A stretch of 64,000 nucleotides of DNA. Origin: Tetracentron sinense. Lineage: Eukaryota > Streptophyta > Magnoliopsida > Trochodendrales > Trochodendraceae. Below the pieces are notes generated by a model. That model was given only the letters and a program-made list of their open reading frames with translations. It was not told where the DNA came from and made no database searches. Shown one piece after another: positions 1-64,000 of this stretch (position 1 is the stretch's first letter; the number at the start of each line of letters is the position of its first letter). The stretch lies in contig CM026562.1 in assembly GCA_015143295.1 (NCBI GenBank), positions 16,396,041 to 16,460,040 of the forward strand, written 5' to 3'. Both the position numbers and the translations under genes were made by a program.

Positions 1-343
1 CAAGGTGTGTATATTATTGTATGTATGAAAAGTGGTGGTGCATGACATGTTGAAGTGTTATATGTTAGAAGTATATATTGTAATATGTGTATGAGAAATT
101 GTGGTGCATGACACGTTTGGTATGTGTATTATAGGATATGTATATATATAGCATTGTATGAATAATGGTCATTTAGGTATGACCAATAAGCATGTGCCTA
201 ACCATGGGGTGATCGAAACTGGAGTACTCAGTCCTTTCATAGGGTTAGCACCAACACCATAGGTTCGTGCAGCGGATTGTAAGGTGAGGAATGCATTCCT
301 GCCAATCGTGGTAGCGTCCAAATTTCGAGGATGAAATTTTTAT

Positions 344-356
344 AAAGGGGGGAGGA
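344..356 (+). other. Polypurine tract of the leftmost Ty3/gypsy element
   Basis: An A/G-only run directly abutting the TGTAGAGCCCC start of the LTR. This is the standard position of the plus-strand primer. Equivalent tracts lie at 33371-33384 and, on the minus strand, 50152-50165 and 57599-57612. Confidence 0.75.
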
Positions 357-1146
357 TGTAGAGCCCCTGAACCCAAGTTCACTGTGCTAGGAATAGTGTC
401 AGTGAGTAGTGCCTTGAGTATGTGTGAAAAAGCCTAAGGTATTCCATTTTGCTCTTGGTAGTGTGGTGAGCTAAGTGAAGATTTTAGCTGAGTGTATTGA
501 GTCTCAAGAGAGAGTATAAGATACTCTAAGTGGGTAAAAGAAAAGGGTATAAAATATCTTAAGTGGTTAATGGGTTAGAAGTGAAGAGTGCTAGTGTGTG
601 AGGCATAAAGAGGCCAGGGCCTCTCATGCTTATGGGTGTGAATTCAATGATCACCTAGGTGGGATGAAAACCTATGGGAAATGATTCATGAGGTGTGAGT
701 GGGATGTTGGACTCAAGGAAGAAGAGTGAAGTACTCGAATATTCTAAGTGTCAACACAAGGGTTATGCCTTAGCATTACTCTTAACTTTAAGAAGCCTTA
801 GTTCAGTCACCGTTGATTGAAATCAAGTGATTCTTCAAGTTTTGGAAAGGTATTGGAACCCTCTTCGAGTTTCATGTTTATCATTTTTCACGATTTGGAG
901 GCAGGGTTAGGTTAAAAGTGTGATTTCCAAAATCAGGTCGGCTGCAAATCTGGGGTGTCGCAACCCACTGCAGACCAGTCAGATTTAGGGGCAATTTGGT
1001 CCACAAATAATGAAGAATTAGAATTTTTCAAAACATAAAAGTTGTTCCTCTTCGAAAGAAGAATCCAACTCAAGTTGAATCGTCAAAATCTGACGAGCGA
1101 GTCAAAAGTTATGGCCAAAATACGAAAGTGTAGAAAACCTGGAAAC

Positions 1147-1305
1147 TTTCTGTCCCAGGTACGATCATTCGTAAACGACCTACGAACGATCGTAGTGATG
1201 CTACAAACGATCGTAGAGTTGCTACGATTGATAGTAAGGCCCCAAAAATGCTGTAAACCAACTGGGAAACCTACGATCAATCATAGGAAGCCTACGAACG
1301 ATCGT
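1147..1305. repeat. Palindrome cluster in the LTR upstream of its TATA box
   Basis: Several copies of a short self-complementary motif, ACGATCGT within CTACGAACGATCGTAG, with diverged versions between them. The cluster sits between the shared upstream box (about 1048-1116) and the TATA box at 1362. Other LTR families have a different palindrome at the same place. Confidence 0.65.
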
Positions 1306-1361
1306 AGACGCGCAAATCCAACTTTTTTGAACGTGATTTTTAGGGTTTTCACCCCTTTACC

Positions 1362-1369
1362 TATAAATA
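1362..1369 (+). promoter_or_regulatory. TATA box of the leftmost LTR
   Basis: TATAAATA in the context CCTATAAATAGAGG, about 1 kb into the LTR and about 300 bases before the donor-like site at 1672/1673. Position and context fit the core promoter of an LTR retrotransposon. The transcription start is not determined. Confidence 0.6.
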
Positions 1370-2464
1370 GAGGATCTTTTTGGGGGTTTTGGCTTACCCT
1401 AAACCTAAGGAGAAACCTTGAGAGATTGAGAGAGGGAGGATTTCCAAGAGAGGGCCTTCACCCTCAAGGAGAGATTGAGCGATTGTGAGCCCAAAATCCG
1501 TTCCAAAGGCTTGGATTCACCCAAATCCAAGTCACAAACCTTAGAGATCTCTTCCACCAAGCTCGTGCAAGCTGTAGATGCGTGGATCTTCAACCTTGGA
1601 GTTAGGGAAAGCTTCCACAAGCTTGGATCTCGCTCCCACGACCTCCTAAGGCATTTTCCCCAATCTTTCAAGGTAGAACAAACTACTAACTCTTTGTTAG
1701 GATTCTATTAAGGTTTCTTTGATTCTTTTCCTCAAAACTTGTCATGATATGAGATAGAATATTGTGTATGGAGGTTGGTTGGGCGATGGATGCCAATGGA
1801 TGGTGTGTGGTGTGATGAACAAATGGGGAAGGGCGTTGTTTGCATAACGTACACACTTAGTGTTGGATGAAATGTCTTAAAGAAAAATGCATGAATGAAA
1901 TGACATGAAGAATGGGGTTCGTATGTGAGAGTGTAAATACACTCTCCAAATTGCATGATTAATATTTATGAACATTTACAAAGAAATTAGGGCAAGGGTG
2001 GATGAAAAAGAGTATGGGATACTCTAAGGAATTTAATGATGTGGTCTATTCGTAAGTTCTAGCATGTTCAAGTTTAATTAGTAAAGAAATGAATAGGAAA
2101 CATGGTAGTAGTATGAATATAAATAGCATGTGAATGGAATGGACTACAAGGACTTGTTAGAATTGGATTTTTAAATCAAGCATGTTAATCAAAGGAATGT
2201 CAAGCAAATGGACTTGTTAGGATGTGTCATTAGATGGTAGAATATCCATGAGTTATTGAATGAATGAAATAAAATGCCATAAATCCCTTGTTATTTTTTA
2301 TTTACAATACCATGAAGGTTTACATTTCAAGGATGCATGTACATTAATGAAATCATCACAAGTAGCACGCTAGGAAAATGCATGCATAAAACAAGTTAAT
2401 GAAATATAAGTAAATGAACCTGAACGAGGAATACCACAAGGTAATAAGCAAGCATGAAAAGTAA

Positions 2465-2791
2465 GCTAATGTGTGTTGTCCAGTACATAGTTCTGGCATT
2501 AGTGAAAACAAGAACATAGATGCTAATGTGTGCCGTCCAGTACATAGTTCGGGCATTAGTGATCTAGATAATGTGTGCCATCCAGTACATAGTTTGGGCA
2601 TTAGCAAAACAAGACAATAAGATGCTAATGTGTGCCATCTAGTACATAGTTAGGGCATTAGTGATCTCCAAGCAAGCAAACGAAACAAACAAGATGCTAA
2701 TGTGTGTCGTCTAGTACATAGTTCGGGCATTAGTTAAAGAAGTGATAATACGCTAGTGTGTGCCGTCCAGTACATAGTTCGGGCATTAGTT
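2465..2791 (+). repeat. Hairpin minisatellite, about six units
   Basis: Units are spaced about 45-70 bases apart and carry the core GCTAATGTGTGCCGTCCAG followed by TACATAGTTCGGGCATTAGT. In each unit the first arm CTAATG pairs with the last arm CATTAG across a loop of about 20-25 bases. The last unit has CTAGTG, which still pairs through a G-T wobble. The array lies inside the putative LTR intron. Confidence 0.8.
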
Positions 2792-3137
2792 AAACAAGCA
2801 AGAACTAGTAAACAAGAAAGTCAAGAAACAAGAAAATAAGTCAAGTGAACAAGTGTGCGTGAAATGCATGTGTGAGGTGTGTGTGACCTAAATAAGTTAA
2901 GTAAACAAGATAAGTGAACAAGTGTATGTGAAATGCATGTGTGATGTGTGTGGGGACTAAACTGAACAAGCAAGACAAGAAACAAGACATGAACACGGAT
3001 TAAATTGATATTGCTTGTCTTATTATGATTTGATGTGTTTCCTTTCTGTTTCCATCTTGCACTGTTTAAATTATACTACACAAGATCATATTGTTGTATT
3101 AATGTTTCATAACATTGCTAGTTAGTAGTTTGTACAC

Positions 3138-3158
3138 GCTGAGTATTCCATGCTCAGC
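3138..3158 (+). other. Conserved 8-bp-stem hairpin upstream of the LTR microprotein
   Basis: GCTGAGTA-TTCCA-TGCTCAGC: an eight-pair stem (one T-G wobble) with a five-base loop, nine bases before the ATG at 3168. The same hairpin at nearly the same spacing recurs at 12992, 35426, 39021, 43410 and 47817 on the plus strand and near 45874 and 63677 on the minus strand. Copies near 27891 and 55686 are less perfect. Confidence 0.7.
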
Positions 3159-3167
3159 CGTACTTTC

Positions 3168-3308
3168 ATGTCAGCTGGTACCAAGGATACCCTCAACCCC
3201 GAGTCTTGGGTTGAGGGAGAGTATGTAAAGGAGAGAGAGCCCCCTATTCTGAGGCAGTTGCAAGTAGATAGAGACCTCAATGTGTGGCCATATTTAGATT
3301 ACTGTTGA
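3168..3308 (+). CDS. LTR-borne acidic microprotein, 46 aa
   Basis: An ATG-initiated ORF beginning MSAGT, with the core SWVEGEY at residues 13-19, KEREPP at 21-26 and the end DRDLNVWPYLDYC. No family is recognised. It has no signal peptide or membrane segment and is strongly acidic with a Trp/Tyr-rich tail. Homologous ORFs of 39-51 codons occupy the same LTR position in the other Ty3/gypsy LTRs here; compared with the copies at 13022 and 45724, many codon changes are silent (GTT/GTC, TAT/TAC, ATT/ATC). The start is chosen because ATG and the TTC before it recur in most copies. Expression and function are unknown. Confidence 0.55.
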   Translation: MSAGTKDTLNPESWVEGEYVKEREPPILRQLQVDRDLNVWPYLDYC

Positions 3309-3588
3309 GGGGTGCGATAGCGAGATCTTGTCTTTTGTATTTTGATAGGTGGGCATGTCCACCTTTACCTTGATGTTTATGCTTGTACATGTAAACTTGG
3401 AAAACAGATTACCTTATATGGAAAAGAAAAAGTTGGTCATGAGCTTCCGTACTCTGATTTATGTCATTATTATGTTACAATTATCATGTTCATTACAGGA
3501 TGGTTTGACAAGCACCAATAGTCACCTCTAAAGTATCCCTTAACTCCTAGGGGGTATTTTGGGGCACCACACTTTTTTTAGTTTGATT

Positions 3589-4225
3589 CATGGTTCGAAA
3601 ACTCAATAGTCAACTCGAAACTCAACCGAGTCAACTCGACTGAGTTTCGAGTTGACTCGCCCCAAAACTCGAAAGAGACTATTCGATGAGTTACTTGGCT
3701 GACTCGGTCAAGTCAAGTTTTATGAAGGGGAAGGTGAAGAAGAAGAAGGAAAAAGATCTCTAGTTATGCTCTGATTTTATCATTAACTGTATAGGCTTAA
3801 GATAGGTTTTTACATCAGATTTTTGAAGGCTGTAATGAGGCTTTGTTAAATCATGTTTTTCAAATTGCTTGGAGCTACAAAACCAGCCCACTATTGGCTC
3901 TGTTAAAATCTGGTTTTCAAGTTGTTTTGAGTCTGCAAAATCAGAAATTTATGGGTCTTCTAACTCACAATTTTGAAGTTGTTTGGGGCTGTAAAACCAA
4001 CCTATTATGGGTCCTTCTAACTCACTATTTTTAAGATGCTTAGGGCTGCAAGCCAGCCTACTATGGGTTCTGTTAAACCTAGTTTTTGAGGTTGTTTGAG
4101 TCTGCAAAACCAGCATACTTTGGGTTCTTTAAGTGTTTGGCATTTTTTTTAGCTATGTTTGGCAATTGCCTAATTGGTATATTTCAAGTCAGACCGAGTT
4201 GAGTTTTCAAAATTTTCAAACCATG
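3589..4225. mobile_element. Non-autonomous hAT-like element
   Basis: Ends are inverted: CATGGTTCGAAAACTCAA on the left, and the complement of TTTCAAACCATG with a nearby GAGTTTTC on the right. Flanking octamers GTTTGATT (3581-3588) and GTTTGACT (4226-4233) match at 7 of 8 positions, fitting the 8-bp target duplication of hAT elements. There is no transposase. It sits ten bases right of the leftmost LTR. Confidence 0.6.
3830..4130 (+). repeat. Diverged tandem repeat of about 60 bp, about five units
   Basis: Units alternate a T-rich half (TTTTCAAGTTGTTT-like) with GTCTGCAAAACCAGC followed by ACTATGGGTTCTGTTAAA-like sequence. The units are clearly related but diverged, so this is an old internal expansion of the hAT-like element. 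The ORF through it is a by-product of the repeat. Confidence 0.65.
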
Positions 4226-5105
4226 GTTTGACTAGAATCGGGCTGCTTTTTGAACTGTCGAATGGTCCAAACGATTTGATGGCTTTACAATGCAGTTGAG
4301 ACAGTTCGATGGGCCGATAAGAGTTTATTGCTATTTACTGTTTTGATTGATAAGCTAACCCTTAATATGTCTAGTGGACGATTCAGACGATCTGACCGTC
4401 CATTCCAGTCCGACCCAAATTTCTTGGTCTCTCTACTTCAACTACTCATCTTTTGCTCAGTTTTTCTTTTCATCTTCGATGCTTCATTTTTTATTTACTT
4501 ATATCTACGTCGGTTTCGTTTTTAGGGTATTTAATCTACTTACCATTTAGATAGCCGAGAAGGGTTCTATGAAAGAGATAGTAGGGGCTGCATCAAGACC
4601 ATTGAACACAATGATAAGGATATTTTTAGCGAAGCCGAAACCAAAAATGAAAAGAACATTGAAAGGAACAATATGTGAAGTTATAGTGCACAAAACTTGG
4701 ACACGCGAAAAACAATGCTATGCAACTTAAAATGCCAAATTGGGATTCTTTTCCAATCATTTGGTCTGCAAAAAATTACAATTTGTTTTAATTATGAGAA
4801 GGTATATAAACACTGATTATTCCTCTAAAATTTATAAATCTGATGCTTGGCTTTAAAGCTCTTATGTTGTGATCATATTATAAATTTTGTTTTTCTGGCA
4901 TTTCCAAACCCTGTATTATGTCTATCCTTTTGTAGTTTATTATACAATAATGCTATCATATTTTCCTAATAATTCATTTTATTTTAATGTTAAAATTTAA
5001 AATACATAATTTCCAAACAGACACAATTTTATAAATAACATTAATTGGTACTACAAGCCAAAGTTAAGGAAAACATTTGCAGGCCTTTTATAGCTAAATA
5101 GACTA
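4226..5105. other. AT-rich stretch with no recognised gene
   Basis: No convincing coding, RNA or transposon signature is seen. The stretch becomes very AT-rich toward the right. A short (AT)n run lies just beyond, at about 5142-5160. Confidence 0.5.
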
Positions 5106-5319
5106 AGATTTTATTTTTTTGATGGATAATAGAGATGAATATATATATATATATATATATGTCAAAATTGGTACAATATGGTGGCGGGATTCACAAGTGA
5201 TTGAACCCACGGCCAAAAGAGCTAAAACTAAAAGAGAACAACATCTACAAGAGCCGTAAGAGTTAAAATTACAATAAGAAAAAAAACATGCCTGATCAAA
5301 ATGCTCCCGATTGGAGCAC

Positions 5320-6630
5320 CACTAATGGAAGTAGTGCCCTGCCCTGTGGCAAGTTCTGGTGAAGAGGGAGCAGGAGTCCTCGAAGACTGTAGAGTTACTT
5401 TCTTTCCAAAGAAACCAAGCTACCCATGTGAGTAGCATTGGGCCTTCTTCAAAATCATCTTCCCCCAGAAAAACCAAGAACTTACAGGATAAGAAGTTCC
5501 AGAAGGAAAAGGGGAAGACCCAGCTGAGTCCCACTTGGGAGAGGAAATAGCTCCAAACTTTGTGTGCGAAAGGACAATGTAACAGAAGGTGATCTACCAT
5601 CTCCTCAGCATCCAGGCACATGAAATAGTCATTGTCATCTGTCATCCTCTATTCATAAGGTGATTGCATGTGAGTATATTGTCCAGGGTTCCCGCCTTCC
5701 AAATCGTTTTAGAAGGGGAAGGAGTGGCTAGAGGGTGGTAGGAGAGCTTGATAAAGGGATTTCACTGTGATTGACCTTTGGAGGTGCGAGACTATAGGTG
5801 AGTGTCCTCGAGGGAGGGATGGGTTGGTGCTTGTTGAAGTCTAGTTAAGAGGTCTTGGAGGATGTTCAGCTCCCAGTCGTTGAGGTTGTGCCTCAGGCGT
5901 GGGCACCAAACTATTGTTGGGGAGGTACTCAATGTAGGACTCCACTGAAGCGGTCCTCCACTAAAGCGGTCCTATTTGAGGCTAGGAGCCAGATTGGGTA
6001 GAAGGCAGATCTCAAGGTTGTGGGGCCACACCATTTGTCTGTCCAAAAACTGACTTCGTTGACTCGCCCCACACAAAAACTGATGTTAGAGGCCAAGAAG
6101 TCTCAACCTGACATGATGCCTTTCCATAGGCTTGAGTTGTGGGGGCCTAAGACTGCCGAGGGGGTCCATATGGAGGGAGACCAACCTCTAGAGATTATCA
6201 TGATTAGTACTAAACCTCCAAAACCATTTCCCCAGGAGGGCTTCGCTGAAGAAGGAAAGAGTGAGAACGTTTAGAACACCTTGTTCCAGTAGGAGACAAA
6301 CGGTTTGCCAGTCGACAAGGTGACACTTCTGAATCACCACTTTCTCGTTCCAGAGGAAGTTCCTTTGGATAGATTCCAGTATGTGTGCAACGGATGAGGG
6401 AATGGAAAAGAGGGAGAGGAAGTAGGTCAAGAGGTTGTTCAAGACACTTTTGAGAAGGGTAAGCCGGCCCCCTTTGGATAGGAGGTGAGCTTTCCAACCT
6501 ACCAGGTGGCGATGGACTCTGTCAAGGATCGGATCCCAAAGTGACTTAGACTTGAATGAAGCACCGAGAGGAAGGCCCAAATATGTGGCAAGGAAGGATC
6601 CAGTTCTGTAGCTAAGAATGGAGGCCAATA
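5320..6630 (-). pseudogene. LINE ORF2 C-terminal region with zf-RVT-like domain
   Basis: Translated pieces include YLGLPLGASFKSKSLWDP with GWKAHLLSKGGRLTLLKSVL (6628-6188), a block typical of plant LINEs after the RT core, and later HLLLHCPFAHKVWSYFL (5645-5322), the Cys/His zf-RVT motif. This tail is thought to help RNA binding during target-primed reverse transcription. The pieces lie in different frames and are separated by stops, so the gene is dead. Confidence 0.8.
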
Positions 6631-6749
6631 TCGGAAGGTTGGAAACATCTCCAATTCCGAAAAGTTGGCTTTTGGCAAGTTAACCTTAAGGCTCGAGACC
6701 GCCTCAAACATCTAAACAAGCATCAGAGGTGTAGGATTTGCAAGTAGGA

Positions 6750-7850
6750 GGCATCGCATAATACAAGGGTGTCATCAGCGAACTGTAGATGAGAGATAGG
6801 GGGATCTGCTACCAATTGTGAAGCTCGAGAGAGCAGATTCAGCCGCTCTCGATATCATCTTGCTAAGGGCTTTTGTTACATGATAAAAAGGAAGGGCGAT
6901 AGGAGGTCCCCTTAACGTAGGCCTCTTAGAGCTGGTGAAGAATGGTGAAGAACCCGGTTGGGGATCCATTCACTAAGATCGATATGGAGGCTGATGAGTA
7001 GCGTGATTACATCCATTTTCGCCACCTAATTCTAAATTTCATTCGATGCAGAAGATAATCAAGGAATTCCTAGTTGACATGGTCAAAAGCCTTTTCTAGA
7101 TCAACCTTGCAGAGTAACCTTGGGGATCTGGAGTTCACGCATTCATTGGTGATAAGGATGCCATCGAGGATTTGTCTACAATGAACGAATGTGCCCTATG
7201 GGGCGGATATGATGGATCCCATGACAGATTGGAGACGGGATGCAAGGATCTTTGCTAGGATTTTGTAGGCGCTACCTAACAAATTGATAGGGTGGAAATG
7301 TCTGAGGTTGTGAGCTCCCATTATCTTGGGGATGAGAGCAATGAAGAAGCAATTCAGAATTTTGTCGAAGTGTCCGAACTTGTGGAAGTCGCGGATCCAG
7401 TTAACAAAATCAGGGCCCACAATGTCCCAACAAGATTTACGGAATTCAATGAAAAAGTCATCAGGGCACAGAGCTTTGTTCCCTTTCATGCTTTTCATGG
7501 CATTGAGAATTTCAGTTTCGGTGAAAGGTTTTTCAAGAGCATCTCTTTGGTCATTAGAGACGTCTAAGAAATGGAGGTTATCCAATTTGGGGCGAAAGGA
7601 GATGTCTTCCTGCAAGAGTGTTTGATAGTAATCCATGATGACGTTTAAAATGTCAGCTTTATTCTCTAACCAAGATTCATTGACTTTGAGCCTATTGATG
7701 AAGTTAAAACTATGACGTGAGGAGGCCATCTTGTGAATGAAATGGGTGTTTCTATCACTGTCCTTTAGCCAAGCCACACGAGATTTTTGCTTCCAGCTAA
7801 TTTCCTCTGCTTTCAACAGTGAGGAATAGTTGATTTTTAGGTCTATGAGT
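6750..7850 (-). pseudogene. LINE reverse transcriptase domain
   Basis: A 206-codon piece (7816-7196) carries SRVAWLKDSDRNTHFIHKMA, then NKALCPDDFFIEFRKSCWD (the family's NKAPGPDG-x-F block, with substitutions) and HPINLLGSAYKILAKILASRL. The catalytic box follows in another frame near 6780-6757 as FADDTLVLC. The enzyme would copy LINE RNA at a nicked target. Frame breaks between these blocks show it is a fossil. Confidence 0.85.
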
Positions 7851-8069
7851 TAGTTGGGTGTCCAGGTCACTAAGGGAGGCCTATTGATGAAGTTGAAACT
7901 ATGACGTGAGGAGGCCATCTTGTTAATGAAATGGGTGTTTCTGTCACCGTCCTTTTAGCCAAGCCACACCAGATTTTTGCTTCTAGCTAATTTCCTCTGT
8001 TTTCAATAGTAAGGAATAGTTGATTCTGAGGTCTATGAGTTAGTTGGGTGTCCAGGTCACTAAGGGAGG
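7691..8069. repeat. Tandem duplication of about 190 bp inside the LINE
   Basis: The segment 7691-7879 is repeated directly as 7880-8069, both starting CCTATTGATGAAGTT and ending TCACTAAGGGAGG. The two copies differ at roughly 15 positions by eye. It duplicates the stretch between endonuclease and RT that encodes the WLKDSDRNTHFIH block and adds to the disruption of ORF2. Confidence 0.85.
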
Positions 8070-8239
8070 AAAACTCCTCACGTTGATCCAAGAGTTGGAT
8101 GTCCTCTGGGATCCTTTGCTTGTTAGTGTTTAGAAGTCTGAAGACATCCATGTTCCAAGCTTTTAATTTTTAGTTTTAGAGCTTTGAGTTTGAGCTTGAA
8201 ATTTGTGCTTAAGAGGGCTAGCAGGAGGAGTGTTCAGAC

Positions 8240-8980
8240 ATCGCGGACAAGGTTCTTGAATTTGAAGGGCTTTGGATGGCCCTCTAGGCTGTTGGAATCA
8301 AGGAGCAGGGGAAGGTGATCCGAAGTTGGTCTGGGGAGGTCATTTAGAAGAAACTTTGGAAAGTGATCCTCCCAGCTACCGCTGAATAGGAATCTATCGA
8401 GCCTGCTAAAGGAGGGGACAGACTGGAGATTGGACCATGTAAAATTTGCTCCCTTTAGGTAGCAGTCGATGAGTTGGTTGCGGGAGACAAAAGAGTTGAA
8501 GGAACGCATCTTGCAAGAGATGGAGCTACCACCGGATTTGTCTTGGGAGTGACAGAGACAATTAAAATCTCCCTCAAGGCACCATGGGTGATTCCATCTG
8601 CAGACACATCATCTAGTTTGCACCAAAAAGCACTAGATTCAGCGTAGGACACAGGGCCATAGACTCTGGAGAAGACCCAACAAAAGTTATCGAAGAGGGA
8701 TCGACATAGGATGGAAAGGGAGTAGGCCCCCAATTCCGACTCAAGGAATTCAAGGCAGTCTTTATCCCACATTACAAGGATGCGGCCAAAGGCTCCAATG
8801 GATGGAATTGCAAGCCAATCTAGGTGTGGGATGCTCCAGATGTCTTTGACAATGGAGTCAGACATAGATTCTTGTTTTGTTTCCTACACGATAATGGACG
8901 ATTTCTTTGACTGCTAGATGTTTGATTTTCATCCTTTTGGGCAAAGATCCTAGACCTCTAATATTCCATGAGAGAATTCT
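8240..8980 (-). pseudogene. LINE apurinic endonuclease domain
   Basis: Starts on the minus strand at about 8975 with ILSWNIRGLGSLPKRMKIKH, the usual N-terminus of the plant LINE endonuclease. It continues through PWCLEGDFNCLC (the catalytic GDFN box, near 8590-8550) to RLDRFLFSGSWEDHFP and SDHLPLLLDS (the catalytic SDH-x-P box, near 8330-8285). It would nick target DNA to prime reverse transcription. The reading frame changes within the domain. Confidence 0.82.
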
Positions 8981-8986
8981 TAACGA

Positions 8987-10117
8987 CCATGGTTTTCAAG
9001 GCGACTACGCGACTTGAGGCGATCGACGTCATGGACACCTGAGTCGGTAGCCTGAGGCATCACCCGATGAACTCTTTGTAGTAGAAATCCCTCTTAGTAT
9101 GAGATCTATATATGTTGTAATTCTTTGAATAATGGGTCCTACAATTCATATAAATTGCAAAATCTCCATTACCAAAATGCACTCTGATAGAACCACCTTG
9201 GATATAGTTCAAGAAATAATAAAGGAGGATTCCAAGAGTTGGGAATTAAAAAATGAAACAAAAAAGTCTACAATGATTATTGAAATGGGGGGATAGAGAG
9301 GAGCTATGGGGGATAAAAAATACAAGTCTCCGGTGACAATCAAACATGAGAGAGAGAGACGGGAGGGAGAATGTAGAACTGGATAAAAAATAGAAAAATA
9401 ACCTGATCGTTGATGTGACTGCTAAACTGAGGAGAGAGAAGAGAGTGGGAGAGACTTGGAGAGAGGGAAATGTCGTACCTCTTACACTCCTTTCTTCTTG
9501 ATTATGTCAAAGAAATATAATAAAAACAGATAATAAGTAAAATTAATATAATTATGGAGCCCGCACTTATTTAAATTATTAAAAGTCCCTTTAAAGATGG
9601 GTTTATGAGAATTTTGGGGACTCCTTAGAGGGGATTTGGGGCATTTAAATGTTTTTATTTTGTTATTGGGACGCCAGCTATATGTGTGGCCGCCTATGCA
9701 TGCTTATTAACAACCATGAAAAAAACAGAGGGAATCATATGGTCCACCAACAAATAGAGAGAAAGAGAGAGAGAGACCAATTGGTCCACCCATTAAGTGA
9801 GAGAGAGCGCCTCTTAACATGAGAGAAATATACTTGACATCGTTCGTCTATTTTTTCTTCTATCTGCAAACCTTTTTTTGTTGGATATATAAACCCTAAC
9901 ACATATGGTAAAAAACTCAAGAAATATATAAAATAACATGTTTTTTATTGACCAAACTACCGTATTTAAATAAAATAAATTTTTATAACCTTAAATAATA
10001 ATAACATTAGATATATCAGATTTTTAATAATGACCGCCTAGGCGGCCAATCGCTTGAGCCTAGCAGAGCGCCTGGTCGCCTAGGCAACCGCCTGAGACGA
10101 CGCCTTTAACAAATAGG
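8987..10117. mobile_element. Non-autonomous hAT-like element in the LINE
   Basis: Terminal sequences are imperfect inverted repeats: CCATGGTTTTCAAGGCGACT on the left and the complement of AGGCGTCGTCTCAGGCGG on the right. TTAACGA flanks both sides (8980-8986 and 10118-10124; 7 of 8 bases if extended). LINE sequence resumes on both sides. The interior is AT-rich with GA-rich microsatellite patches and no transposase. Confidence 0.7.
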
Positions 10118-11056
10118 TTAACGAAATTAGGAAACTGGGGGGTCCCTTTTCCTAGAGTGGGGTCAATGAGTAGAGATGCTAGTCGGGGCTTTGTTATAGC
10201 AGATAGTGGATTCTAGCCTTTTTAAGTTCACTAGACAACCTTCGTTTAAGTTTGGGCTTGCCAAGTCTAGGATTAGTGGTTGCATAGTTGTCTAGTTTCA
10301 AGAGGAGGGCCCTGACTTCCTCCTCTCGACCATTGGAGGATAGACCTAAGAATTTCCAAAAGTTTGCTATCTTTGTCTAGGCCCAGTCTAAGGGGGAAGA
10401 GGGGCTGGGTGAAGAGACCGTAGACGGGGGTTGGGGATCGAATGAGGGAGGGGGTTTAGAAGGGTTTTGGGTGGTCACTGTCACAGTGTAAGGAGATTTC
10501 ACAATGAAATCCAATATCAAAGTCGACACATATCATATGGGGGATTGAGGTCAATGTCAGGGCCAAAGCTAATTCCTGGTATGATAGGACCTTAGGTAAG
10601 ATATTATCATATGCAATACAGCCATTGTAACAAAAAACACCATTTTTTTTTTAAACAACGCGTTTTATTTGCGAATTTTGGAGTTGCCGAATGATTCTGT
10701 GTTTAAATCGCAAATTTAAATAAAAATAATAATAAATAAATGAATAAATGGTGTGTTTCCGAATTATTAGTGTTTTTTACGAATAATTCCCGAATTATTC
10801 AAAAAAAAAAAATTTATATATATATATTTTAATCAAATTTTTTCGTATATGTTTATAATTATTAATTTACTTTTTTTTTTTTACCAAATGTTTTTCGAAT
10901 TTTTCGAACTTGATCCCTGCCGAATTATTCCCGAACCCCGACTTTGTCACTATGAATACAGCCGAATGAACTGTTATCCACCTTAATCGGGTAGTGATTA
11001 TGATTAAGGGGGATAGCAAGAAGAGATATCTGAGAATGGAGAATGGGTTGATGCAC
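10118..11056 (-). pseudogene. LINE linker region upstream of the endonuclease
   Basis: Two stretches (10622-10118 and 11056-10955, split by a MITE) read on the minus strand as diverged coding sequence. One includes QPILHSQISLLAIP, the other a Pro/Ser-rich stretch (NPSKPPPSF) followed by NFWKFLGLSSNGREEEVRAL, which lies before the endonuclease in this copy. Whether it belongs to ORF1 or ORF2 is unclear. Stops interrupt it. Confidence 0.55.
10623..10954. mobile_element. hAT-type MITE, 332 bp
   Basis: The terminal inverted repeat is CATTGTAACAAAA on the left and the complement reading CATAGTGACAAAG on the right. It is flanked by a perfect 8-bp duplication AATACAGC (10615-10622 and 10955-10962). 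The interior is AT-rich with poly-A/T runs and repeated GAATTATTC words, and has no ORF of note. Removing it restores a continuous LINE linker sequence. Confidence 0.85.
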
Positions 11057-11270
11057 TGTAGCACCCTGGACTTTTCTATATTTAATGAATAGCACTTTCG
11101 TGCCTAATTGATCTTTCTCGTTGTCTAATAAATAAATAAGGGAGAAATTGGAAATTTTGAAATGTCAGAAATGTTACTTTTTGAAAGACGAATCCAACGC
11201 AAGTTGAATCGTCGAAATCGGACGAGTGAGTCAAAAGATATGGTCAAAACAGTCCAGACCTGCAGAGCAC

Positions 11271-11455
11271 CGATCGCTCGGTCCATTCAGCGATCGATCG
11301 GTCCAAAACCGATCGATCGGTGGCTATCGACTGGTCAAAAATTTTGTATGGAAAAATTTTCTAGAGAGCAGACTTTTGACCGGTCGCTCGGTCAGAACAC
11401 CGATCGCTCGATAGGCAACCGATCGATCGGTCATAACCACCGATCGCTCAGTCCC
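11271..11455. repeat. GATCGATC/GATCGCTC palindrome cluster in the solo LTR
   Basis: About seven copies of ACCGATCGCTCGGT or ACCGATCGATCGGT, each a near-perfect or perfect palindrome. They sit upstream of the presumed promoter, where the leftmost LTR has ACGATCGT. The same motif fills the equivalent place at 26071-26236, 33597-33762 and 46190-46375. Confidence 0.75.
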
Positions 11456-12440
11456 CGTGTTTTGCAGAAATTTTTGTAAGGGCATTTTTGTCTTTCGGGT
11501 GTTAAACCCTTACTTCATAAGGCTTGCCCGAGCCTTTAGGGCTTATTCAACATACTTAGAGGGTTTTGAGAGTTAGAGAGAGATGAGAAGAGGATTTGCA
11601 CCTAGGGTTTCCATTGGAGAAGGAATCAAAGGGTTTGACAACCCTAGATCATCCTCAAACTTGGATTGCTTCAAGTTCAAGGCTCAAGCTCGTGGGGGAT
11701 CTCGTTCTCAAGATAGGGCAGCATTCTCCAAGGTATTTCAAGAGGGTTTTCTTCCCCAAACCAAGTCTCCCTCAAGAAAAGGTTTCCTCCTTTCAAGTTG
11801 GAGCTCAAATCAAGGTTCCTACCAATATCAAGCCTTGATCTAAGGTTAGTATACCCTACTAACTTTTCTTAGCAATAACCTAGGTTTTCTATTGTAAATG
11901 GTGATTCTTTATATTATGCTTTCCTTCCCTATGAATTGTATCATCTCAATAAATATAAACAAGATAAGGAAAAAGGATATGGATGTGTATGGAATGTTGA
12001 TTGAGGCGATGGGATGCCAAATGTATGATGTGTTATATGTGTGGTGTGGAAAATGAAAAATGGAGGCTGGACATTTTACAAATAATAAACTTACCCTTAT
12101 GTGATTGGATGGAAAATATGCATTAAAGAAGAAGAAGATGAACTATTAATGGACATCGTATGTTATGTGTTTGATAAATGCCTAACCTATGAAATGATGA
12201 CTTAAAGGAATTGGATGTAAGCCTTATGTAATTGTTCTTGTAAATGATGACTCGACCAAATATTATGTTGATCACCTAAATGTTTGCATGATATGCTATG
12301 AATTTAAATGAAATGTCATATCTCTCTTATTATCCTTATTCCATGATTGTCACAATTGATAGTACAAGAGCACGCATGATAGCATGAACCGAGATTTCAA
12401 GAGCATGTGCATATAATAACCAACAAGAAAATATTGCATG

Positions 12441-12715
12441 TCAAGGAGGTTGGTAGCCCAAGGAGATATGGGTACTAGCCTCTGGCTCACAAGAAAACCC
12501 CTAAAACACATATTGTCAAGGAGGTTGGTAGCCCAGGGACATTCGGGTACTAGCCTCTGACTCATAAGAAAACTAAACAAGTAATAAAAATCACATATTG
12601 TCAAGGAGGTTGGTAGCCCAGGGACATTCGGGTACTAGCCTCTGGCTCACAAGAAAACCACATATATCAAGGAGGTTGGCAGCCCAGGGAGATTCGGGTG
12701 CTAGCCTCTGGCTCA
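12441..12715 (+). repeat. Hairpin minisatellite, four units
   Basis: Each unit has the arm GAGGTTGGTAGCCC and, after about a dozen bases, GGGTACTAGCCTC. In the fourth unit the left arm changes to GAGGTTGGCAGCCC (12672-12685) and the right arm changes to match, GGGTGCTAGCCTC (12696-12708): a T-A pair has become C-G. Units end in CTGGCTCACAAG, shared with the arrays near 27100 and 48600. Confidence 0.85.
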
Positions 12716-13021
12716 CAAGTTACAAGATGCAAGTTTACAAGATGATGACAAGACATTCCTGCATGCACGCATACATGATTTCCACAAGGCATACCGAGAT
12801 ATGGAAACGGGTTTTCAAGCATGAGTTTTATCGGCCTTTTTGCATTCATGCACGTACATCAAGATGATAATATTGCTCCATGGTTAATATTGTTTAATTC
12901 TATGATTTTACTATTGCCTTGAAGTGATGATTGGTATTGTATTACTCTTTGCGTGTTTATTATTGTTATGGTTAGCTAGTAGCTTATACTCGCTGAGTAT
13001 TCCATGCTCAGCCGTACTTTC

Positions 13022-13162
13022 ATGTCGGCAGGTACTGAGGGAGCCCTCGACCTGGAGCCTTGGGTCGAGGAAGAGTACATAGAGGAGAGAGAGCCGTCTA
13101 TTCCACTACAGTCTCAGGCGGATCGAGACCTCGACGTGTGGCCGTACCTCGACTACTGTTGA
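13022..13162 (+). CDS. LTR-borne acidic microprotein, 46 aa
   Basis: Begins MSAGTEGALDLEPWVEEEY, continues with EEREP and ends DRDLDVWPYLDYC, the same length as the copy at 3168. It follows the TTCCA-loop hairpin (12992-13012) by nine bases. This copy looks whole. No known family; no signal or membrane segment. It sits in a solo LTR, so expression would depend on the LTR's own promoter. Confidence 0.6.
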   Translation: MSAGTEGALDLEPWVEEEYIEEREPSIPLQSQADRDLDVWPYLDYC

Positions 13163-13452
13163 GGGGTGAATACAAGAGGGTGCTTATGTATTTTGACATT
13201 TTGATAGGTGGGCCTGTCCACCTTAGACTTAGACATGTTTTGTATATATGTTAACTTGGAATACTATTTTGGAAATCTTAGAAGAAAAGAAAAAGTTAGT
13301 TTACGCTTCCGCATTTATGTTTAGCTTCCGCGCTCTGATTTTCATTGTTTTAGTACTGTAATTATCTTGTTCATTACAGGATGGTTTGGCAGGTACGTAT
13401 AGTCAAGCCTAAAGTATCCCTAAACTCCTAGGGGGTATTTTGGGGCGCGACA

Positions 13453-13826
13453 TGCACTGCTAAGTTCAAAGTCCTTGCCTATCGGTGATAGGTGCCTTGG
13501 GGCCGAAGAGTCGTTCCTTTCACTTGAGGTAAGCAGCTGGGTCTTCTCGCGAGTTCCCGCCATAGCTTCCGAAAAACAAGGCTCAAGTATGAGGTTGGAA
13601 GGAGATGGGGGGTGCAGGAACTCTGTTGAGGCGTATGAATGGCCAAAACGGAGTCAGTGAGGGCTGGATGCTCTGGCGTGGTAGGGAGGGTGTTTTGCTG
13701 AGTTGGATGTTGTTGTTGATGATTAGTTCTTCAAATTTGTTCCTTTTCCAAATCTTGTTATTAACCTTTCATTAAAACTTTGGATGAATTTTATTAATTT
13801 GTTTGCCTTGGTCGAGCCCTTACTTC
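13453..13826 (-). pseudogene. 5'-proximal remnant of the LINE
   Basis: Right of the solo LTR, the minus strand reads EELIINNNIQLSKTPSLPRQ and a Pro/Ser-rich continuation, diverged low-complexity coding sequence like the linker at 10118-11056. It is disrupted by stops. The LINE sequence becomes unrecognisable at the hAT-like element starting at 13827, so a 5' truncation is likely. Confidence 0.5.
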
Positions 13827-14701
13827 TAGGGGCGAAGCCATGAATTTTTCCTTGGGGGGGCCGTAGTATATATATCAAGAAAATTAATGGGATTAGGATA
13901 TGGGGACTTGGAGGTTCGGGGGCGTAGCCCCCAAGTTTTTTTTCTTTTTTAGTAATGGGTCCATTGTGGTCATAAAATTTGTTAATGTTGTTTTCCAATA
14001 AAGGTCCAATAACAAGAAAAACAAGGACTCTCCCCTTTGATAGAGCCATTATATAAATAAAATTAACTATATTTTAATTGGAAAATGCTTAACTTGCTGG
14101 CGGTTTCCATTATGTAATGAAACGGCCAATCCTCAGTGGTCCACGCCCCACTTTTTAATACTCTCCAACTATGGTTAAGATTCACTTACCTATAGGGTTA
14201 AGCAATCCAACCTTGGTTTTTGGAAGAAAAAAACAAAAAAAAATCTTAACTTTAATTTACTTAAGCTTACCAGAGTTAAGGGGGAGTTAAAAGGGACACG
14301 AGGACCGAGGGGTATGCTTGTCACGGCTAATTTTTATATTATGGAGATTGCACTCATTAACTATGGTTAAGATTCACTCACCCCTAGGGTTTATACATCT
14401 ACCCTTAGTTTTTAGAAAATAATTTAATTCTTGAGTTAATAAATCTTAACTAGGGTTAAAAGGGATACTTTGGACACTTAAAAATCAATCCCTTTATATT
14501 ATACATATAAAAAAATTACAATTGTTTTTGGGGGGCCATTATATACAAAATTTTGTGAGTTTAGAGTGTGTGTTACATGATAGCTTTTCCACTCAAAAAA
14601 AATATACAAAATTTTGATATTATTTATTTTTATTTAAAAAATGTATACCTACTATAAAACAAGTTTAGTAGTTTACAAAAAATTTGGGGGTTCTGCCCCT
14701 G
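13827..14701. mobile_element. Non-autonomous hAT-like element, 875 bp
   Basis: Ends are TAGGGGCGAAGCCATGAATT on the left and the complement of CAGGGGCAGAACCCCCAAAT on the right, typical of plant hAT ends. Flanking octamers CTTACTTC and CTTATTTT agree at 6 of 8. A roughly 80-bp motif around CTATGGTTAAGATTCACT occurs twice inside (near 14170 and 14360). There is no transposase; the minus-strand ORF through it is not convincing. Confidence 0.65.
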
Positions 14702-14959
14702 CTTATTTTCACCTCTTCAACTTGGATACGATAAAACATATATAGCAGATGCACCACTCATAATATATATCACAATCTTATTGTGACCTAAAAATAGACT
14801 TCCCATTCAATAACATGGAAAGAATCTAGTCAGGGAACATAATTGAGAAAGGTAAACATAGAGAAAAATAAAATGAGAACTCCATCTCACTTACATAAGC
14901 ATAGCATAGCAAGCTAGTCCCAATTGGAAATAGCTTGCAAGCAATTGGAAAGCCAGTTC

Positions 14960-17060
14960 TGCTATATCAGTGTAGTTTTGTAGCCTAACATCAACAAATC
15001 ACGCAGATATCCATTGTGATGCCAAGAATAAAGTTCTGTAAGAGAATGTGGCCCACGTTTACTCCCCTCATCATCCTCAAACACCCAACATGATTCTTCA
15101 CTTGACTGTAGTAGGAAAAACCAATATAAGAGACGAATATTGAATGGGAGAGCTGAGTATTTTTAATTTATTCAGACTGGAAAACACAAATAAGAAGTAT
15201 TCTTCAAAGGGTAAAAAGGTTTGACCAACCCAAAGTAAGGTCAATACCATTGACAGATCTGATGAAATCCAATTAATAGCTTCAAGGTTTGACATTTGTT
15301 GGTTGGAGCCGTGACTACTATAATTGACACATGACTAGACTGCTGATTGTGATTCAGAATAATCAAAAGATGGAGCGGCATAATTAACTGGCTCTTCTTG
15401 TCTATATACCACCGAGTTTCTGTTGCAAGCAGTAGAACAGTTTGTAGGCTCACTTGTGCTTGGGTTGCCGGCAGTCCAACATGTGAAACCGGTGGCAACA
15501 TGGTCAGGAAACTATTTGAGGTACTTCAACGGCACAAGGTTGATTAAAGTTCCATTTAGGACAAGATATACAGGAAGTTCTTCAGGCAAGAATCCAGTTA
15601 CAACCCATCATATAATTGTTCTTGAATGTAGGGACCACACATCTGCCCACATTCATTAACATACATCCATCCACTCACAGAAACAGCCTGAGAAATATCA
15701 CCACTACTGTTTGTGGATTGGCAGCTTCCCTCCATTGCAGTATGTGGATTTACTTTTTCGTCAAGACTGCAGCACTGGGAAGGTAACTGAACATCATCTA
15801 AGCACTTGGAAATGGAATTTCAAAAGGAAACAAAAAACAATTAGAGAACTAAAAACAGTTCAAGTGTTGTAGGCAGCAGGCAATGAAGAAATACCCATAG
15901 GATAAGCAGCCTTCTATGTGTTGTTGTATAGATGAGGCAACATCTTGGTGCTCCGAGTCCATTGTTTTCAGCCTCTTTCTAGAGAAAAATGAATGGTCAT
16001 ATTCAAATAGTTGGGTTCCTGAGTCATAGGAGTCAGCCTTACTGCGGCAACAGGTTGAAGAAACCATACTTTGTAGGAGTTCCTCGCAAGCAACCTGGAT
16101 TAAATATTACATTAACCCATTATTTCTGCATGCTTCACCCAGAGTGCCAAAGGGCAACAAAACATGATTTATATCACAACTGAATACCACAAAGTAAACT
16201 ACACTTGTAATTTCAAAACCCTTGGGAAAATGATGGCATAACCTATCTATAAAAATAAATCTGTAATATTTTCTCTGATTTTCCCCTACATTAAAAAATA
16301 ATATTAATAAAGAAGAAGAAGAAAAAACATGCCCTTTTGAATCCAAAAAGAAAGGAAGGATAAATAAATAAAATAGCTACAGGAGCAGGATCATGCATCG
16401 GGGTGCAAGTTCCATGAATTGTTGTATCAACTTTACTATGTAAGCCCATTAAAAGAACCAATTCAGGTACTAAATGATCAACATAGTCAGGAATAGAACA
16501 CTAGCATATGCCAAACAGTGGGAAAAAAAAAGAACATAATTTACGAACAAAACCCTATTAGGCAGAAAGAGAACAGATCTACAAAGCTTCTAATAATTGC
16601 AGTTGAGACGTTCGTGGGAGAAGGCGTAAAAAATTTAGCATGCCACATGTTCTAGAGTTTATGAAGAAATTACATAATCTAATTTGACAAAAAAAAAAAA
16701 CATAGATTGAAGAAGACCATCACCATGATCGATCGAAAGCAGTAGGAGTTGCTTTGGGGGGCAAGCACTGTTGGCTTGAATGGATACACCATTCTGAAAG
16801 GGAATAAACTAAGTGTATTGAAAGAAATAAAATTAAAAATGAAACAATGTTGGAGAGAGAGGGTAGAAAGTACCATTGAACTTGAAGCAGGCCCGCCGGT
16901 CGCCGGAATTGGATGATTCGTCAACCACGGCTACAGATACGGATGTCTTCCCTCTCCAATGGGCAGAACCCCCCAACCAAATCCCCTTGCATTTTGTGAC
17001 TTTTGTAATACGATGCAAATCCCAGCAAAAGAGAAATGGCAAAAGATGTGCCCTTTAATT
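14960..17060 (-). pseudogene. ATXR7: Fragment of an ATXR7/SDG25-like histone H3K4 methyltransferase gene
   Basis: On the minus strand the coding part starts at 16067 with MVSSTCCRSK and FSRKRLKTMDSEHQD, ending at a donor-like GGTATTTC near 15893. A second exon from 15804 carries the GYF-like block SGWMYVNECGQMCGPYIQEQ, then TGFLPEELPVYLVLNGTLIN and FPDHVATGF, ending near 15248. A third exon from 15105 has SSEESCWVFEDDEGSKRGPH and ELYSWHHNGYLRD. Introns and AG acceptors remain, so it is not a processed copy. Stops interrupt the second exon (after YDGL, after LKYLK and after SQSAV), and the SET domain is absent. Sequence at 16861-17060 may be a 5' leader exon. The family deposits H3K4 methyl marks; this copy cannot. 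The related ATXR3 is less likely but not excluded. Confidence 0.7.
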
Positions 17061-17126
17061 TGTGAAGTGACAAAAGAGGAGGTGCCCTTGCATTTGTGGA
17101 GAGAGAGACGAGGCGAGATGATTTAG

Positions 17127-18212
17127 CAACCCTAAAATTGTTACGTATAAATTAGCCTATTCGATATGGCAATTCACTTGTAAACTCTTCTTTAATTCAT
17201 TCAATTATCATTCAAAGAGTACAACTCTAATATTTATTTTCTTTAATTCATTCAATGGTCATTTAAAGAGTACAACTCTAATGTTTATAAACTAAACAAG
17301 ACTCCTAAATAAATAAATAACATCATAACAATTAAATAGAAGACTTATCCTAATTCTACTTTAATCTTATCCAACTAATAGTAATCCTATCCTAATAAGG
17401 GAAACATTCCAATCCCGACTACTTGAGAATAGCCTTGTCCTCAAGGCTAAACATCCATAAATATTTAACTAGTTCTTCATCTTCGTTCTCTTCTTGAAAT
17501 TGACATTGATAGGCCATCTAGGTGGAGATAGATCATTTCGTATTATAGCTTGAAAAAACCACTCAACCCATATCTTGATGATCTTTGGTTGGAATAATTG
17601 GGGCTGGATCCAAACGCCATAAATCTTTTTGGATTCAAATGTAATATATATGATTAGGTCTGAAAGTTGAGACTGATTGCAAACATGTGTTCCTTTAGAT
17701 CTTATCTGTATAGCATCATTTTCACTTATATCTTCAACTACATCTGCATCTACATCCTGTGCTTTGTCATTTTTTGCATCTTCAACTGCATTTGCATCTT
17801 GTTCACCATTGATGTCATCTTCAATCAGATTTGACAGAAAAGTCTTGAAGGTGATTCTAAAGACTGAAAATTCTTCTTTTATAGCCCTCATTTCATTATT
17901 AGCAACCCTTAGATCTTCTTTAAACTCCTTCCAAGTATAGATGCCCATAATTTGAATATGGATCAACCTTGCTCTAATACCTTTGTAGCAACCCTAAAGT
18001 TGTTACATAGAAATTAGCCTATTATGGCAATTCTCCTCTAAACTCTTCTTTAATTCATTCATTGATCATTTAAAGATGACAACTCTAATATTTATAAGCT
18101 AAACAAGACTCCTAAATAAATAAATAACATCATAACAATTAAAGATAAGACTTATCATAATTCTACTCTAATCCTATCCAACTAATAGTAATCCTATCCT
18201 AATAAGGGGAAT
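17127..18212 (-). mobile_element. Small TRIM-like LTR element
   Basis: Two direct repeats (about 17127-17410 and 17983-18212) share AGCAACCCTAAA, TTAATTCATTCA, CTAAACAAGACTCCTAAATA and TAGTAATCCTATCCTAATAA. Next to the right repeat the minus strand reads GGTATTAGAGCAAGGTT, close to an initiator-Met tRNA primer site, so the element points left. The internal part is about 570 bp. The repeats differ noticeably by eye, so it is old. Precise ends and target duplication are unresolved. It carries no recognisable gag or pol. Confidence 0.6.
17469..17966 (-). CDS. Unrecognised 165-aa ORF inside the TRIM-like element
   Basis: The ORF begins shortly after the primer-site-like sequence: MIHIQIMGIYTWKEFKEDLR, then a charged helical stretch and an Asp/Glu-rich middle (EDDINGEQDANAVEDAKND). 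It lacks a CCHC knuckle or other retroviral motif. It could be a reduced gag-like product or a chance ORF. Its position after the primer site is the only contextual support. Confidence 0.3.
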   Translation of the reverse strand: MIHIQIMGIYTWKEFKEDLRVANNEMRAIKEEFSVFRITFKTFLSNLIEDDINGEQDANAVEDAKNDKAQDVDADVVEDISENDAIQIRSKGTHVCNQSQLSDLIIYITFESKKIYGVWIQPQLFQPKIIKIWVEWFFQAIIRNDLSPPRWPINVNFKKRTKMKN

Positions 18213-18839
18213 GTTGCATATGGGAGACACCAACCCTTTAGTTTGCCTTTTGGGATTTTTCCCAGATTGCCCCTCTAGTATGGGCTTCTTCCCTAAATAC
18301 CTAGATTTTAAAAACCCTTCTCTAAATACCCTTATGGAGTACTATTGGTTATTATGGATATATGTAAAGTCCAAAATACCCCTCCACTACTTACAAAGCA
18401 CTAAACAAACCATGAATGCACTAACTTTCAAAAACAGGTGGGGATCGGTGTGTTTTACGTATGTGCATGGGAAAACCTTCTACGTGCATTTTCCCAAAAA
18501 AATTCCGACAAACTCCAATCCAAACTCATTCTTTTTGGTGTGAATCCTTTTCCGGCGAACTCCAAACTCATGGGTTTTATGTGATGATCATTTACCTTGT
18601 GATAACCAAAACCTAGGAAGGTATGTTTTGATTTCTTAATATCTATACCTTGTGATTAACTTCTTACTAATGGTATATGTGGTTTTCTCTGAAAATCTGG
18701 TCGTTAAATAAGTTTTAGGAACGCAGGGGACGAAGTCAGTGGAAATCGGTTCAGGGTCGATACATTTTGCTTGAGAAGTCGATGCATGGTTCTTGGTCCA
18801 TGCTCTTGCTGTTGTCGAAACACTTGATACAATTTTGTT

Positions 18840-19400
18840 TCTTCCCTTAGGGTATTTGCATCAACCCATTGCCTATTTGCATTGACCCTTAGGTTTTTTC
18901 ATTGACCATCCACTCTGTTTTGAACCTTAGGGTTTTGCATCAACCCATTGCGTATTTGCATCGACCCTTAGGTTTTTTTCATTGACCATCTACACTGTGT
19001 CGACCCAGTCCCTTCCATGTATCAACTCTTTGCATATTTGTATTGACCCTTTGCTAAGTTGCATAGACCCTTTGCTCATGTACACTGTGTCGACCCTTTG
19101 TATATTTGCATCGACCCTTTGCTAAGTTGCATAGACCATTGACCCTTTGCTAAATTGCATAGACCCTTTGCTCATGTACACTGTGTCGACCCTTTGCATA
19201 TTTGCATCGACCCTTTGCTAAGTTGCATAGACCCTTTGCTCATGTACACTGTGTCGACCTTTTGCATATTTGCATCGACCCTTTGCTAAGTTGCATAGAC
19301 CCTTTGCTCATGTACACTGTGTCGACCCTATCCCTTCCATACTTTGACCATTGGCTGATTTGCATCGACACTTTGCTTATTTTCACAACTCATTCATTTG
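18840..19400 (+). repeat. Left subterminal tandem repeats of the MULE
   Basis: Repeats of GCATCGACCCTTTGCTAAG, TTGCATAGACCCTTTGCTC and ATGTACACTGTGTCGACC. The longest, cleanest units are about 70 bp and lie at 19080-19330. Related sequence recurs at 22300-22514 and 24725-24860 in the same orientation and at 44915-45430 in the opposite orientation. Confidence 0.8.
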
Positions 19401-19440
19401 TCCTTTATCTAACTAATCAATAATATGTTTCTTACTGACA

Positions 19441-20090
19441 ATGGTGCCAAAAGTATCACTAATTTGTTGTTACGATGGAAAATGGGTTGTGGAAAGTGAT
19501 GGATTGTTGGAAAATGGAGCACAAGGTATCTCTTATCGAGGTGGAACGGCTCAGTGTCTACTAGTAGATAGCAGTATTATACACAAGGAGCCATTGTCTA
19601 AAGTTTATAGACTTACCAATTCCAATCCGTGCGAGTGTGATATTACTTTAAGGTCCTTTTTTCCTTCCTCAAACCTAATTTCACCAATCGAAATTGGCAA
19701 CGATGAATCTTTGTCAATATTTCTTTATATGATTATGGAACGAAAGGATATTTGCCTTCCCTTGTACATATCAAATGAGGAAAGAAGGAAGTAAGTGTAT
19801 GTTCCCATCGAAGTTTGTAGAGAAAATTAATTCAAGCAAAAGGATGTCTCATTTAAAGCTGTTGGAGGATTAGATTTTGATTCTGAGTGCAATACGGATA
19901 GGCTGACTAATATAAAAGAAGACAATTTGAATATGAAGGATCTTTTTGGCAGTCATGATGGTGTAGAAGACATCAATGAAAATTTGCATATGCAGGATCT
20001 TGATGACATCAATGACAATTTGCATATGAAGGATCTTGACGACATCGATTCAATAGATGATGCAATGAATGATGTCATCCAAAAATAAGC
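19441..20090 (+). pseudogene. N-terminal region of the MULE transposase gene
   Basis: Starts MVPKVSLICCYDGKWVVESD and runs 117 codons to a stop. Reading resumes in another frame with SHLKAVGGLDFDSE and the repeated acidic phrase NLHMKDLDDI up to about 20088. A donor-like CAG/GTAGAT near 20135 and an acceptor-like TTTTGTAG near 20228 suggest an intron before the DNA-binding part. N-terminal regions with acidic linkers are common in plant MuDR-like transposases. Frame breaks make it non-functional. Confidence 0.6.
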
Positions 20091-20227
20091 AGATCTTGGT
20101 GCAGAGGTCATCATAAACAACTTCCTTAGCTTCAGGTAGATTCTTGTCTTTATAACTAATAAGAAAATATTTTTTGAATTATAGATTCTAATATGAAACT
20201 CTCTGTACTTCCACCTTGTTTTGTAGT

Positions 20228-22076
20228 CATAATAGTCCTCCCCTCACCCCAGAGATGCATAATAAGGACACAACAAACAATCCTTTTGAGAATGTACAAT
20301 ATAAGGATATTCTGGTACACAATAAAGGTTCGGATGTTGAATGTATGTTGCAAGATGGGACGGTAGTCCAACTTGGTCAATGTTTTAAAGACAGTAAGGT
20401 ATTGCAGAGGTGTATTCCTAAGAATGCGATGTGCAAGAACTTTCAATTCAAAGTAATACGTTCGGATAAACAACGATACACATTGAAATTTCATGTTGAG
20501 AATTGCAAATGGCGACTACATGCATCAAGAGTTAATGGTTCTAGCCAATTCAAGATAAAGACCTATGCTAGGATACACTCTTGTCAGTCACCGACTGAAG
20601 AAGATAATGTGCAAGCAAGAAGCTGGGTGTTGAGCGAGTACGTTCTATCATATATCGAGGGGCATGATGTGTATAGGCCAAGGCAGATTGTAAATGATAT
20701 ATGGCACGAGTTTGGGGTCAAACCCATTTACAAGAAAGCGTGGAAATCTCAAGAAATTGCAATAGAAAAACTTAGAAGATCATTCGACACATCATATACG
20801 GATCTTCCAACTTATTTCCACGAACTTGAGAAGTGCAACCCGGGTACAGTAACTGCAGTGCATTCAGTTTCAATGAATGGGGTGTTCAGTTCTGCTTTTT
20901 GGGCGATTGGTGTGGTGCTTAATACTTTTCAAACTTGTTGCCGAAATGTGTTAACCCTTGATGCGACACATTTGAAAGGAAAGCATAAGAAGATACTATT
21001 TGTCGTAGTGGCTCTTGACGGGATCAATAACCTCATACTTGTCACCTTTGGACAGGATGAAAAGGAAAACCATTCTTCTTGGGAATGGTTTTTAATTAAT
21101 CTAAAACAAACATTGGGCCAGTGGAGGATTTAGTGATTATATCGGATAGAAACCCTTCATTGTTAAGCAAAGTTCATGAAGTACTCCTAACTGCAATTCA
21201 TGCCTACTGTGCGTATTACATTTCAATGAACATGCACAAGCTGTGTAAGGACAAGAGTGTCAAGCATTTCTTTTGGCTAGCAGTAAAGGCTTTCAGACGG
21301 TCTAAGTTTCGCGAGTTTATGACGATTATTTGTCAAACAAATAACCAAGCACATAAATTTTTAAATGGGATTCCGAGGCAAAAATTGGAAAATGCTTACA
21401 CTCCTATGAAGTGATATGAGATTGTGACGTCTAATATAGCGGAGAGTCTTAATAGTTTATTGAAAAAAAAGAGTCAAAAAAAATACCCGGTTACAGCATT
21501 AATAGAGACCACGCGTGAAATAACTCAAAAGTTTTATTTCACTTGACGAAAGGAATGGTTAGAGTGGCCCTCAATGTTGACTAAAAATGTTGAAGAGAAA
21601 ATGGAAAAGGATTTTCAGAAAGAACGAGGTCGACGTGTTGACGGTATCAATGATCATGAATTCAAAGTCCATGAAAAAGAACATAGGGAGTTAGTCAATC
21701 TACTTCAAAGGTCAAGTACTTGTGGTAAATTCAACATTACGGGATGGCTGTACAAGCATGCTCTTGCTGCATGTATGAAATATCACATTGATAAATATGA
21801 ATATGTTGATCGATATTACACAACGGAATGTGCACGGATGACTTTTGAGGGGTCGATTTACCCGGTACCGAACAAATGTGATTGGGAGACACCGGACGCA
21901 CTACTCGTACTATGTGAGAAGATGAAGCCACCAAGTTATGGTCGGAGTGGAGAAAGACCTAAGAAGAAGAGACTTCTATCACAAGGAGAAGAGCGTCGAA
22001 TTGTGAAATGTGGTAAACGTAAGCAAACAGGGCACAATAGACAAAATTGTACTCAACTAATTGGGCAACAAAAGTA
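20228..22076 (+). pseudogene. MuDR-type transposase: DNA-binding, DDE, SWIM and zinc-knuckle regions
   Basis: The first long stretch (to about 21120) has the Mutator DNA-binding domain (FQFKVIRSDKQRYTLKFHVE...CKWRLHASRV, with ARIHSC) and then the MULE catalytic domain, with LTLDATHLKGKHK carrying the first Asp (about 20960) and DEKENHSSWEWFL. A frame change near 21120 leads to VIISDRNPSL (second Asp, about 21145) and SNIAESLN (candidate Glu, about 21442). The SWIM-like STCGKFNITGWLYKHALAA keeps its His but has lost Cys positions. The tail CGKRKQTGHNRQNC is a zinc knuckle missing one Cys. With a frameshift, stop codons and lost ligands it is a dead transposase. Confidence 0.85.
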
Positions 22077-22082
22077 GAAAAG

Positions 22083-22265
22083 TTGTAATTTTGTACAAAA
22101 AATTGTACTTTTGGATAAAAAAATTGTAATTTTGGACACACAATTGTAATTTTGGACAAATATACATGTAATTTTGGAAGAAAAATTGTAATTTTGGACA
22201 CACAATTGTAATTTTGGACAAATATACATGTAATTTTGGAAGAAAAATTGTAATTTTGGACAAAG
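22083..22265 (+). repeat. Short tandem repeat of TTGTAATTTTGGA
   Basis: About nine copies of a roughly 20-bp word (ATTGTAATTTTGGACAAA and variants) directly follow the transposase stop. A 62-base higher-order unit appears twice. The minus-strand ORFs here are repeat artefacts. Confidence 0.85.
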
Positions 22266-22299
22266 AAATATAAATATTTGAAAAATCTAATTGTTTTAA

Positions 22300-22514
22300 C
22301 CCTGTCGTTTTTGGTGTATCGACCCTTTGTAAAATGCATCGACTTGCATCGACCTCATAAATTAGCTACTGCCCTTTTGAATTTGTATAAACCCTGTCCT
22401 CTTTTTGGTATCGACCATTCATAAAATGTATCGACCTCATAAGTTAGCTATTGTCCTTTTAAATTTGTATCGACCCTGTTTCCTTTTTGGTATCGACCAT
22501 TCATAAAATGTATC
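22300..22514 (+). repeat. Internal GTATCGACC repeats of the MULE, left of the solo LTR
   Basis: Units with TATCGACCCTGT, GGTATCGACCATTCATAAAA and TGTATCGACCTCATAAGTTA. The same series resumes at 24725-24860 after the solo LTR. These repeats lie between the two convergent MULE genes. Confidence 0.7.
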
Positions 22515-24724
22515 TGTTAGACATAATGCCCAGAAAAGTCATTTAGATTTTTAGATTCTTATTAATTTGATTAATAAAGACTTCTTCTTAATCTATTGTG
22601 TATTCATTATGGGTAATTGACCATGATCATGAGATAATCTATACGATATGAGATATCGATAAAGGTCCATAGGATATATTGTTGGAAAGCTATGTGATGG
22701 GATTATCATAGGCAGATATAGCTTTCCAATTCCTTATACCTTATATAGTCACAACTATGGGTGAAGCTGGGCACTTCACTTATATGGTTGTCAGAATATT
22801 AAGATGTTCTCAATAGTTGAGATGTAGTTCTATCTCGAACTATTGTAGTGGAGACTACACATCAGCATATGGGTGCTTAAATGTATACTGACTGATTGCA
22901 TTTAATGAAAGACCTCTTGCTTAAACATACTATCAGATAGTTGGTCTCTCATTCACATTGAATAGTTTCGATGATCCTTAGATCTGATGAGTTCATCTAT
23001 GACTGAGAAGTGATCTGACTGTTTTGATTCCACCAACGTATTTTCTACCTTAGGGAATACCATACAGTGACAGTTGGATAGTCAGAAAGCTGTTCGAGTC
23101 ATGATGAATTTCAAACAAGAAATCCATGCTCATTAATTTGAGAGATTATCCAAGTTCCGGGTAAGACAGTTGATTAAGTTCAAATCCTGCGCAGGTGATT
23201 TTGAAATCAAAATAAGTTTTGAAATATACTTTTATTAAAAGATACTATATTTATCAAAGGTTTTATTAAAATATTTTACAAGAGAAAAAGTTTCTCATGG
23301 CTTAATCAAAAAGTCTTGGAAACCCAGATGATATGCAATGGACTATGAGTTAGATAGTATAAATAATCTCAAAGGCCCATTAGAGATAATGTAATTGGAA
23401 GGATCAATTGAATTAAAAAGTTCATGTGGTGGGATCCATATTGGTTAATGTTCATATAGTGGGATTCGATTACAACATGGATATCTCACGTCACTTGCAA
23501 TTCCGATGTAATTCCTGTTTAGGGTCAATGGGATAACATTGGGTAAGCCAGGGTAAGAATGTCCCAGAGCAATCTATGGAGATGCTCACATAAGAAATAC
23601 AAGCTCAATAATTGATTAAATGTTAATCAATTATTTAAGTGATTAAAAGTTAATCATTGATTAAATAGATTAAAAGTTAATCTATGGTTTAAATCAATTG
23701 TTAATTTAAATCTAGAGATTATTTTAATAATTATTTAATTAACCTAATTAAAGGAGAAATGGGTTTGACCCATATCCTTTAATATAGACCTTTAATATGG
23801 GCCCAAGCCCATGGGTTTAAATCTTAGGGTGGGGCACCCACTTTGGAAGTCCTAATTGGATTAGGACATGGTTACTTGAATAATTATTGAATAATAATTC
23901 AATTTACTATGAAATTTAAATCTAATGGTTGGATTGCAAGTAGGATTAAGATGAGAAGAAGTTGGATTGCAACAAGAAGTCTAGCACTCCCCAAATCTCA
24001 CCCCCCCCCCCCCCCCTCTTTGGTTTTGGTTTCCGAGTTTGACTAGGATACCTCTCTTATGTTGGTTGTTGACTAATCCCTCTATTTGAGGAATCCTCAA
24101 TTGATAAGGACTCCTTAAATGGTAGGTTTACTATAACTAAAGTAGTTATAGATAAACTAGGTATTGTTTAATTAATAATAAGAGTTATTATTGATAAACA
24201 ATTCCTAAGGGATAAGATCAAGTTGGAGTAGGATTAGGATTGGATCCTAGTCTATAAATACAACAACACCTAGACCATAGGGGAATGATAATTCTCCAGA
24301 ATTTTTTCTCTCTCCCGCTCCTCTCTCTCCAAACCATGAGCCCCTAGGGTCTCCCCTAGGGAATTTCGTGAGCTTCAAAGGGTGGTCCAAGTTGGGTTTT
24401 GCTACTTTAGGGTTTTGAACCTTAAGGTTGTGGGTGATAGAAGGTCTACACCATTACTCCATCTTTTTCATATTGCTTCAACAATTTTAAAGAATGATTC
24501 TAAAGCTTCATTGGGATAACGAAGAACTAGGATCGAGCTTCGAGTATTTCTTCGAGAAATCTCTACAAAGAGTTTTGACAGTTCGAGTGGATTAAGCTTC
24601 ACTGGTGAACATCATTCACCGAGGTGATATAACTAAAACTTTTATGTAGAATTTGATGTTTTCTATGGTGTTAAGATTTAGGGGATCCTATTTTCTGCAT
24701 AATTTTTATCCGGATCCCCCTTCA
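22515..24724 (+). mobile_element. Solo LTR of a second LTR family
   Basis: TGTTAGACATAATGCCC at the start and CGGATCCCCCTTCA at the end, flanked by a perfect GTATC duplication (22510-22514 and 24725-24729). It has a TATA box (TATAAATA near 24253) and a long C run near 24001. It is related in layout and words (CCAGAATTTT after the TATA box, GGGTGGGRC-CCCAC) to the LTR at 59867 but not to the TGTAG-CCCC LTRs. No coding part is present, so superfamily is unassigned. Confidence 0.85.
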
Positions 24725-25259
24725 GTATCGACTTGCAGCGACCTCATAAGTTAGCTACTGCCCTTTTGAACATGTATCGACCCTGTTGATTTTGGTGTAT
24801 CGACCCTTTATTATATGGTATCGACCCTTTGTTAAGTTGTATCGACCCTTATGTTCTTTAAAGGTTGCGCAACATATGATATTTTGAACCTGTTTTCAAC
24901 ATGTTTTTGAACCTGTGAACCTATTTTCAACATCATCTTATTAGGCATCTCTCAACACATCATAATACATAAACACCTCAACACATCATAATACACAAAC
25001 ACCTCAACACAACATTTTACATGTATCAACAACTGTTTACATTATATTAAACACCTCAACTGTTTATATTACAAGTTGTTCAACAGTTTACATTACATTG
25101 AATTGACAACAACTGTTTGCATTACGTTTACATTAAACCTCAATTGTTTACATTACATTGAACTGAGAAAACTGTTTACATATCCTTCTGAAGCATTAAA
25201 AAGACGTATCTTATAAAACAGAATAACTTATAAAATAGAAAAAATGAAAAAAAATATAT
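24725..25259. other. MULE interior between the two genes
   Basis: GTATCGACC repeats continue to about 24860. After that comes A/C-rich low-complexity sequence with CACCTCAACACATCATAATAC (24945-25015) and TTTACATTACATTGAA-like words (25020-25170). No gene is seen. Confidence 0.5.
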
Positions 25260-25516
25260 TTAATTTATTACCTGTTGGAATGTAGGATATAAATCAAGAC
25301 ATAGGAAGTCGATGTATTTTACCACAAATATCCTGTAGTCATGAGCATTTTCTTGAGTGGGAATAGTGTCAAGATCCATCCTTTGAAAGTCCCATTCCTT
25401 TCTTTTTAATGCCAGCTCATCCCTCGCAGTGCTGAAAAGTAGTAGGATCCCTTCCTTCAAAGCTGCTACTTCAACAGCATACATGTCCAGTAGATCATCT
25501 GTGTAGTAGGAGTCCC
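25260..25516 (-). pseudogene. C-terminal part of the MULE-borne ULP1-like protease
   Basis: The minus strand reads IWDSYYTDDLLDMYAVEVAA at the right edge (catalytic Asp context), then WDFQRMDLDTIPTQENAHDY and RIFVVKYIDFLCLDLYP. In C48 (ULP1/SENP) peptidases this last block normally contains DCG with the nucleophilic Cys; here the position reads DYR, so catalytic activity is lost. ULP1 enzymes remove SUMO; such copies are often carried by plant MULEs. The rest of the gene lies beyond the solo LTR, from 39453. Confidence 0.7.
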
Positions 25517-27056
25517 ATATTGTAGAGCCCCGAATTTTCTACAAGCACTGTTCATGTGCAATCACTGTTCATGTGAGTGAATAGTGCCGAGGGCACTAGT
25601 ATTGGAAAGGGCAAAGGCCTTTATTATAAGTTGGGTTTGGTTAATGAGTGTGAGGGTTCCTCATGGCCTGAGTGTGATGTGAGTTTAGTGTATGAATCAA
25701 GGGAGGTGAGATGTCTTGAAAAAGCAAGCAAAGAGTATAAGACATACTCTAAGCGTTAGATGAATAGTGCTGTGAATAGCGATGGTTCATGGGTTGTGAA
25801 GGTCAAAAGTCTTCTTGTATTGTTGTGGTTGTAGAATAAGCTATAATGAGGGTCTTCACTGTAGCACCCCGGACTTTTCCAACTTTAATGAATAGCATTT
25901 TCGTTACCAATTGGCCTTTCTCATAGTATAATTAATAAATAAGGGAGAAATCAGAAATTCCAAAACTTCAGAAATGTCCCTTTTCGAAGGACGAATCCAA
26001 CGCAAGTTGAATCGTCAAAATCGGACGAACGAGTCAAAAGATATGGTCAAAACAGTCGGGACCAGCAGAGCACCGATCGCTCGGTCCACGAAGCGATCGA
26101 TCGGTCCAAAACCGATCGATCGGAGGCTATCGACTGGTCGAAAAATTTGTATGGGAAAATTTTCCAGAGAGTGAGTTTTTGACCGGTCGCTCGGTCAGAG
26201 TACCGATCGATCGGTCATAACCACCGATCGCTCGGTCTTCGCGTTTTTGCAGAAATTTCATTAAGAGCGTTTTCGTCTTTTGGGGGTTAAACCCTTTCCC
26301 ATAAGGGCTTGCCCGAGCCTTTAGGGCTTCATTCACCTCACTTAGAAGGTTTTGAGAGAGAAGAAGAGAAGAGAAGGGGGATTTACATCTAGGGTTTTCC
26401 ACTTGAGAGAATCAAGGGTTTTAGAACCCTAGAACCGTTCTAAAGGCTTGGATTCTCCAAATCCAACCTCAAGCTCGTGTGGAGTACCTCTTTCAAGCTA
26501 GGGCAGTGTTTCTACATCATCCTCAAGGATTTTTCTTTCCCTTTTCAAGGTTAGTACACTCTTCCTAGTTACTTTGGTAATAACCTAGGATTTTCCTAAG
26601 TAAATATGTGTTGGATCTTCCCCATTGCTCCCTTGTGTTGGTATATGCTAAATCCCTAAAACATAAACAAGATAATACAAACAAATGGTGGAATATATGA
26701 ATGGATGAGGAGTGGAGGTGATTGGATGCCATGTTGTGATGTATTGAATGATGGAAAAATGGTGGAAGGGCATATTACGCATAATGAACACACCCTAAGT
26801 GTTTGATGAAATGTTCGAATGAGAAAATATGAAATAACTAAAGGTAAAAAGGTTGAATACCACATGTTTGATAGAATGCATGAATAAACTAAGATTTGAA
26901 AGCATGAGTCACATAAATGTTCCCCATTTGGCAAGTTGTATACATGTGTTTATTTCGCTTCTTAAATTCTCATGTGAGTTGGGAATTGTTAAAATGCTAT
27001 ATGTCATCATGATTTCACGATTGCTATGCACGAGCACATATGTAGATGGAGGATAT

Positions 27057-27712
27057 TGTCAAGGAGGTTGGTAGCCCCGATTAAGGGTGCTAACCTCTGG
27101 CTCATAAGAAAAGAAATGGTATTGTCAAGGAGGTTAGTAGCCCAGGATTTTGCGGGTGCTGACCTCTGGCTCATAAGAAAGGTATTGTACTCAAGGAGGT
27201 TGGTAGCCCCGGTTAAGGGTGCTAACCTCTGGCTCATAAGAAAAGAAATGGTATTGTCAAGGAGGTTAGTAGCCCAGGATTTTGCGGGTGCTGACCTCTG
27301 GCTCATAAGAAAGGTATTGTACTGTCAAGGAGGTTGGTAGCCCCGGTTAAGGGTGCTAACCTCTGGCTCATAAGAAAAGAAATGGTATTGTCAAGGAGGT
27401 TAGTAGCCCAGGATTTTGCGGGTGCTGACCTCTGGCTCATAAGAAAGGTATTGTACTGTCAAGGGGGTTGGTAGCCCAGGGATTATACGGGTGCTAACCC
27501 CTGGCTCATAAGAAATATATTGTACTGTCAAGGGGGTTGGTAGCCCAGGGATTATACGGGTGCTAGCCCCTGGCTCATAAGAAATATATTGTTGGTAGCC
27601 CAGGGATTACACGGGTGCTAACCCCTGGCTCATAAGAAATATATTGTACTGTCAAGGAGGTTAGTAGCCCAGGGATATGCGGGTGCTAACCTCTGGCTCA
27701 TAAGAAATATTG
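27057..27712 (+). repeat. Hairpin minisatellite of the 5' LTR, about eleven units
   Basis: Early units pair GAGGTT (27064-27069) with AACCTC (27092-27097). Later units have GGGGTTGGTAGCCC (27464-27477) paired with GGGTGCTAACCCC (27489-27501): both arms changed together. Two sub-types, with GTTAAGGG or TTTTGCGGG loops, alternate in the left half as higher-order pairs. Its counterpart is 34579-35245. Confidence 0.88.
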
Positions 27713-27920
27713 AAAGGATAACTCAAAGAGGTTTCGTATGATTCATAGACGTGTTTTGGTTTCATAACAATGATACTTGATAAAACGTTTATGTATGATG
27801 TCGTTAGAAATTGATTATGAATTGTACTCCTTCTATTACTTGTATATGATGTTGTTCGTTATTACCATTGTTGGTTAGGAGTTTGTACTCACTGATTATT
27901 CCACGCTCAGCCGTACTTTC

Positions 27921-28076
27921 ATGTCGGCAGGTACACGAGCTCCTCTTGACATATGTGATCCGGGTCCTTGGATAGAGGAGGACTACGGCGAGGAGGAACC
28001 GTATGAGGATCTAGCAGTCGAGCCTCAGGCGGAGGCGAGAGACTTCGACCATTGGCCCCACGGGGGTGACTATTGA
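27921..28076 (+). CDS. LTR-borne acidic microprotein, 51 aa
   Basis: Begins MSAGTRAPLDICDPGPWIEE, then DYGEEEPYEDL and VEPQAEARDFDHWP, ending GGDY. It is longer than the 46-residue type in the acidic middle and keeps the PW-[VI]-EE core. The 3' LTR copy (35456-35611) differs by very few bases. It lies about 180 bases upstream of the LTR end. Confidence 0.58.
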   Translation: MSAGTRAPLDICDPGPWIEEDYGEEEPYEDLAVEPQAEARDFDHWPHGGDY

Positions 28077-28257
28077 TCGAGATAGTGTTAGGTCTTATGT
28101 ATTTTGATATTTTGATAGGTTGGCCTGTCCACCTTAGACTTAGGCGTGTTTTTTGTACTATATTCTCTTGTTAATTACAGGAGGGTTTGGTAGGTACGAA
28201 GTATCACACCTAAAATATCCCTTAACTCCTAGGGGGTGTTTTGGGGCGTGACAGAGG

Positions 28258-28270
28258 TGGTATCAGAGCT
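28258..28270 (+). other. Primer binding site (initiator-Met tRNA)
   Basis: TGGTATCAGAGCT begins five bases after the 5' LTR end at 28253. It matches the usual complement of the plant initiator methionine tRNA 3' end, the standard primer for minus-strand synthesis in this group. Confidence 0.9.
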
Positions 28271-28590
28271 CTAGGCATTAGAGTCCCTAGAGTCGCTTAG
28301 TACTAGATACCATAATTGAACAAGGCATTAGGTGTAGGAAAGAGTTGTATTCCAAGTATAGACTAACAAGTTAGTCTTAGTCAAAATAGGTTGAACTTCA
28401 ACCAAACTTAGAATCCTACGCTAGGAACGCGACGTGTATGTTATGATATGATGTTGTATATCATGTGTGCATAAATTGTGTTGTGCTTATTAAATATGTC
28501 TGATGAATATGTATTAAGTGAATTGCGAAGTTTTATTAAATGCGTATCCAAGTTAGACTCATGTGGTACTGTCATTCTCAGGATCACATC

Positions 28591-29640
28591 ATGAGACGCG
28601 GTGCTCGGGGTCGCGGATACAATACGAGGGGAAGTGGAAGTGATGCCCCTTCCGGTGACGAGCAACCCGATTTTGCCCAAGCTTTTGCATCTATAGCCGA
28701 GACTTTGGCTATGTTAGCAGCAAGGCCGGTTACTGTTACTCCTTCTACGCCTCCGCCACCTCCAGCACACCATGCTTCAGGATTGGAGGCATTTAGGAGA
28801 TTGCGTCCTCCTACCTTCTTTGGTACTACTGACCCCATGGTCGCCGAGGCATGGGTGATGCAATTGGAAAAGATTTTTAGAGCGCTCCATTGCACGGATG
28901 AACAGAGAGTGGACTGGGCCACCTTCGTGATGGAAGGTGCAGCCGAGCATTGGTGGAGAGCCGCACAGAGACAGAGGGAGTCCACCAAGGCGGGGGAGCT
29001 GTTGATATGGTCGGAATTTTTGGATGTCTTCTATAAACAGTATTTTCCGGCGGCTGTCAAAGAACAAAAGGAGATTGAATTCATGACTCTTGAACAAGGA
29101 GAGTTGAGTGTGGCCGATTATGAGGCTACCTTCGTGGAGTTGTCGAGATTCGCACCTCACCTAATTGCATCGGAGCATATGCGAGTCAGGAAATTTGAGC
29201 GGGGATTGAAACCCTCCATTAGAGACAGGGTCTCGATGTTCCAGGTGGCTACCTGGGGAGAGGTTGTGAGCAAGGCGAAGCTTGCCGAGAAGAATTTGGA
29301 AGAATTCTTCAAGAAAAGGGATGTGGCTCGAGGCCAATCGAGTAGTTCGGGGTCGGCAGAGAAGAGGGCTAGGGCAGCCCCATATTAGGCATCCAAGCCG
29401 ATACGGTCACAGAGGCCTCCCTTGACATCACAGGTATCTCGGCCTACCACTACACCGGTACCTTGTCCCACACTTTCACAGGCCACCCGATATGTTCCAC
29501 CTTCATCCTCATCAGCATTTGAGGAGTGCTCCTATTGTGGTCGGAGTCACCGGATTGGTGAATGTCGGAGGATTTCGGGTGGGTGCTTTCACTGTGGGGA
29601 TGTGAATCACATGGTCAGGGATTGCCCACGCATGCAGTTG
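28591..29640 (+). pseudogene. gag: gag region of the complete Ty3/gypsy element
   Basis: The start MRRGARGRGYNTRGS is chosen because the minus-strand copy begins likewise near 54938. The capsid-type retrotransposon gag block follows (RLRPPTFFGTTDPMVAEAW, EQGELSVADYEATFVELSRF, VRKFERGLKPSIRD). Two Cys/His motifs come at the end, one around CSYCGRSHRIGEC and a CCHC knuckle CFHCGDVNHMVRDC (about 29584-29628). Gag would form the particle and bind RNA. The reading frame is not whole. Confidence 0.88.
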
Positions 29641-29969
29641 CAGCCTATCCAAACCCAGGGGAGTAGGCCCCCAGTTCGACAGGATTCCCAACCGGGATCC
29701 TCACAGGCTTCTGCGTCTAGGCCTTCACGACCCACGTTATCCACTCCACCGCCTCGCAGGGCAGACCAGGGGCAGGTCTTTGCCTTATCGGAACGGGATG
29801 CGCGTGCATCTGACGATGTCGTGCAAGGTACGCTATCATGCTAAAGTTTTGAGTTGTAATTGGCTTCTATTATGTGATATGATTGCTTATATGTATGACA
29901 TACTACCTATACTTATGTGTTATTGTGTGAAATCTATTAACGTGAATTTAATTAATCACACAGGCGCGT

Positions 29970-32900
29970 TATTAGTGAATGAATGCCTAGCCCGAGTGTT
30001 GATCGACACAGGATCCACTCATTCCTTTGTATCGCCTAGCTTTGCGAAAGGATTTTCAACCAAGTCCAGTCAGTTGAAGCATGAATTGACCATCTCCACA
30101 CCGCTCGGCAAGTCGGTGGACACGGACCGTATATACAAGGACTGTGTAGTCCAAGTGGGACAGAATGAGTTGTTAGCCGACCTCATCATCCTGGACTTCC
30201 AAGACTTAGATTTCGATGTTATACTCGGTATGGATTGGCTATCGGCTCACCACAGACATGTAGCATGTTTCAAGAAGATGGTGAACTTCGAGCCGATGGG
30301 AGTTAAGCCATTTCACTTTCGAGGGTTGAGGGAAAGAGACATTGCTCGCCTCGCAGCTTGAAGCTTAGTAAACCCAGAAGCACAAAACTCCTCGGTCATC
30401 CCGGTCGTGAGTGAGTTCTTGGATATGTTTCCAGAGGAACTTTCTGGATTGCCTCCAGATCGGGAGATTGAGTTTGCTATAGAGCTTACTCCAGGCACCA
30501 CTCCGATTTCAAGGGCGCCGTATAGAATGGCCCCAATAGAGCTTGAAGAATTGAAGAAGCAAATTGAGGAGCTACAACAACTTGGTTTCATCCGACCAAG
30601 TGTGTCACCATGGGGAGCTCCGGTCCTCTTTGTGAAAAAGAAAGACGGGTCAATGAGAATGTGCATAGATTACCGGCAGTTGAACAAGGTGACTATTAAG
30701 AATCGTTATCCTTTGCCTCGGATAGACGACTTGTTCAACCAACTGAAGAGAGTGAGATTTTTCTCCAAGATTGATCTTAGATCGGGGTATCATCAGTTAA
30801 AGATCAAGGCGGAAGATGTTCCGAAGTCGGCTTTCAGGACTCGGTATGGGCACTACGAGTTCCTTATCATGCCTTTTGGGCTGACGAATGCACTGGCGGC
30901 GTTCATGGATTTGATGAACCGGGTGTTCCGATCGTACTTGGATCGATATGTGATTGTGTTCATAGATGACATTTTGGTGCATTCCCAGACACGGGAAGAT
31001 CACGCACGAGACCTTCATCTTGCTCTGGGGATGTTGAGAGAGCATAGGCTATACGCTAAGTTAAGCAAGTGCGAATTTTGGTTAGAGAAGGTGGCGTTCC
31101 TAGGCCACGTAGTGTCGGTCGAGGGCATTTCTGTTGACCCGGCAAAGATAGAGGCAGTTATGAGATGGGAGAGACCCAAGAGCGTCACGGAGATACGTAG
31201 TTTTCTCGGGCTAGCAGGCTACTATCGGAGATTTATGGAGGGATTCTCCAGTTTGGCTGCACCTCTCACTTACTTGACGAGGAAGAATGCCAAGTTTAGT
31301 TGGAGCGACAAATGCGAAGTGAGCTTTCAGAAGTTGAAGAAACGCCTCACCACGGCCCCCGTCCTTACTGTGCCATCCGGGAGTGGTGGTTTTGTGGTTT
31401 ACAGTGATGCCTCGCATGTGGGGTTGGGATGTGTACTTATGCAGCACGGCAAAGTCATTGCTTACGCCTCCAGGCAATTAAAAGATCATGAGAAGAATTA
31501 TCCCACTCACGATTTAGAGCTCGCCGCAGTTGTGTTGCCTTGAAGATTTGGCGACATTATCTCTATGGGGAACAGTTCGACATATTCACGGATCATAAAA
31601 GCTTGAGGTACCTGTTCTCCCAAAATGAATTGAATTTAAGGCAGAGGAGATGGGTAGAGTTTTTGAAAGACTACGAATGTTCCATTCAATATCATCCGGG
31701 TAAGGCGAACGTTGTAGCCGATGCTCTTAGCCGGAAGCCCACTGGACTTTTGGCGCACATGATGCTGAGGGAATGGAGGTTGTTAGAAGATGCATCCAAC
31801 CTCGACATCAGTTTTAGTCTCCCTACTTTTGGGCCAGTAATGGCTAATATCACAGTTAGGCCATATATCCTGAGCATGACGAGGGAGTTGCAGGGAATGG
31901 ATGCCGAGCTACTGTCTTGCCGAGACCAGTCAGTTAAAAGTGGCAGCAAGGATTTTGTGGTGAGGGATGATGGAATTATCACTTTCAAGGAAAGAGTATG
32001 TGTCCCAGCCGATGAGAAGCTTAAACGAGAAATCTTGTACGAGGCTCACCGGTCCAAGTACACCGTTCACCCCGGGGGTACCAAGATGTATAGGGACTTG
32101 AAGAAGCACTTTTGGTGGCGAAACATGAAGCGAGAAATAGCGGAGTACGTGTCCCGATGCTTGGTGTGCCAACAAGTCAAGGCCGAGCACAGGAGACCGA
32201 CGGGTCTGTTGCAGTCTCTCCCTATTCCCGAGTGGAAATGGGAACATATCTCTATGGACTTCATTGTGGGATTGCCAAAGACAGTTAGAAAGACTGATGC
32301 GATATGGGTTGTTGTTGACAGACTCACGAAGTCCGCCCATTTCTTATCGTGCCAGACTACATTCAACTCAAATCAGTTAGCTGCCTAGTACATCAAAGAG
32401 ATAGTCCGATTGCATGGAGTACCAGTGAGCATTGTCTCAGACCGGGATCCAAGATTCACATCCAGGTTTTGGAAAAGTTTTCAGGATGCCATGGGTTCCC
32501 GACTAGACTTTAGCACGGCCTTCCATCCACAGACCAACGGGCAAACAGAGAGGGTGAATCAAGTGATAGAAGACATGCTCCGAGCTTGTATGTTAGATTT
32601 TAAAGGAAGTTGGGAGGATCACCTACCTTTGGTGGAATTCGCCTACAATAACAGTTATCAAGCAAGCATACAAATGGCACCTTTTGAAGCCTTATACGGA
32701 AGAAGTTGTAGATCTCCCTTGTATTGGGATGAAGTTGGAGAAAGAAAGATTTTGGGCCCCGAGTTGATTGAACGAACCACGGATAGAGTTAAGCTTATAC
32801 GGGAGAGGTTGAAGACCGCACAGGACAGACAGAAAAGCTATGCCGACAACCGAATGAGGGATCTTGAATTCCGAGTCGGTGACTTTATTTTTGTCAAGAT

Positions 32901-33294
32901 TTCACCGACCAAGGGTGTTATGCGATTCGGGAAGAGAGGCAAGCTTAGCCCGAGATATGTAGGTCCGTTCGAGATCATTACTCGAGTTGGCGAGGTGGCT
33001 TACCGTGTTGCTTTGCCCGCTCACATGGCGGCGGTCCATAATGTATTCCATGTCTCTATGCTCCGGAAGTATATCCCGGATCCTTCTCATGTCATCGAGC
33101 TTGATCCGATAGAGATCCGAGAGGACCTCACCCTAGTTGAACAACCGGTGCAGATCTTGGATAGGCGAGATCAAGTCTTGCGCAACAAGACCGTTCCCTT
33201 GGTCTTGGTAAGATGGCAACACCATTCAAGGGAGGAAGCTACTTGGGAACGAGAAGCCGAAGTGCGAGAAAAGTACCCTCATTTATTTGTTTAA
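29970..33294 (+). pseudogene. pol: pol region: protease, RT, RNase H, integrase, chromodomain
   Basis: Protease has the active-site DTG at 30005-30013 (ARVLIDTGSTHSF). RT (about 30590-31060) has the FIDDI catalytic pair at 30965-30970. RNase H (about 31390-31730) has [14 protein letters not shown]. Integrase has the HHCC zinc block (about 32047-32190), MDFIVGLP and VSDRDPRF with the two Asp, and a following Glu near 32550. The C-terminus (33196-33291) is a chromodomain, [19 protein letters not shown], which with the domain order places it in the chromovirus Tekay/Del group. Chromodomains steer integration by binding chromatin. The region is broken in a few places. Confidence 0.92.
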
Positions 33295-33370
33295 GGCCTT
33301 GACATTCCCTTGTATTTTGTTATGGTTTTACGGATGTATGTATCGTCCAAATTTCGGGGACGAAATTTTT

Positions 33371-33384
33371 GTAAGGGGGGAGAA
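33371..33384 (+). other. Polypurine tract
   Basis: GTAAGGGGGGAGAA directly precedes the 3' LTR start TGTAGCACCCC at 33385. It follows the pol stop by roughly 80 bases. Confidence 0.85.
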
Positions 33385-34578
33385 TGTAGCACCCCAGACT
33401 TTTCCAACTTTAATGAATAGCATTTTCGTTACCAATTGGCCTTTCTCATAGTATAATTAATAAATAAGGGAGAAATCGGAAATTCCGAAACTTCAGAAAT
33501 GTCCGTTTTCGAAGGACGAATCCAACGCAAGTTGAATCGTCAAAATCGGACGAACGAATCAAAAGATATGGTCAAAACAGTCGGGACCAGCAGAGCACCG
33601 ATCGCTCGGTCCACGGAGCGATCGATCGGTCCAAAACCGATCAATCGGAGACTATCGACTGGTCGAAAAATCTGTACGGGGAAATTTTCCAGAGAGTGAG
33701 TTTTTGACCGGTCGCTCGGTCAGAGTACCGATCGATCGGTCATAACCACCGATCGCTCGGTCTTCGCGTTTTTGCAGAAATTTCATTAAGGGCGTTTTCG
33801 TCTTTTGGGGGTTAAACCCTTTCCCATAAGGGCTTGCCTGAGCCTTTAGGGCTTCATTCATCTCACTTAGAAGGTTTTGAGAGAGAAGAAGAGAAGAGAA
33901 GGGGGATTTACATCTAGGGTTTTCCACTTGAGAGAATCAAGGGTTTTAGAACCCTAGAACCGTTCTAAAGGCTTGGATTCTCCAAATCCAACCTCAAGCT
34001 CGTGTGGAGTATCTCTTTCAAGCTAGGGCAGCGTTTCTACATCATCCTCAAGGATTTTGTTTTCCCTTTTCAAGGTTAGTACACTCTTCCTAGTTACTTT
34101 GGTAATAACCTAGGATTTTCCTAAGTAAATATGTGTTGGATCTTCCCCATTGCTCCCTTGTGTTGGTATATGCTAAATCCCTAAAACATAAACAAGATAA
34201 TACAAACAAAGGGTGGAATGTATGAATGGATGAGGAGTGGAGGCGATTGGATGCCATGTTGTGATGTATTGAATGATGGAAAAATGGTGGAAGGGCATAT
34301 TACGCATAATGAACACACCCCAAGTGTTTGATGAAATGTTCGAATGAGAAAATATGAAATAACTAAAGGTAAAAAGGTTGAATACTACATGTTTGATAGA
34401 ATGCATGAATAAACTAAGATTTGAAAGCATGAGTCACATAAATGTTCCCCATTTGGCAAGTTGTATACATGTGTTTATTTCGCTTCTTAAATTCTCATGT
34501 GAGTTGGGAATTGTTAAAATGCTATATGTCATCATGATTTCACGATTGCTATGCACGAGCACATATGTAGATGGTGGA

Positions 34579-35245
34579 TATTGTCAAGGAGGTTGGTAGC
34601 CCCGGTTAAGGGTGCTAACCTCTGGCTCATAAGAAAAGAAATGGTATTGTCAAGGAGGTTATTAGCCCAGGATTTTGCGGGTGCTGACCTCTGGCTCATA
34701 AGAAAGGTATTGTACTCAAGGAGGTTGGTAGCCCCGGTTAAGGGTGCTAACCTCTGGCTCATAAGAAAAGAAATGGTATTGTCAAGGAGGTTAGTAGGCC
34801 AGGATTTTGCGGGTGCTGACCTCTGGCTCATAAGAAAGGTATTGTACTGTCAAGGAGGTTGGTAGCCCCGGTTAAGGGTGCTAACCTCTGGCTCATAAGA
34901 AAAGAAATGGTATTGTCAAGGAGGTTAGTAGCCCAGGATTTTGCGGGTGCTGACCTCTGGCTCATACGAAAGGTATTGTACTGTCAAGGGGGTTGGTAGC
35001 CCAGGGATTATACGGGTGCTAACCCCTGGCTCATAAGAAATATGTTGTACTGTCAAGGGGGTTGGTAACCCAGGGATTATACGGGTGCTAGCCCTGGCTC
35101 ATAAGAAATATATTGTACTGTCAAGGGGGTTGGTAGCCCAGGGATTACACGGGTGCTAGCCCCTCGCTCATAAGAAATATATTGTATTGTCAAGGAGGTT
35201 GGTAGCCCAGGGATATGCGGGTGCTAACCTCTGGCTCATAAGAAA
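34579..35245 (+). repeat. Hairpin minisatellite of the 3' LTR
   Basis: Same order of unit sub-types as the 5' LTR array: alternating GTTAAGGG and TTTTGCGGG units, then GGGGTT/AACCCC units, then a final GAGGTT/AACCTC unit. Parallel order shows that the array was copied during the last transposition cycle and has changed little since. Confidence 0.85.
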
Positions 35246-35455
35246 TATTGAAATGATAACTCAAAGAGGTTTCGTATGATTCATAGACGTGTTTTGGTTT
35301 GATAACAAGTATACTTGATAAAACGTTTATGTATGATGTCGTTAGAAATTGATTAGGAATTGTACTCCTATTACTTGTATATGATGTTGTTCGTTATTAC
35401 CATTGTTGGTTAGGAGTTTGTACTCGCTGAGTATTCCACGCTCAGCCGTACTTTC

Positions 35456-35611
35456 ATGTCGGCAGGTACACAAGCTCCTCTTGACATATGTGATCCGGGT
35501 CCTTGGATAGAGGAGGACTACGGTGAGGAGGAACCGTATGAGGATCTAGCAGTCGAGCCTCAGGCGGAGGCGAGAGACTTAGACCATTGGCCCCACGGGG
35601 GTGACTATTGA
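35456..35611 (+). CDS. LTR-borne acidic microprotein, 51 aa (3' LTR copy)
   Basis: Same reading as the 5' LTR copy: MSAGT start, CDPGPWIEEDYGEEEP, AEARDLDHWP, ending GGDY. One visible residue difference (ARDLDHW against ARDFDHW) restores the Leu seen in other families. Confidence 0.58.
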   Translation: MSAGTQAPLDICDPGPWIEEDYGEEEPYEDLAVEPQAEARDLDHWPHGGDY

Positions 35612-36735
35612 TCGAGATAGTGTTGGGTCTTATGTATTTTGATATTTTGATAGGTGGGCCTGTCCACCTTAGACTTAGGCGTGTTTTGTATTTATGTTAA
35701 CTTGGAATACTATATTTTGGATCATTATAAAGAAAGGAAAAATTTAGTTACGCTTCCGCATTTATATTTAGCTTCTGCGCTCTGATTATCATTTTTTTTT
35801 TGTACTGTATTCTCTTGTTAATTACAGGAGGGTTTGGCAGGTACGAAGTATCACACCTAAAGTATCCCTTAACTCCTAGGGGGTGTTTTGGGGCGTGACA
35901 TTCACCTTGAGTTAACTGGGTAGGAGTATGTGTAGCTCAGAAACACTGAGTATAAGAATACTCTAAGTGTTTTAAAGTCAAGGGTATGAAATACCCTAAG
36001 TGTTATGTTATTAGGGCCACATGAATCTTGATGTTCATGGGGGCTTTTGCTTTCCGTGGATATGTTAGAAATTATGTTAGGGTCCTACAAACCTTTGGCA
36101 ATGGTTTAAGGGTGTTAAAAAAAGAGTGTGAAACACTCTAAGTGATCAAAGTTCAAGAGAAAAAAGATGACTTCACATACCCTCGACTTTAGGGAGACAT
36201 AGTTTTGTCACCGCTTATCAGAAACGAGTGATTCTCAAATTTTTTGGAAGGTATTGGAACCCTTTCGAGGTTCATGTTTATCATTTTCCAGAATTTGAGT
36301 CGGGGATGAGTTAAAAGTTGGATTTCCGAATATCGGATTTGCTGCAAATCTAGGCTGCTGAAATTCGATTACTGACTAGTCAGCTTTAGGGGCAATTTTG
36401 TCCGTGAATAAAGAAGAATTAGAAATTTTGTAAAACATGAAAGTTATTCCCCTTCAAAATATGAGTCCAACGCAAGTTGAATCATCAAAATTCGATAAGT
36501 GAGTCAAAAGTTATGGCCAAAATACCAAAATGGGAAAAACCTAGAAAATTTTTGTCCTAGATACGATCATTCGTAAACGACCCACGAACGATTGTAGCGA
36601 CGCTACGAACGATCGTAAAGCCCCAAAATTGTTGTAAACCCACTGGGAAACCTAAAGTAGATCGTAGGAAGCCTACGAATGATCTTAGGCACGCGAACCA
36701 AAATTTTTGTGCGAGTTTTCTTCGGGGTTTCAACC

Positions 36736-36743
36736 TATAAATG
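36736..36743 (+). promoter_or_regulatory. TATA box of the interrupted solo LTR
   Basis: TATAAATG in CAACCTATAAATGGACAACC, downstream of the palindrome cluster and about 350 bases before the donor-like site at 37085/37086, matching the arrangement at 1362. Confidence 0.55.
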
Positions 36744-37969
36744 GACAACCATTTGGGGGGTTTTTGGTAACCTAAAACCTAAGGGAGATTGAGAGAGAAA
36801 GGGGAGAAGATCTAGGGTTTCCGAAAGGGGATTTCTCTCAAGATCAAGGAAACCCCAAATTCAATCATCAAGCTTCTCAAAGACCAAAATGGGAGCAAGA
36901 ATCGTGCAAGCCAAGGCTTTTCTCACTAGCTAAGCCAATAGTAAACAATCACAAAAGGGATTTCGTGAGAAGATCAAGAGTAGCTCGAATCCTCTTCGCC
37001 AAGGCCATTCAAGCTTGAATCTCCCTTCTTCAAGCTTGGATCTCGGGTCCAAGGCATCCTCAAGTGGAGATTTGATCTCCTTAAGGTATAACACTCTACC
37101 AGCTTTTCATGTTGGGATTTCCCCATAATTTCTAAGATGATAAGCCCTTGTCTTGATGATTGAAGCAATACTAGTTACTACCTAACTAGGTTATGATTCA
37201 TGTATGCAAAATACGTTTTGATGTATGATTTTTGATTAAATAAGACAAATGGGAAGGGTGTTGATAATGAGAGTTTGAATACACTCTCCTAAATGTTTTG
37301 CTAGGATTTCCTTAATTTAAGAGGGGATGAAGGGATGGGGTTTTGATGAGAGAGTAGAATATTCTACTCACTCACCATGTGGTGCATCATGCACAAATAA
37401 TGCTATGTTAGATTCAGGGTGGATGTATGGATTAGTTGAGGTGTGAATTGAATGCCACAGAAAAACGTTGATAATTATTGGATGATGGAAAATGGGGAGG
37501 GGGAATGTACTCATAACACTCGCACTTAAGGTGGTTGATGAAATGTATGTATGACGTGTTGATATGATTTCCTTGGTTGCTCTAAATTGCATCGATATTG
37601 GATGACTTCTTAGCTCTCCCGAATTATGCATGTGTACTTGTGTGTTTACTTGTGTTCCTTAACTGTACACCAAGCATATGCACACACCCACTACTATGTG
37701 TTTGACATTTCCTTGTATATGACACCACTCAAACATGATTTCCCAAGATCAAACCAATACCACGAACAAGGACAAACATGATGTTTCAAGACCATGATCA
37801 CACATGACTCCCCAAGAACACGAATGAAACATGATTCTCCTAAGATCAAGAATAAATATGATTTCCCAAGAACACGAACAAGCATGATTTCTCACGATCA
37901 ACACGAGTATGCTAAATCAAGAACAAACATGATTTTTCAAGATCAAGAACAAGCACGACTCACAAGAAA

Positions 37970-38575
37970 GTATGTTAGTGTGCTATGACTAGGGTACGGG
38001 AACTAACATACGTTTCAAAGACAAGACAAATTCACAAGGAATGAAAAGAAAGTTCACAAGAAAGAATATGAAAGGATATTAGTGTACTATGACCAAGTAC
38101 GGACACTAACACACGTTTACAAGACAAGAATGAAAGGATGTCACTGTAATATCACCAGGTACGGGCACTGTCATCTGTTTCCAAGGCAAGTAATAAATGA
38201 TGTTAATGTACTATGACCAGGTACGGGCATTAACATCAGTGACAAGCATGAGAGGATACTAGTATGCTATGACCAGGTACAGGTACTAGTGTCTGTCTCC
38301 AGATATGAAAGTATGTCAATGTACTATGACCAAGTACGGGCACTGGTATATGTTTCCAAGTCAATAAATAAAGTATGCTAATGTACTATGACCAGGTATG
38401 GGCATTAGCATACGTCTCAAAGATAAGTAAGAAAGATGTTAGTGCACTGTGACCAGGTACGGGCACTATCATCTGTTTCCATGCAAACAAGATCATAAGA
38501 AACTCACAAGCAAGTTAACAAGAATACAAGAGAGGATGCAAGTATACTATGACCAGGTACGGGTACTGGCAACTG
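37970..38575 (+). repeat. Hairpin minisatellite with strong arm covariation, about nine units
   Basis: Common core CTATGACCAGGTACGGGC forms the loop side; the arms differ from unit to unit yet pair. TGTTAATG (38201-38208) with CATTAACA (38228-38235); ACTAGTA (38258-38264) with TACTAGT (38284-38290); TATGCTAATG (38374-38383) with CATTAGCATA (38403-38412, ten perfect pairs); TTAGTG (38079-38084) with CACTAA (38104-38109). Confidence 0.9.
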
Positions 38576-39051
38576 TCTAAGCAAGAACAACACAAAACAA
38601 GAAACACGAGACAAGAAACATAAGATAAGCATGAAATGAACAAGACAAGCACGAGCTAGACATGAAAACCATGATTCACGGAGAATAAGACAAGACAAGA
38701 TAAAACAAGCATGATCTACGCAAGGATGAGATAAAACAAGCACGAACTAGATACGCAATCTACACATGACAAGAAAAGATGAACAATTATGATCCTTACA
38801 TGACAAGAACTAAGACAAGACTACTATGATCCGCTCAAGAGCAAGACAAGACAAAATGAGTTCCACCAGTCAAAGATCAAGACAAGAATCAAGGCTTATA
38901 AAATTTTATTATGCTTCTGCACTCTGATTGTTATTATTGATTATGCTATTTAGATTGTGAACTGCTTTAATACATATGTAATGTGAATTTCATAACATGG
39001 TTAGCTAGTAGTTTGTAGATGCTGAGTATTCTATACTCAGCCGTACATTCT

Positions 39052-39180
39052 ATGTCGGCAGGTTCATTCGACATTGTATCCCAGGGCATTAGATCTAGAT
39101 GGATTATTAAGGGCAGGAGCCTTCTTGGGGATGTTCTTGAGGATGATAGGGGTTTGACATATGACCATATGGTTGAGTGA
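39052..39180 (+). CDS. LTR microprotein relative, strongly diverged
   Basis: Begins MSAGSFDIVSQG at the usual place, directly after the TTCCA/TTCTA-loop hairpin (39021-39041). It then loses the PWVEEEY core and the DRDLDxWP tail. It is probably a degenerate copy in an old LTR and is listed for completeness. Confidence 0.3.
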   Translation: MSAGSFDIVSQGIRSRWIIKGRSLLGDVLEDDRGLTYDHMVE

Positions 39181-39452
39181 TACAGATGGAGAGACATGTA
39201 TTTTGGGTTTTTATTTTTGGGGATATTTGTATCATTTGAGTTGGCAACTCATGTTAAGGATTTTATGCACATGTCTTACTTATATTCAATTATTGTAAAC
39301 GATTGCATTTGGAATATTGTTAAGTTATTAAAGAAATTTTCAGTTTACTATTTGGCTTGCCTTATATGCTTCTACAGGATGGTTGTTGTGATAAGTAACG
39401 AGCCCAAGTATCGCCTAACTCTTAGGGGGTATTTTGGGGCGTTAACACATAT

Positions 39453-41298
39453 ATACACTTGTCTTTCCGAGGGCTCAAGTACGAACAATATCCAGTGGGT
39501 TCCTCGTGGTCACTCTCCTTCCCATCTCTCCTTTACTAGGTAGGGAAGGTAGACACGTTCAAAACGCCACATCGTTGCAGTTGGCTCCTTCAGTACTTGG
39601 GGATCAATGAGGCGTTGTACGGACTAGGGTTTTCGTCATATCTTCTAATTAGACTAATGCCTAGGTTACCCAGGGCCTCTATATTCATATTGTTAAAAAG
39701 TGAATCCTGCCATAGGAAAAAAAACAAAGTCAGCATATTATAGGTATTAGTTGTCAAATTTAGGACATATTCAACTTTGATTGATTACTTACTGTAAACA
39801 ACTCGTTTCCAAAAACACATTTCTGGGTGAATATCTTGGGGAAGTGCTCATGCCTCTCAACTAATAAAATCATGTGGGCGTCCATTTCCTAAAAATAATG
39901 AAGTATGTTAGTGCATAGTTTAATAGGCTAATTTTAAAAAGAAATATCTGTAAATTATCCCTCCGTTATCCAATTCCCGAACCAGCAAGTAGGGGATGAC
40001 ACTTCATGCACAACCGTCGGAGTGATTAATAGGGTACCAACTGTGTTGCATCCACGCAAATGTCCCTCACTCTTCTGACGTTGTTTGGCAAACTCCATCA
40101 TCTCTCTAAGTTCAACTTCAGATATATGTCGAAGCAGATTCAAAATTGGCTCCTCCGTGGACGTCTTTTCCTTAGCGGCTTTCTCCTTCCAGGCATTATA
40201 CCAGGGAGACCGCATCCATTGAGAGTCAAAGCAGACCCTCTTCACCTTCGGAGGAGGTGCCTCATTGACTATCAGCTCCATAATCATGGGCGAGTGTACA
40301 CTAACTGGTGTATAAAAAAGCTTCTGCAAACAAAATTGTAGAACTCAAATCAGTAACAAACATAACAAATTTATTGTAAAACGATTGTGCAAATCACATA
40401 CCTCATTATAATGTATAGCAAAAGTGGAGAATGTAGTCTCCTCAGGGTGTAAGTGTACACTAACTAGTGTATCAAAAACCTTCTGCAAACAAAATTATAA
40501 AACTCAAATCAGTAAAAAACATAACAAATTTATTGTAAAACGATTATGCAAATCACATACCTCATTATAATGTACAGCAAAAGTGGAGACTATAGTCTCC
40601 TTAGGGTGTAGTGGAGGTGGAGACTGTTCTACCGGCCTTTGTCTTTTTGTGATAGACGTATCCGCCAGTGCGATTCCTCGAGGGATTGTTATCCTACGCT
40701 GCAAATACAATTATCATTATATCAAAGGGGAAATTGTATTTTTTTTAATAAATTTCAAAATAAAATGGAATACTTACCCTACAAACTTCCTCATTCAACT
40801 GTCTAACCTCCTCACTCAACTTATTTACAATCACCTCTAGACGGCATTCACTTGCACGAATTTTAGCCTTATGGTTTTTCTTGCTCCTCTTCATAGTTTC
40901 ATCAATGTAGAGCTTGAGCTAGTCCAAAAGGCTACTATCTCTTCGTGTCTTCTTCCTCTTCCCTGTAAGAGGGGAAACTGTCACATCCACCTCTTCCTTT
41001 CCCTCCTCTTCCTCCTCGTCATTGTTTTTATTTTTCTCCTTGTCTTTATGAGGAAGGTTTCGCTCTTTATGCAATGCTGAGTCCAACCCTCCAAGTCGTG
41101 TGATTACGTCAATCACTGTCGGCTCTTCCATCTCCCTCTGAGTGGGCACAAGGGGTGGTAAAACCTCAATCTACAAGAATAAGTAAAATAGTTAGTTACA
41201 TTAGTAATGTAAGACATACTTATATTTAATGTAGTAATCAATAAAATAAACACTTACATCTGGAGTCATGAACAACTGCCGGGTATCCTCATATTTAA
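39453..41298 (-). pseudogene. Middle part of the MULE-borne ULP1-like gene
   Basis: Minus strand, left to right in gene order: an acidic/basic stretch with EEEEEGKEEVDV and KRKKTRRD (about 41050-40930), a 124-codon piece (40329-39955) with KVKRVCFDSQWMRSPWYNAW and EELREMMEFAK-like sequence, and near 39560-39460 VYLPYLVKERW and THWILFVLEPSERQVYI. The last block holds the catalytic His of C48 peptidases (about 39497). A roughly 120-bp segment around 40320-40440 is repeated at 40460-40570. Introns are likely between pieces. Confidence 0.6.
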
Positions 41299-41949
41299 TG
41301 TAGAACCCCGGATATATATGACATATATTAAAGCCTTAAGATTTTTTTTTTAGTTTATGAGTGTTGAGATGAAGGATTAAGAGTACAAAATACTCTTAAG
41401 TATTAATGAAGGTTATGCCTTAGCATGACCCTCAACTTTAAGAAGCTTTAGTTTTATCACCGCTCATCGTTATCAAGTGATTCTTGAATATTTGGAAAAT
41501 TTTTTAAATCCTCTTCAAGGTTTATGTTGATCACTTTTCCAGATTTTGAGTCGGGGTCGAGTCAAAAATCCGATTTCCAAAGTCGAGACTGTTGAAAATC
41601 TGGACTGTTGAAACCTATTTTTGGACCAGTTGAATTTAGAGTCATTTTTGATAAAGTAAAACTCCAAATTTGGAGTTTTACAAAACATAAAAGTTGTTCC
41701 CCTTCGAAAGAAGAATCCAATGCTAGTTGAATCGTCAAAATCAGACCACCGATTCAAAAGTTATGGCCGATTTACCAAAGCACGTTTTTGCAGAAAAACT
41801 CGCTCGAGCGAGATCCAAATCCGCTCAAGCGAGATTGACCAAAACCGAGTTTTTGAGGCTAGGGAGTAACTTGCTCAAGCGAGATGGAAACCCGCTTGAG
41901 TGAGATTGCCCAAAAATGTTTTGTTTTAGGTTTTTCACTAACCTAACAC

Positions 41950-41957
41950 TATATATA
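41950..41957 (+). promoter_or_regulatory. TATA box of the solo LTR at 41299
   Basis: TATATATA in CACTATATATACCCAATT, about 45 bases after the palindrome cluster and 250 bases before the donor-like site. Confidence 0.5.
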
Positions 41958-42804
41958 CCCAATTTTTCGGGGGTCCAAGGTTCCTAACGCTTAGAGAGTG
42001 ACTTTTTGAGAGAAGAAGAGAGAAAGGAGAGGAAAGGTTTGGGGATTTCCAAGAGGGGTTTTGTGGTGATCAAAGAGAGTCCAAATCAATCTTGTATCAT
42101 CCTCTTAAGCAAGGATCTTCATCCTTAAGTGGTGGTGTCTTCTTCCTCAAGTTGGGATTCTTGTTCAAAGGTTTCTTCAAACTAAGAAGGGATCCTCACA
42201 AGGTTAGTACACCCTTACTAACTAGCTTAGTAATAACTAGGGTTTTTCCTTTAAAAATGATGATTTCTTCTTGTGTTCTTTCCTTCTCTTGAAATGTATG
42301 AATTTCCCTAATTAAAAACAAGATAAGAATGTGAATGGTATGAGATGGAAGAATGGATGGTGGATGTGGCGATTGGATGCCGTGGAATGTGATGTATGAA
42401 GTGTGATGGATAAATGGTGGAAGGGCATTTTATACATAATAAACACACTCTTGTATTGTTGAAAGATATGCATTAAGGAACTTGAATATAAGAACCATGA
42501 ATGTGTTGCTTGCTAAGTGTTCGACAAAATGTCTAAACAAGAATAAATGGGGTTTAATGGAGATTATGAAAAATACTAATCATGTAATTCTTTTTCTAAC
42601 CCTAAATTTGATATAATATTGTCACCATTGCTCACATATCACATGATTATAAGTAGGGTTCATATGTTATGTGTTTTCCCCTTTCTATCAATTATGCTAG
42701 TACGATTGCCACAAATTGTCGCACACAAACACGCATGCATCCATGAACCGATGTTTTCAAAGTACACATATCTCAATGACAACAACAAAAGTGATTCATG
42801 AATC

Positions 42805-43075
42805 GAATGATAAAGCCGGACATCGGGCCGGTCAAGGGTAGGGCATATCTCCGGATATGTCATACCTAGCTCACAAGTAAACAAGCAGGTGGATAAAGCC
42901 AGACATCGGGTCAGTCAAGGGTAGGGCATATCGCAAGATATATCATACCTGGCTCACAAGAAAACAAGTTGATCAAGCCGGACATAGGGCCTGTTAAGGA
43001 TGTTAGTGTACCCCTCTTTCGATATCTATATATATGTATTCTTATTCACGGGGCACTAATATCTGGCTCACAAGA
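42805..43075 (+). repeat. Hairpin minisatellite, three units
   Basis: Two units share GATAAAGCCGGACATCGGGC and GTAGGGCATATC-x-GATATGTCATACC, whose arms GCATATC and GATATG(T)C pair. The third unit has a different hairpin, TTAGTGTACCCC with GGGGCACTAA. Units end in CTGGCTCACAAG, the ending shared with other families' arrays. Confidence 0.7.
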
Positions 43076-43439
43076 AAACAAGGCAAGTCAAGTCAAGTCA
43101 AGTCATGGTAAGTCAACCAAGAACACAAGACACGTGATTCCAAGCAAGACATGATACATACGTGATTCTTACGAACGAGACCCAAGACCACACATTGTTT
43201 TCAAGTATGACAAGCAAGATTGAAAACACATGAACACACACCCAAACAACTGTTTTCAAGATAAGACAAGACATGATTTTTGAAGTATGATTTTATCGGG
43301 TTTTTGCATTCATGCATGCATATGATGATCTTATATTGCTTTACTGATTGTGCAAATCAATGTTCTCGTGTACATGTTATTACTACTATTTAGCCAGTAG
43401 CTTGTACTCGTTGAGTATTCCATACTCAGCCGGACTTTC

Positions 43440-43589
43440 ATGTCGGTAGGTACTCAGTTTGACATCTGCGCTCCTGATCCTTGGATCGAGGAGGATTATG
43501 GTGAGGAGGAGCCTCACGTGGATCCTATGGTAGAGCCTCAAGTGGAGGCGAGAGACTTAGATAGATGGCTATACCCGGACGAGTGCTGA
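43440..43589 (+). CDS. LTR-borne acidic microprotein, 49 aa
   Basis: Begins MSVGTQFDICAPDPWIEEDY, then GEEEPHVDP and VEPQVEARDLDRW, ending PDEC. It is intermediate between the 46- and 51-residue types. It follows the hairpin GTTGAGTA-TTCCA-TACTCAGC by nine bases, where the wobble of other copies is a true T-A pair. Confidence 0.58.
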   Translation: MSVGTQFDICAPDPWIEEDYGEEEPHVDPMVEPQVEARDLDRWLYPDEC

Positions 43590-43869
43590 GAGAGAGACAG
43601 TTATGATTTTGTATTTTGATAGGTGGGCATGTCCACCTTTGCTTTGATGTTTGTGATTGTATATGTAAACTTGGGATACAGGTTGCTTTATTTTGAAAAG
43701 AAAAAGTTGATCATGAGCTTCCACACTTTTTATGAGCTTCCGCACTCTGATCATTGTCATTATTGAATTAGTTCACCTTGTTCATTGTAGGATGGTTTGA
43801 CAGGCTAAGTATAGTCTCGACCAAAGTATCCCTTAACTCCTAGGGGGTATTTTGTTGTGTGACATTTAA

Positions 43870-44957
43870 TGTAGGTTGTGCTCATCCAATGTAGGAACCG
43901 AGGAAATGTGTCGGGCATCACGGGGATGGGATCCGAAGAGGACTTGATACCCTGCCCCCATCTTGTGAATGCGGGAATACGTTCCAGTAGCGAAACCTGT
44001 TATAATAAAGCAATTTAGTCATAAAGTATGAAAAAACACTTAAGTATAAAAACTATAATGATAAACTATAGTTCTATTACCTGAAATGCAAAAGCGCATC
44101 CATATATGTTGTATTTATAGTTGCCAATGGAGAGTGAAAACTCCAAAGATGCCTTCAAGTTTTTGTATCCAAATACTCCTCATGGATAACTGTTGAAGGC
44201 TGGAAGGTCTTCCACTAGAGCCCACCATCTATCATCTACACTGGCAGCAGAGACCTTTGCATCCAAAAAAGTCTCTACAAAAAGAACCAAACCTAGCTAC
44301 ACGGCTTCCATATTATACTTCTCTCTAAGCCACTGGATCATCGTCAACAAATCTTTCTTATGGATTTTCCCGGGCTTCCTTTTTGGGAACATCCTCTTTC
44401 TAAGTTTTTGCTCCCCTACTTGGATATCATGGGGGGTAGAAGGAGTGGATCTAAAACTCATGGCTAGGGCAAAATCAAACTCCCTAAATTTCATCAAGAC
44501 CCCCCCCAATCTCAAACTCCAAATCTCTTACGTGGTGTTGGAGAAATAAGTGAGCCACCACCATACCACAAAATGTGAATGTGTGCCGGTCCGTAAAACG
44601 CCCAAACGCTTGCTCCTTCCATAAAACCATTCTATTTGGCACACTCTCAAAATTCTTTTTCATGTCCCACCAAAAAACCTGAGTGTATTTGGCGGAAGGC
44701 TGACCCTCCCTATCAATAAGAGGGACTGAGGATTTATACTTCACATTTTCATGGACTTTTCTTCTGATGATTGTTGGCTTCATCGTGGTCTTTGTTGGTT
44801 TGCTTGGGCTCTTCTGAACTTTGGCATTTGTGACAACCTTTCTCCCTATACTTTTCTTCATCATCCTACAAAAGGCAAATAAATAAGCAGGACAAAAACA
44901 AAATTTTGACAAGTGGTCGATACAGTCGATGCACAAAATTGCAAGGGGTCGATGCAT
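43870..44957 (-). pseudogene. N-terminal part of the MULE-borne ULP1-like gene (DUF1985-like)
   Basis: A 157-codon piece (44957-44484) has a Lys-rich start (KKSIGRKVVTNAKVQKSPSK) and then VPNRMVLWKEQAFGRFTDRH and CGMVVAHLFLQHHVRDLEFE. These resemble the DUF1985 region found before ULP1 domains in plant MULEs. A further piece (44515-44297) has FREFDFALAM and EQKLRKRMFPKRKPGKIHKK. Together with the distal parts it forms one minus-strand gene, convergent with the transposase. Broken and unlikely to be expressed whole. Confidence 0.6.
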
Positions 44958-45430
44958 TTAGCTTATAAGGTCGATACATGTATCAAATTGTACATGGTCG
45001 ATACATAAGAACAAAGGGGTCGCTACATTAAAGGGACGGGGTCGATACTCATTCAAATAGGATAGTAGCAAAGTTAGGAGGTCAAAGTAGATCGATACAT
45101 TTTGTAGTAGGTTGATGCATGTGCATCGACTATAGTAAAGGGTTGTTGATACATGTATCAACCTAGTGTATCCAGTCAATACTTTCATTGCACTAGGTTG
45201 ATGCATGTGCATCGGCCCAAGTAAAAGGTTGTTGATACAAGTATCGACCTAGTGCATCCAGTCGATACATTCATTGCAGTAGCTTGATGCATGTGCATCA
45301 ACCACAGTAAAGGGTTATTGATACGTGTATCAACTTAGTGTATCAAGTCGATACTTTCATTGCACTAGGTTGATGCATGTGCTTCGACCCAAGTAAATGG
45401 TTGTTGATACATGTATAACCCTAGTGCATC
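44915..45430 (-). repeat. Right subterminal repeats of the MULE
   Basis: GTCGATACATGTATCAAC and GGTTGATGCATGTGCATCGA units, the complement of the left subterminal repeats at 18840-19400. The longest unit (about 100 bp) repeats three times at 45110-45425. The series is cut at 45435 by the next LTR. Confidence 0.75.
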
Positions 45431-45723
45431 CAGTCTGTCGTGCCCCAAAATACCCCCTAGGAGTTAAAGGATACTTTAGGTGTGACTATACATACCTGCC
45501 AAACCATCCTGTAATGAACAAGGGTAAACATGATATAATACAATAATAATCAGAGTGCGGAAACTATATCATCAATGCGGAAACCGGAACTAACTTTTTC
45601 TTTTCTCATAAACCATCTTAGTATTCCAAGTTCAAGTGCAAAACATAATCAAAACATAATCAAAGTAAAGGTGAACATGCCCATCTATAAAAATACAAAA
45701 AGGAACTCTCTTACACTCTCCTC

Positions 45724-45864
45724 TCAACAGTAGTCGAGGTATGGCCACACGTCCAAATCCCTATCCTCCTGAGACTGCATCGGGATAGGTGGCTCCCTCT
45801 CTTCTACGTACTCTTCCTCGACCCAAGGCTTAGGGTCAAGGACATCCACGGTACCTGCCGACAT
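45724..45864 (-). CDS. LTR-borne acidic microprotein, 46 aa
   Basis: Minus strand: MSAGTVDVLDPKPWVEEEY, EEREPPIP, then DRDLDVWPYLDYC at the end. Same length as the copies at 3168 and 13022, with many silent differences from them (AGA/AGG, CCG/CCA, ATT/ATC). It sits at the far side of a nested LTR from the rest of its LTR. Confidence 0.6.
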   Translation of the reverse strand: MSAGTVDVLDPKPWVEEEYVEEREPPIPMQSQEDRDLDVWPYLDYC

Positions 45865-47309
45865 AAAAGTACGGCTAAGCATGGAATACTCAGCGAGTAC
45901 AAGCTACGAGCTAACCATAGCAATAACAAAACCCCAACAACAGTGAACACAATACAAAATATCGATTTAAAGCAATACTTGTAGAGCCCCGGACCTTTCA
46001 CATTTAATGCATGACACTTTCGTCACCATTTTGCCTTTAAAGAGGTATAATTAATAAATAAGGAAGAAATTGGAAATTCCGAAAGGTCAGAAATGTTCCT
46101 TTTCGAAGTACGAACCCAACGCAAGTTGAATCGTCAAAATCCGACGAGCGAGTCAAAAGATATGGCCAAAACAGTCTGGACCTGCAGGCAACCGATCGCT
46201 CGGTCCATAAAGCGATCCATCGATCCAAAACCGATCGATCGGTAGCTATCGACTGGTCAAGATTTTTGTATGGGGAAATTTTCCAGAGAGTTGATTTTTG
46301 GTCGAGAGCTCGGTCAACACACCGATCGCTCGGTAGGCAACCGATCGATCGGTCATTAACACCGATCGCTCGGTACTCGCGTTTTTGCAGAAATTTCAGT
46401 AAGGGTATTATGGTCTTTTGGTCGGTTTACTCTTACCTTAAGAGTTTAACCCGAGCCTTTAGGGCTTCATTTCGACACTTAGAGAGATTGGGAGATAAGA
46501 AGAGAGGAGAGGGAGATTCCTAAACCTAGGGTTTCCATTTTGGAGAGAAATCAAGGGGTTTGTGAACCCACACTCAACTCAAGCCCATTTTTCTTCAAGA
46601 TCAAGGCACAAACTCGTGAGGAGCATCTCCTCAAGCTAGGGCAGCAACTCACAGTCGTTTTTGGAAGGGGATTTCTTCCTCACTTGATCAAGGTCGGTAC
46701 TTCTTACTACCCTCCTAGTTATAGCTTCCCTTTTTCCTTTGTTTCTCCTTGTTTTCCTTCACTTATATATGTGTTATGAGATTGGTGGTATGAATGGTGA
46801 ATGGAGATGGATGTTGGCGAATGGATGTCGTGTGGATGATGTGATGAACGAATGGGAAAGGGCATTGTACCAACAATGAACATACAAGTGTGATGTGAGC
46901 ATAACCCACCTAGAAAAGCATGATCTAGGTTTAAGTGAATAATGAACACACCCCATGTTTGATGAAATGCCAAGGTGAACAAAATAAATGATAAATTAAG
47001 GGAACCCATGCTTAATTGCTCTTGAAATTTGTTAGGGTTCATGATAGTGTGTTTCTTACATTTCTTAAAATGCGTAGATTATTACTCACTTAAATTGTTA
47101 TATGCTATGCTTTGTGAATTACCCCAAATTGCCATATTTAATTCCAAATGCAAGTATGCACACGATCTCACGAGCACGCATGAAATGACGTGATTTACCG
47201 ATGTTTTAAGTATGGGACGTAGAGGTGGGGCATATCCTAAGATATGTTTCACTTCGCTTTTGACAAGGGCAAGACAATCATGCATTTCATAGGGAAAGGT
47301 CTCCCATCC

Positions 47310-47600
47310 CCTCGCATGACATGCATAGCATCGCATGACACGCATAGCATAGCATGGCATGACACGCATAGCATAGCATCACATGACACGCATAACTCTG
47401 CATGGCATTACACGCATGGATGCTAGTTGCGACGGGCTATGAACGACAACTAGGCATACCCATCTGCATATAGGGTACTAGTTGCGACGGACTATGAACG
47501 GCAACTAGGCATGTGAACATGTTTAAATTATGAACAAGCAAGCATGATACTTGCATGACACGCATGACATGACATGGCACGCATGATGCAAGCATGACAC
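47310..47600 (+). repeat. GCATAGCATGACAC repeats and two hairpin units in the nested solo LTR
   Basis: An irregular array of CGCATAGCATAGCATGACA words (47310-47415 and again 47550-47600) brackets two hairpin units. CTAGTTG (47423-47429) pairs with CAACTAG (47447-47453), and CTAGTTG (47478-47484) with CAACTAG (47502-47508), each with the loop GCGACGGGCTATGAACG or a close variant. Confidence 0.75.
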
Positions 47601-47847
47601 GGTTAACAAGTTCCCAATCATGCAAAGGGTATTTCAAGTCAAGTCAAGTGCATGATGTTTTCAAGGGTTTTATCAGTCTTTCTGAATGCAAGCATGAATA
47701 TAAATTGCTTTACTTCCTTGTATGATATAAATTGTTCCTGTTCTATATATGCAACTTGCTTCCTACTTTATGTATGCTATCTGCATACTATGACTGTTGG
47801 TTAGTATTTAGTACCCGCTGAGTATTCCATGCTCAGCCGTACTTCTT

Positions 47848-47967
47848 ATGTTGGCAGGTTCTGAGGGAGCTGCGGCTCCATTTGATGTTTGTGCTCCTGG
47901 TCCATGGGTGGAGGAGGAGTACGTCGAGGAGCCTTTTGAGGAACCTCCCGTAGAGGGTTATCAGTAG
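47848..47967 (+). CDS. LTR-borne acidic microprotein, 39 aa
   Basis: Begins MLAGSEGAAAPFDVCAPGPW, then VEEEYVEEPFEEPPVEGYQ and stop. It keeps the PFD-x-C and PWVEEEY core but lacks the DRDLDxWPYLDYC tail, making it the shortest family member here. Confidence 0.5.
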   Translation: MLAGSEGAAAPFDVCAPGPWVEEEYVEEPFEEPPVEGYQ

Positions 47968-48475
47968 GTGGTGTTAGATTCTGAGTGGATTAGCTGTGGG
48001 TGAGCATGAGTGATTATATCCATGTATTTTGGCGGGCATGTCCGCACTTTCTTTGTTTTGAATTTTTTGTATTAAACTTGGACCATGTGTATATACTTAG
48101 AGGTTGTTAGACTTCCGCTGTGTTTTATAGTTATGTTTCCGCTGTCATCCTCTATTGTATATGCTCTGTGGGTTTTTACAGGTTGGTTTGTCAAGCAAGT
48201 CATGTAAGCCATGTTTAGTCGTCCAAAGTTCACTCTAACTCCTAGGGTGGGTTTTGGGTCGCGACAATACTAACGGCATAAGATAAATAGTATTGAACAT
48301 GAAGCAATATAAATATCTTGACATGCGTGCACGAATACGAAAGCTCCGGTAAAACTCAAGACTCGGAAACCTGTTTCATGTTTCGGTCTTACTTGTGAAA
48401 ATCATGCATGCATGTCTCATCTTGTTAACAATCATATGCATTGCTTGTTCTTGATTTGCATGACTTGTATACTTG

Positions 48476-48865
48476 TGAGCCAGAAGTTAGCACCCGCACA
48501 TCCCTGGGCTACCAACCTCCTTGACATTTTCTTTTCCTGTGAGCCAGAGGCTAACACCCTCAACTTGGGCAACCAACCTCCTTGACATGTACTTGTTTCC
48601 TTTTCTTGTGAGCCAGATGCTAACACCCTCCACTTGGGCTACCAACCTCCTTGACATGTACTTGTTTCCTTTTCTTGTGAGCCAGAGGTTAACACCCTCC
48701 ACTTGGGCTACCAACCTCCTTGACATGTACTTGTTTCCTTTTCTTGTGAGCCAGAGGCTAGCACCCTCCACTTGGGCTACCAACCTCCTTGACACGTACT
48801 AACTTCATTTTCTTGTGAGCTAGAGGCTAGCACCCTTCACTTGGGCTACCAACCTCCTTGACATT
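48476..48865 (-). repeat. Hairpin minisatellite, about seven units
   Basis: On the plus strand each unit reads CTTGTGAGCCAGAGGCTAAC, then ACCCTCCACTTGGGCTACCA and ACCTCCTTGACATG; the arms GAGGCTAGCACCC and GGGCTACCAACCTC pair. Unit length near 60 makes long ORFs appear on both strands, which are artefacts. Shorter versions are at 55995-56300 and 58885-59200. Confidence 0.85.
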
Positions 48866-50151
48866 TCATTTAAATACTCGTACTTGAAAACATCGGTTCA
48901 TGCATGCATGCGTGGGTGCGTGTAACACTTGTAGTATCATGATGACAATATGACATGAAGAGTAGTATACAACATTTCGATCCTTAGTATAAACATGTGC
49001 TTATTTAGATAATCTATATAGCATTTAATCAAGGTTATGAGTTTGAAGGAAAGCTACACATATTCATGCTTTCATATTATTCATTGATTCGATAATTTCT
49101 CATTTAGGCCTTTAGTCAAACACATAGCATGCAACATTTCATAGTTGTTTCATTTACCCTTTTTAGTGCATATCAAGGTACGTTCATTATTTGTAGAATG
49201 CTCATCCACCATTTTCATTTCACACACCACACAACATCCATACAGCGTCCAATCGCCTAAATCAACATCTCATCCACACATCCATACCCTTTAATTTATC
49301 TTGTTTATATTTAGGGAAAATGTTATATTTCAAGAGGAAAAACATACGATCAAGAGTCCTCATACACAATAGAAAAACCTAGGTTATTGCTAAGGGAGTT
49401 AGTAGGTGTACTAACCTTAAGGATTTTCCCCAAATCTTGAAGAAAAACCCCCTTGATTGTGAGTTCTTGAGTAGGAATCTCCTAGCTTGACGGAGGATGA
49501 TCCTTGCTTGAAGTCTTCAAGCTTTTGAGTTCCCTTGATCTCCCTTTGATCTTGCTCTAAAAATCCCTCTTAGCAAATCCCCAAGTCTCTCCTTCTCTTC
49601 TTCTTCTTTTTCAATCTCTCTTAGGTCTCCTTTAGGTTTTTGGGTAAAGCATAACCCCCCAAGAGGCCCCCTATTTGTAGGCCAACGGTAGAAACCCTAA
49701 AAATTTCAAAATAAAATTTTAGGTTCGCGACCTACGATCGGTCGTAGGTTATCTACGATCGATCGTAAATTCTTCTACGATCGGTCGAAAGTTTCTACGA
49801 TCGATCGCAGTCGTTACAGAGAATTTGTCCACTTTCTTAAGATTCTACGATTGATCGAAATTTCTACGATCGATCGTATCTCACCTACGATCGTCCGTAG
49901 GGTCTGTACGATCGTTCATAGTCGTTATATAAATTTCCCAGATTTTCCTGTTTTCGTATTTCGGCCATAACTTTTGACTCGCTCGTCGAATTTTGACTAT
50001 TCAACTTACGTTAGATTCGTCATTCGAAGGGGAACATTTCTAGCATTTCAAAATTTTCAATTTCTTCTTTATTTATTAATTAGACTATGTGGAAGGCCAA
50101 TTGGCTATACGAATACTATTCATTAGGTACAAAAAGTTACGAGGCACTACA

Positions 50152-50165
50152 TTCTCCCCCCTTAC
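50152..50165 (-). other. Polypurine tract of the minus-strand element
   Basis: Plus strand TTCTCCCCCCTTAC, minus strand GTAAGGGGGGAGAA, identical to the tract at 33371-33384. It abuts the 3' LTR. Confidence 0.85.
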
Positions 50166-50224
50166 AAAAATTTCGTCCTCGAAATTTGGACGATACAAAC
50201 ATGTACAAAACAACAACAAAAGTT

Positions 50225-53200
50225 TTACATGGCAATACATAATACCCTATTCAAACAATTCCGGGTGCTTTTCTTTGATTTCGGCCTCACGCTCCCAAGT
50301 GGCCTCTTCTCGAATATGATGTTGTCTTTGCACGAGAACCAGCGGGTTAGTCTTGTTGCGAAGCACTTGATCCTTCCGATCCAAATCTGAACCGGTTTCT
50401 CCACAAGTGTGAGGTCCTCCCTGATTTTAATTGGATCAAGCTCGATGACATGGGAAGGGTCTGGGATATATTTCCGAATCATAGAGACATGGAATACATT
50501 GTGGATCGCCGCCATATGAGCGGGAAAAGCAACATGGTAAGCCACCTCACCAACTCCAGTAATGATCTCGAACGGGTCCACATATCTCGGGCTAAGCTTG
50601 CCTCTCTTCCCGAATCTCATAACTCCCTTGGTTGGTGAAATCATGACAAAAACAAAGTCGCCAACTCGAAATTCAAGGTCTCTCCTTCGGTTGTCGGTGT
50701 AGCTCTTCTGTCTATCCTGTGTGGTCTTCAACCTCACCCGGATAAGCTTGACCCTATCCGCAGTTTTTTCAATTAATTCGGGGCTCAACACCTTCCTTTC
50801 CCCAATTTCATCCAAATACAATGGGGATCTACAACATCTCCCGTACAAACCCTCAAAAGGCACCATTTTGATGCTCGCCTGATAGCTGTTATTGTAGGGG
50901 AACTCCACCAATGGTATGTGATCTTCCCAACTGCTTTTAAAGTCTAACATATAGGCTTGGAGCATGTCCTCTATTACCTGATTCACTCTCTCAGTTTGCC
51001 CGTCAGTTATGGATGGAAAGTCGTGCTAAAGTCCAAACGGAAACCCATTGCGCCTTGAAAGCTCTTCCATAAACCTGGATATGAATCTTGGATCCCAATC
51101 TGACACAATGCTCGCTGGCACTCCATGCAAACGAACGATTTCCTTGATGTACGGTGCCGCTAACTGATTTGAATTGAACGTAGTCTGGTATGGGAAGAAA
51201 TGGGTGGACTTAGTTATCCTGTTAACCATAACCCAAATGGCATCGGAGCTTATTGCCATCTTCGGCAACCCCACAATGAAATCCACGGAGATGTGCTCCC
51301 ACTTTCATTCGGGAATAGGGAGGGATTGCAGAAGTCCAGCCGGTCTCCTGTGCTCGGCCTTGACTTATTGGCACACTAAGCATCGGGACATGTACTCCGC
51401 TATTTCTCGCTTCATGTTCCGCAACCAAAAGTGTTTCTTCAAGTTCCTATACATTTTGGTACCTCCGGGGTGAACGGTGTACTTGGACCGGTGAGCCTCG
51501 TACAAGTTTTCTCAGTTAAGCTTCTCATCGGCTGGGACGTATACTCTTCCCTTGAAAGTGATAATTTCATCGTCCCTCGTCGTAAAATCCTTGCTGATAC
51601 TATTAACTGACTTGTCTCGGTAAAAAAGTAGCTAGGCATCCATTCCCTACAACTCTTGGATCATGCCCAGGATATAAGGCCTAACTGTGACGTTAGCCAT
51701 TACCGGCCCAAAGGTAGGGAGACTGAAACTGATGTTGAGGTTGGATGCATCTTCTAACAACCTCCACTCATGCACCATCATATGAGCCAAATGTGCAGTA
51801 GACTTCTTGCTAAGTGCATCTGCGACTACATTAGCCTTGCCTGGATGGTATTGAATGGAACATTCATAATCTTTCAAAAATTCTACCCATCGCCTTTGTC
51901 TTAAATTTAGCTGCTTCTGAGAAAACAAATATTTTAGGCTTTTCTGATCTGTGAACACCTCGAACTGTTCTCCGTAGAGATAATGTCGCCAAATATTCAA
52001 TGCAAACACAACCGCGGCGAGCTCTAAGTCATGAGTGGGATAATTCTTCTCATGCTCTTGTAATTGCCTTGAGGCATAGGCAATGACCTTTCCGTGTTAC
52101 ATGAGCACACATCTTAATCCCACGTGGGAGGCGTCGCTATATACGACAAAACCGCCGCTCCCAGAAGGCACTGTGAGGACGAGAGTCATGGTAAGGCATT
52201 TCTTCAACTCTTGGAAGCTCACTTCGCATTTGTCACTCCAACTAAACTTGGCATTTTTCCTCATCACGTAAGTGAGAGGTGCAGCCAAACTGGAGAATCT
52301 CTCCACAAATATTCGGTAGTAGCCCGCTAATCCAAGGAAACTCCGAATTTTGGTGACACTCTTGGGTCTCTCCCAGCTCATAACTGCCTCTATCTTCGTC
52401 GGGTCAACAGAAGTTCTCTCAGTTGACACTACATGTCCAAGAAATGCTACCTTCTCTAACCAGAATTCGCACTTACTCAATTTGGCATATAGCCTATGCT
52501 CTCTCAACATCTCTAGAGCAAGGCGAAGATCTCATGCGTGATCTTCCTGTGTCTGGGAATACACCAAAATATCATCAATGAACACAATCAGACATCGATC
52601 CAAGTATGATTGGAACACCCGGTTTATCAGATCCATGAATGTCGCCGGTGCATTCATCAACCCAAAAGGCATAACAAGGAACTCGTAGTGCCCATAATGA
52701 GTCCTGAAAGCCGTCTTCAAAACATCTTCCGCCTTGATCTTTAACTGATGATACCCCAATCTAGGATCAATCTTGGAGAAGAATCTCGCTCCCTTCAATT
52801 GGTCAAATAGGTCGTCTATCATTGGCAACGGATAACGATTCTTGATAGTGACTTTATTCAACTGTCTGTAGTCGATGCACATTTTCATCGACCCATCCTT
52901 CTTCACAAAGAGGACCGGAGCTCCCCATGGTGACACACTTGGTTGGATGAAACCCAGTTGTTGTAACTCCTCAATTTGTTTCTTCAATTCTTCAAGCTCT
53001 ATTGGGGCCATTCTATACGGTGCCCTTGAAATTGGAGCAGTGCTCGGAGTAAGCTCTATAGCGAACTCGATCTCTCTATCGGGAGGCAACCCGGGAAGTT
53101 CCTCTGGAAACACATCCAAGAACTCACTCACGACCGGAATGGCCAAGGAGTTTTATGCTTCTGAGTTTGCTAAGCTCAAGGCTGTCAGGCGAGCAATATC

Positions 53201-53600
53201 CCTTTCTCTCAATCCTCGAAAGTGAAATGGCTTAACCCCTTCCGGCTTGATGTTCACCATCTTTTCAAAGCATGCAACATGGCCATGGTGGTTTGACAAC
53301 CAATCCATCCCTAGGATGATGTCAAAATCCAATCTTAAAAATCTAGGATGATGAGGTCGGCTAACGGTTCATTCTCCCCCACTTGAACCATACAATCTCT
53401 AAATATTTTGTCCATATCAACTGACTTGCCAAGTGGAGTTGCAAGGGTCAACTCATGTTCAAACTGAGTAGCCTCAATCAAAAAGCCCTTTGCAAAACTA
53501 GGTGAGACAAATGAATGAATGGACCTTGTGTCGATCAACACTCGGGCGAGACACTCATTCACTAATAAAGCGCCTATGCGATTAAATAGTTGACGTAAAT
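50225..53600 (-). pseudogene. pol: pol region of the minus-strand element
   Basis: From high to low coordinates: protease (about 53560-53290, ARVLIDTRSIHSF region), RT (about 53020-52530, with [11 protein letters not shown]), RNase H (about 52190-51830, [10 protein letters not shown] and [13 protein letters not shown]), integrase (about 51600-50790, [16 protein letters not shown] and [10 protein letters not shown]) and the region toward the chromodomain near 50330. It closely resembles the pol at 29970-33294 and carries multiple breaks. Confidence 0.88.
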
Positions 53601-53879
53601 AGATTTCAAGCATACATGTGTCATACATGGGTAACCCCCAGTATAATCACAACACATCATAGAAAGCATTTTCAATGTAAAACTTTAACATTCTCACGTA
53701 CCTTGCAAGACATCGTCGGATGCACGTGCGTCTCTCTCTGATAGGGCAAAAACTCAGCCCTGGGTGGCTGGGCGAGGTGGCCGCGTAGACGGTGAGACCC
53801 TCGAAGCCTGGGAAGAGCCCTGTTGAGATATCTGCCTAACAGGGGGCCTACTCCCCTGAGACTGAGCTGGTAGATGACA

Positions 53880-54938
53880 TCGGGGGCAATCCCGAATCAT
53901 ATGGCCTTGGTCGCCACAACAAAAACAGCCTCCGGTAGCCTTCCGGCATTCCCCTGTTAGATGCCTCCTTCCACAAAGGGTGCAGACATCATGTGAATAG
54001 GTGAGAGGAGCATAACCCGTAGCCTAAGTCACTACAGGGCGAGGAGTCTGAGTGAGAGCCAGGCGAAAAGCCGGTGGAGCAAAAGGGTGGGGAGCCTGTG
54101 GTGCCGAATACATCCTCTGCAACTGAGCCGACCCTGCAGACTGGTATAACATGGTCCTAGCTCTCTTTTCTGCCGAGCCACTGGACTGGCCCTTCTCCAT
54201 CCCTCTTCTCTTGAAGAACTCTTCAAAATTAGCCTCCGCTAATAGTGCTTTATCCACTACCTCGGCATAGGTCTCATGCCGAAACATCGAAACTCGATCC
54301 TTGAGGTAGGTCTTCAACCCTCTCTCAAATTTTCGGGCTTTCATAACCTCGGTAGCTATCATATGTGGAGCAAATCGAGATAGCTCCGAGAACTTAGCCT
54401 CATAGGCAGCTATGGACATATTACCTTGCTCCAAGGTAATGAATTCGACCTCCTTCTTCTCTTTTATCCCTATTGGGAAGTACTTCTTGTTGAAGACGTC
54501 CAAGAACTCTCCCCAAGTCCATTCTTGACCCTGTCGAGACAACTCTCGAGTCCTGAGTGCGAACTTTCACCAATGATCGGCCTCACCTTCAAGCATGAAG
54601 GCGGCCCAAGTAACCCTTTCTACCTCCGTAGGCGCCAATACAAAGAATATCTTCTCTAATAGCCAAACCCATCATTCGGCAACAAGCGGGTCAATACTCC
54701 CACAAAATGTTGGAGGCCTCATCCTCCGAAAAGCCTCTATTTCAGCTTGTGCTCAATTGGGAGGAGCAGCTATAAGCGCAGCATTAGGAGGAGTAGCCGG
54801 TTGCCTTGCCGCTAACATAGCCAATGTCTCTACTATTGAGGCAAAAGCTTGGGCAAAGTCGGGTTGATCATCACCCGATGGAGCATCACTTTCATTGTCC
54901 CTTGTGTTGTATCCGTGACCCCGAGTATTACGTCTCAT
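53880..54938 (-). pseudogene. gag: gag region of the minus-strand element
   Basis: Minus strand from 54938: MRRNTRGHGYNTRDNESDAP, then the capsid-type block EFLDVFNKKYFPIGIKEKKE, EQGNMSIAAYEAKFSELSRF and ARKFERGLKTYLKDR, and near 53990-53880 the CCHC knuckle CFCCGDQGHMIRDCP. Order and spacing match the gag at 28591. Not whole. Confidence 0.85.
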
Positions 54939-55241
54939 GATTTCTCCTGAAAACGACAATACAACATGAGTCAAACTTGGATACGCATTTAATAACAATT
55001 TCACCACTAATTCAAAGCATATTTACTAAGCACAGAATAATACACACATGGTATATAACACAAAATCATAACATATAATCCATGTTCCTAGCGTAGGACA
55101 CAAAGTTTGGTTGAAGTTCAACCAGTTTTGACCAAGACTAACTTGTAAGTCTATACTTGGAATACAACTCTTTCATAGACCTAATGCCTTGTTCAGTTAT
55201 GGTATCGAGTACTGAGTGACCATATGGACTCTAATGCCTAG

Positions 55242-55254
55242 AGCTCTGATACCA
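55242..55254 (-). other. Primer binding site of the minus-strand element
   Basis: Plus strand AGCTCTGATACCA, minus strand TGGTATCAGAGCT, identical to the site at 28258-28270. It lies about four bases from the 5' LTR edge near 55259. Confidence 0.88.
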
Positions 55255-55258
55255 CTTC

Positions 55259-57598
55259 AGTCGGGCCCCAAAATATCCCCTAGGAGTTAAAGGATACTTT
55301 AGGTGGGACTATACATACCTGTCAAACCATCCTATAATGAACAAGGGTAAACATGATATAATACAATAATAATCAGAGTGCGGAAACTATATCATCAATG
55401 CGGAAACGAGAACTAACTTTTTCTTTTCTCATAAACTATCTTAGTATTCCAAGTTTATGTACAAAACATAATCAAAGTAAAGGTGGACATGCCCATCTAT
55501 CAAAATACAAAAAGGAACTCTCTCACACTCTCCTCTCAACAGTAGTCGAGGTATGGCCACACGTCCAAATCTTTATCCTCCTGAGACTGCATCGAGATAG
55601 GTGGCTCCCTCTCTTCTACGTATTCTTCCTCGACCCAAGGCTTAGGGTCAAGAACACCCACAGTACCTGCCGACATAAAAGTATGGCTGAGATTGAATAC
55701 TCAGCGAGTACAAGCTACTAGCTAACCATAGCAATAACAAAACCCCAACAACAGTGAACACAATACAAAATATCGATTTAAAGCAATACTACCAGCATAA
55801 GATAAATAGTATTGAACATGAAGCAATATAAATATCTTGACATGCGTGCATGAATGCGAAAGCTCCGGCAAAACTCAAGACTCGGAAACCTGTTTCATCT
55901 TTCGGTCTTACTTGTGAAAATCATGCATGCGTGTCTCATCTTGTTAAAAATCATATGTCTTGCTTGTTCTTGATTTACTTGACTTGTATACTTGTGAGCC
56001 AGAAGTTAGCACCCGCACATCCCTAGGCTACCAGCCTCATTGACATTTCCTTCTCTTGTGAGCCAAAGGCTAGCACCCTCAAATTGGGCTACCAACCTCC
56101 TTGACATGTTCTTGTTTCCTTTTCTTGTGAGCCAGAGGCTAGCACCCTCCACTTGGGCTACCAATGTCCTTGACATGTACTTGTTTCCTTTTCTTGTAAG
56201 CTAGAGGCTAACACCCTCCACTTAGGCTACCAACCTCCTTGACACGTACTAACTTCATTTTCTTGTGAGCTAGAGGCTAGTGGGCTACCAACCTCCTTGA
56301 CATTTCATTTAAATACTCGTACTTGAAAACATCGGTTCATGCATGCATGCGTGGGTGTGTGTAACACTTGTAGTATCATGATGACAATATGACAAGAAGA
56401 GTAGTGTACAGCATTTTGATCCTTAGTATAAACAGGTGCTTATTTAGATAATCTATATGGCATTTAATCAAGGTTATGAGTTTGAAGAAAAGCTACACAT
56501 ATTCATGCTTTCATATTCTTCATTAATTGGATATTTTCTCATTTAGTCCTTTAGTCAAACACATAGCATGCAACATTTCATAGTCGTTTCATTTACCCTT
56601 TTTAGTGCATATTTTTCACCAAATCATCAAGGTACGTTCATTATTTGTAAAATGCCCATCCACCATTTTCATTTCACACACCACACAACATCCATACGGC
56701 GTTCAATCGCCTAAATTAACATCTCATCCACACATTCATACCCTTTACTTTATCTTGTTTATATTTTGGGAAGATGATATATTTCAAAATGAGGAAAAAC
56801 ATACGATCAAGAGTCCTCATACACAATAGAAAAACCTAGGTTATTATTAAGGGAGTTAGTAGGTGTACAAACCTTAAGGATTTTCCCTAAATCTTGAAGA
56901 AAAACCCCCTTGATTGTGAGTTCTTGAGTAGGAATCTCCTAGCTTGACGGAGGATGATCCTTGCTTGAAGTCTTCAAGCTTTTGAGCTCCCTTTGATCTT
57001 GCTCCAAAAATCCCTCTTAGCAAATCCCCAAGTCTCTCCTTCTCTTCTTCTTCTTTCTCAATCTCTCTTAGGTCTCCTTTAGGTTTTTGGGTAAAGCATA
57101 ACCCCCCAAGAGGCCCCCTATTTATTGGCCAAAGGTAGAAACCCTAAAAATTTCAAAATAAAATTTTAGGTTCACGAACTACGATCGGTCGTAGGTTATC
57201 TACGATCGATCGTAAATTCTTCTACGATCGATCGTAAGTTTCTACGATCGATCCTAATCGTTACAGAGAATTTGTCTAATTTCTTGAGATTCTACAATCA
57301 ATTGTAATTTCTACGATCGATCGTATCTCACTTACAATCATCCGTAGGGTCTGTACAATCTTTCGTAACCGTTACAAAAATTTTCCAGATTTTCCTGTTT
57401 TCGTATTTCGGCCATAACTTTTGACTCACTCGTCGGATTTTGACGATTCAACTTGCGTTAGATTTGTCATTCGAAGGGGAACATTTCTAGTATTTCAAAA
57501 TTTTCAATTTCTTCTTTATTTATTGATTAGACTATGTGGAAGGCCAATTGGCTATACGGATACTATTCATTAGGTACAAAAAGTTTCGGGTCACTACA
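55259..57598 (-). repeat. 5' LTR of the minus-strand element (also abuts a partial second unit)
   Basis: About 2.3 kb; palindromes at 57180-57370, TATA-like AATAAATAGG near 57119-57127 (minus), hairpin units 55995-56300, hairpin near 55686 and the small ORF at 55536-55676. On its right it is followed by a polypurine tract and integrase-end sequence, so it also serves as 3' LTR of the unit at 57599. Confidence 0.85.
55536..55676 (-). CDS. LTR-borne acidic microprotein, 46 aa
   Basis: Minus strand: MSAGTVGVLDPKPWVEEEY, EEREPPIS, DKDLDVWPYLDYC. A few residue changes from the 3' LTR copy at 45724, at least one of them conservative (DRD to DKD). Confidence 0.55.
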   Translation of the reverse strand: MSAGTVGVLDPKPWVEEEYVEEREPPISMQSQEDKDLDVWPYLDYC

Positions 57599-58627
57599 TT
57601 CCCCCCCCTTACAAAAATTTCGTCCTCGAAATTTAGATGATACAAACATGTACAAAACAACAACAAAAGTTTTACACGGCAGTACATAATACCCTATTCA
57701 AACAATTCTGGGTGCTTTTCTTTGATTTCGGCCTCACGCTCCCAAGTGGCCTCTTCTCGAGTATGATGTTGCCATTGCACGAGAACCAGCGGGATAGTCT
57801 TGTTGCAAAGCACTTGATCCTTCCGATCCAAAATCTGAACCGATTTCTCCACAAGTGTGAGGTCCTCCCTGATTTTAATTGGATCAAGCTCGATGACATG
57901 GGAAGGGTCTGAAATATATTTCCGAATCATAGAGACATGGAATACATTATGGACCGCCGCCATATGAGCGGGCAAAGCAACACGGTAAGCCACCTCACCA
58001 ACTCCAGTAATGATCTCGAACGAGCCCACATATCTCGGGCTAAGCTTGCCTCTCTTCCCGAATCTCATAACACCCTTGGTTGGTGAAATCTTGAAAAAAA
58101 CAAAGTCGCAAACTCGAAATTCAAGGTCTCTCCTTCGGTTGTCGGTGTAGCTCTTCTGTCTATCCTATGCGGTCTTTAACCTCACCCGGATAAGCTTAAC
58201 CCTATCCGTGGTTTGTTCAATTAATTTGGGGCCCAACACTTTCCTGTCCCCAACTTCATCCAAATACAATGGGGATCTACCACTTCTCCAGTACAAACCC
58301 TCAAAAGGCGCCATTTTGATGCTCGCCTGATAGCTGTTATTGTAGGGGAACTCCACCAATGGTAGGTGATCTTCCCAACTGCTTTTAAAGTCTAACATAT
58401 AGGCTCGGAGCATGTCCTCTATTACCTGATTCACTCTCTCAGTTTGCCCGTCAGTTTGTGGATGGAAAGTCGTGCTAAAGTCCAAACGGAAATCCATTGC
58501 GCCTTGAAAGCTCTTCCAGAACCTGGATGTGAATCTTGGATCCCAATCTGACACAATGCTCACTAGTACTCCATGCAAACGAATGATTTCCTTGATGTAC
58601 GATGCCGCTAACTGATTTGAATTGAAG
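57599..58627 (-). pseudogene. Partial second internal region: integrase end and chromodomain
   Basis: Polypurine tract at 57599-57612, then on the minus strand the integrase C-terminal part ([30 protein letters not shown]) with chromodomain [20 protein letters not shown] near 57780-57700, and further in [12 protein letters not shown] and [15 protein letters not shown] (58578-58165). It stops inside the integrase region at about 58627 and is followed directly by LTR-type sequence. The family is as the neighbouring element. Confidence 0.82.
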
Positions 58628-59866
58628 GCTCAACAAAAGCCCAACAACCGTGAACACAATACAAAATATCGATTTAAAGCAATACTAGCAGCACAAGATA
58701 AATAGTATTGAACATGAAGCAATATAAATATCTTAACAAGCGTGCATGAATGCGAAAGCTCCGGTAAAACTCATGATTCGGAAACCTGTTTCATTTTTCG
58801 GTCTTACTTGTGAAAATCATGTATGTGTGTCTCATCTTGTTAAAAATCATATATCTTGCTTGTTCTTGATTTGCTTGACTTCTATACTTGTGAGCCAGAG
58901 GTTAGCAACCGCAAATCCCTGGGCTACCAACCTCCTTGACATTTCATTTTCTTGTGAGCCAGAGGCTAATACCCTCCACTTGGGCTACCAACCACCTTGA
59001 CATGTTCTTGTTTCCTTTTCTTGTGAGCCACAGGCTAACACCATCCACTTGGGCTTCCAACCTCCTTGACATGTACTTGTTTCCTTTTCTTTTGAGCCAG
59101 AGGCTAGCACCCTCCACTTGGGCTACCAACCTCCTTGACATGTACTAACTTCATTTTCTTGTGAGCCAGAGTCTAGCACCCTTCACTTGGGCTACCAAGC
59201 TTCTTGACATTTCATTTAAATACTCGTACTTGAAAACATCGGTTTATGCATGCATGCGTGGGTGCGTGTAACACTTGTAGTATCATGATGACAATATGAC
59301 ATGAAGAGTGTATAGCATTTTGATCCGTAGTATAAACATGTGCTTATTTAGATAATCTATATGGCATTTAATCAAGGTTATGAGTTTGAAGAAAAGCTAC
59401 ACATATTCATGCTTTCATATTCTTCATTGATTCGATAATTTCTCATTTAAGTCTTTAGTCAAACACATAGCATGCAACATTTCATAGTCGTTTCATTTAC
59501 CCTTTTTAGTGCATATTTTTCACCAAATCATCAAGGTACATTCATTATTTGTAGAATGCCCATCCACCATTTTCATTTCACACACCACACAACATCCATA
59601 CGGCGTCCAATCGCCTAAATCAACATCCCATCCACACATCCATACCCTTTACTTTATCTTGTTTATATTTAGGGAAGATGATATATTTCAAAAGGAGGAA
59701 AAACATACGATCAAGAGTCCTCATACACAATAAAAGAAAACCTGGGTTATTGCTAAAGGAGTTAGTAGGTGTACTAACCTTAAGGATTTTCCCAAAATCT
59801 TGAAGAAAAACCCCCTTGATTGTGAGTTCTTGAGTAGGGATCTCCTAGCTTGATGGAGGATGACCC
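58628..59866 (-). repeat. Partial LTR of the second unit
   Basis: From CAACAACCGTGAACACAATA onward it aligns with the LTR sequence at 45930-49500 and 55755-56950, including the hairpin units (58885-59200) and the donor-like CTAACCTT (about 59776). The small-ORF part is not included. It is interrupted at 59867 by another LTR element; the rest is not seen in the window. Confidence 0.8.
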
Positions 59867-61544
59867 TGTTGGACATATATGCCCTCGAAAGCCAGTAAAA
59901 GACTTTTCTATGTTGATTAGACAAGCATCATATTCACACAACCAACTATAAAGGGTATTTATATTAATTACTGTCTCATATGATGAAGACATAAAGTTCC
60001 ATAGGTAACATTGTAGGAAAATCATGCAAAGGTTGCGAGGAGATATGATTTTCCAGTTCCTTGTAAGCCTAATATTGTTCGAAGCCTCTAGAGTACTGGT
60101 TGGGCGCCGTACTTCATCATGGCTTGCACATGTGTAATTCTATGAGATAGTATGATGAATCTCATTCACAGAGAGTGGTGACTCTTGACTAACATGTGAG
60201 TATATGTAGCAAGTACATAATACTAAACTGGGTCACTAGTGGATACCCTATGGAATACACTGTCGGATTTTATTAGGGTTATCCATTTGACAAATTATCC
60301 TTAGACCTGAGAGGTTAACATCTTCTCAGACATCTGTCTATATGGCTTTGATGTGCCAATCGGCAATGTCCAATACACAGGACTAACTCCGGGTACGTTA
60401 GGTTATGTACACAATGTTTGGAGAAGTGTGTAAACACTCAATAAGGAATCCACAACTCCTTAATTGGAGATAATGATATCAAGGTGATACTTGTTTAACT
60501 GAACTGTTAAATCCAGTACTGGTGCTTTTCGGTAAAATGGTTTTTATCGAAGTTGATATTTTTAATATGGAAAAGAATATATAAATATATATGTCAGTTA
60601 TTTTCTAATGTTTCTTCAAAAGTGTTTTGGAGGTTCAGTTCAATGAAAAGTAATCATAAGAAAGAGTTCTATTTATAAGCTAGGGACTAAGACAGTTGAA
60701 TTGTTCCAATCCCGGAAGCTTACAAGTGATATCGGAATGTGGAAGGATTTATTTGTAAATATATTGTGAGATGGTACTTACAAGCAATTCTCTAATTTCT
60801 GGAGGTTAATCACATTGTGTTAATGGACATTAATTGTGATTGGTGGAAGTCCAGGGATATAGATAAAATTCTATAATCCTAATGGAGTATAGGAAAGGTG
60901 TTTCTTAGTAACAATGCTTTAACCAAAAGGTTGAGTACTTGGTCCCACAACCGGAAATAGGAGATCCCTTTAGATCCCACACACAAAGACCTTCTTATAG
61001 TATTTAATTTAATTATTAATTAAATTGATTAATTTCTCTAAGTAATCACTATATGGTATAGTGAAGCTCTAAAAGGTGGAATCACATTGGATGTGAAAAA
61101 CCAAATGAGTAGGACCCCTTGGGGATTTTGTTAAAAGAATCAAAAATTGACCTAAGGGTTTGTGAAACCCATTGGGGGCATGTGGAGTGGGTCCCACCTA
61201 GGGTGGGACGCCCACTTCATGGAGGTATTAATAATAATAATTGTTATTATTATTTCATTAGTATCTAATAGCTAATATCCTTATTGGATAAGGTTAGTTA
61301 GTTAGTCAGAGTTAGTTACTAATTAAAGATTCCTTGTTGGACAAAGAGTCTATTAGTTTCTTGTTAATCAAAGAATCCTCATTGGATTAGGATAAGGATA
61401 AGATTAGTTGGACACTAATGGATGAGATTAGTTTCTATTTTGATTATTCCTAATTAATTATGGAGAAACCAAATAGGAAACTACTTGAGGAATCCTTATT
61501 GGATAAGGATTAGGAAACTTTGGTTTCAAGCAACCAATGAAGCC

Positions 61545-61552
61545 TATAAAAG
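61545..61552 (+). promoter_or_regulatory. TATA box of the second-family LTR
   Basis: TATAAAAG in AGCCTATAAAAGGGGTGGAC, about 520 bases before the LTR end. The related solo LTR at 22515 has TATAAATA at about 24253, at a similar distance from its end. Confidence 0.6.
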
Positions 61553-62065
61553 GGGTGGACGTCCAAGGTTTTGGATATAAGAAAATTTTCCAGAATTTTC
61601 TAGATTTGGAAACTTCTCCCCTCTCCTCAAACCTCACGCCCTCCCCTCTCTCTCCTTGAGGTGTACGGTCACACCCATCTCTCTCTTCTTTTGTCTTCTT
61701 GATTGGATCTTGAGGAAAAACAAGAATTCATCTTGTTCATCAAGAAAGGTTCTTGATCAATAAAGATTGGATCTTTATTGAAAGATCCTAGAGCTGGGAA
61801 TTTGGAAGGGCCATTAGCTTCCATTTGAGAAAGCTGTAAAGGAAAAAAAAAGGTTCGTGTGAATCGACAGGAGACTTGACACTTGTGAAGTTTTTGCGAG
61901 TACTATTCTTATGTGGATTTGACTTAACGATTTCAAAGTCGCAAAGTTGAATGTTATTCTAACCTTCATTAAATAAAATCAATTAGAATCTTAGTCAGAT
62001 CTTGGGATTCGATGTATGCCCCCCAAGAACTGTGTTTCTAAAATTAAAAAGAGGCATACTTACAG

Positions 62066-62078
62066 TGGTATCAGAGCC
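62066..62078 (+). other. Primer binding site of the second-family element
   Basis: TGGTATCAGAGCC, one base after the LTR end CATACTTACA. It fixes the right edge of the LTR and shows that this is a 5' LTR, not a solo LTR. Confidence 0.85.
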
Positions 62079-63218
62079 TTGGCTATGCTTCTCTTTGATT
62101 TTTGAGTTTAATCAAGATTTATATCAAGATTACCTCCCCAATGAATTTTGGTAGCCCTAATGAATCAATCTTCTAGATTCTTGATTATTGGATAATCATT
62201 ATTAGGCTTAAGGGATCCCCCTCTAGTTATTGAGGGAGTAAAAAAGCCCTTAGAAATTAGTGTGATACTAATTTCAGTTTTGGATGATTTCATAACCTCT
62301 CTTAATTCTATTAGGGATAGGTATATAGAGATATAAATTTGGTTAAAGCCTTTTAAGGATTTAGAGATCCTTTTAGTATATTAAAATTAAATTGTTTAAT
62401 TTATTTTAGAGAGCCCAGAGCAAGTTTTCCCTTTGATATATACCACTTAAATACCCATTGATATTTTGGCTAGCAAATATAGATGGGATTTTATTTATTA
62501 AATGTTAATTAATAAATCCCATGGTGTTGGACACCCTTGCTTAAGTTTTCTTGGAGATTAAAGCTTATTTCGATTAAAAGGGATTCATGGATTTTCGGAT
62601 TTGTATTTGATTAGAAGGATCGATACAGTTTCGGTATTTTGGCCATAACTTTGTGACCGTAAGTTTGATTTTGGTCCGTCAGTACATTGTTTCGAAGCCG
62701 TCGAAAAGCTCTACAACTTTTGTGAAGAAATTTTTTCCAGAATCAATCGTTTTGAGGGTCAAAACTTGAGTCGAAAATCTAAAGCGGGAAAATGAGTTTT
62801 CTAGATTAATTTTACAAGAGGCTTTCAAATTTTTCCTAAAATCCATTATTTGATTTAGGAGCATGAGATGTTATTAAATTGTTTAATGGGCTATCAATTA
62901 ATCAAATAGTTTAATTATTTGATTTGAGAGCACGGGCTGAGATTTAATTAAATTGTTTAATTATCTACTCGAGTCGACGGGCTATCATTTAATTAAATGT
63001 TAATTATGATATCTTTTATGGTTCCCTAAAAACTTAATGGGAATAATACCATAATTATTGTAGTTGATTTGGATCAATTACATGTGCTCAGAATTATCGG
63101 TTACATAGTATTTATAAGTTTTTATTTGATTAATAGTTAATCAAGTAATTACATAAATGCCATTGGTTGAGATACAGGGTTTTATCTCAAGTGAATTTTA
63201 ATTGATAGAGATCAATTA
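62079..63218 (+). other. Non-coding internal region of the second-family element
   Basis: AT-rich, with no gag-like ORF. Near 62640-62700 it carries GGCCATAACTTT and GATTTTGG followed by TTTCGAAG, resembling, in reverse orientation, the upstream box found in all the Ty3/gypsy LTRs. The coding part, if any, would lie beyond the inserted LTR. Confidence 0.5.
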
Positions 63219-64000
63219 TGTCGCGACCCAAAATACCCCCTAGGAGTTAAGGGTACCTTGACTCGTGACCGCCGTATCATACCTCCAGTATGACACATAA
63301 GGCACACGTGGAAACCTGTCAGAGTACCTGAATATACATAGCGGAAACGAAATACAATGCACAGCGGAAAATAAAATACTAAACATAGCGGAAGTAAAAA
63401 GAATACTCCTATCACTTGGCTCAAGTAAGAACCAACAAGTATACATGTGTGAGAAACCCAAAAGTGGAGTGGACAAACCCCACACTCACATAACAAAAGA
63501 CACAAGTTCTAAGTCGGTCGATCAACAGAAATCGAAGTCACGACTCCTATCTAAAGCACCATCATCATGATAGTGATCCATGGAAGGCTCCGGGTCACGG
63601 TACTCTTCCTCAACCCAAGGTTCTTCGCCACACAAATCGAATGGAACCCGAGCACCTGCCGATCATAACAATATCGACTGAGCATGGAATACTCAGTGTA
63701 TACAAACTAATAACAATAAAGCAGTTAGGCATGGAGCATACGAGACATGGAGAATGAAATCCGTAAAATCCTTAAAGTATGGAAACCGTGAAAACACGTG
63801 TGAGATAATATTCGAAACAAAAACTGTAACCGTGTGAGTCAATCGATAATCATAGCCTTATGAGTTCTTGTGAGTTCATGGAGTTACTTAGAGTCATTGT
63901 GATCCGTGGAGACATAGAGCATAGAGCAATACCGTAGAGCATTTCCATAGAGCATAACCTTAGAGATCTTAGAGCATTTTATTGTGATCCGTGGAGCTTG
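63219..64000 (-). mobile_element. Start of another minus-strand Ty3/gypsy LTR, running out of the window
   Basis: TGTCGCGACCCAAAATACCC is the complement of the LTR end GGGTCGCGACA seen at 48266. Further in are the hairpin (about 63677-63698, with the outer G-C pair replaced by A-T) and a microprotein-like reading (about 63663-63522) with PFDLCGEEPWVEEEY and a RDFDFC end. The remainder is outside the window, so it cannot be told whether it is a solo LTR or part of a full element. Confidence 0.85.
63522..63663 (-). CDS. LTR microprotein-like reading in the rightmost LTR
   Basis: Minus strand reading with PFDLCGEEPWVEEEY, DPEPSMDHYH and the end RDFDFC. It is the most diverged member that still keeps the PWVEEEY core, and it lies after the conserved hairpin. 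The start codon is uncertain here. Confidence 0.4.

What the first reader, a model, noticed from the sequence alone, without database searches (positions are those of the whole stretch)
3168..3308. A conserved acidic microprotein ORF inside Ty3/gypsy LTRs
Nine LTR copies contain at the same place an ORF of 39-51 codons; the rightmost LTR has the same reading with an uncertain start, and one of the nine (39052) is degenerate. Positions: 3168, 13022, 27921, 35456, 39052, 43440, 47848, and on the minus strand 45864, 55676 and about 63663. The core is PWVEEEY, the start MSAGT, the tail DRDLDxWPYLDYC. Between families many codon differences are silent (GTT/GTC, TAT/TAC, AGA/AGG, CCC/CCG/CCA), while flanking LTR sequence is hard to align. 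That pattern points to selection on a peptide. LTRs rarely encode anything, and I know of no described counterpart.
Basis: partly seen in the sequence, partly recalled or inferred. Interest (0 to 1): 0.92.

Follow-up and report, generated by a model that had tools for sequence, protein, structure and literature searches.

The report
Microprotein gene hidden in retrotransposon LTRs
The long terminal repeats of a group of plant jumping genes, normally thought of as pure control DNA, carry a tiny acidic protein gene that evolution has kept intact, apparently as a miniature gene with its own promoter and intron.

Summary
Ten LTR copies of Tekay/Del-type Ty3/gypsy chromoviruses carry a homologous ORF starting 330-450 nt before the LTR end; 7 of 10 are intact, G is truncated, H's ATG is out of frame, D is degenerate. 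The coding signal is strong: omega 0.11 across six families (p about 5e-19); 0 of 5000 column shuffles as good. Codon positions 1 and 2 exceed LTR background identity in 7 of 8 pairs; position 3 lies near or below it.

Best model: each LTR, solo LTRs included, is a one-intron microgene whose leader splices either to the microprotein or to gag-pol.

No transcript or peptide data were available: splicing, translation and function are inferred; the host is unidentified and genome-wide dN/dS untested. Closest counterparts found are accessory proteins of animal retroelements (MMTV Sag/Naf, Cer1 CERV).

The parts
3168..3308 (+). microprotein ORF, copy A (46 codons)
13022..13162 (+). microprotein ORF, copy B (46 codons), in a solo LTR
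27921..28076 (+). microprotein ORF, copy C5 (51 codons), 5' LTR of a full-length element
35456..35611 (+). microprotein ORF, copy C3 (51 codons), 3' LTR of the same element
39052..39180 (+). degenerate copy D (ATG block kept, peptide lost)
43440..43589 (+). microprotein ORF, copy E (49 codons), in a solo LTR
47848..47967 (+). copy G, 39 codons, lacks the conserved tail; solo LTR
45724..45864 (-). microprotein ORF, copy F1 (46 codons), probably the 3' LTR of element F
55536..55676 (-). microprotein ORF, copy F2 (46 codons), LTR directly before primer site and gag of element F
63522..63662 (-). copy H, frame open but the ATG is out of frame by one base
11057..13452 (+). solo LTR B, TSD TGCAC
25860..28253 (+). 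5' LTR of element C (element TSD TTCAC)
33385..35900 (+). 3' LTR of element C
41299..43864 (+). solo LTR E, TSD TTTAA
45980..48266 (+). solo LTR G, TSD ATACT, inserted into LTR F1
55259..57598 (-). LTR F2 of element F
11842..11852 (+). conserved predicted 5' splice site AAG|GTtaGTA, LTR B
26547..26557 (+). predicted 5' splice site, LTR C5 (C3 at 34072)
42200..42210 (+). predicted 5' splice site, LTR E
46690..46700 (+). predicted 5' splice site, LTR G
56865..56875 (-). predicted 5' splice site, LTR F2 (F1 at 49418, truncated F-type LTR fragment at 59781)
1669..1674 (+). variant of the same donor (CAAG|GT) in LTR A
12974..12975 (+). predicted 3' splice site A1 (TTAG) of LTR B, 46 nt before the ORF ATG; same place in the eight copies examined
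35359..35455 (+). C3: AG-free tract (55 nt), A1 acceptor, hairpin GCTGAG..CTCAGC before the ATG
28258..28269 (+). primer binding site TGGTATCAGAGC, element C (F: 55243-55254, minus)
28577..28593 (+). acceptor-like CTCAG, nine bases, then the gag ATG (28591); same arrangement in F (gag ATG 54938, minus)

Best explanation
The LTRs of these Tekay/Del chromoviruses contain a small intron-bearing gene. Transcription starts in the 5' part of the LTR. A leader exon of some 200-300 nt ends at a conserved donor (AAG|GTtaGTA). Splicing over a 1.1-1.3 kb LTR intron to an acceptor 40-47 nt before the ATG makes the acidic 39-51 aa microprotein the first ORF of a short LTR mRNA. Splicing of the same donor to the acceptor just before gag gives the gag-pol mRNA; unspliced RNA is the genome. 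The peptide is acidic, has several aromatic residues and is probably disordered. I think it acts in trans on the element's own expression or genomic RNA (transcription, escape from silencing, or export of unspliced RNA) and is selected because active lineages need it. Shown: the ORFs, their homology, purifying selection, LTR boundaries. Suggested by sequence: donor, acceptors, ATG-poor leader. Inferred: transcription start, splicing, translation, trans function.
For: Selection: omega 0.110 over six families, 2dlnL 79.4, p 5e-19; A,B,F1 alone 0.138 (p 1e-7); C3,E,G alone 0.027 (p 5e-9, long branches, flat likelihood up to about 0.25). Shuffles of columns: protein score 0 of 5000 in each of four sets; the other frames carry 5-12 stops. 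Codon position identities, e.g. B-F2 0.85/0.89/0.70 against LTR background 0.68. The ORF window is the top coding window of the LTR in 6 of 8 pairs. A donor pattern drawn from the five-LTR alignment has 8 matches in 64 kb, both strands, all 8 at this LTR place. AG-free runs before A1 of 35-110 nt in 8 of 8 copies examined; null median 17 with the same freedom of choice, p about 1e-5 for six copies taken as independent. No ATG in the 220 nt before the donor in B, C5, E, G, F2 (shuffle mean 6.4 in total, 0 of 500 as low); 42-66 ATGs in the presumed intron. The microprotein ATG is the first ATG after A1 in C5, E and F2, and in A and B an in-frame ATG precedes it; 14 (C) and 19 (F) ATGs, the microprotein's included, lie between A1 and the gag ATG. 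Acceptor-like site a few bases before the gag ATG in C and F and in a distant element on L002.
Against: No RNA or protein data. LTR A has one ATG in the 220 nt before its donor, and its donor departs from the pattern. No TATA-like box was matched in G and F1. The 220-nt length was set after seeing the ATG positions; ATGs lie beyond it at -262 (B), -237 (F1), -227 (F2) and -283 (G), and 7.2% of 220-nt LTR windows have none. A YTRAY branch-point match before A1 was seen in only 4 of 8 copies. The ATG context is weak (T at -3 and +4 in A, B, C5, E, F2). In G the first ATG after A1 is out of frame. In the pair C5-B positions 1 and 2 do not exceed background, and C5-B and C5-G rank the ORF third in the coding scan. 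A related plant LTR end (L002) has an A1-like acceptor but no listed ORF resembling the peptide, so the peptide seems not universal in the clade. The AlphaFold model is poor (pLDDT 69, pTM 0.20) and gives no fold-based function.
Confidence: 0.6

Rival explanations
1. The peptide is a cis-acting conserved-peptide uORF: its nascent chain stalls ribosomes and lowers or conditions gag-pol translation on the same mRNA.
For: Short ORF with weak ATG context upstream of gag; length typical of plant conserved-peptide uORFs (recalled).
Against: 14 and 19 ATGs lie between A1 and the gag ATG, the microprotein's included, so gag is hardly reachable on that mRNA. The PWVEEEY part is strongly conserved while the C-terminus and length vary between families; stalling peptides usually keep the C-terminus (recalled).
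Confidence: 0.2
2. The true protein is larger: the ORF is the last exon of a spliced gene, with the 3' splice site at ATGTCGGCAG|GT, and MSAGT is not the real start.
For: GGCAGGT resembles an acceptor and is present in 7 of 9 aligned copies.
Against: In the frame needed, the triplet before the donor is TAA in B and F2 (read). AGs lie about 20 and 34 nt upstream of that site, unlike A1. Copy A lacks the AG.
Confidence: 0.08
3. No peptide is made; the conservation is of DNA or RNA signals (hairpins, splice sites, LTR end) and the open frame is incidental.
For: Two hairpins flank the ORF and the ATG block is conserved at nucleotide level.
Against: Phase-specific conservation with omega 0.11 and third positions near or below background identity; hairpin covariation is weak.
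Confidence: 0.05
4. The ORF is a captured host gene fragment carried passively.
For: Retroelements do capture host sequence (general knowledge).
Against: No Pfam match for four copies and no PDB match; selection between families needs a use inside the element. Plant proteomes could not be searched.
Confidence: 0.04

Closest known systems
MMTV Sag and Naf (LTR-encoded proteins of a betaretrovirus)
   Same: proteins encoded inside the LTR (U3); Sag can be driven by an LTR promoter of its own, P2 (PMC9412291, passages)
   Different: animal retrovirus; Sag is an immune-acting superantigen and larger (size recalled); no sequence comparison was made here
CERV of Cer1, an LTR retrotransposon of C. 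elegans
   Same: element-specific protein made from a spliced mRNA, needed for export of the element's unspliced genomic RNA (PMC10309623, part of the abstract and passages)
   Different: 517 aa from five exons sharing gag's frame in part; here 39-51 aa inside the LTR, function unknown
BARE and EVADE subgenomic gag RNAs
   Same: plant LTR elements that use splicing to divide RNA between tasks (PMC3735527 passages; PMC12786077 passages)
   Different: the introns described lie in gag-pol, not in the LTR, and yield a short gag mRNA, not an extra protein
Bongo (Tekay) chromoviruses of Beta vulgaris
   Same: same clade; most listed LTRs are 2.6-3.0 kb, near the 2.3-2.6 kb here (PMC3605345 passages)

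Membership tests
Tekay/Del chromovirus | chromodomain at the integrase C-terminus | tested here: met
   PF00385 Chromo just above the cut-off in C (25.4 vs 25.1 bits) and at it in an F-type copy (25.1)
Tekay/Del chromovirus | Tekay chromodomain motif EEXTWEXE | tested here: met
   EEATWERE at the pol end of C and of the F-type copy; motif from PMC3350952 passages
LTR retrotransposon | TG..CA LTR ends, 5-bp TSD, primer site | tested here: met
   TG..CA and TSDs for C, B, E, G; F2 ends in CT; primer site at 28258 and 55243(-)
Conserved-peptide uORF | sits upstream of the main ORF on the same mRNA, main ORF reachable | tested here: inconclusive
   14 and 19 ATGs from A1 to gag, microprotein's included; transcripts unknown
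Conserved-peptide uORF | conserved C-terminus at fixed distance from the stop (criterion recalled) | tested here: not met
   C-termini differ between families: WPYLDYC, WPHGGDY, WLYPDEC; G lacks the tail
LTR-encoded accessory protein (as MMTV Sag/Naf) | ORF wholly inside the LTR under coding selection | tested here: met
LTR-encoded accessory protein (as MMTV Sag/Naf) | protein shown to be made and to act | not testable with these tools
   no RNA or protein data

The most novel reading that the evidence does not exclude
Plant LTRs of this clade are autonomous, intron-containing microprotein genes. Every intact LTR, including solo LTRs scattered through the genome, can supply in trans an acidic disordered factor that governs the element's expression, with one leader exon switching by alternative 3' splice sites between regulator and gag-pol.
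Probability: 0.35. Interest if true: 0.88.

Novelty: new variant of a known kind. Interest (0 to 1): 0.74.

Why it matters
LTRs are treated as non-coding control DNA, and solo LTRs as inert scars. If each carries an expressed, selected gene, then solo LTRs stay players in trans, annotation pipelines miss a protein family, and how chromoviruses balance regulator, gag-pol and genome RNA becomes directly testable by RNA-seq and ribosome profiling.

Tried and rejected
Relatives elsewhere: IMG/VR scans with a pol piece, the LTR-end pattern, the peptide alignment, a pol alignment and the hairpin pattern gave nothing usable (5 of 8 scans). In one search, 2 stretches and, 63 stretches matched a pattern but none was confirmed. 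Genome contigs gave two plant-like contigs inside bacterial assemblies (2 of 80 pattern matches confirmed): L001 holds pol and under 0.5 kb after it, L002 a related LTR end without the peptide. A search of those two assemblies with the peptide alignment gave one chance-level match (E 0.34).

Exon 1 as a coding exon joined to the ORF was considered and dropped: the join frame holds TAA in B and F2. A second acceptor-like site 69-85 nt before the LTR end, with CTGAT 44-46 nt upstream in 6 of the 8 copies matched (H, the ninth asked for, was not matched), is noted but not placed in the model. Hairpin-only explanations were weakened by the pair counts. Fold search was not run because the model is poor. 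The AG-free significance was first computed without allowing for choice of site and redone with it. Two further reviews searched for terms gave nothing used here.

Full report
What was checked. Ten LTR copies hold the region, named here A (3168), B (13022), C5 (27921), C3 (35456), D (39052), E (43440), G (47848), F1 (45864, minus), F2 (55676, minus) and H (63663, minus). Seven of ten (A, B, C5, C3, E, F1, F2) are intact over the full length. G stops early and lacks the tail, H has its ATG out of frame, D is degenerate. tblastn of nine of the peptides against the window (E up to 1) gave, apart from these, two weak hits, E 0.22 and 0.41.

The elements. C is a full-length element: LTRs 25860-28253 and 33385-35900, target duplication TTCAC, primer site at 28258. 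B, E and G are solo LTRs with duplications TGCAC, TTTAA and ATACT; G sits inside F1, probably the 3' LTR of element F. Gag, reverse transcriptase, integrase zinc-binding and chromodomain models match in the pieces, and the pol end reads EEATWERE, the Tekay motif EEXTWEXE (PMC3350952, passages). These are Tekay/Del chromoviruses of an unidentified plant; that the host is a plant is inferred from this clade.

Selection on the peptide. Nei-Gojobori omega is 0.08-0.15 in the computable comparisons between A, B and F, 0.09-0.17 among C, E and G, and 0.12-0.32 across the two groups where computable. Of 36 pairs, 12 are saturated at synonymous sites. Pairs with the decayed copy H give 0.26-1.08; LTR pairs of one element give 0.17 (F1-F2) and 0.52 (C5-C3, three changes). 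The disjoint sets A,B,F1 and C3,E,G give 0.138 and 0.027, each significant; the second has saturated branches and a flat profile. In four sets, 0 of 5000 shuffles of alignment columns reached the observed protein score; the synonymous share was reached by 0, 9, 12 and 0 of 5000; the two other frames contain 5-12 stops. Third codon positions lie below whole-LTR background identity in 6 of 8 pairs and slightly above in two (B-F2 0.70 vs 0.68, A-B 0.61 vs 0.53). First and second positions lie above it in 7 of 8; C5-B (0.66, 0.61 vs 0.67) is the exception. In a scan of all frames and both strands of the LTRs (windows with frame-breaking gaps left out), the ORF is the top window in 6 of 8 pairs and third in C5-B and C5-G. 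Gaps between intact copies inside the ORF are multiples of three, judged by eye.

Anatomy around it. Five families share a 5' splice-site-like block AAG|GTtaGTA some 690-900 nt into the LTR. A pattern drawn from that alignment has 8 matches in 64 kb, both strands, all at this LTR place, one of them in a truncated F-type fragment; A has a variant, and in D none was located. TATATATA in E and AATAAATA in F2 lie about 250 nt before the donor; G and F1 gave no TATA-like match. The 220 nt before the donor hold no ATG in B, C5, E, G and F2; dinucleotide shuffles expect 6.4 in total and 0 of 500 were as low. A has one. I chose the length 220 after seeing the positions, and 7.2% of 220-nt LTR windows on either strand also have none. 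The 350 nt after the donor hold 20-24 ATGs, and the presumed intron 42-66 (that script took the intron one base too long).

Before the ORF, 40-47 nt from the ATG, each of the eight copies examined (A, B, C3, D, E, G, F2, H) has a TTAG or CTAG preceded by 35-110 nt without AG, as before 3' splice sites. A YTRAY branch-point match was seen in only 4 of 8. With a null that allows the same freedom of choice the median is 17 nt, and p is about 1e-5 for six copies drawn as independent, which they are not fully. Then follow a hairpin whose loop begins with TATTC in all nine aligned copies, and the ATG. A second hairpin lies after the stop. Covariation in both is weak, so I rest nothing on them.

The gag ATG follows a few bases after CTCAG (C) or TTCAG (F), and after CTATAG in the distant element of L002. 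With splicing from the leader donor to that site, gag is the first ATG in C and, counting the leader as 220 nt, in F; L002's leader was not identified. With splicing to A1, the microprotein is the first ATG in C5, E and F2; in A and B an in-frame ATG adds six residues; in G an 11-codon frame comes first. From A1 to the gag ATG there are 14 (C) and 19 (F) ATGs, the microprotein's included, so the A1 mRNA can hardly be the gag mRNA. This is why I favour a separate microprotein mRNA over a uORF.

The peptide. 39-51 aa; computed pI 4.05 in five of six families, which may be the program's floor (recalled), and 4.40 in A; 9-15 acidic residues. No Pfam match for the four copies scanned, no PDB match for the alignment. 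AlphaFold: mean pLDDT 69, pTM 0.20, two short helices in the C-terminal part. Acidic residues mixed with W, Y and L recall acidic activation domains, which is a lead from memory, not a test.

Against known systems. A review states that plant LTR elements generally lack introns, with Ogre and EVADE among the exceptions (PMC12786077, passages). BARE divides RNA pools by promoter choice and splicing (PMC3735527, passages). MMTV encodes Sag and Naf in its LTR (PMC9412291, passages). Cer1 makes CERV from a spliced mRNA, needed to export genomic RNA (PMC10309623, part of the abstract and passages). A peptidogenomic survey of grape reports 47 non-conventional peptides in LTR-retrotransposon regions (PMC9070638, passages); its tables were not seen, so an earlier sighting of such a peptide is not excluded. 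Nine library searches for an LTR ORF, microprotein, uORF or LTR intron listed no such case: 20 of 34 listed; 20 of 66; 11; 4; 6; none found; 7; 10 of 47; 6. I saw titles and abstract starts, and passages of the papers named.

Verdict. A real, selected microprotein gene inside plant LTRs, probably with its own intron. Function is inferred. What it works like: an LTR- or splice-encoded accessory factor. It is not shown to be a member of any known accessory-protein family.

Noticed in passing
27054-27707: Tandem array of about 68-bp units (also seen as 134-bp units) inside the presumed LTR intron of element C; similar arrays in the F-type LTRs by self-comparison.
   Followed up: no
L001 and L002: Plant-like Tekay pol sequence in assemblies named Streptomyces clavifer JCM 5059 (BMWJ01000031.1) and Labilibacter sediminis CG51 (NZ_VCHY01000050.1), probably contamination.
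   Followed up: partly
LTR 3' parts, e.g. 35690-35780, 55320-55400 (-); L002 about 1165-1180: Motif TTCCGC recurs before the LTR end in several copies and also occurs in the distant LTR of L002; role unknown.
   Followed up: no
69-85 nt before the LTR ends (e.g. about 13379, 35827): Second acceptor-like site, mostly TTACAG|GATGG, with CTGAT 44-46 nt upstream in 6 of 8 copies matched.
   Followed up: partly
55259-59867 (-): Rearranged F-type stretch: LTR fragment, pol end, LTR, primer site and gag in series, suggesting recombination between elements.
   Followed up: no
6188-8865 (-) and 20216-22077 (+): ORFs that look like a LINE reverse transcriptase and a MULE-type transposase (by eye, not searched).
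   Followed up: no
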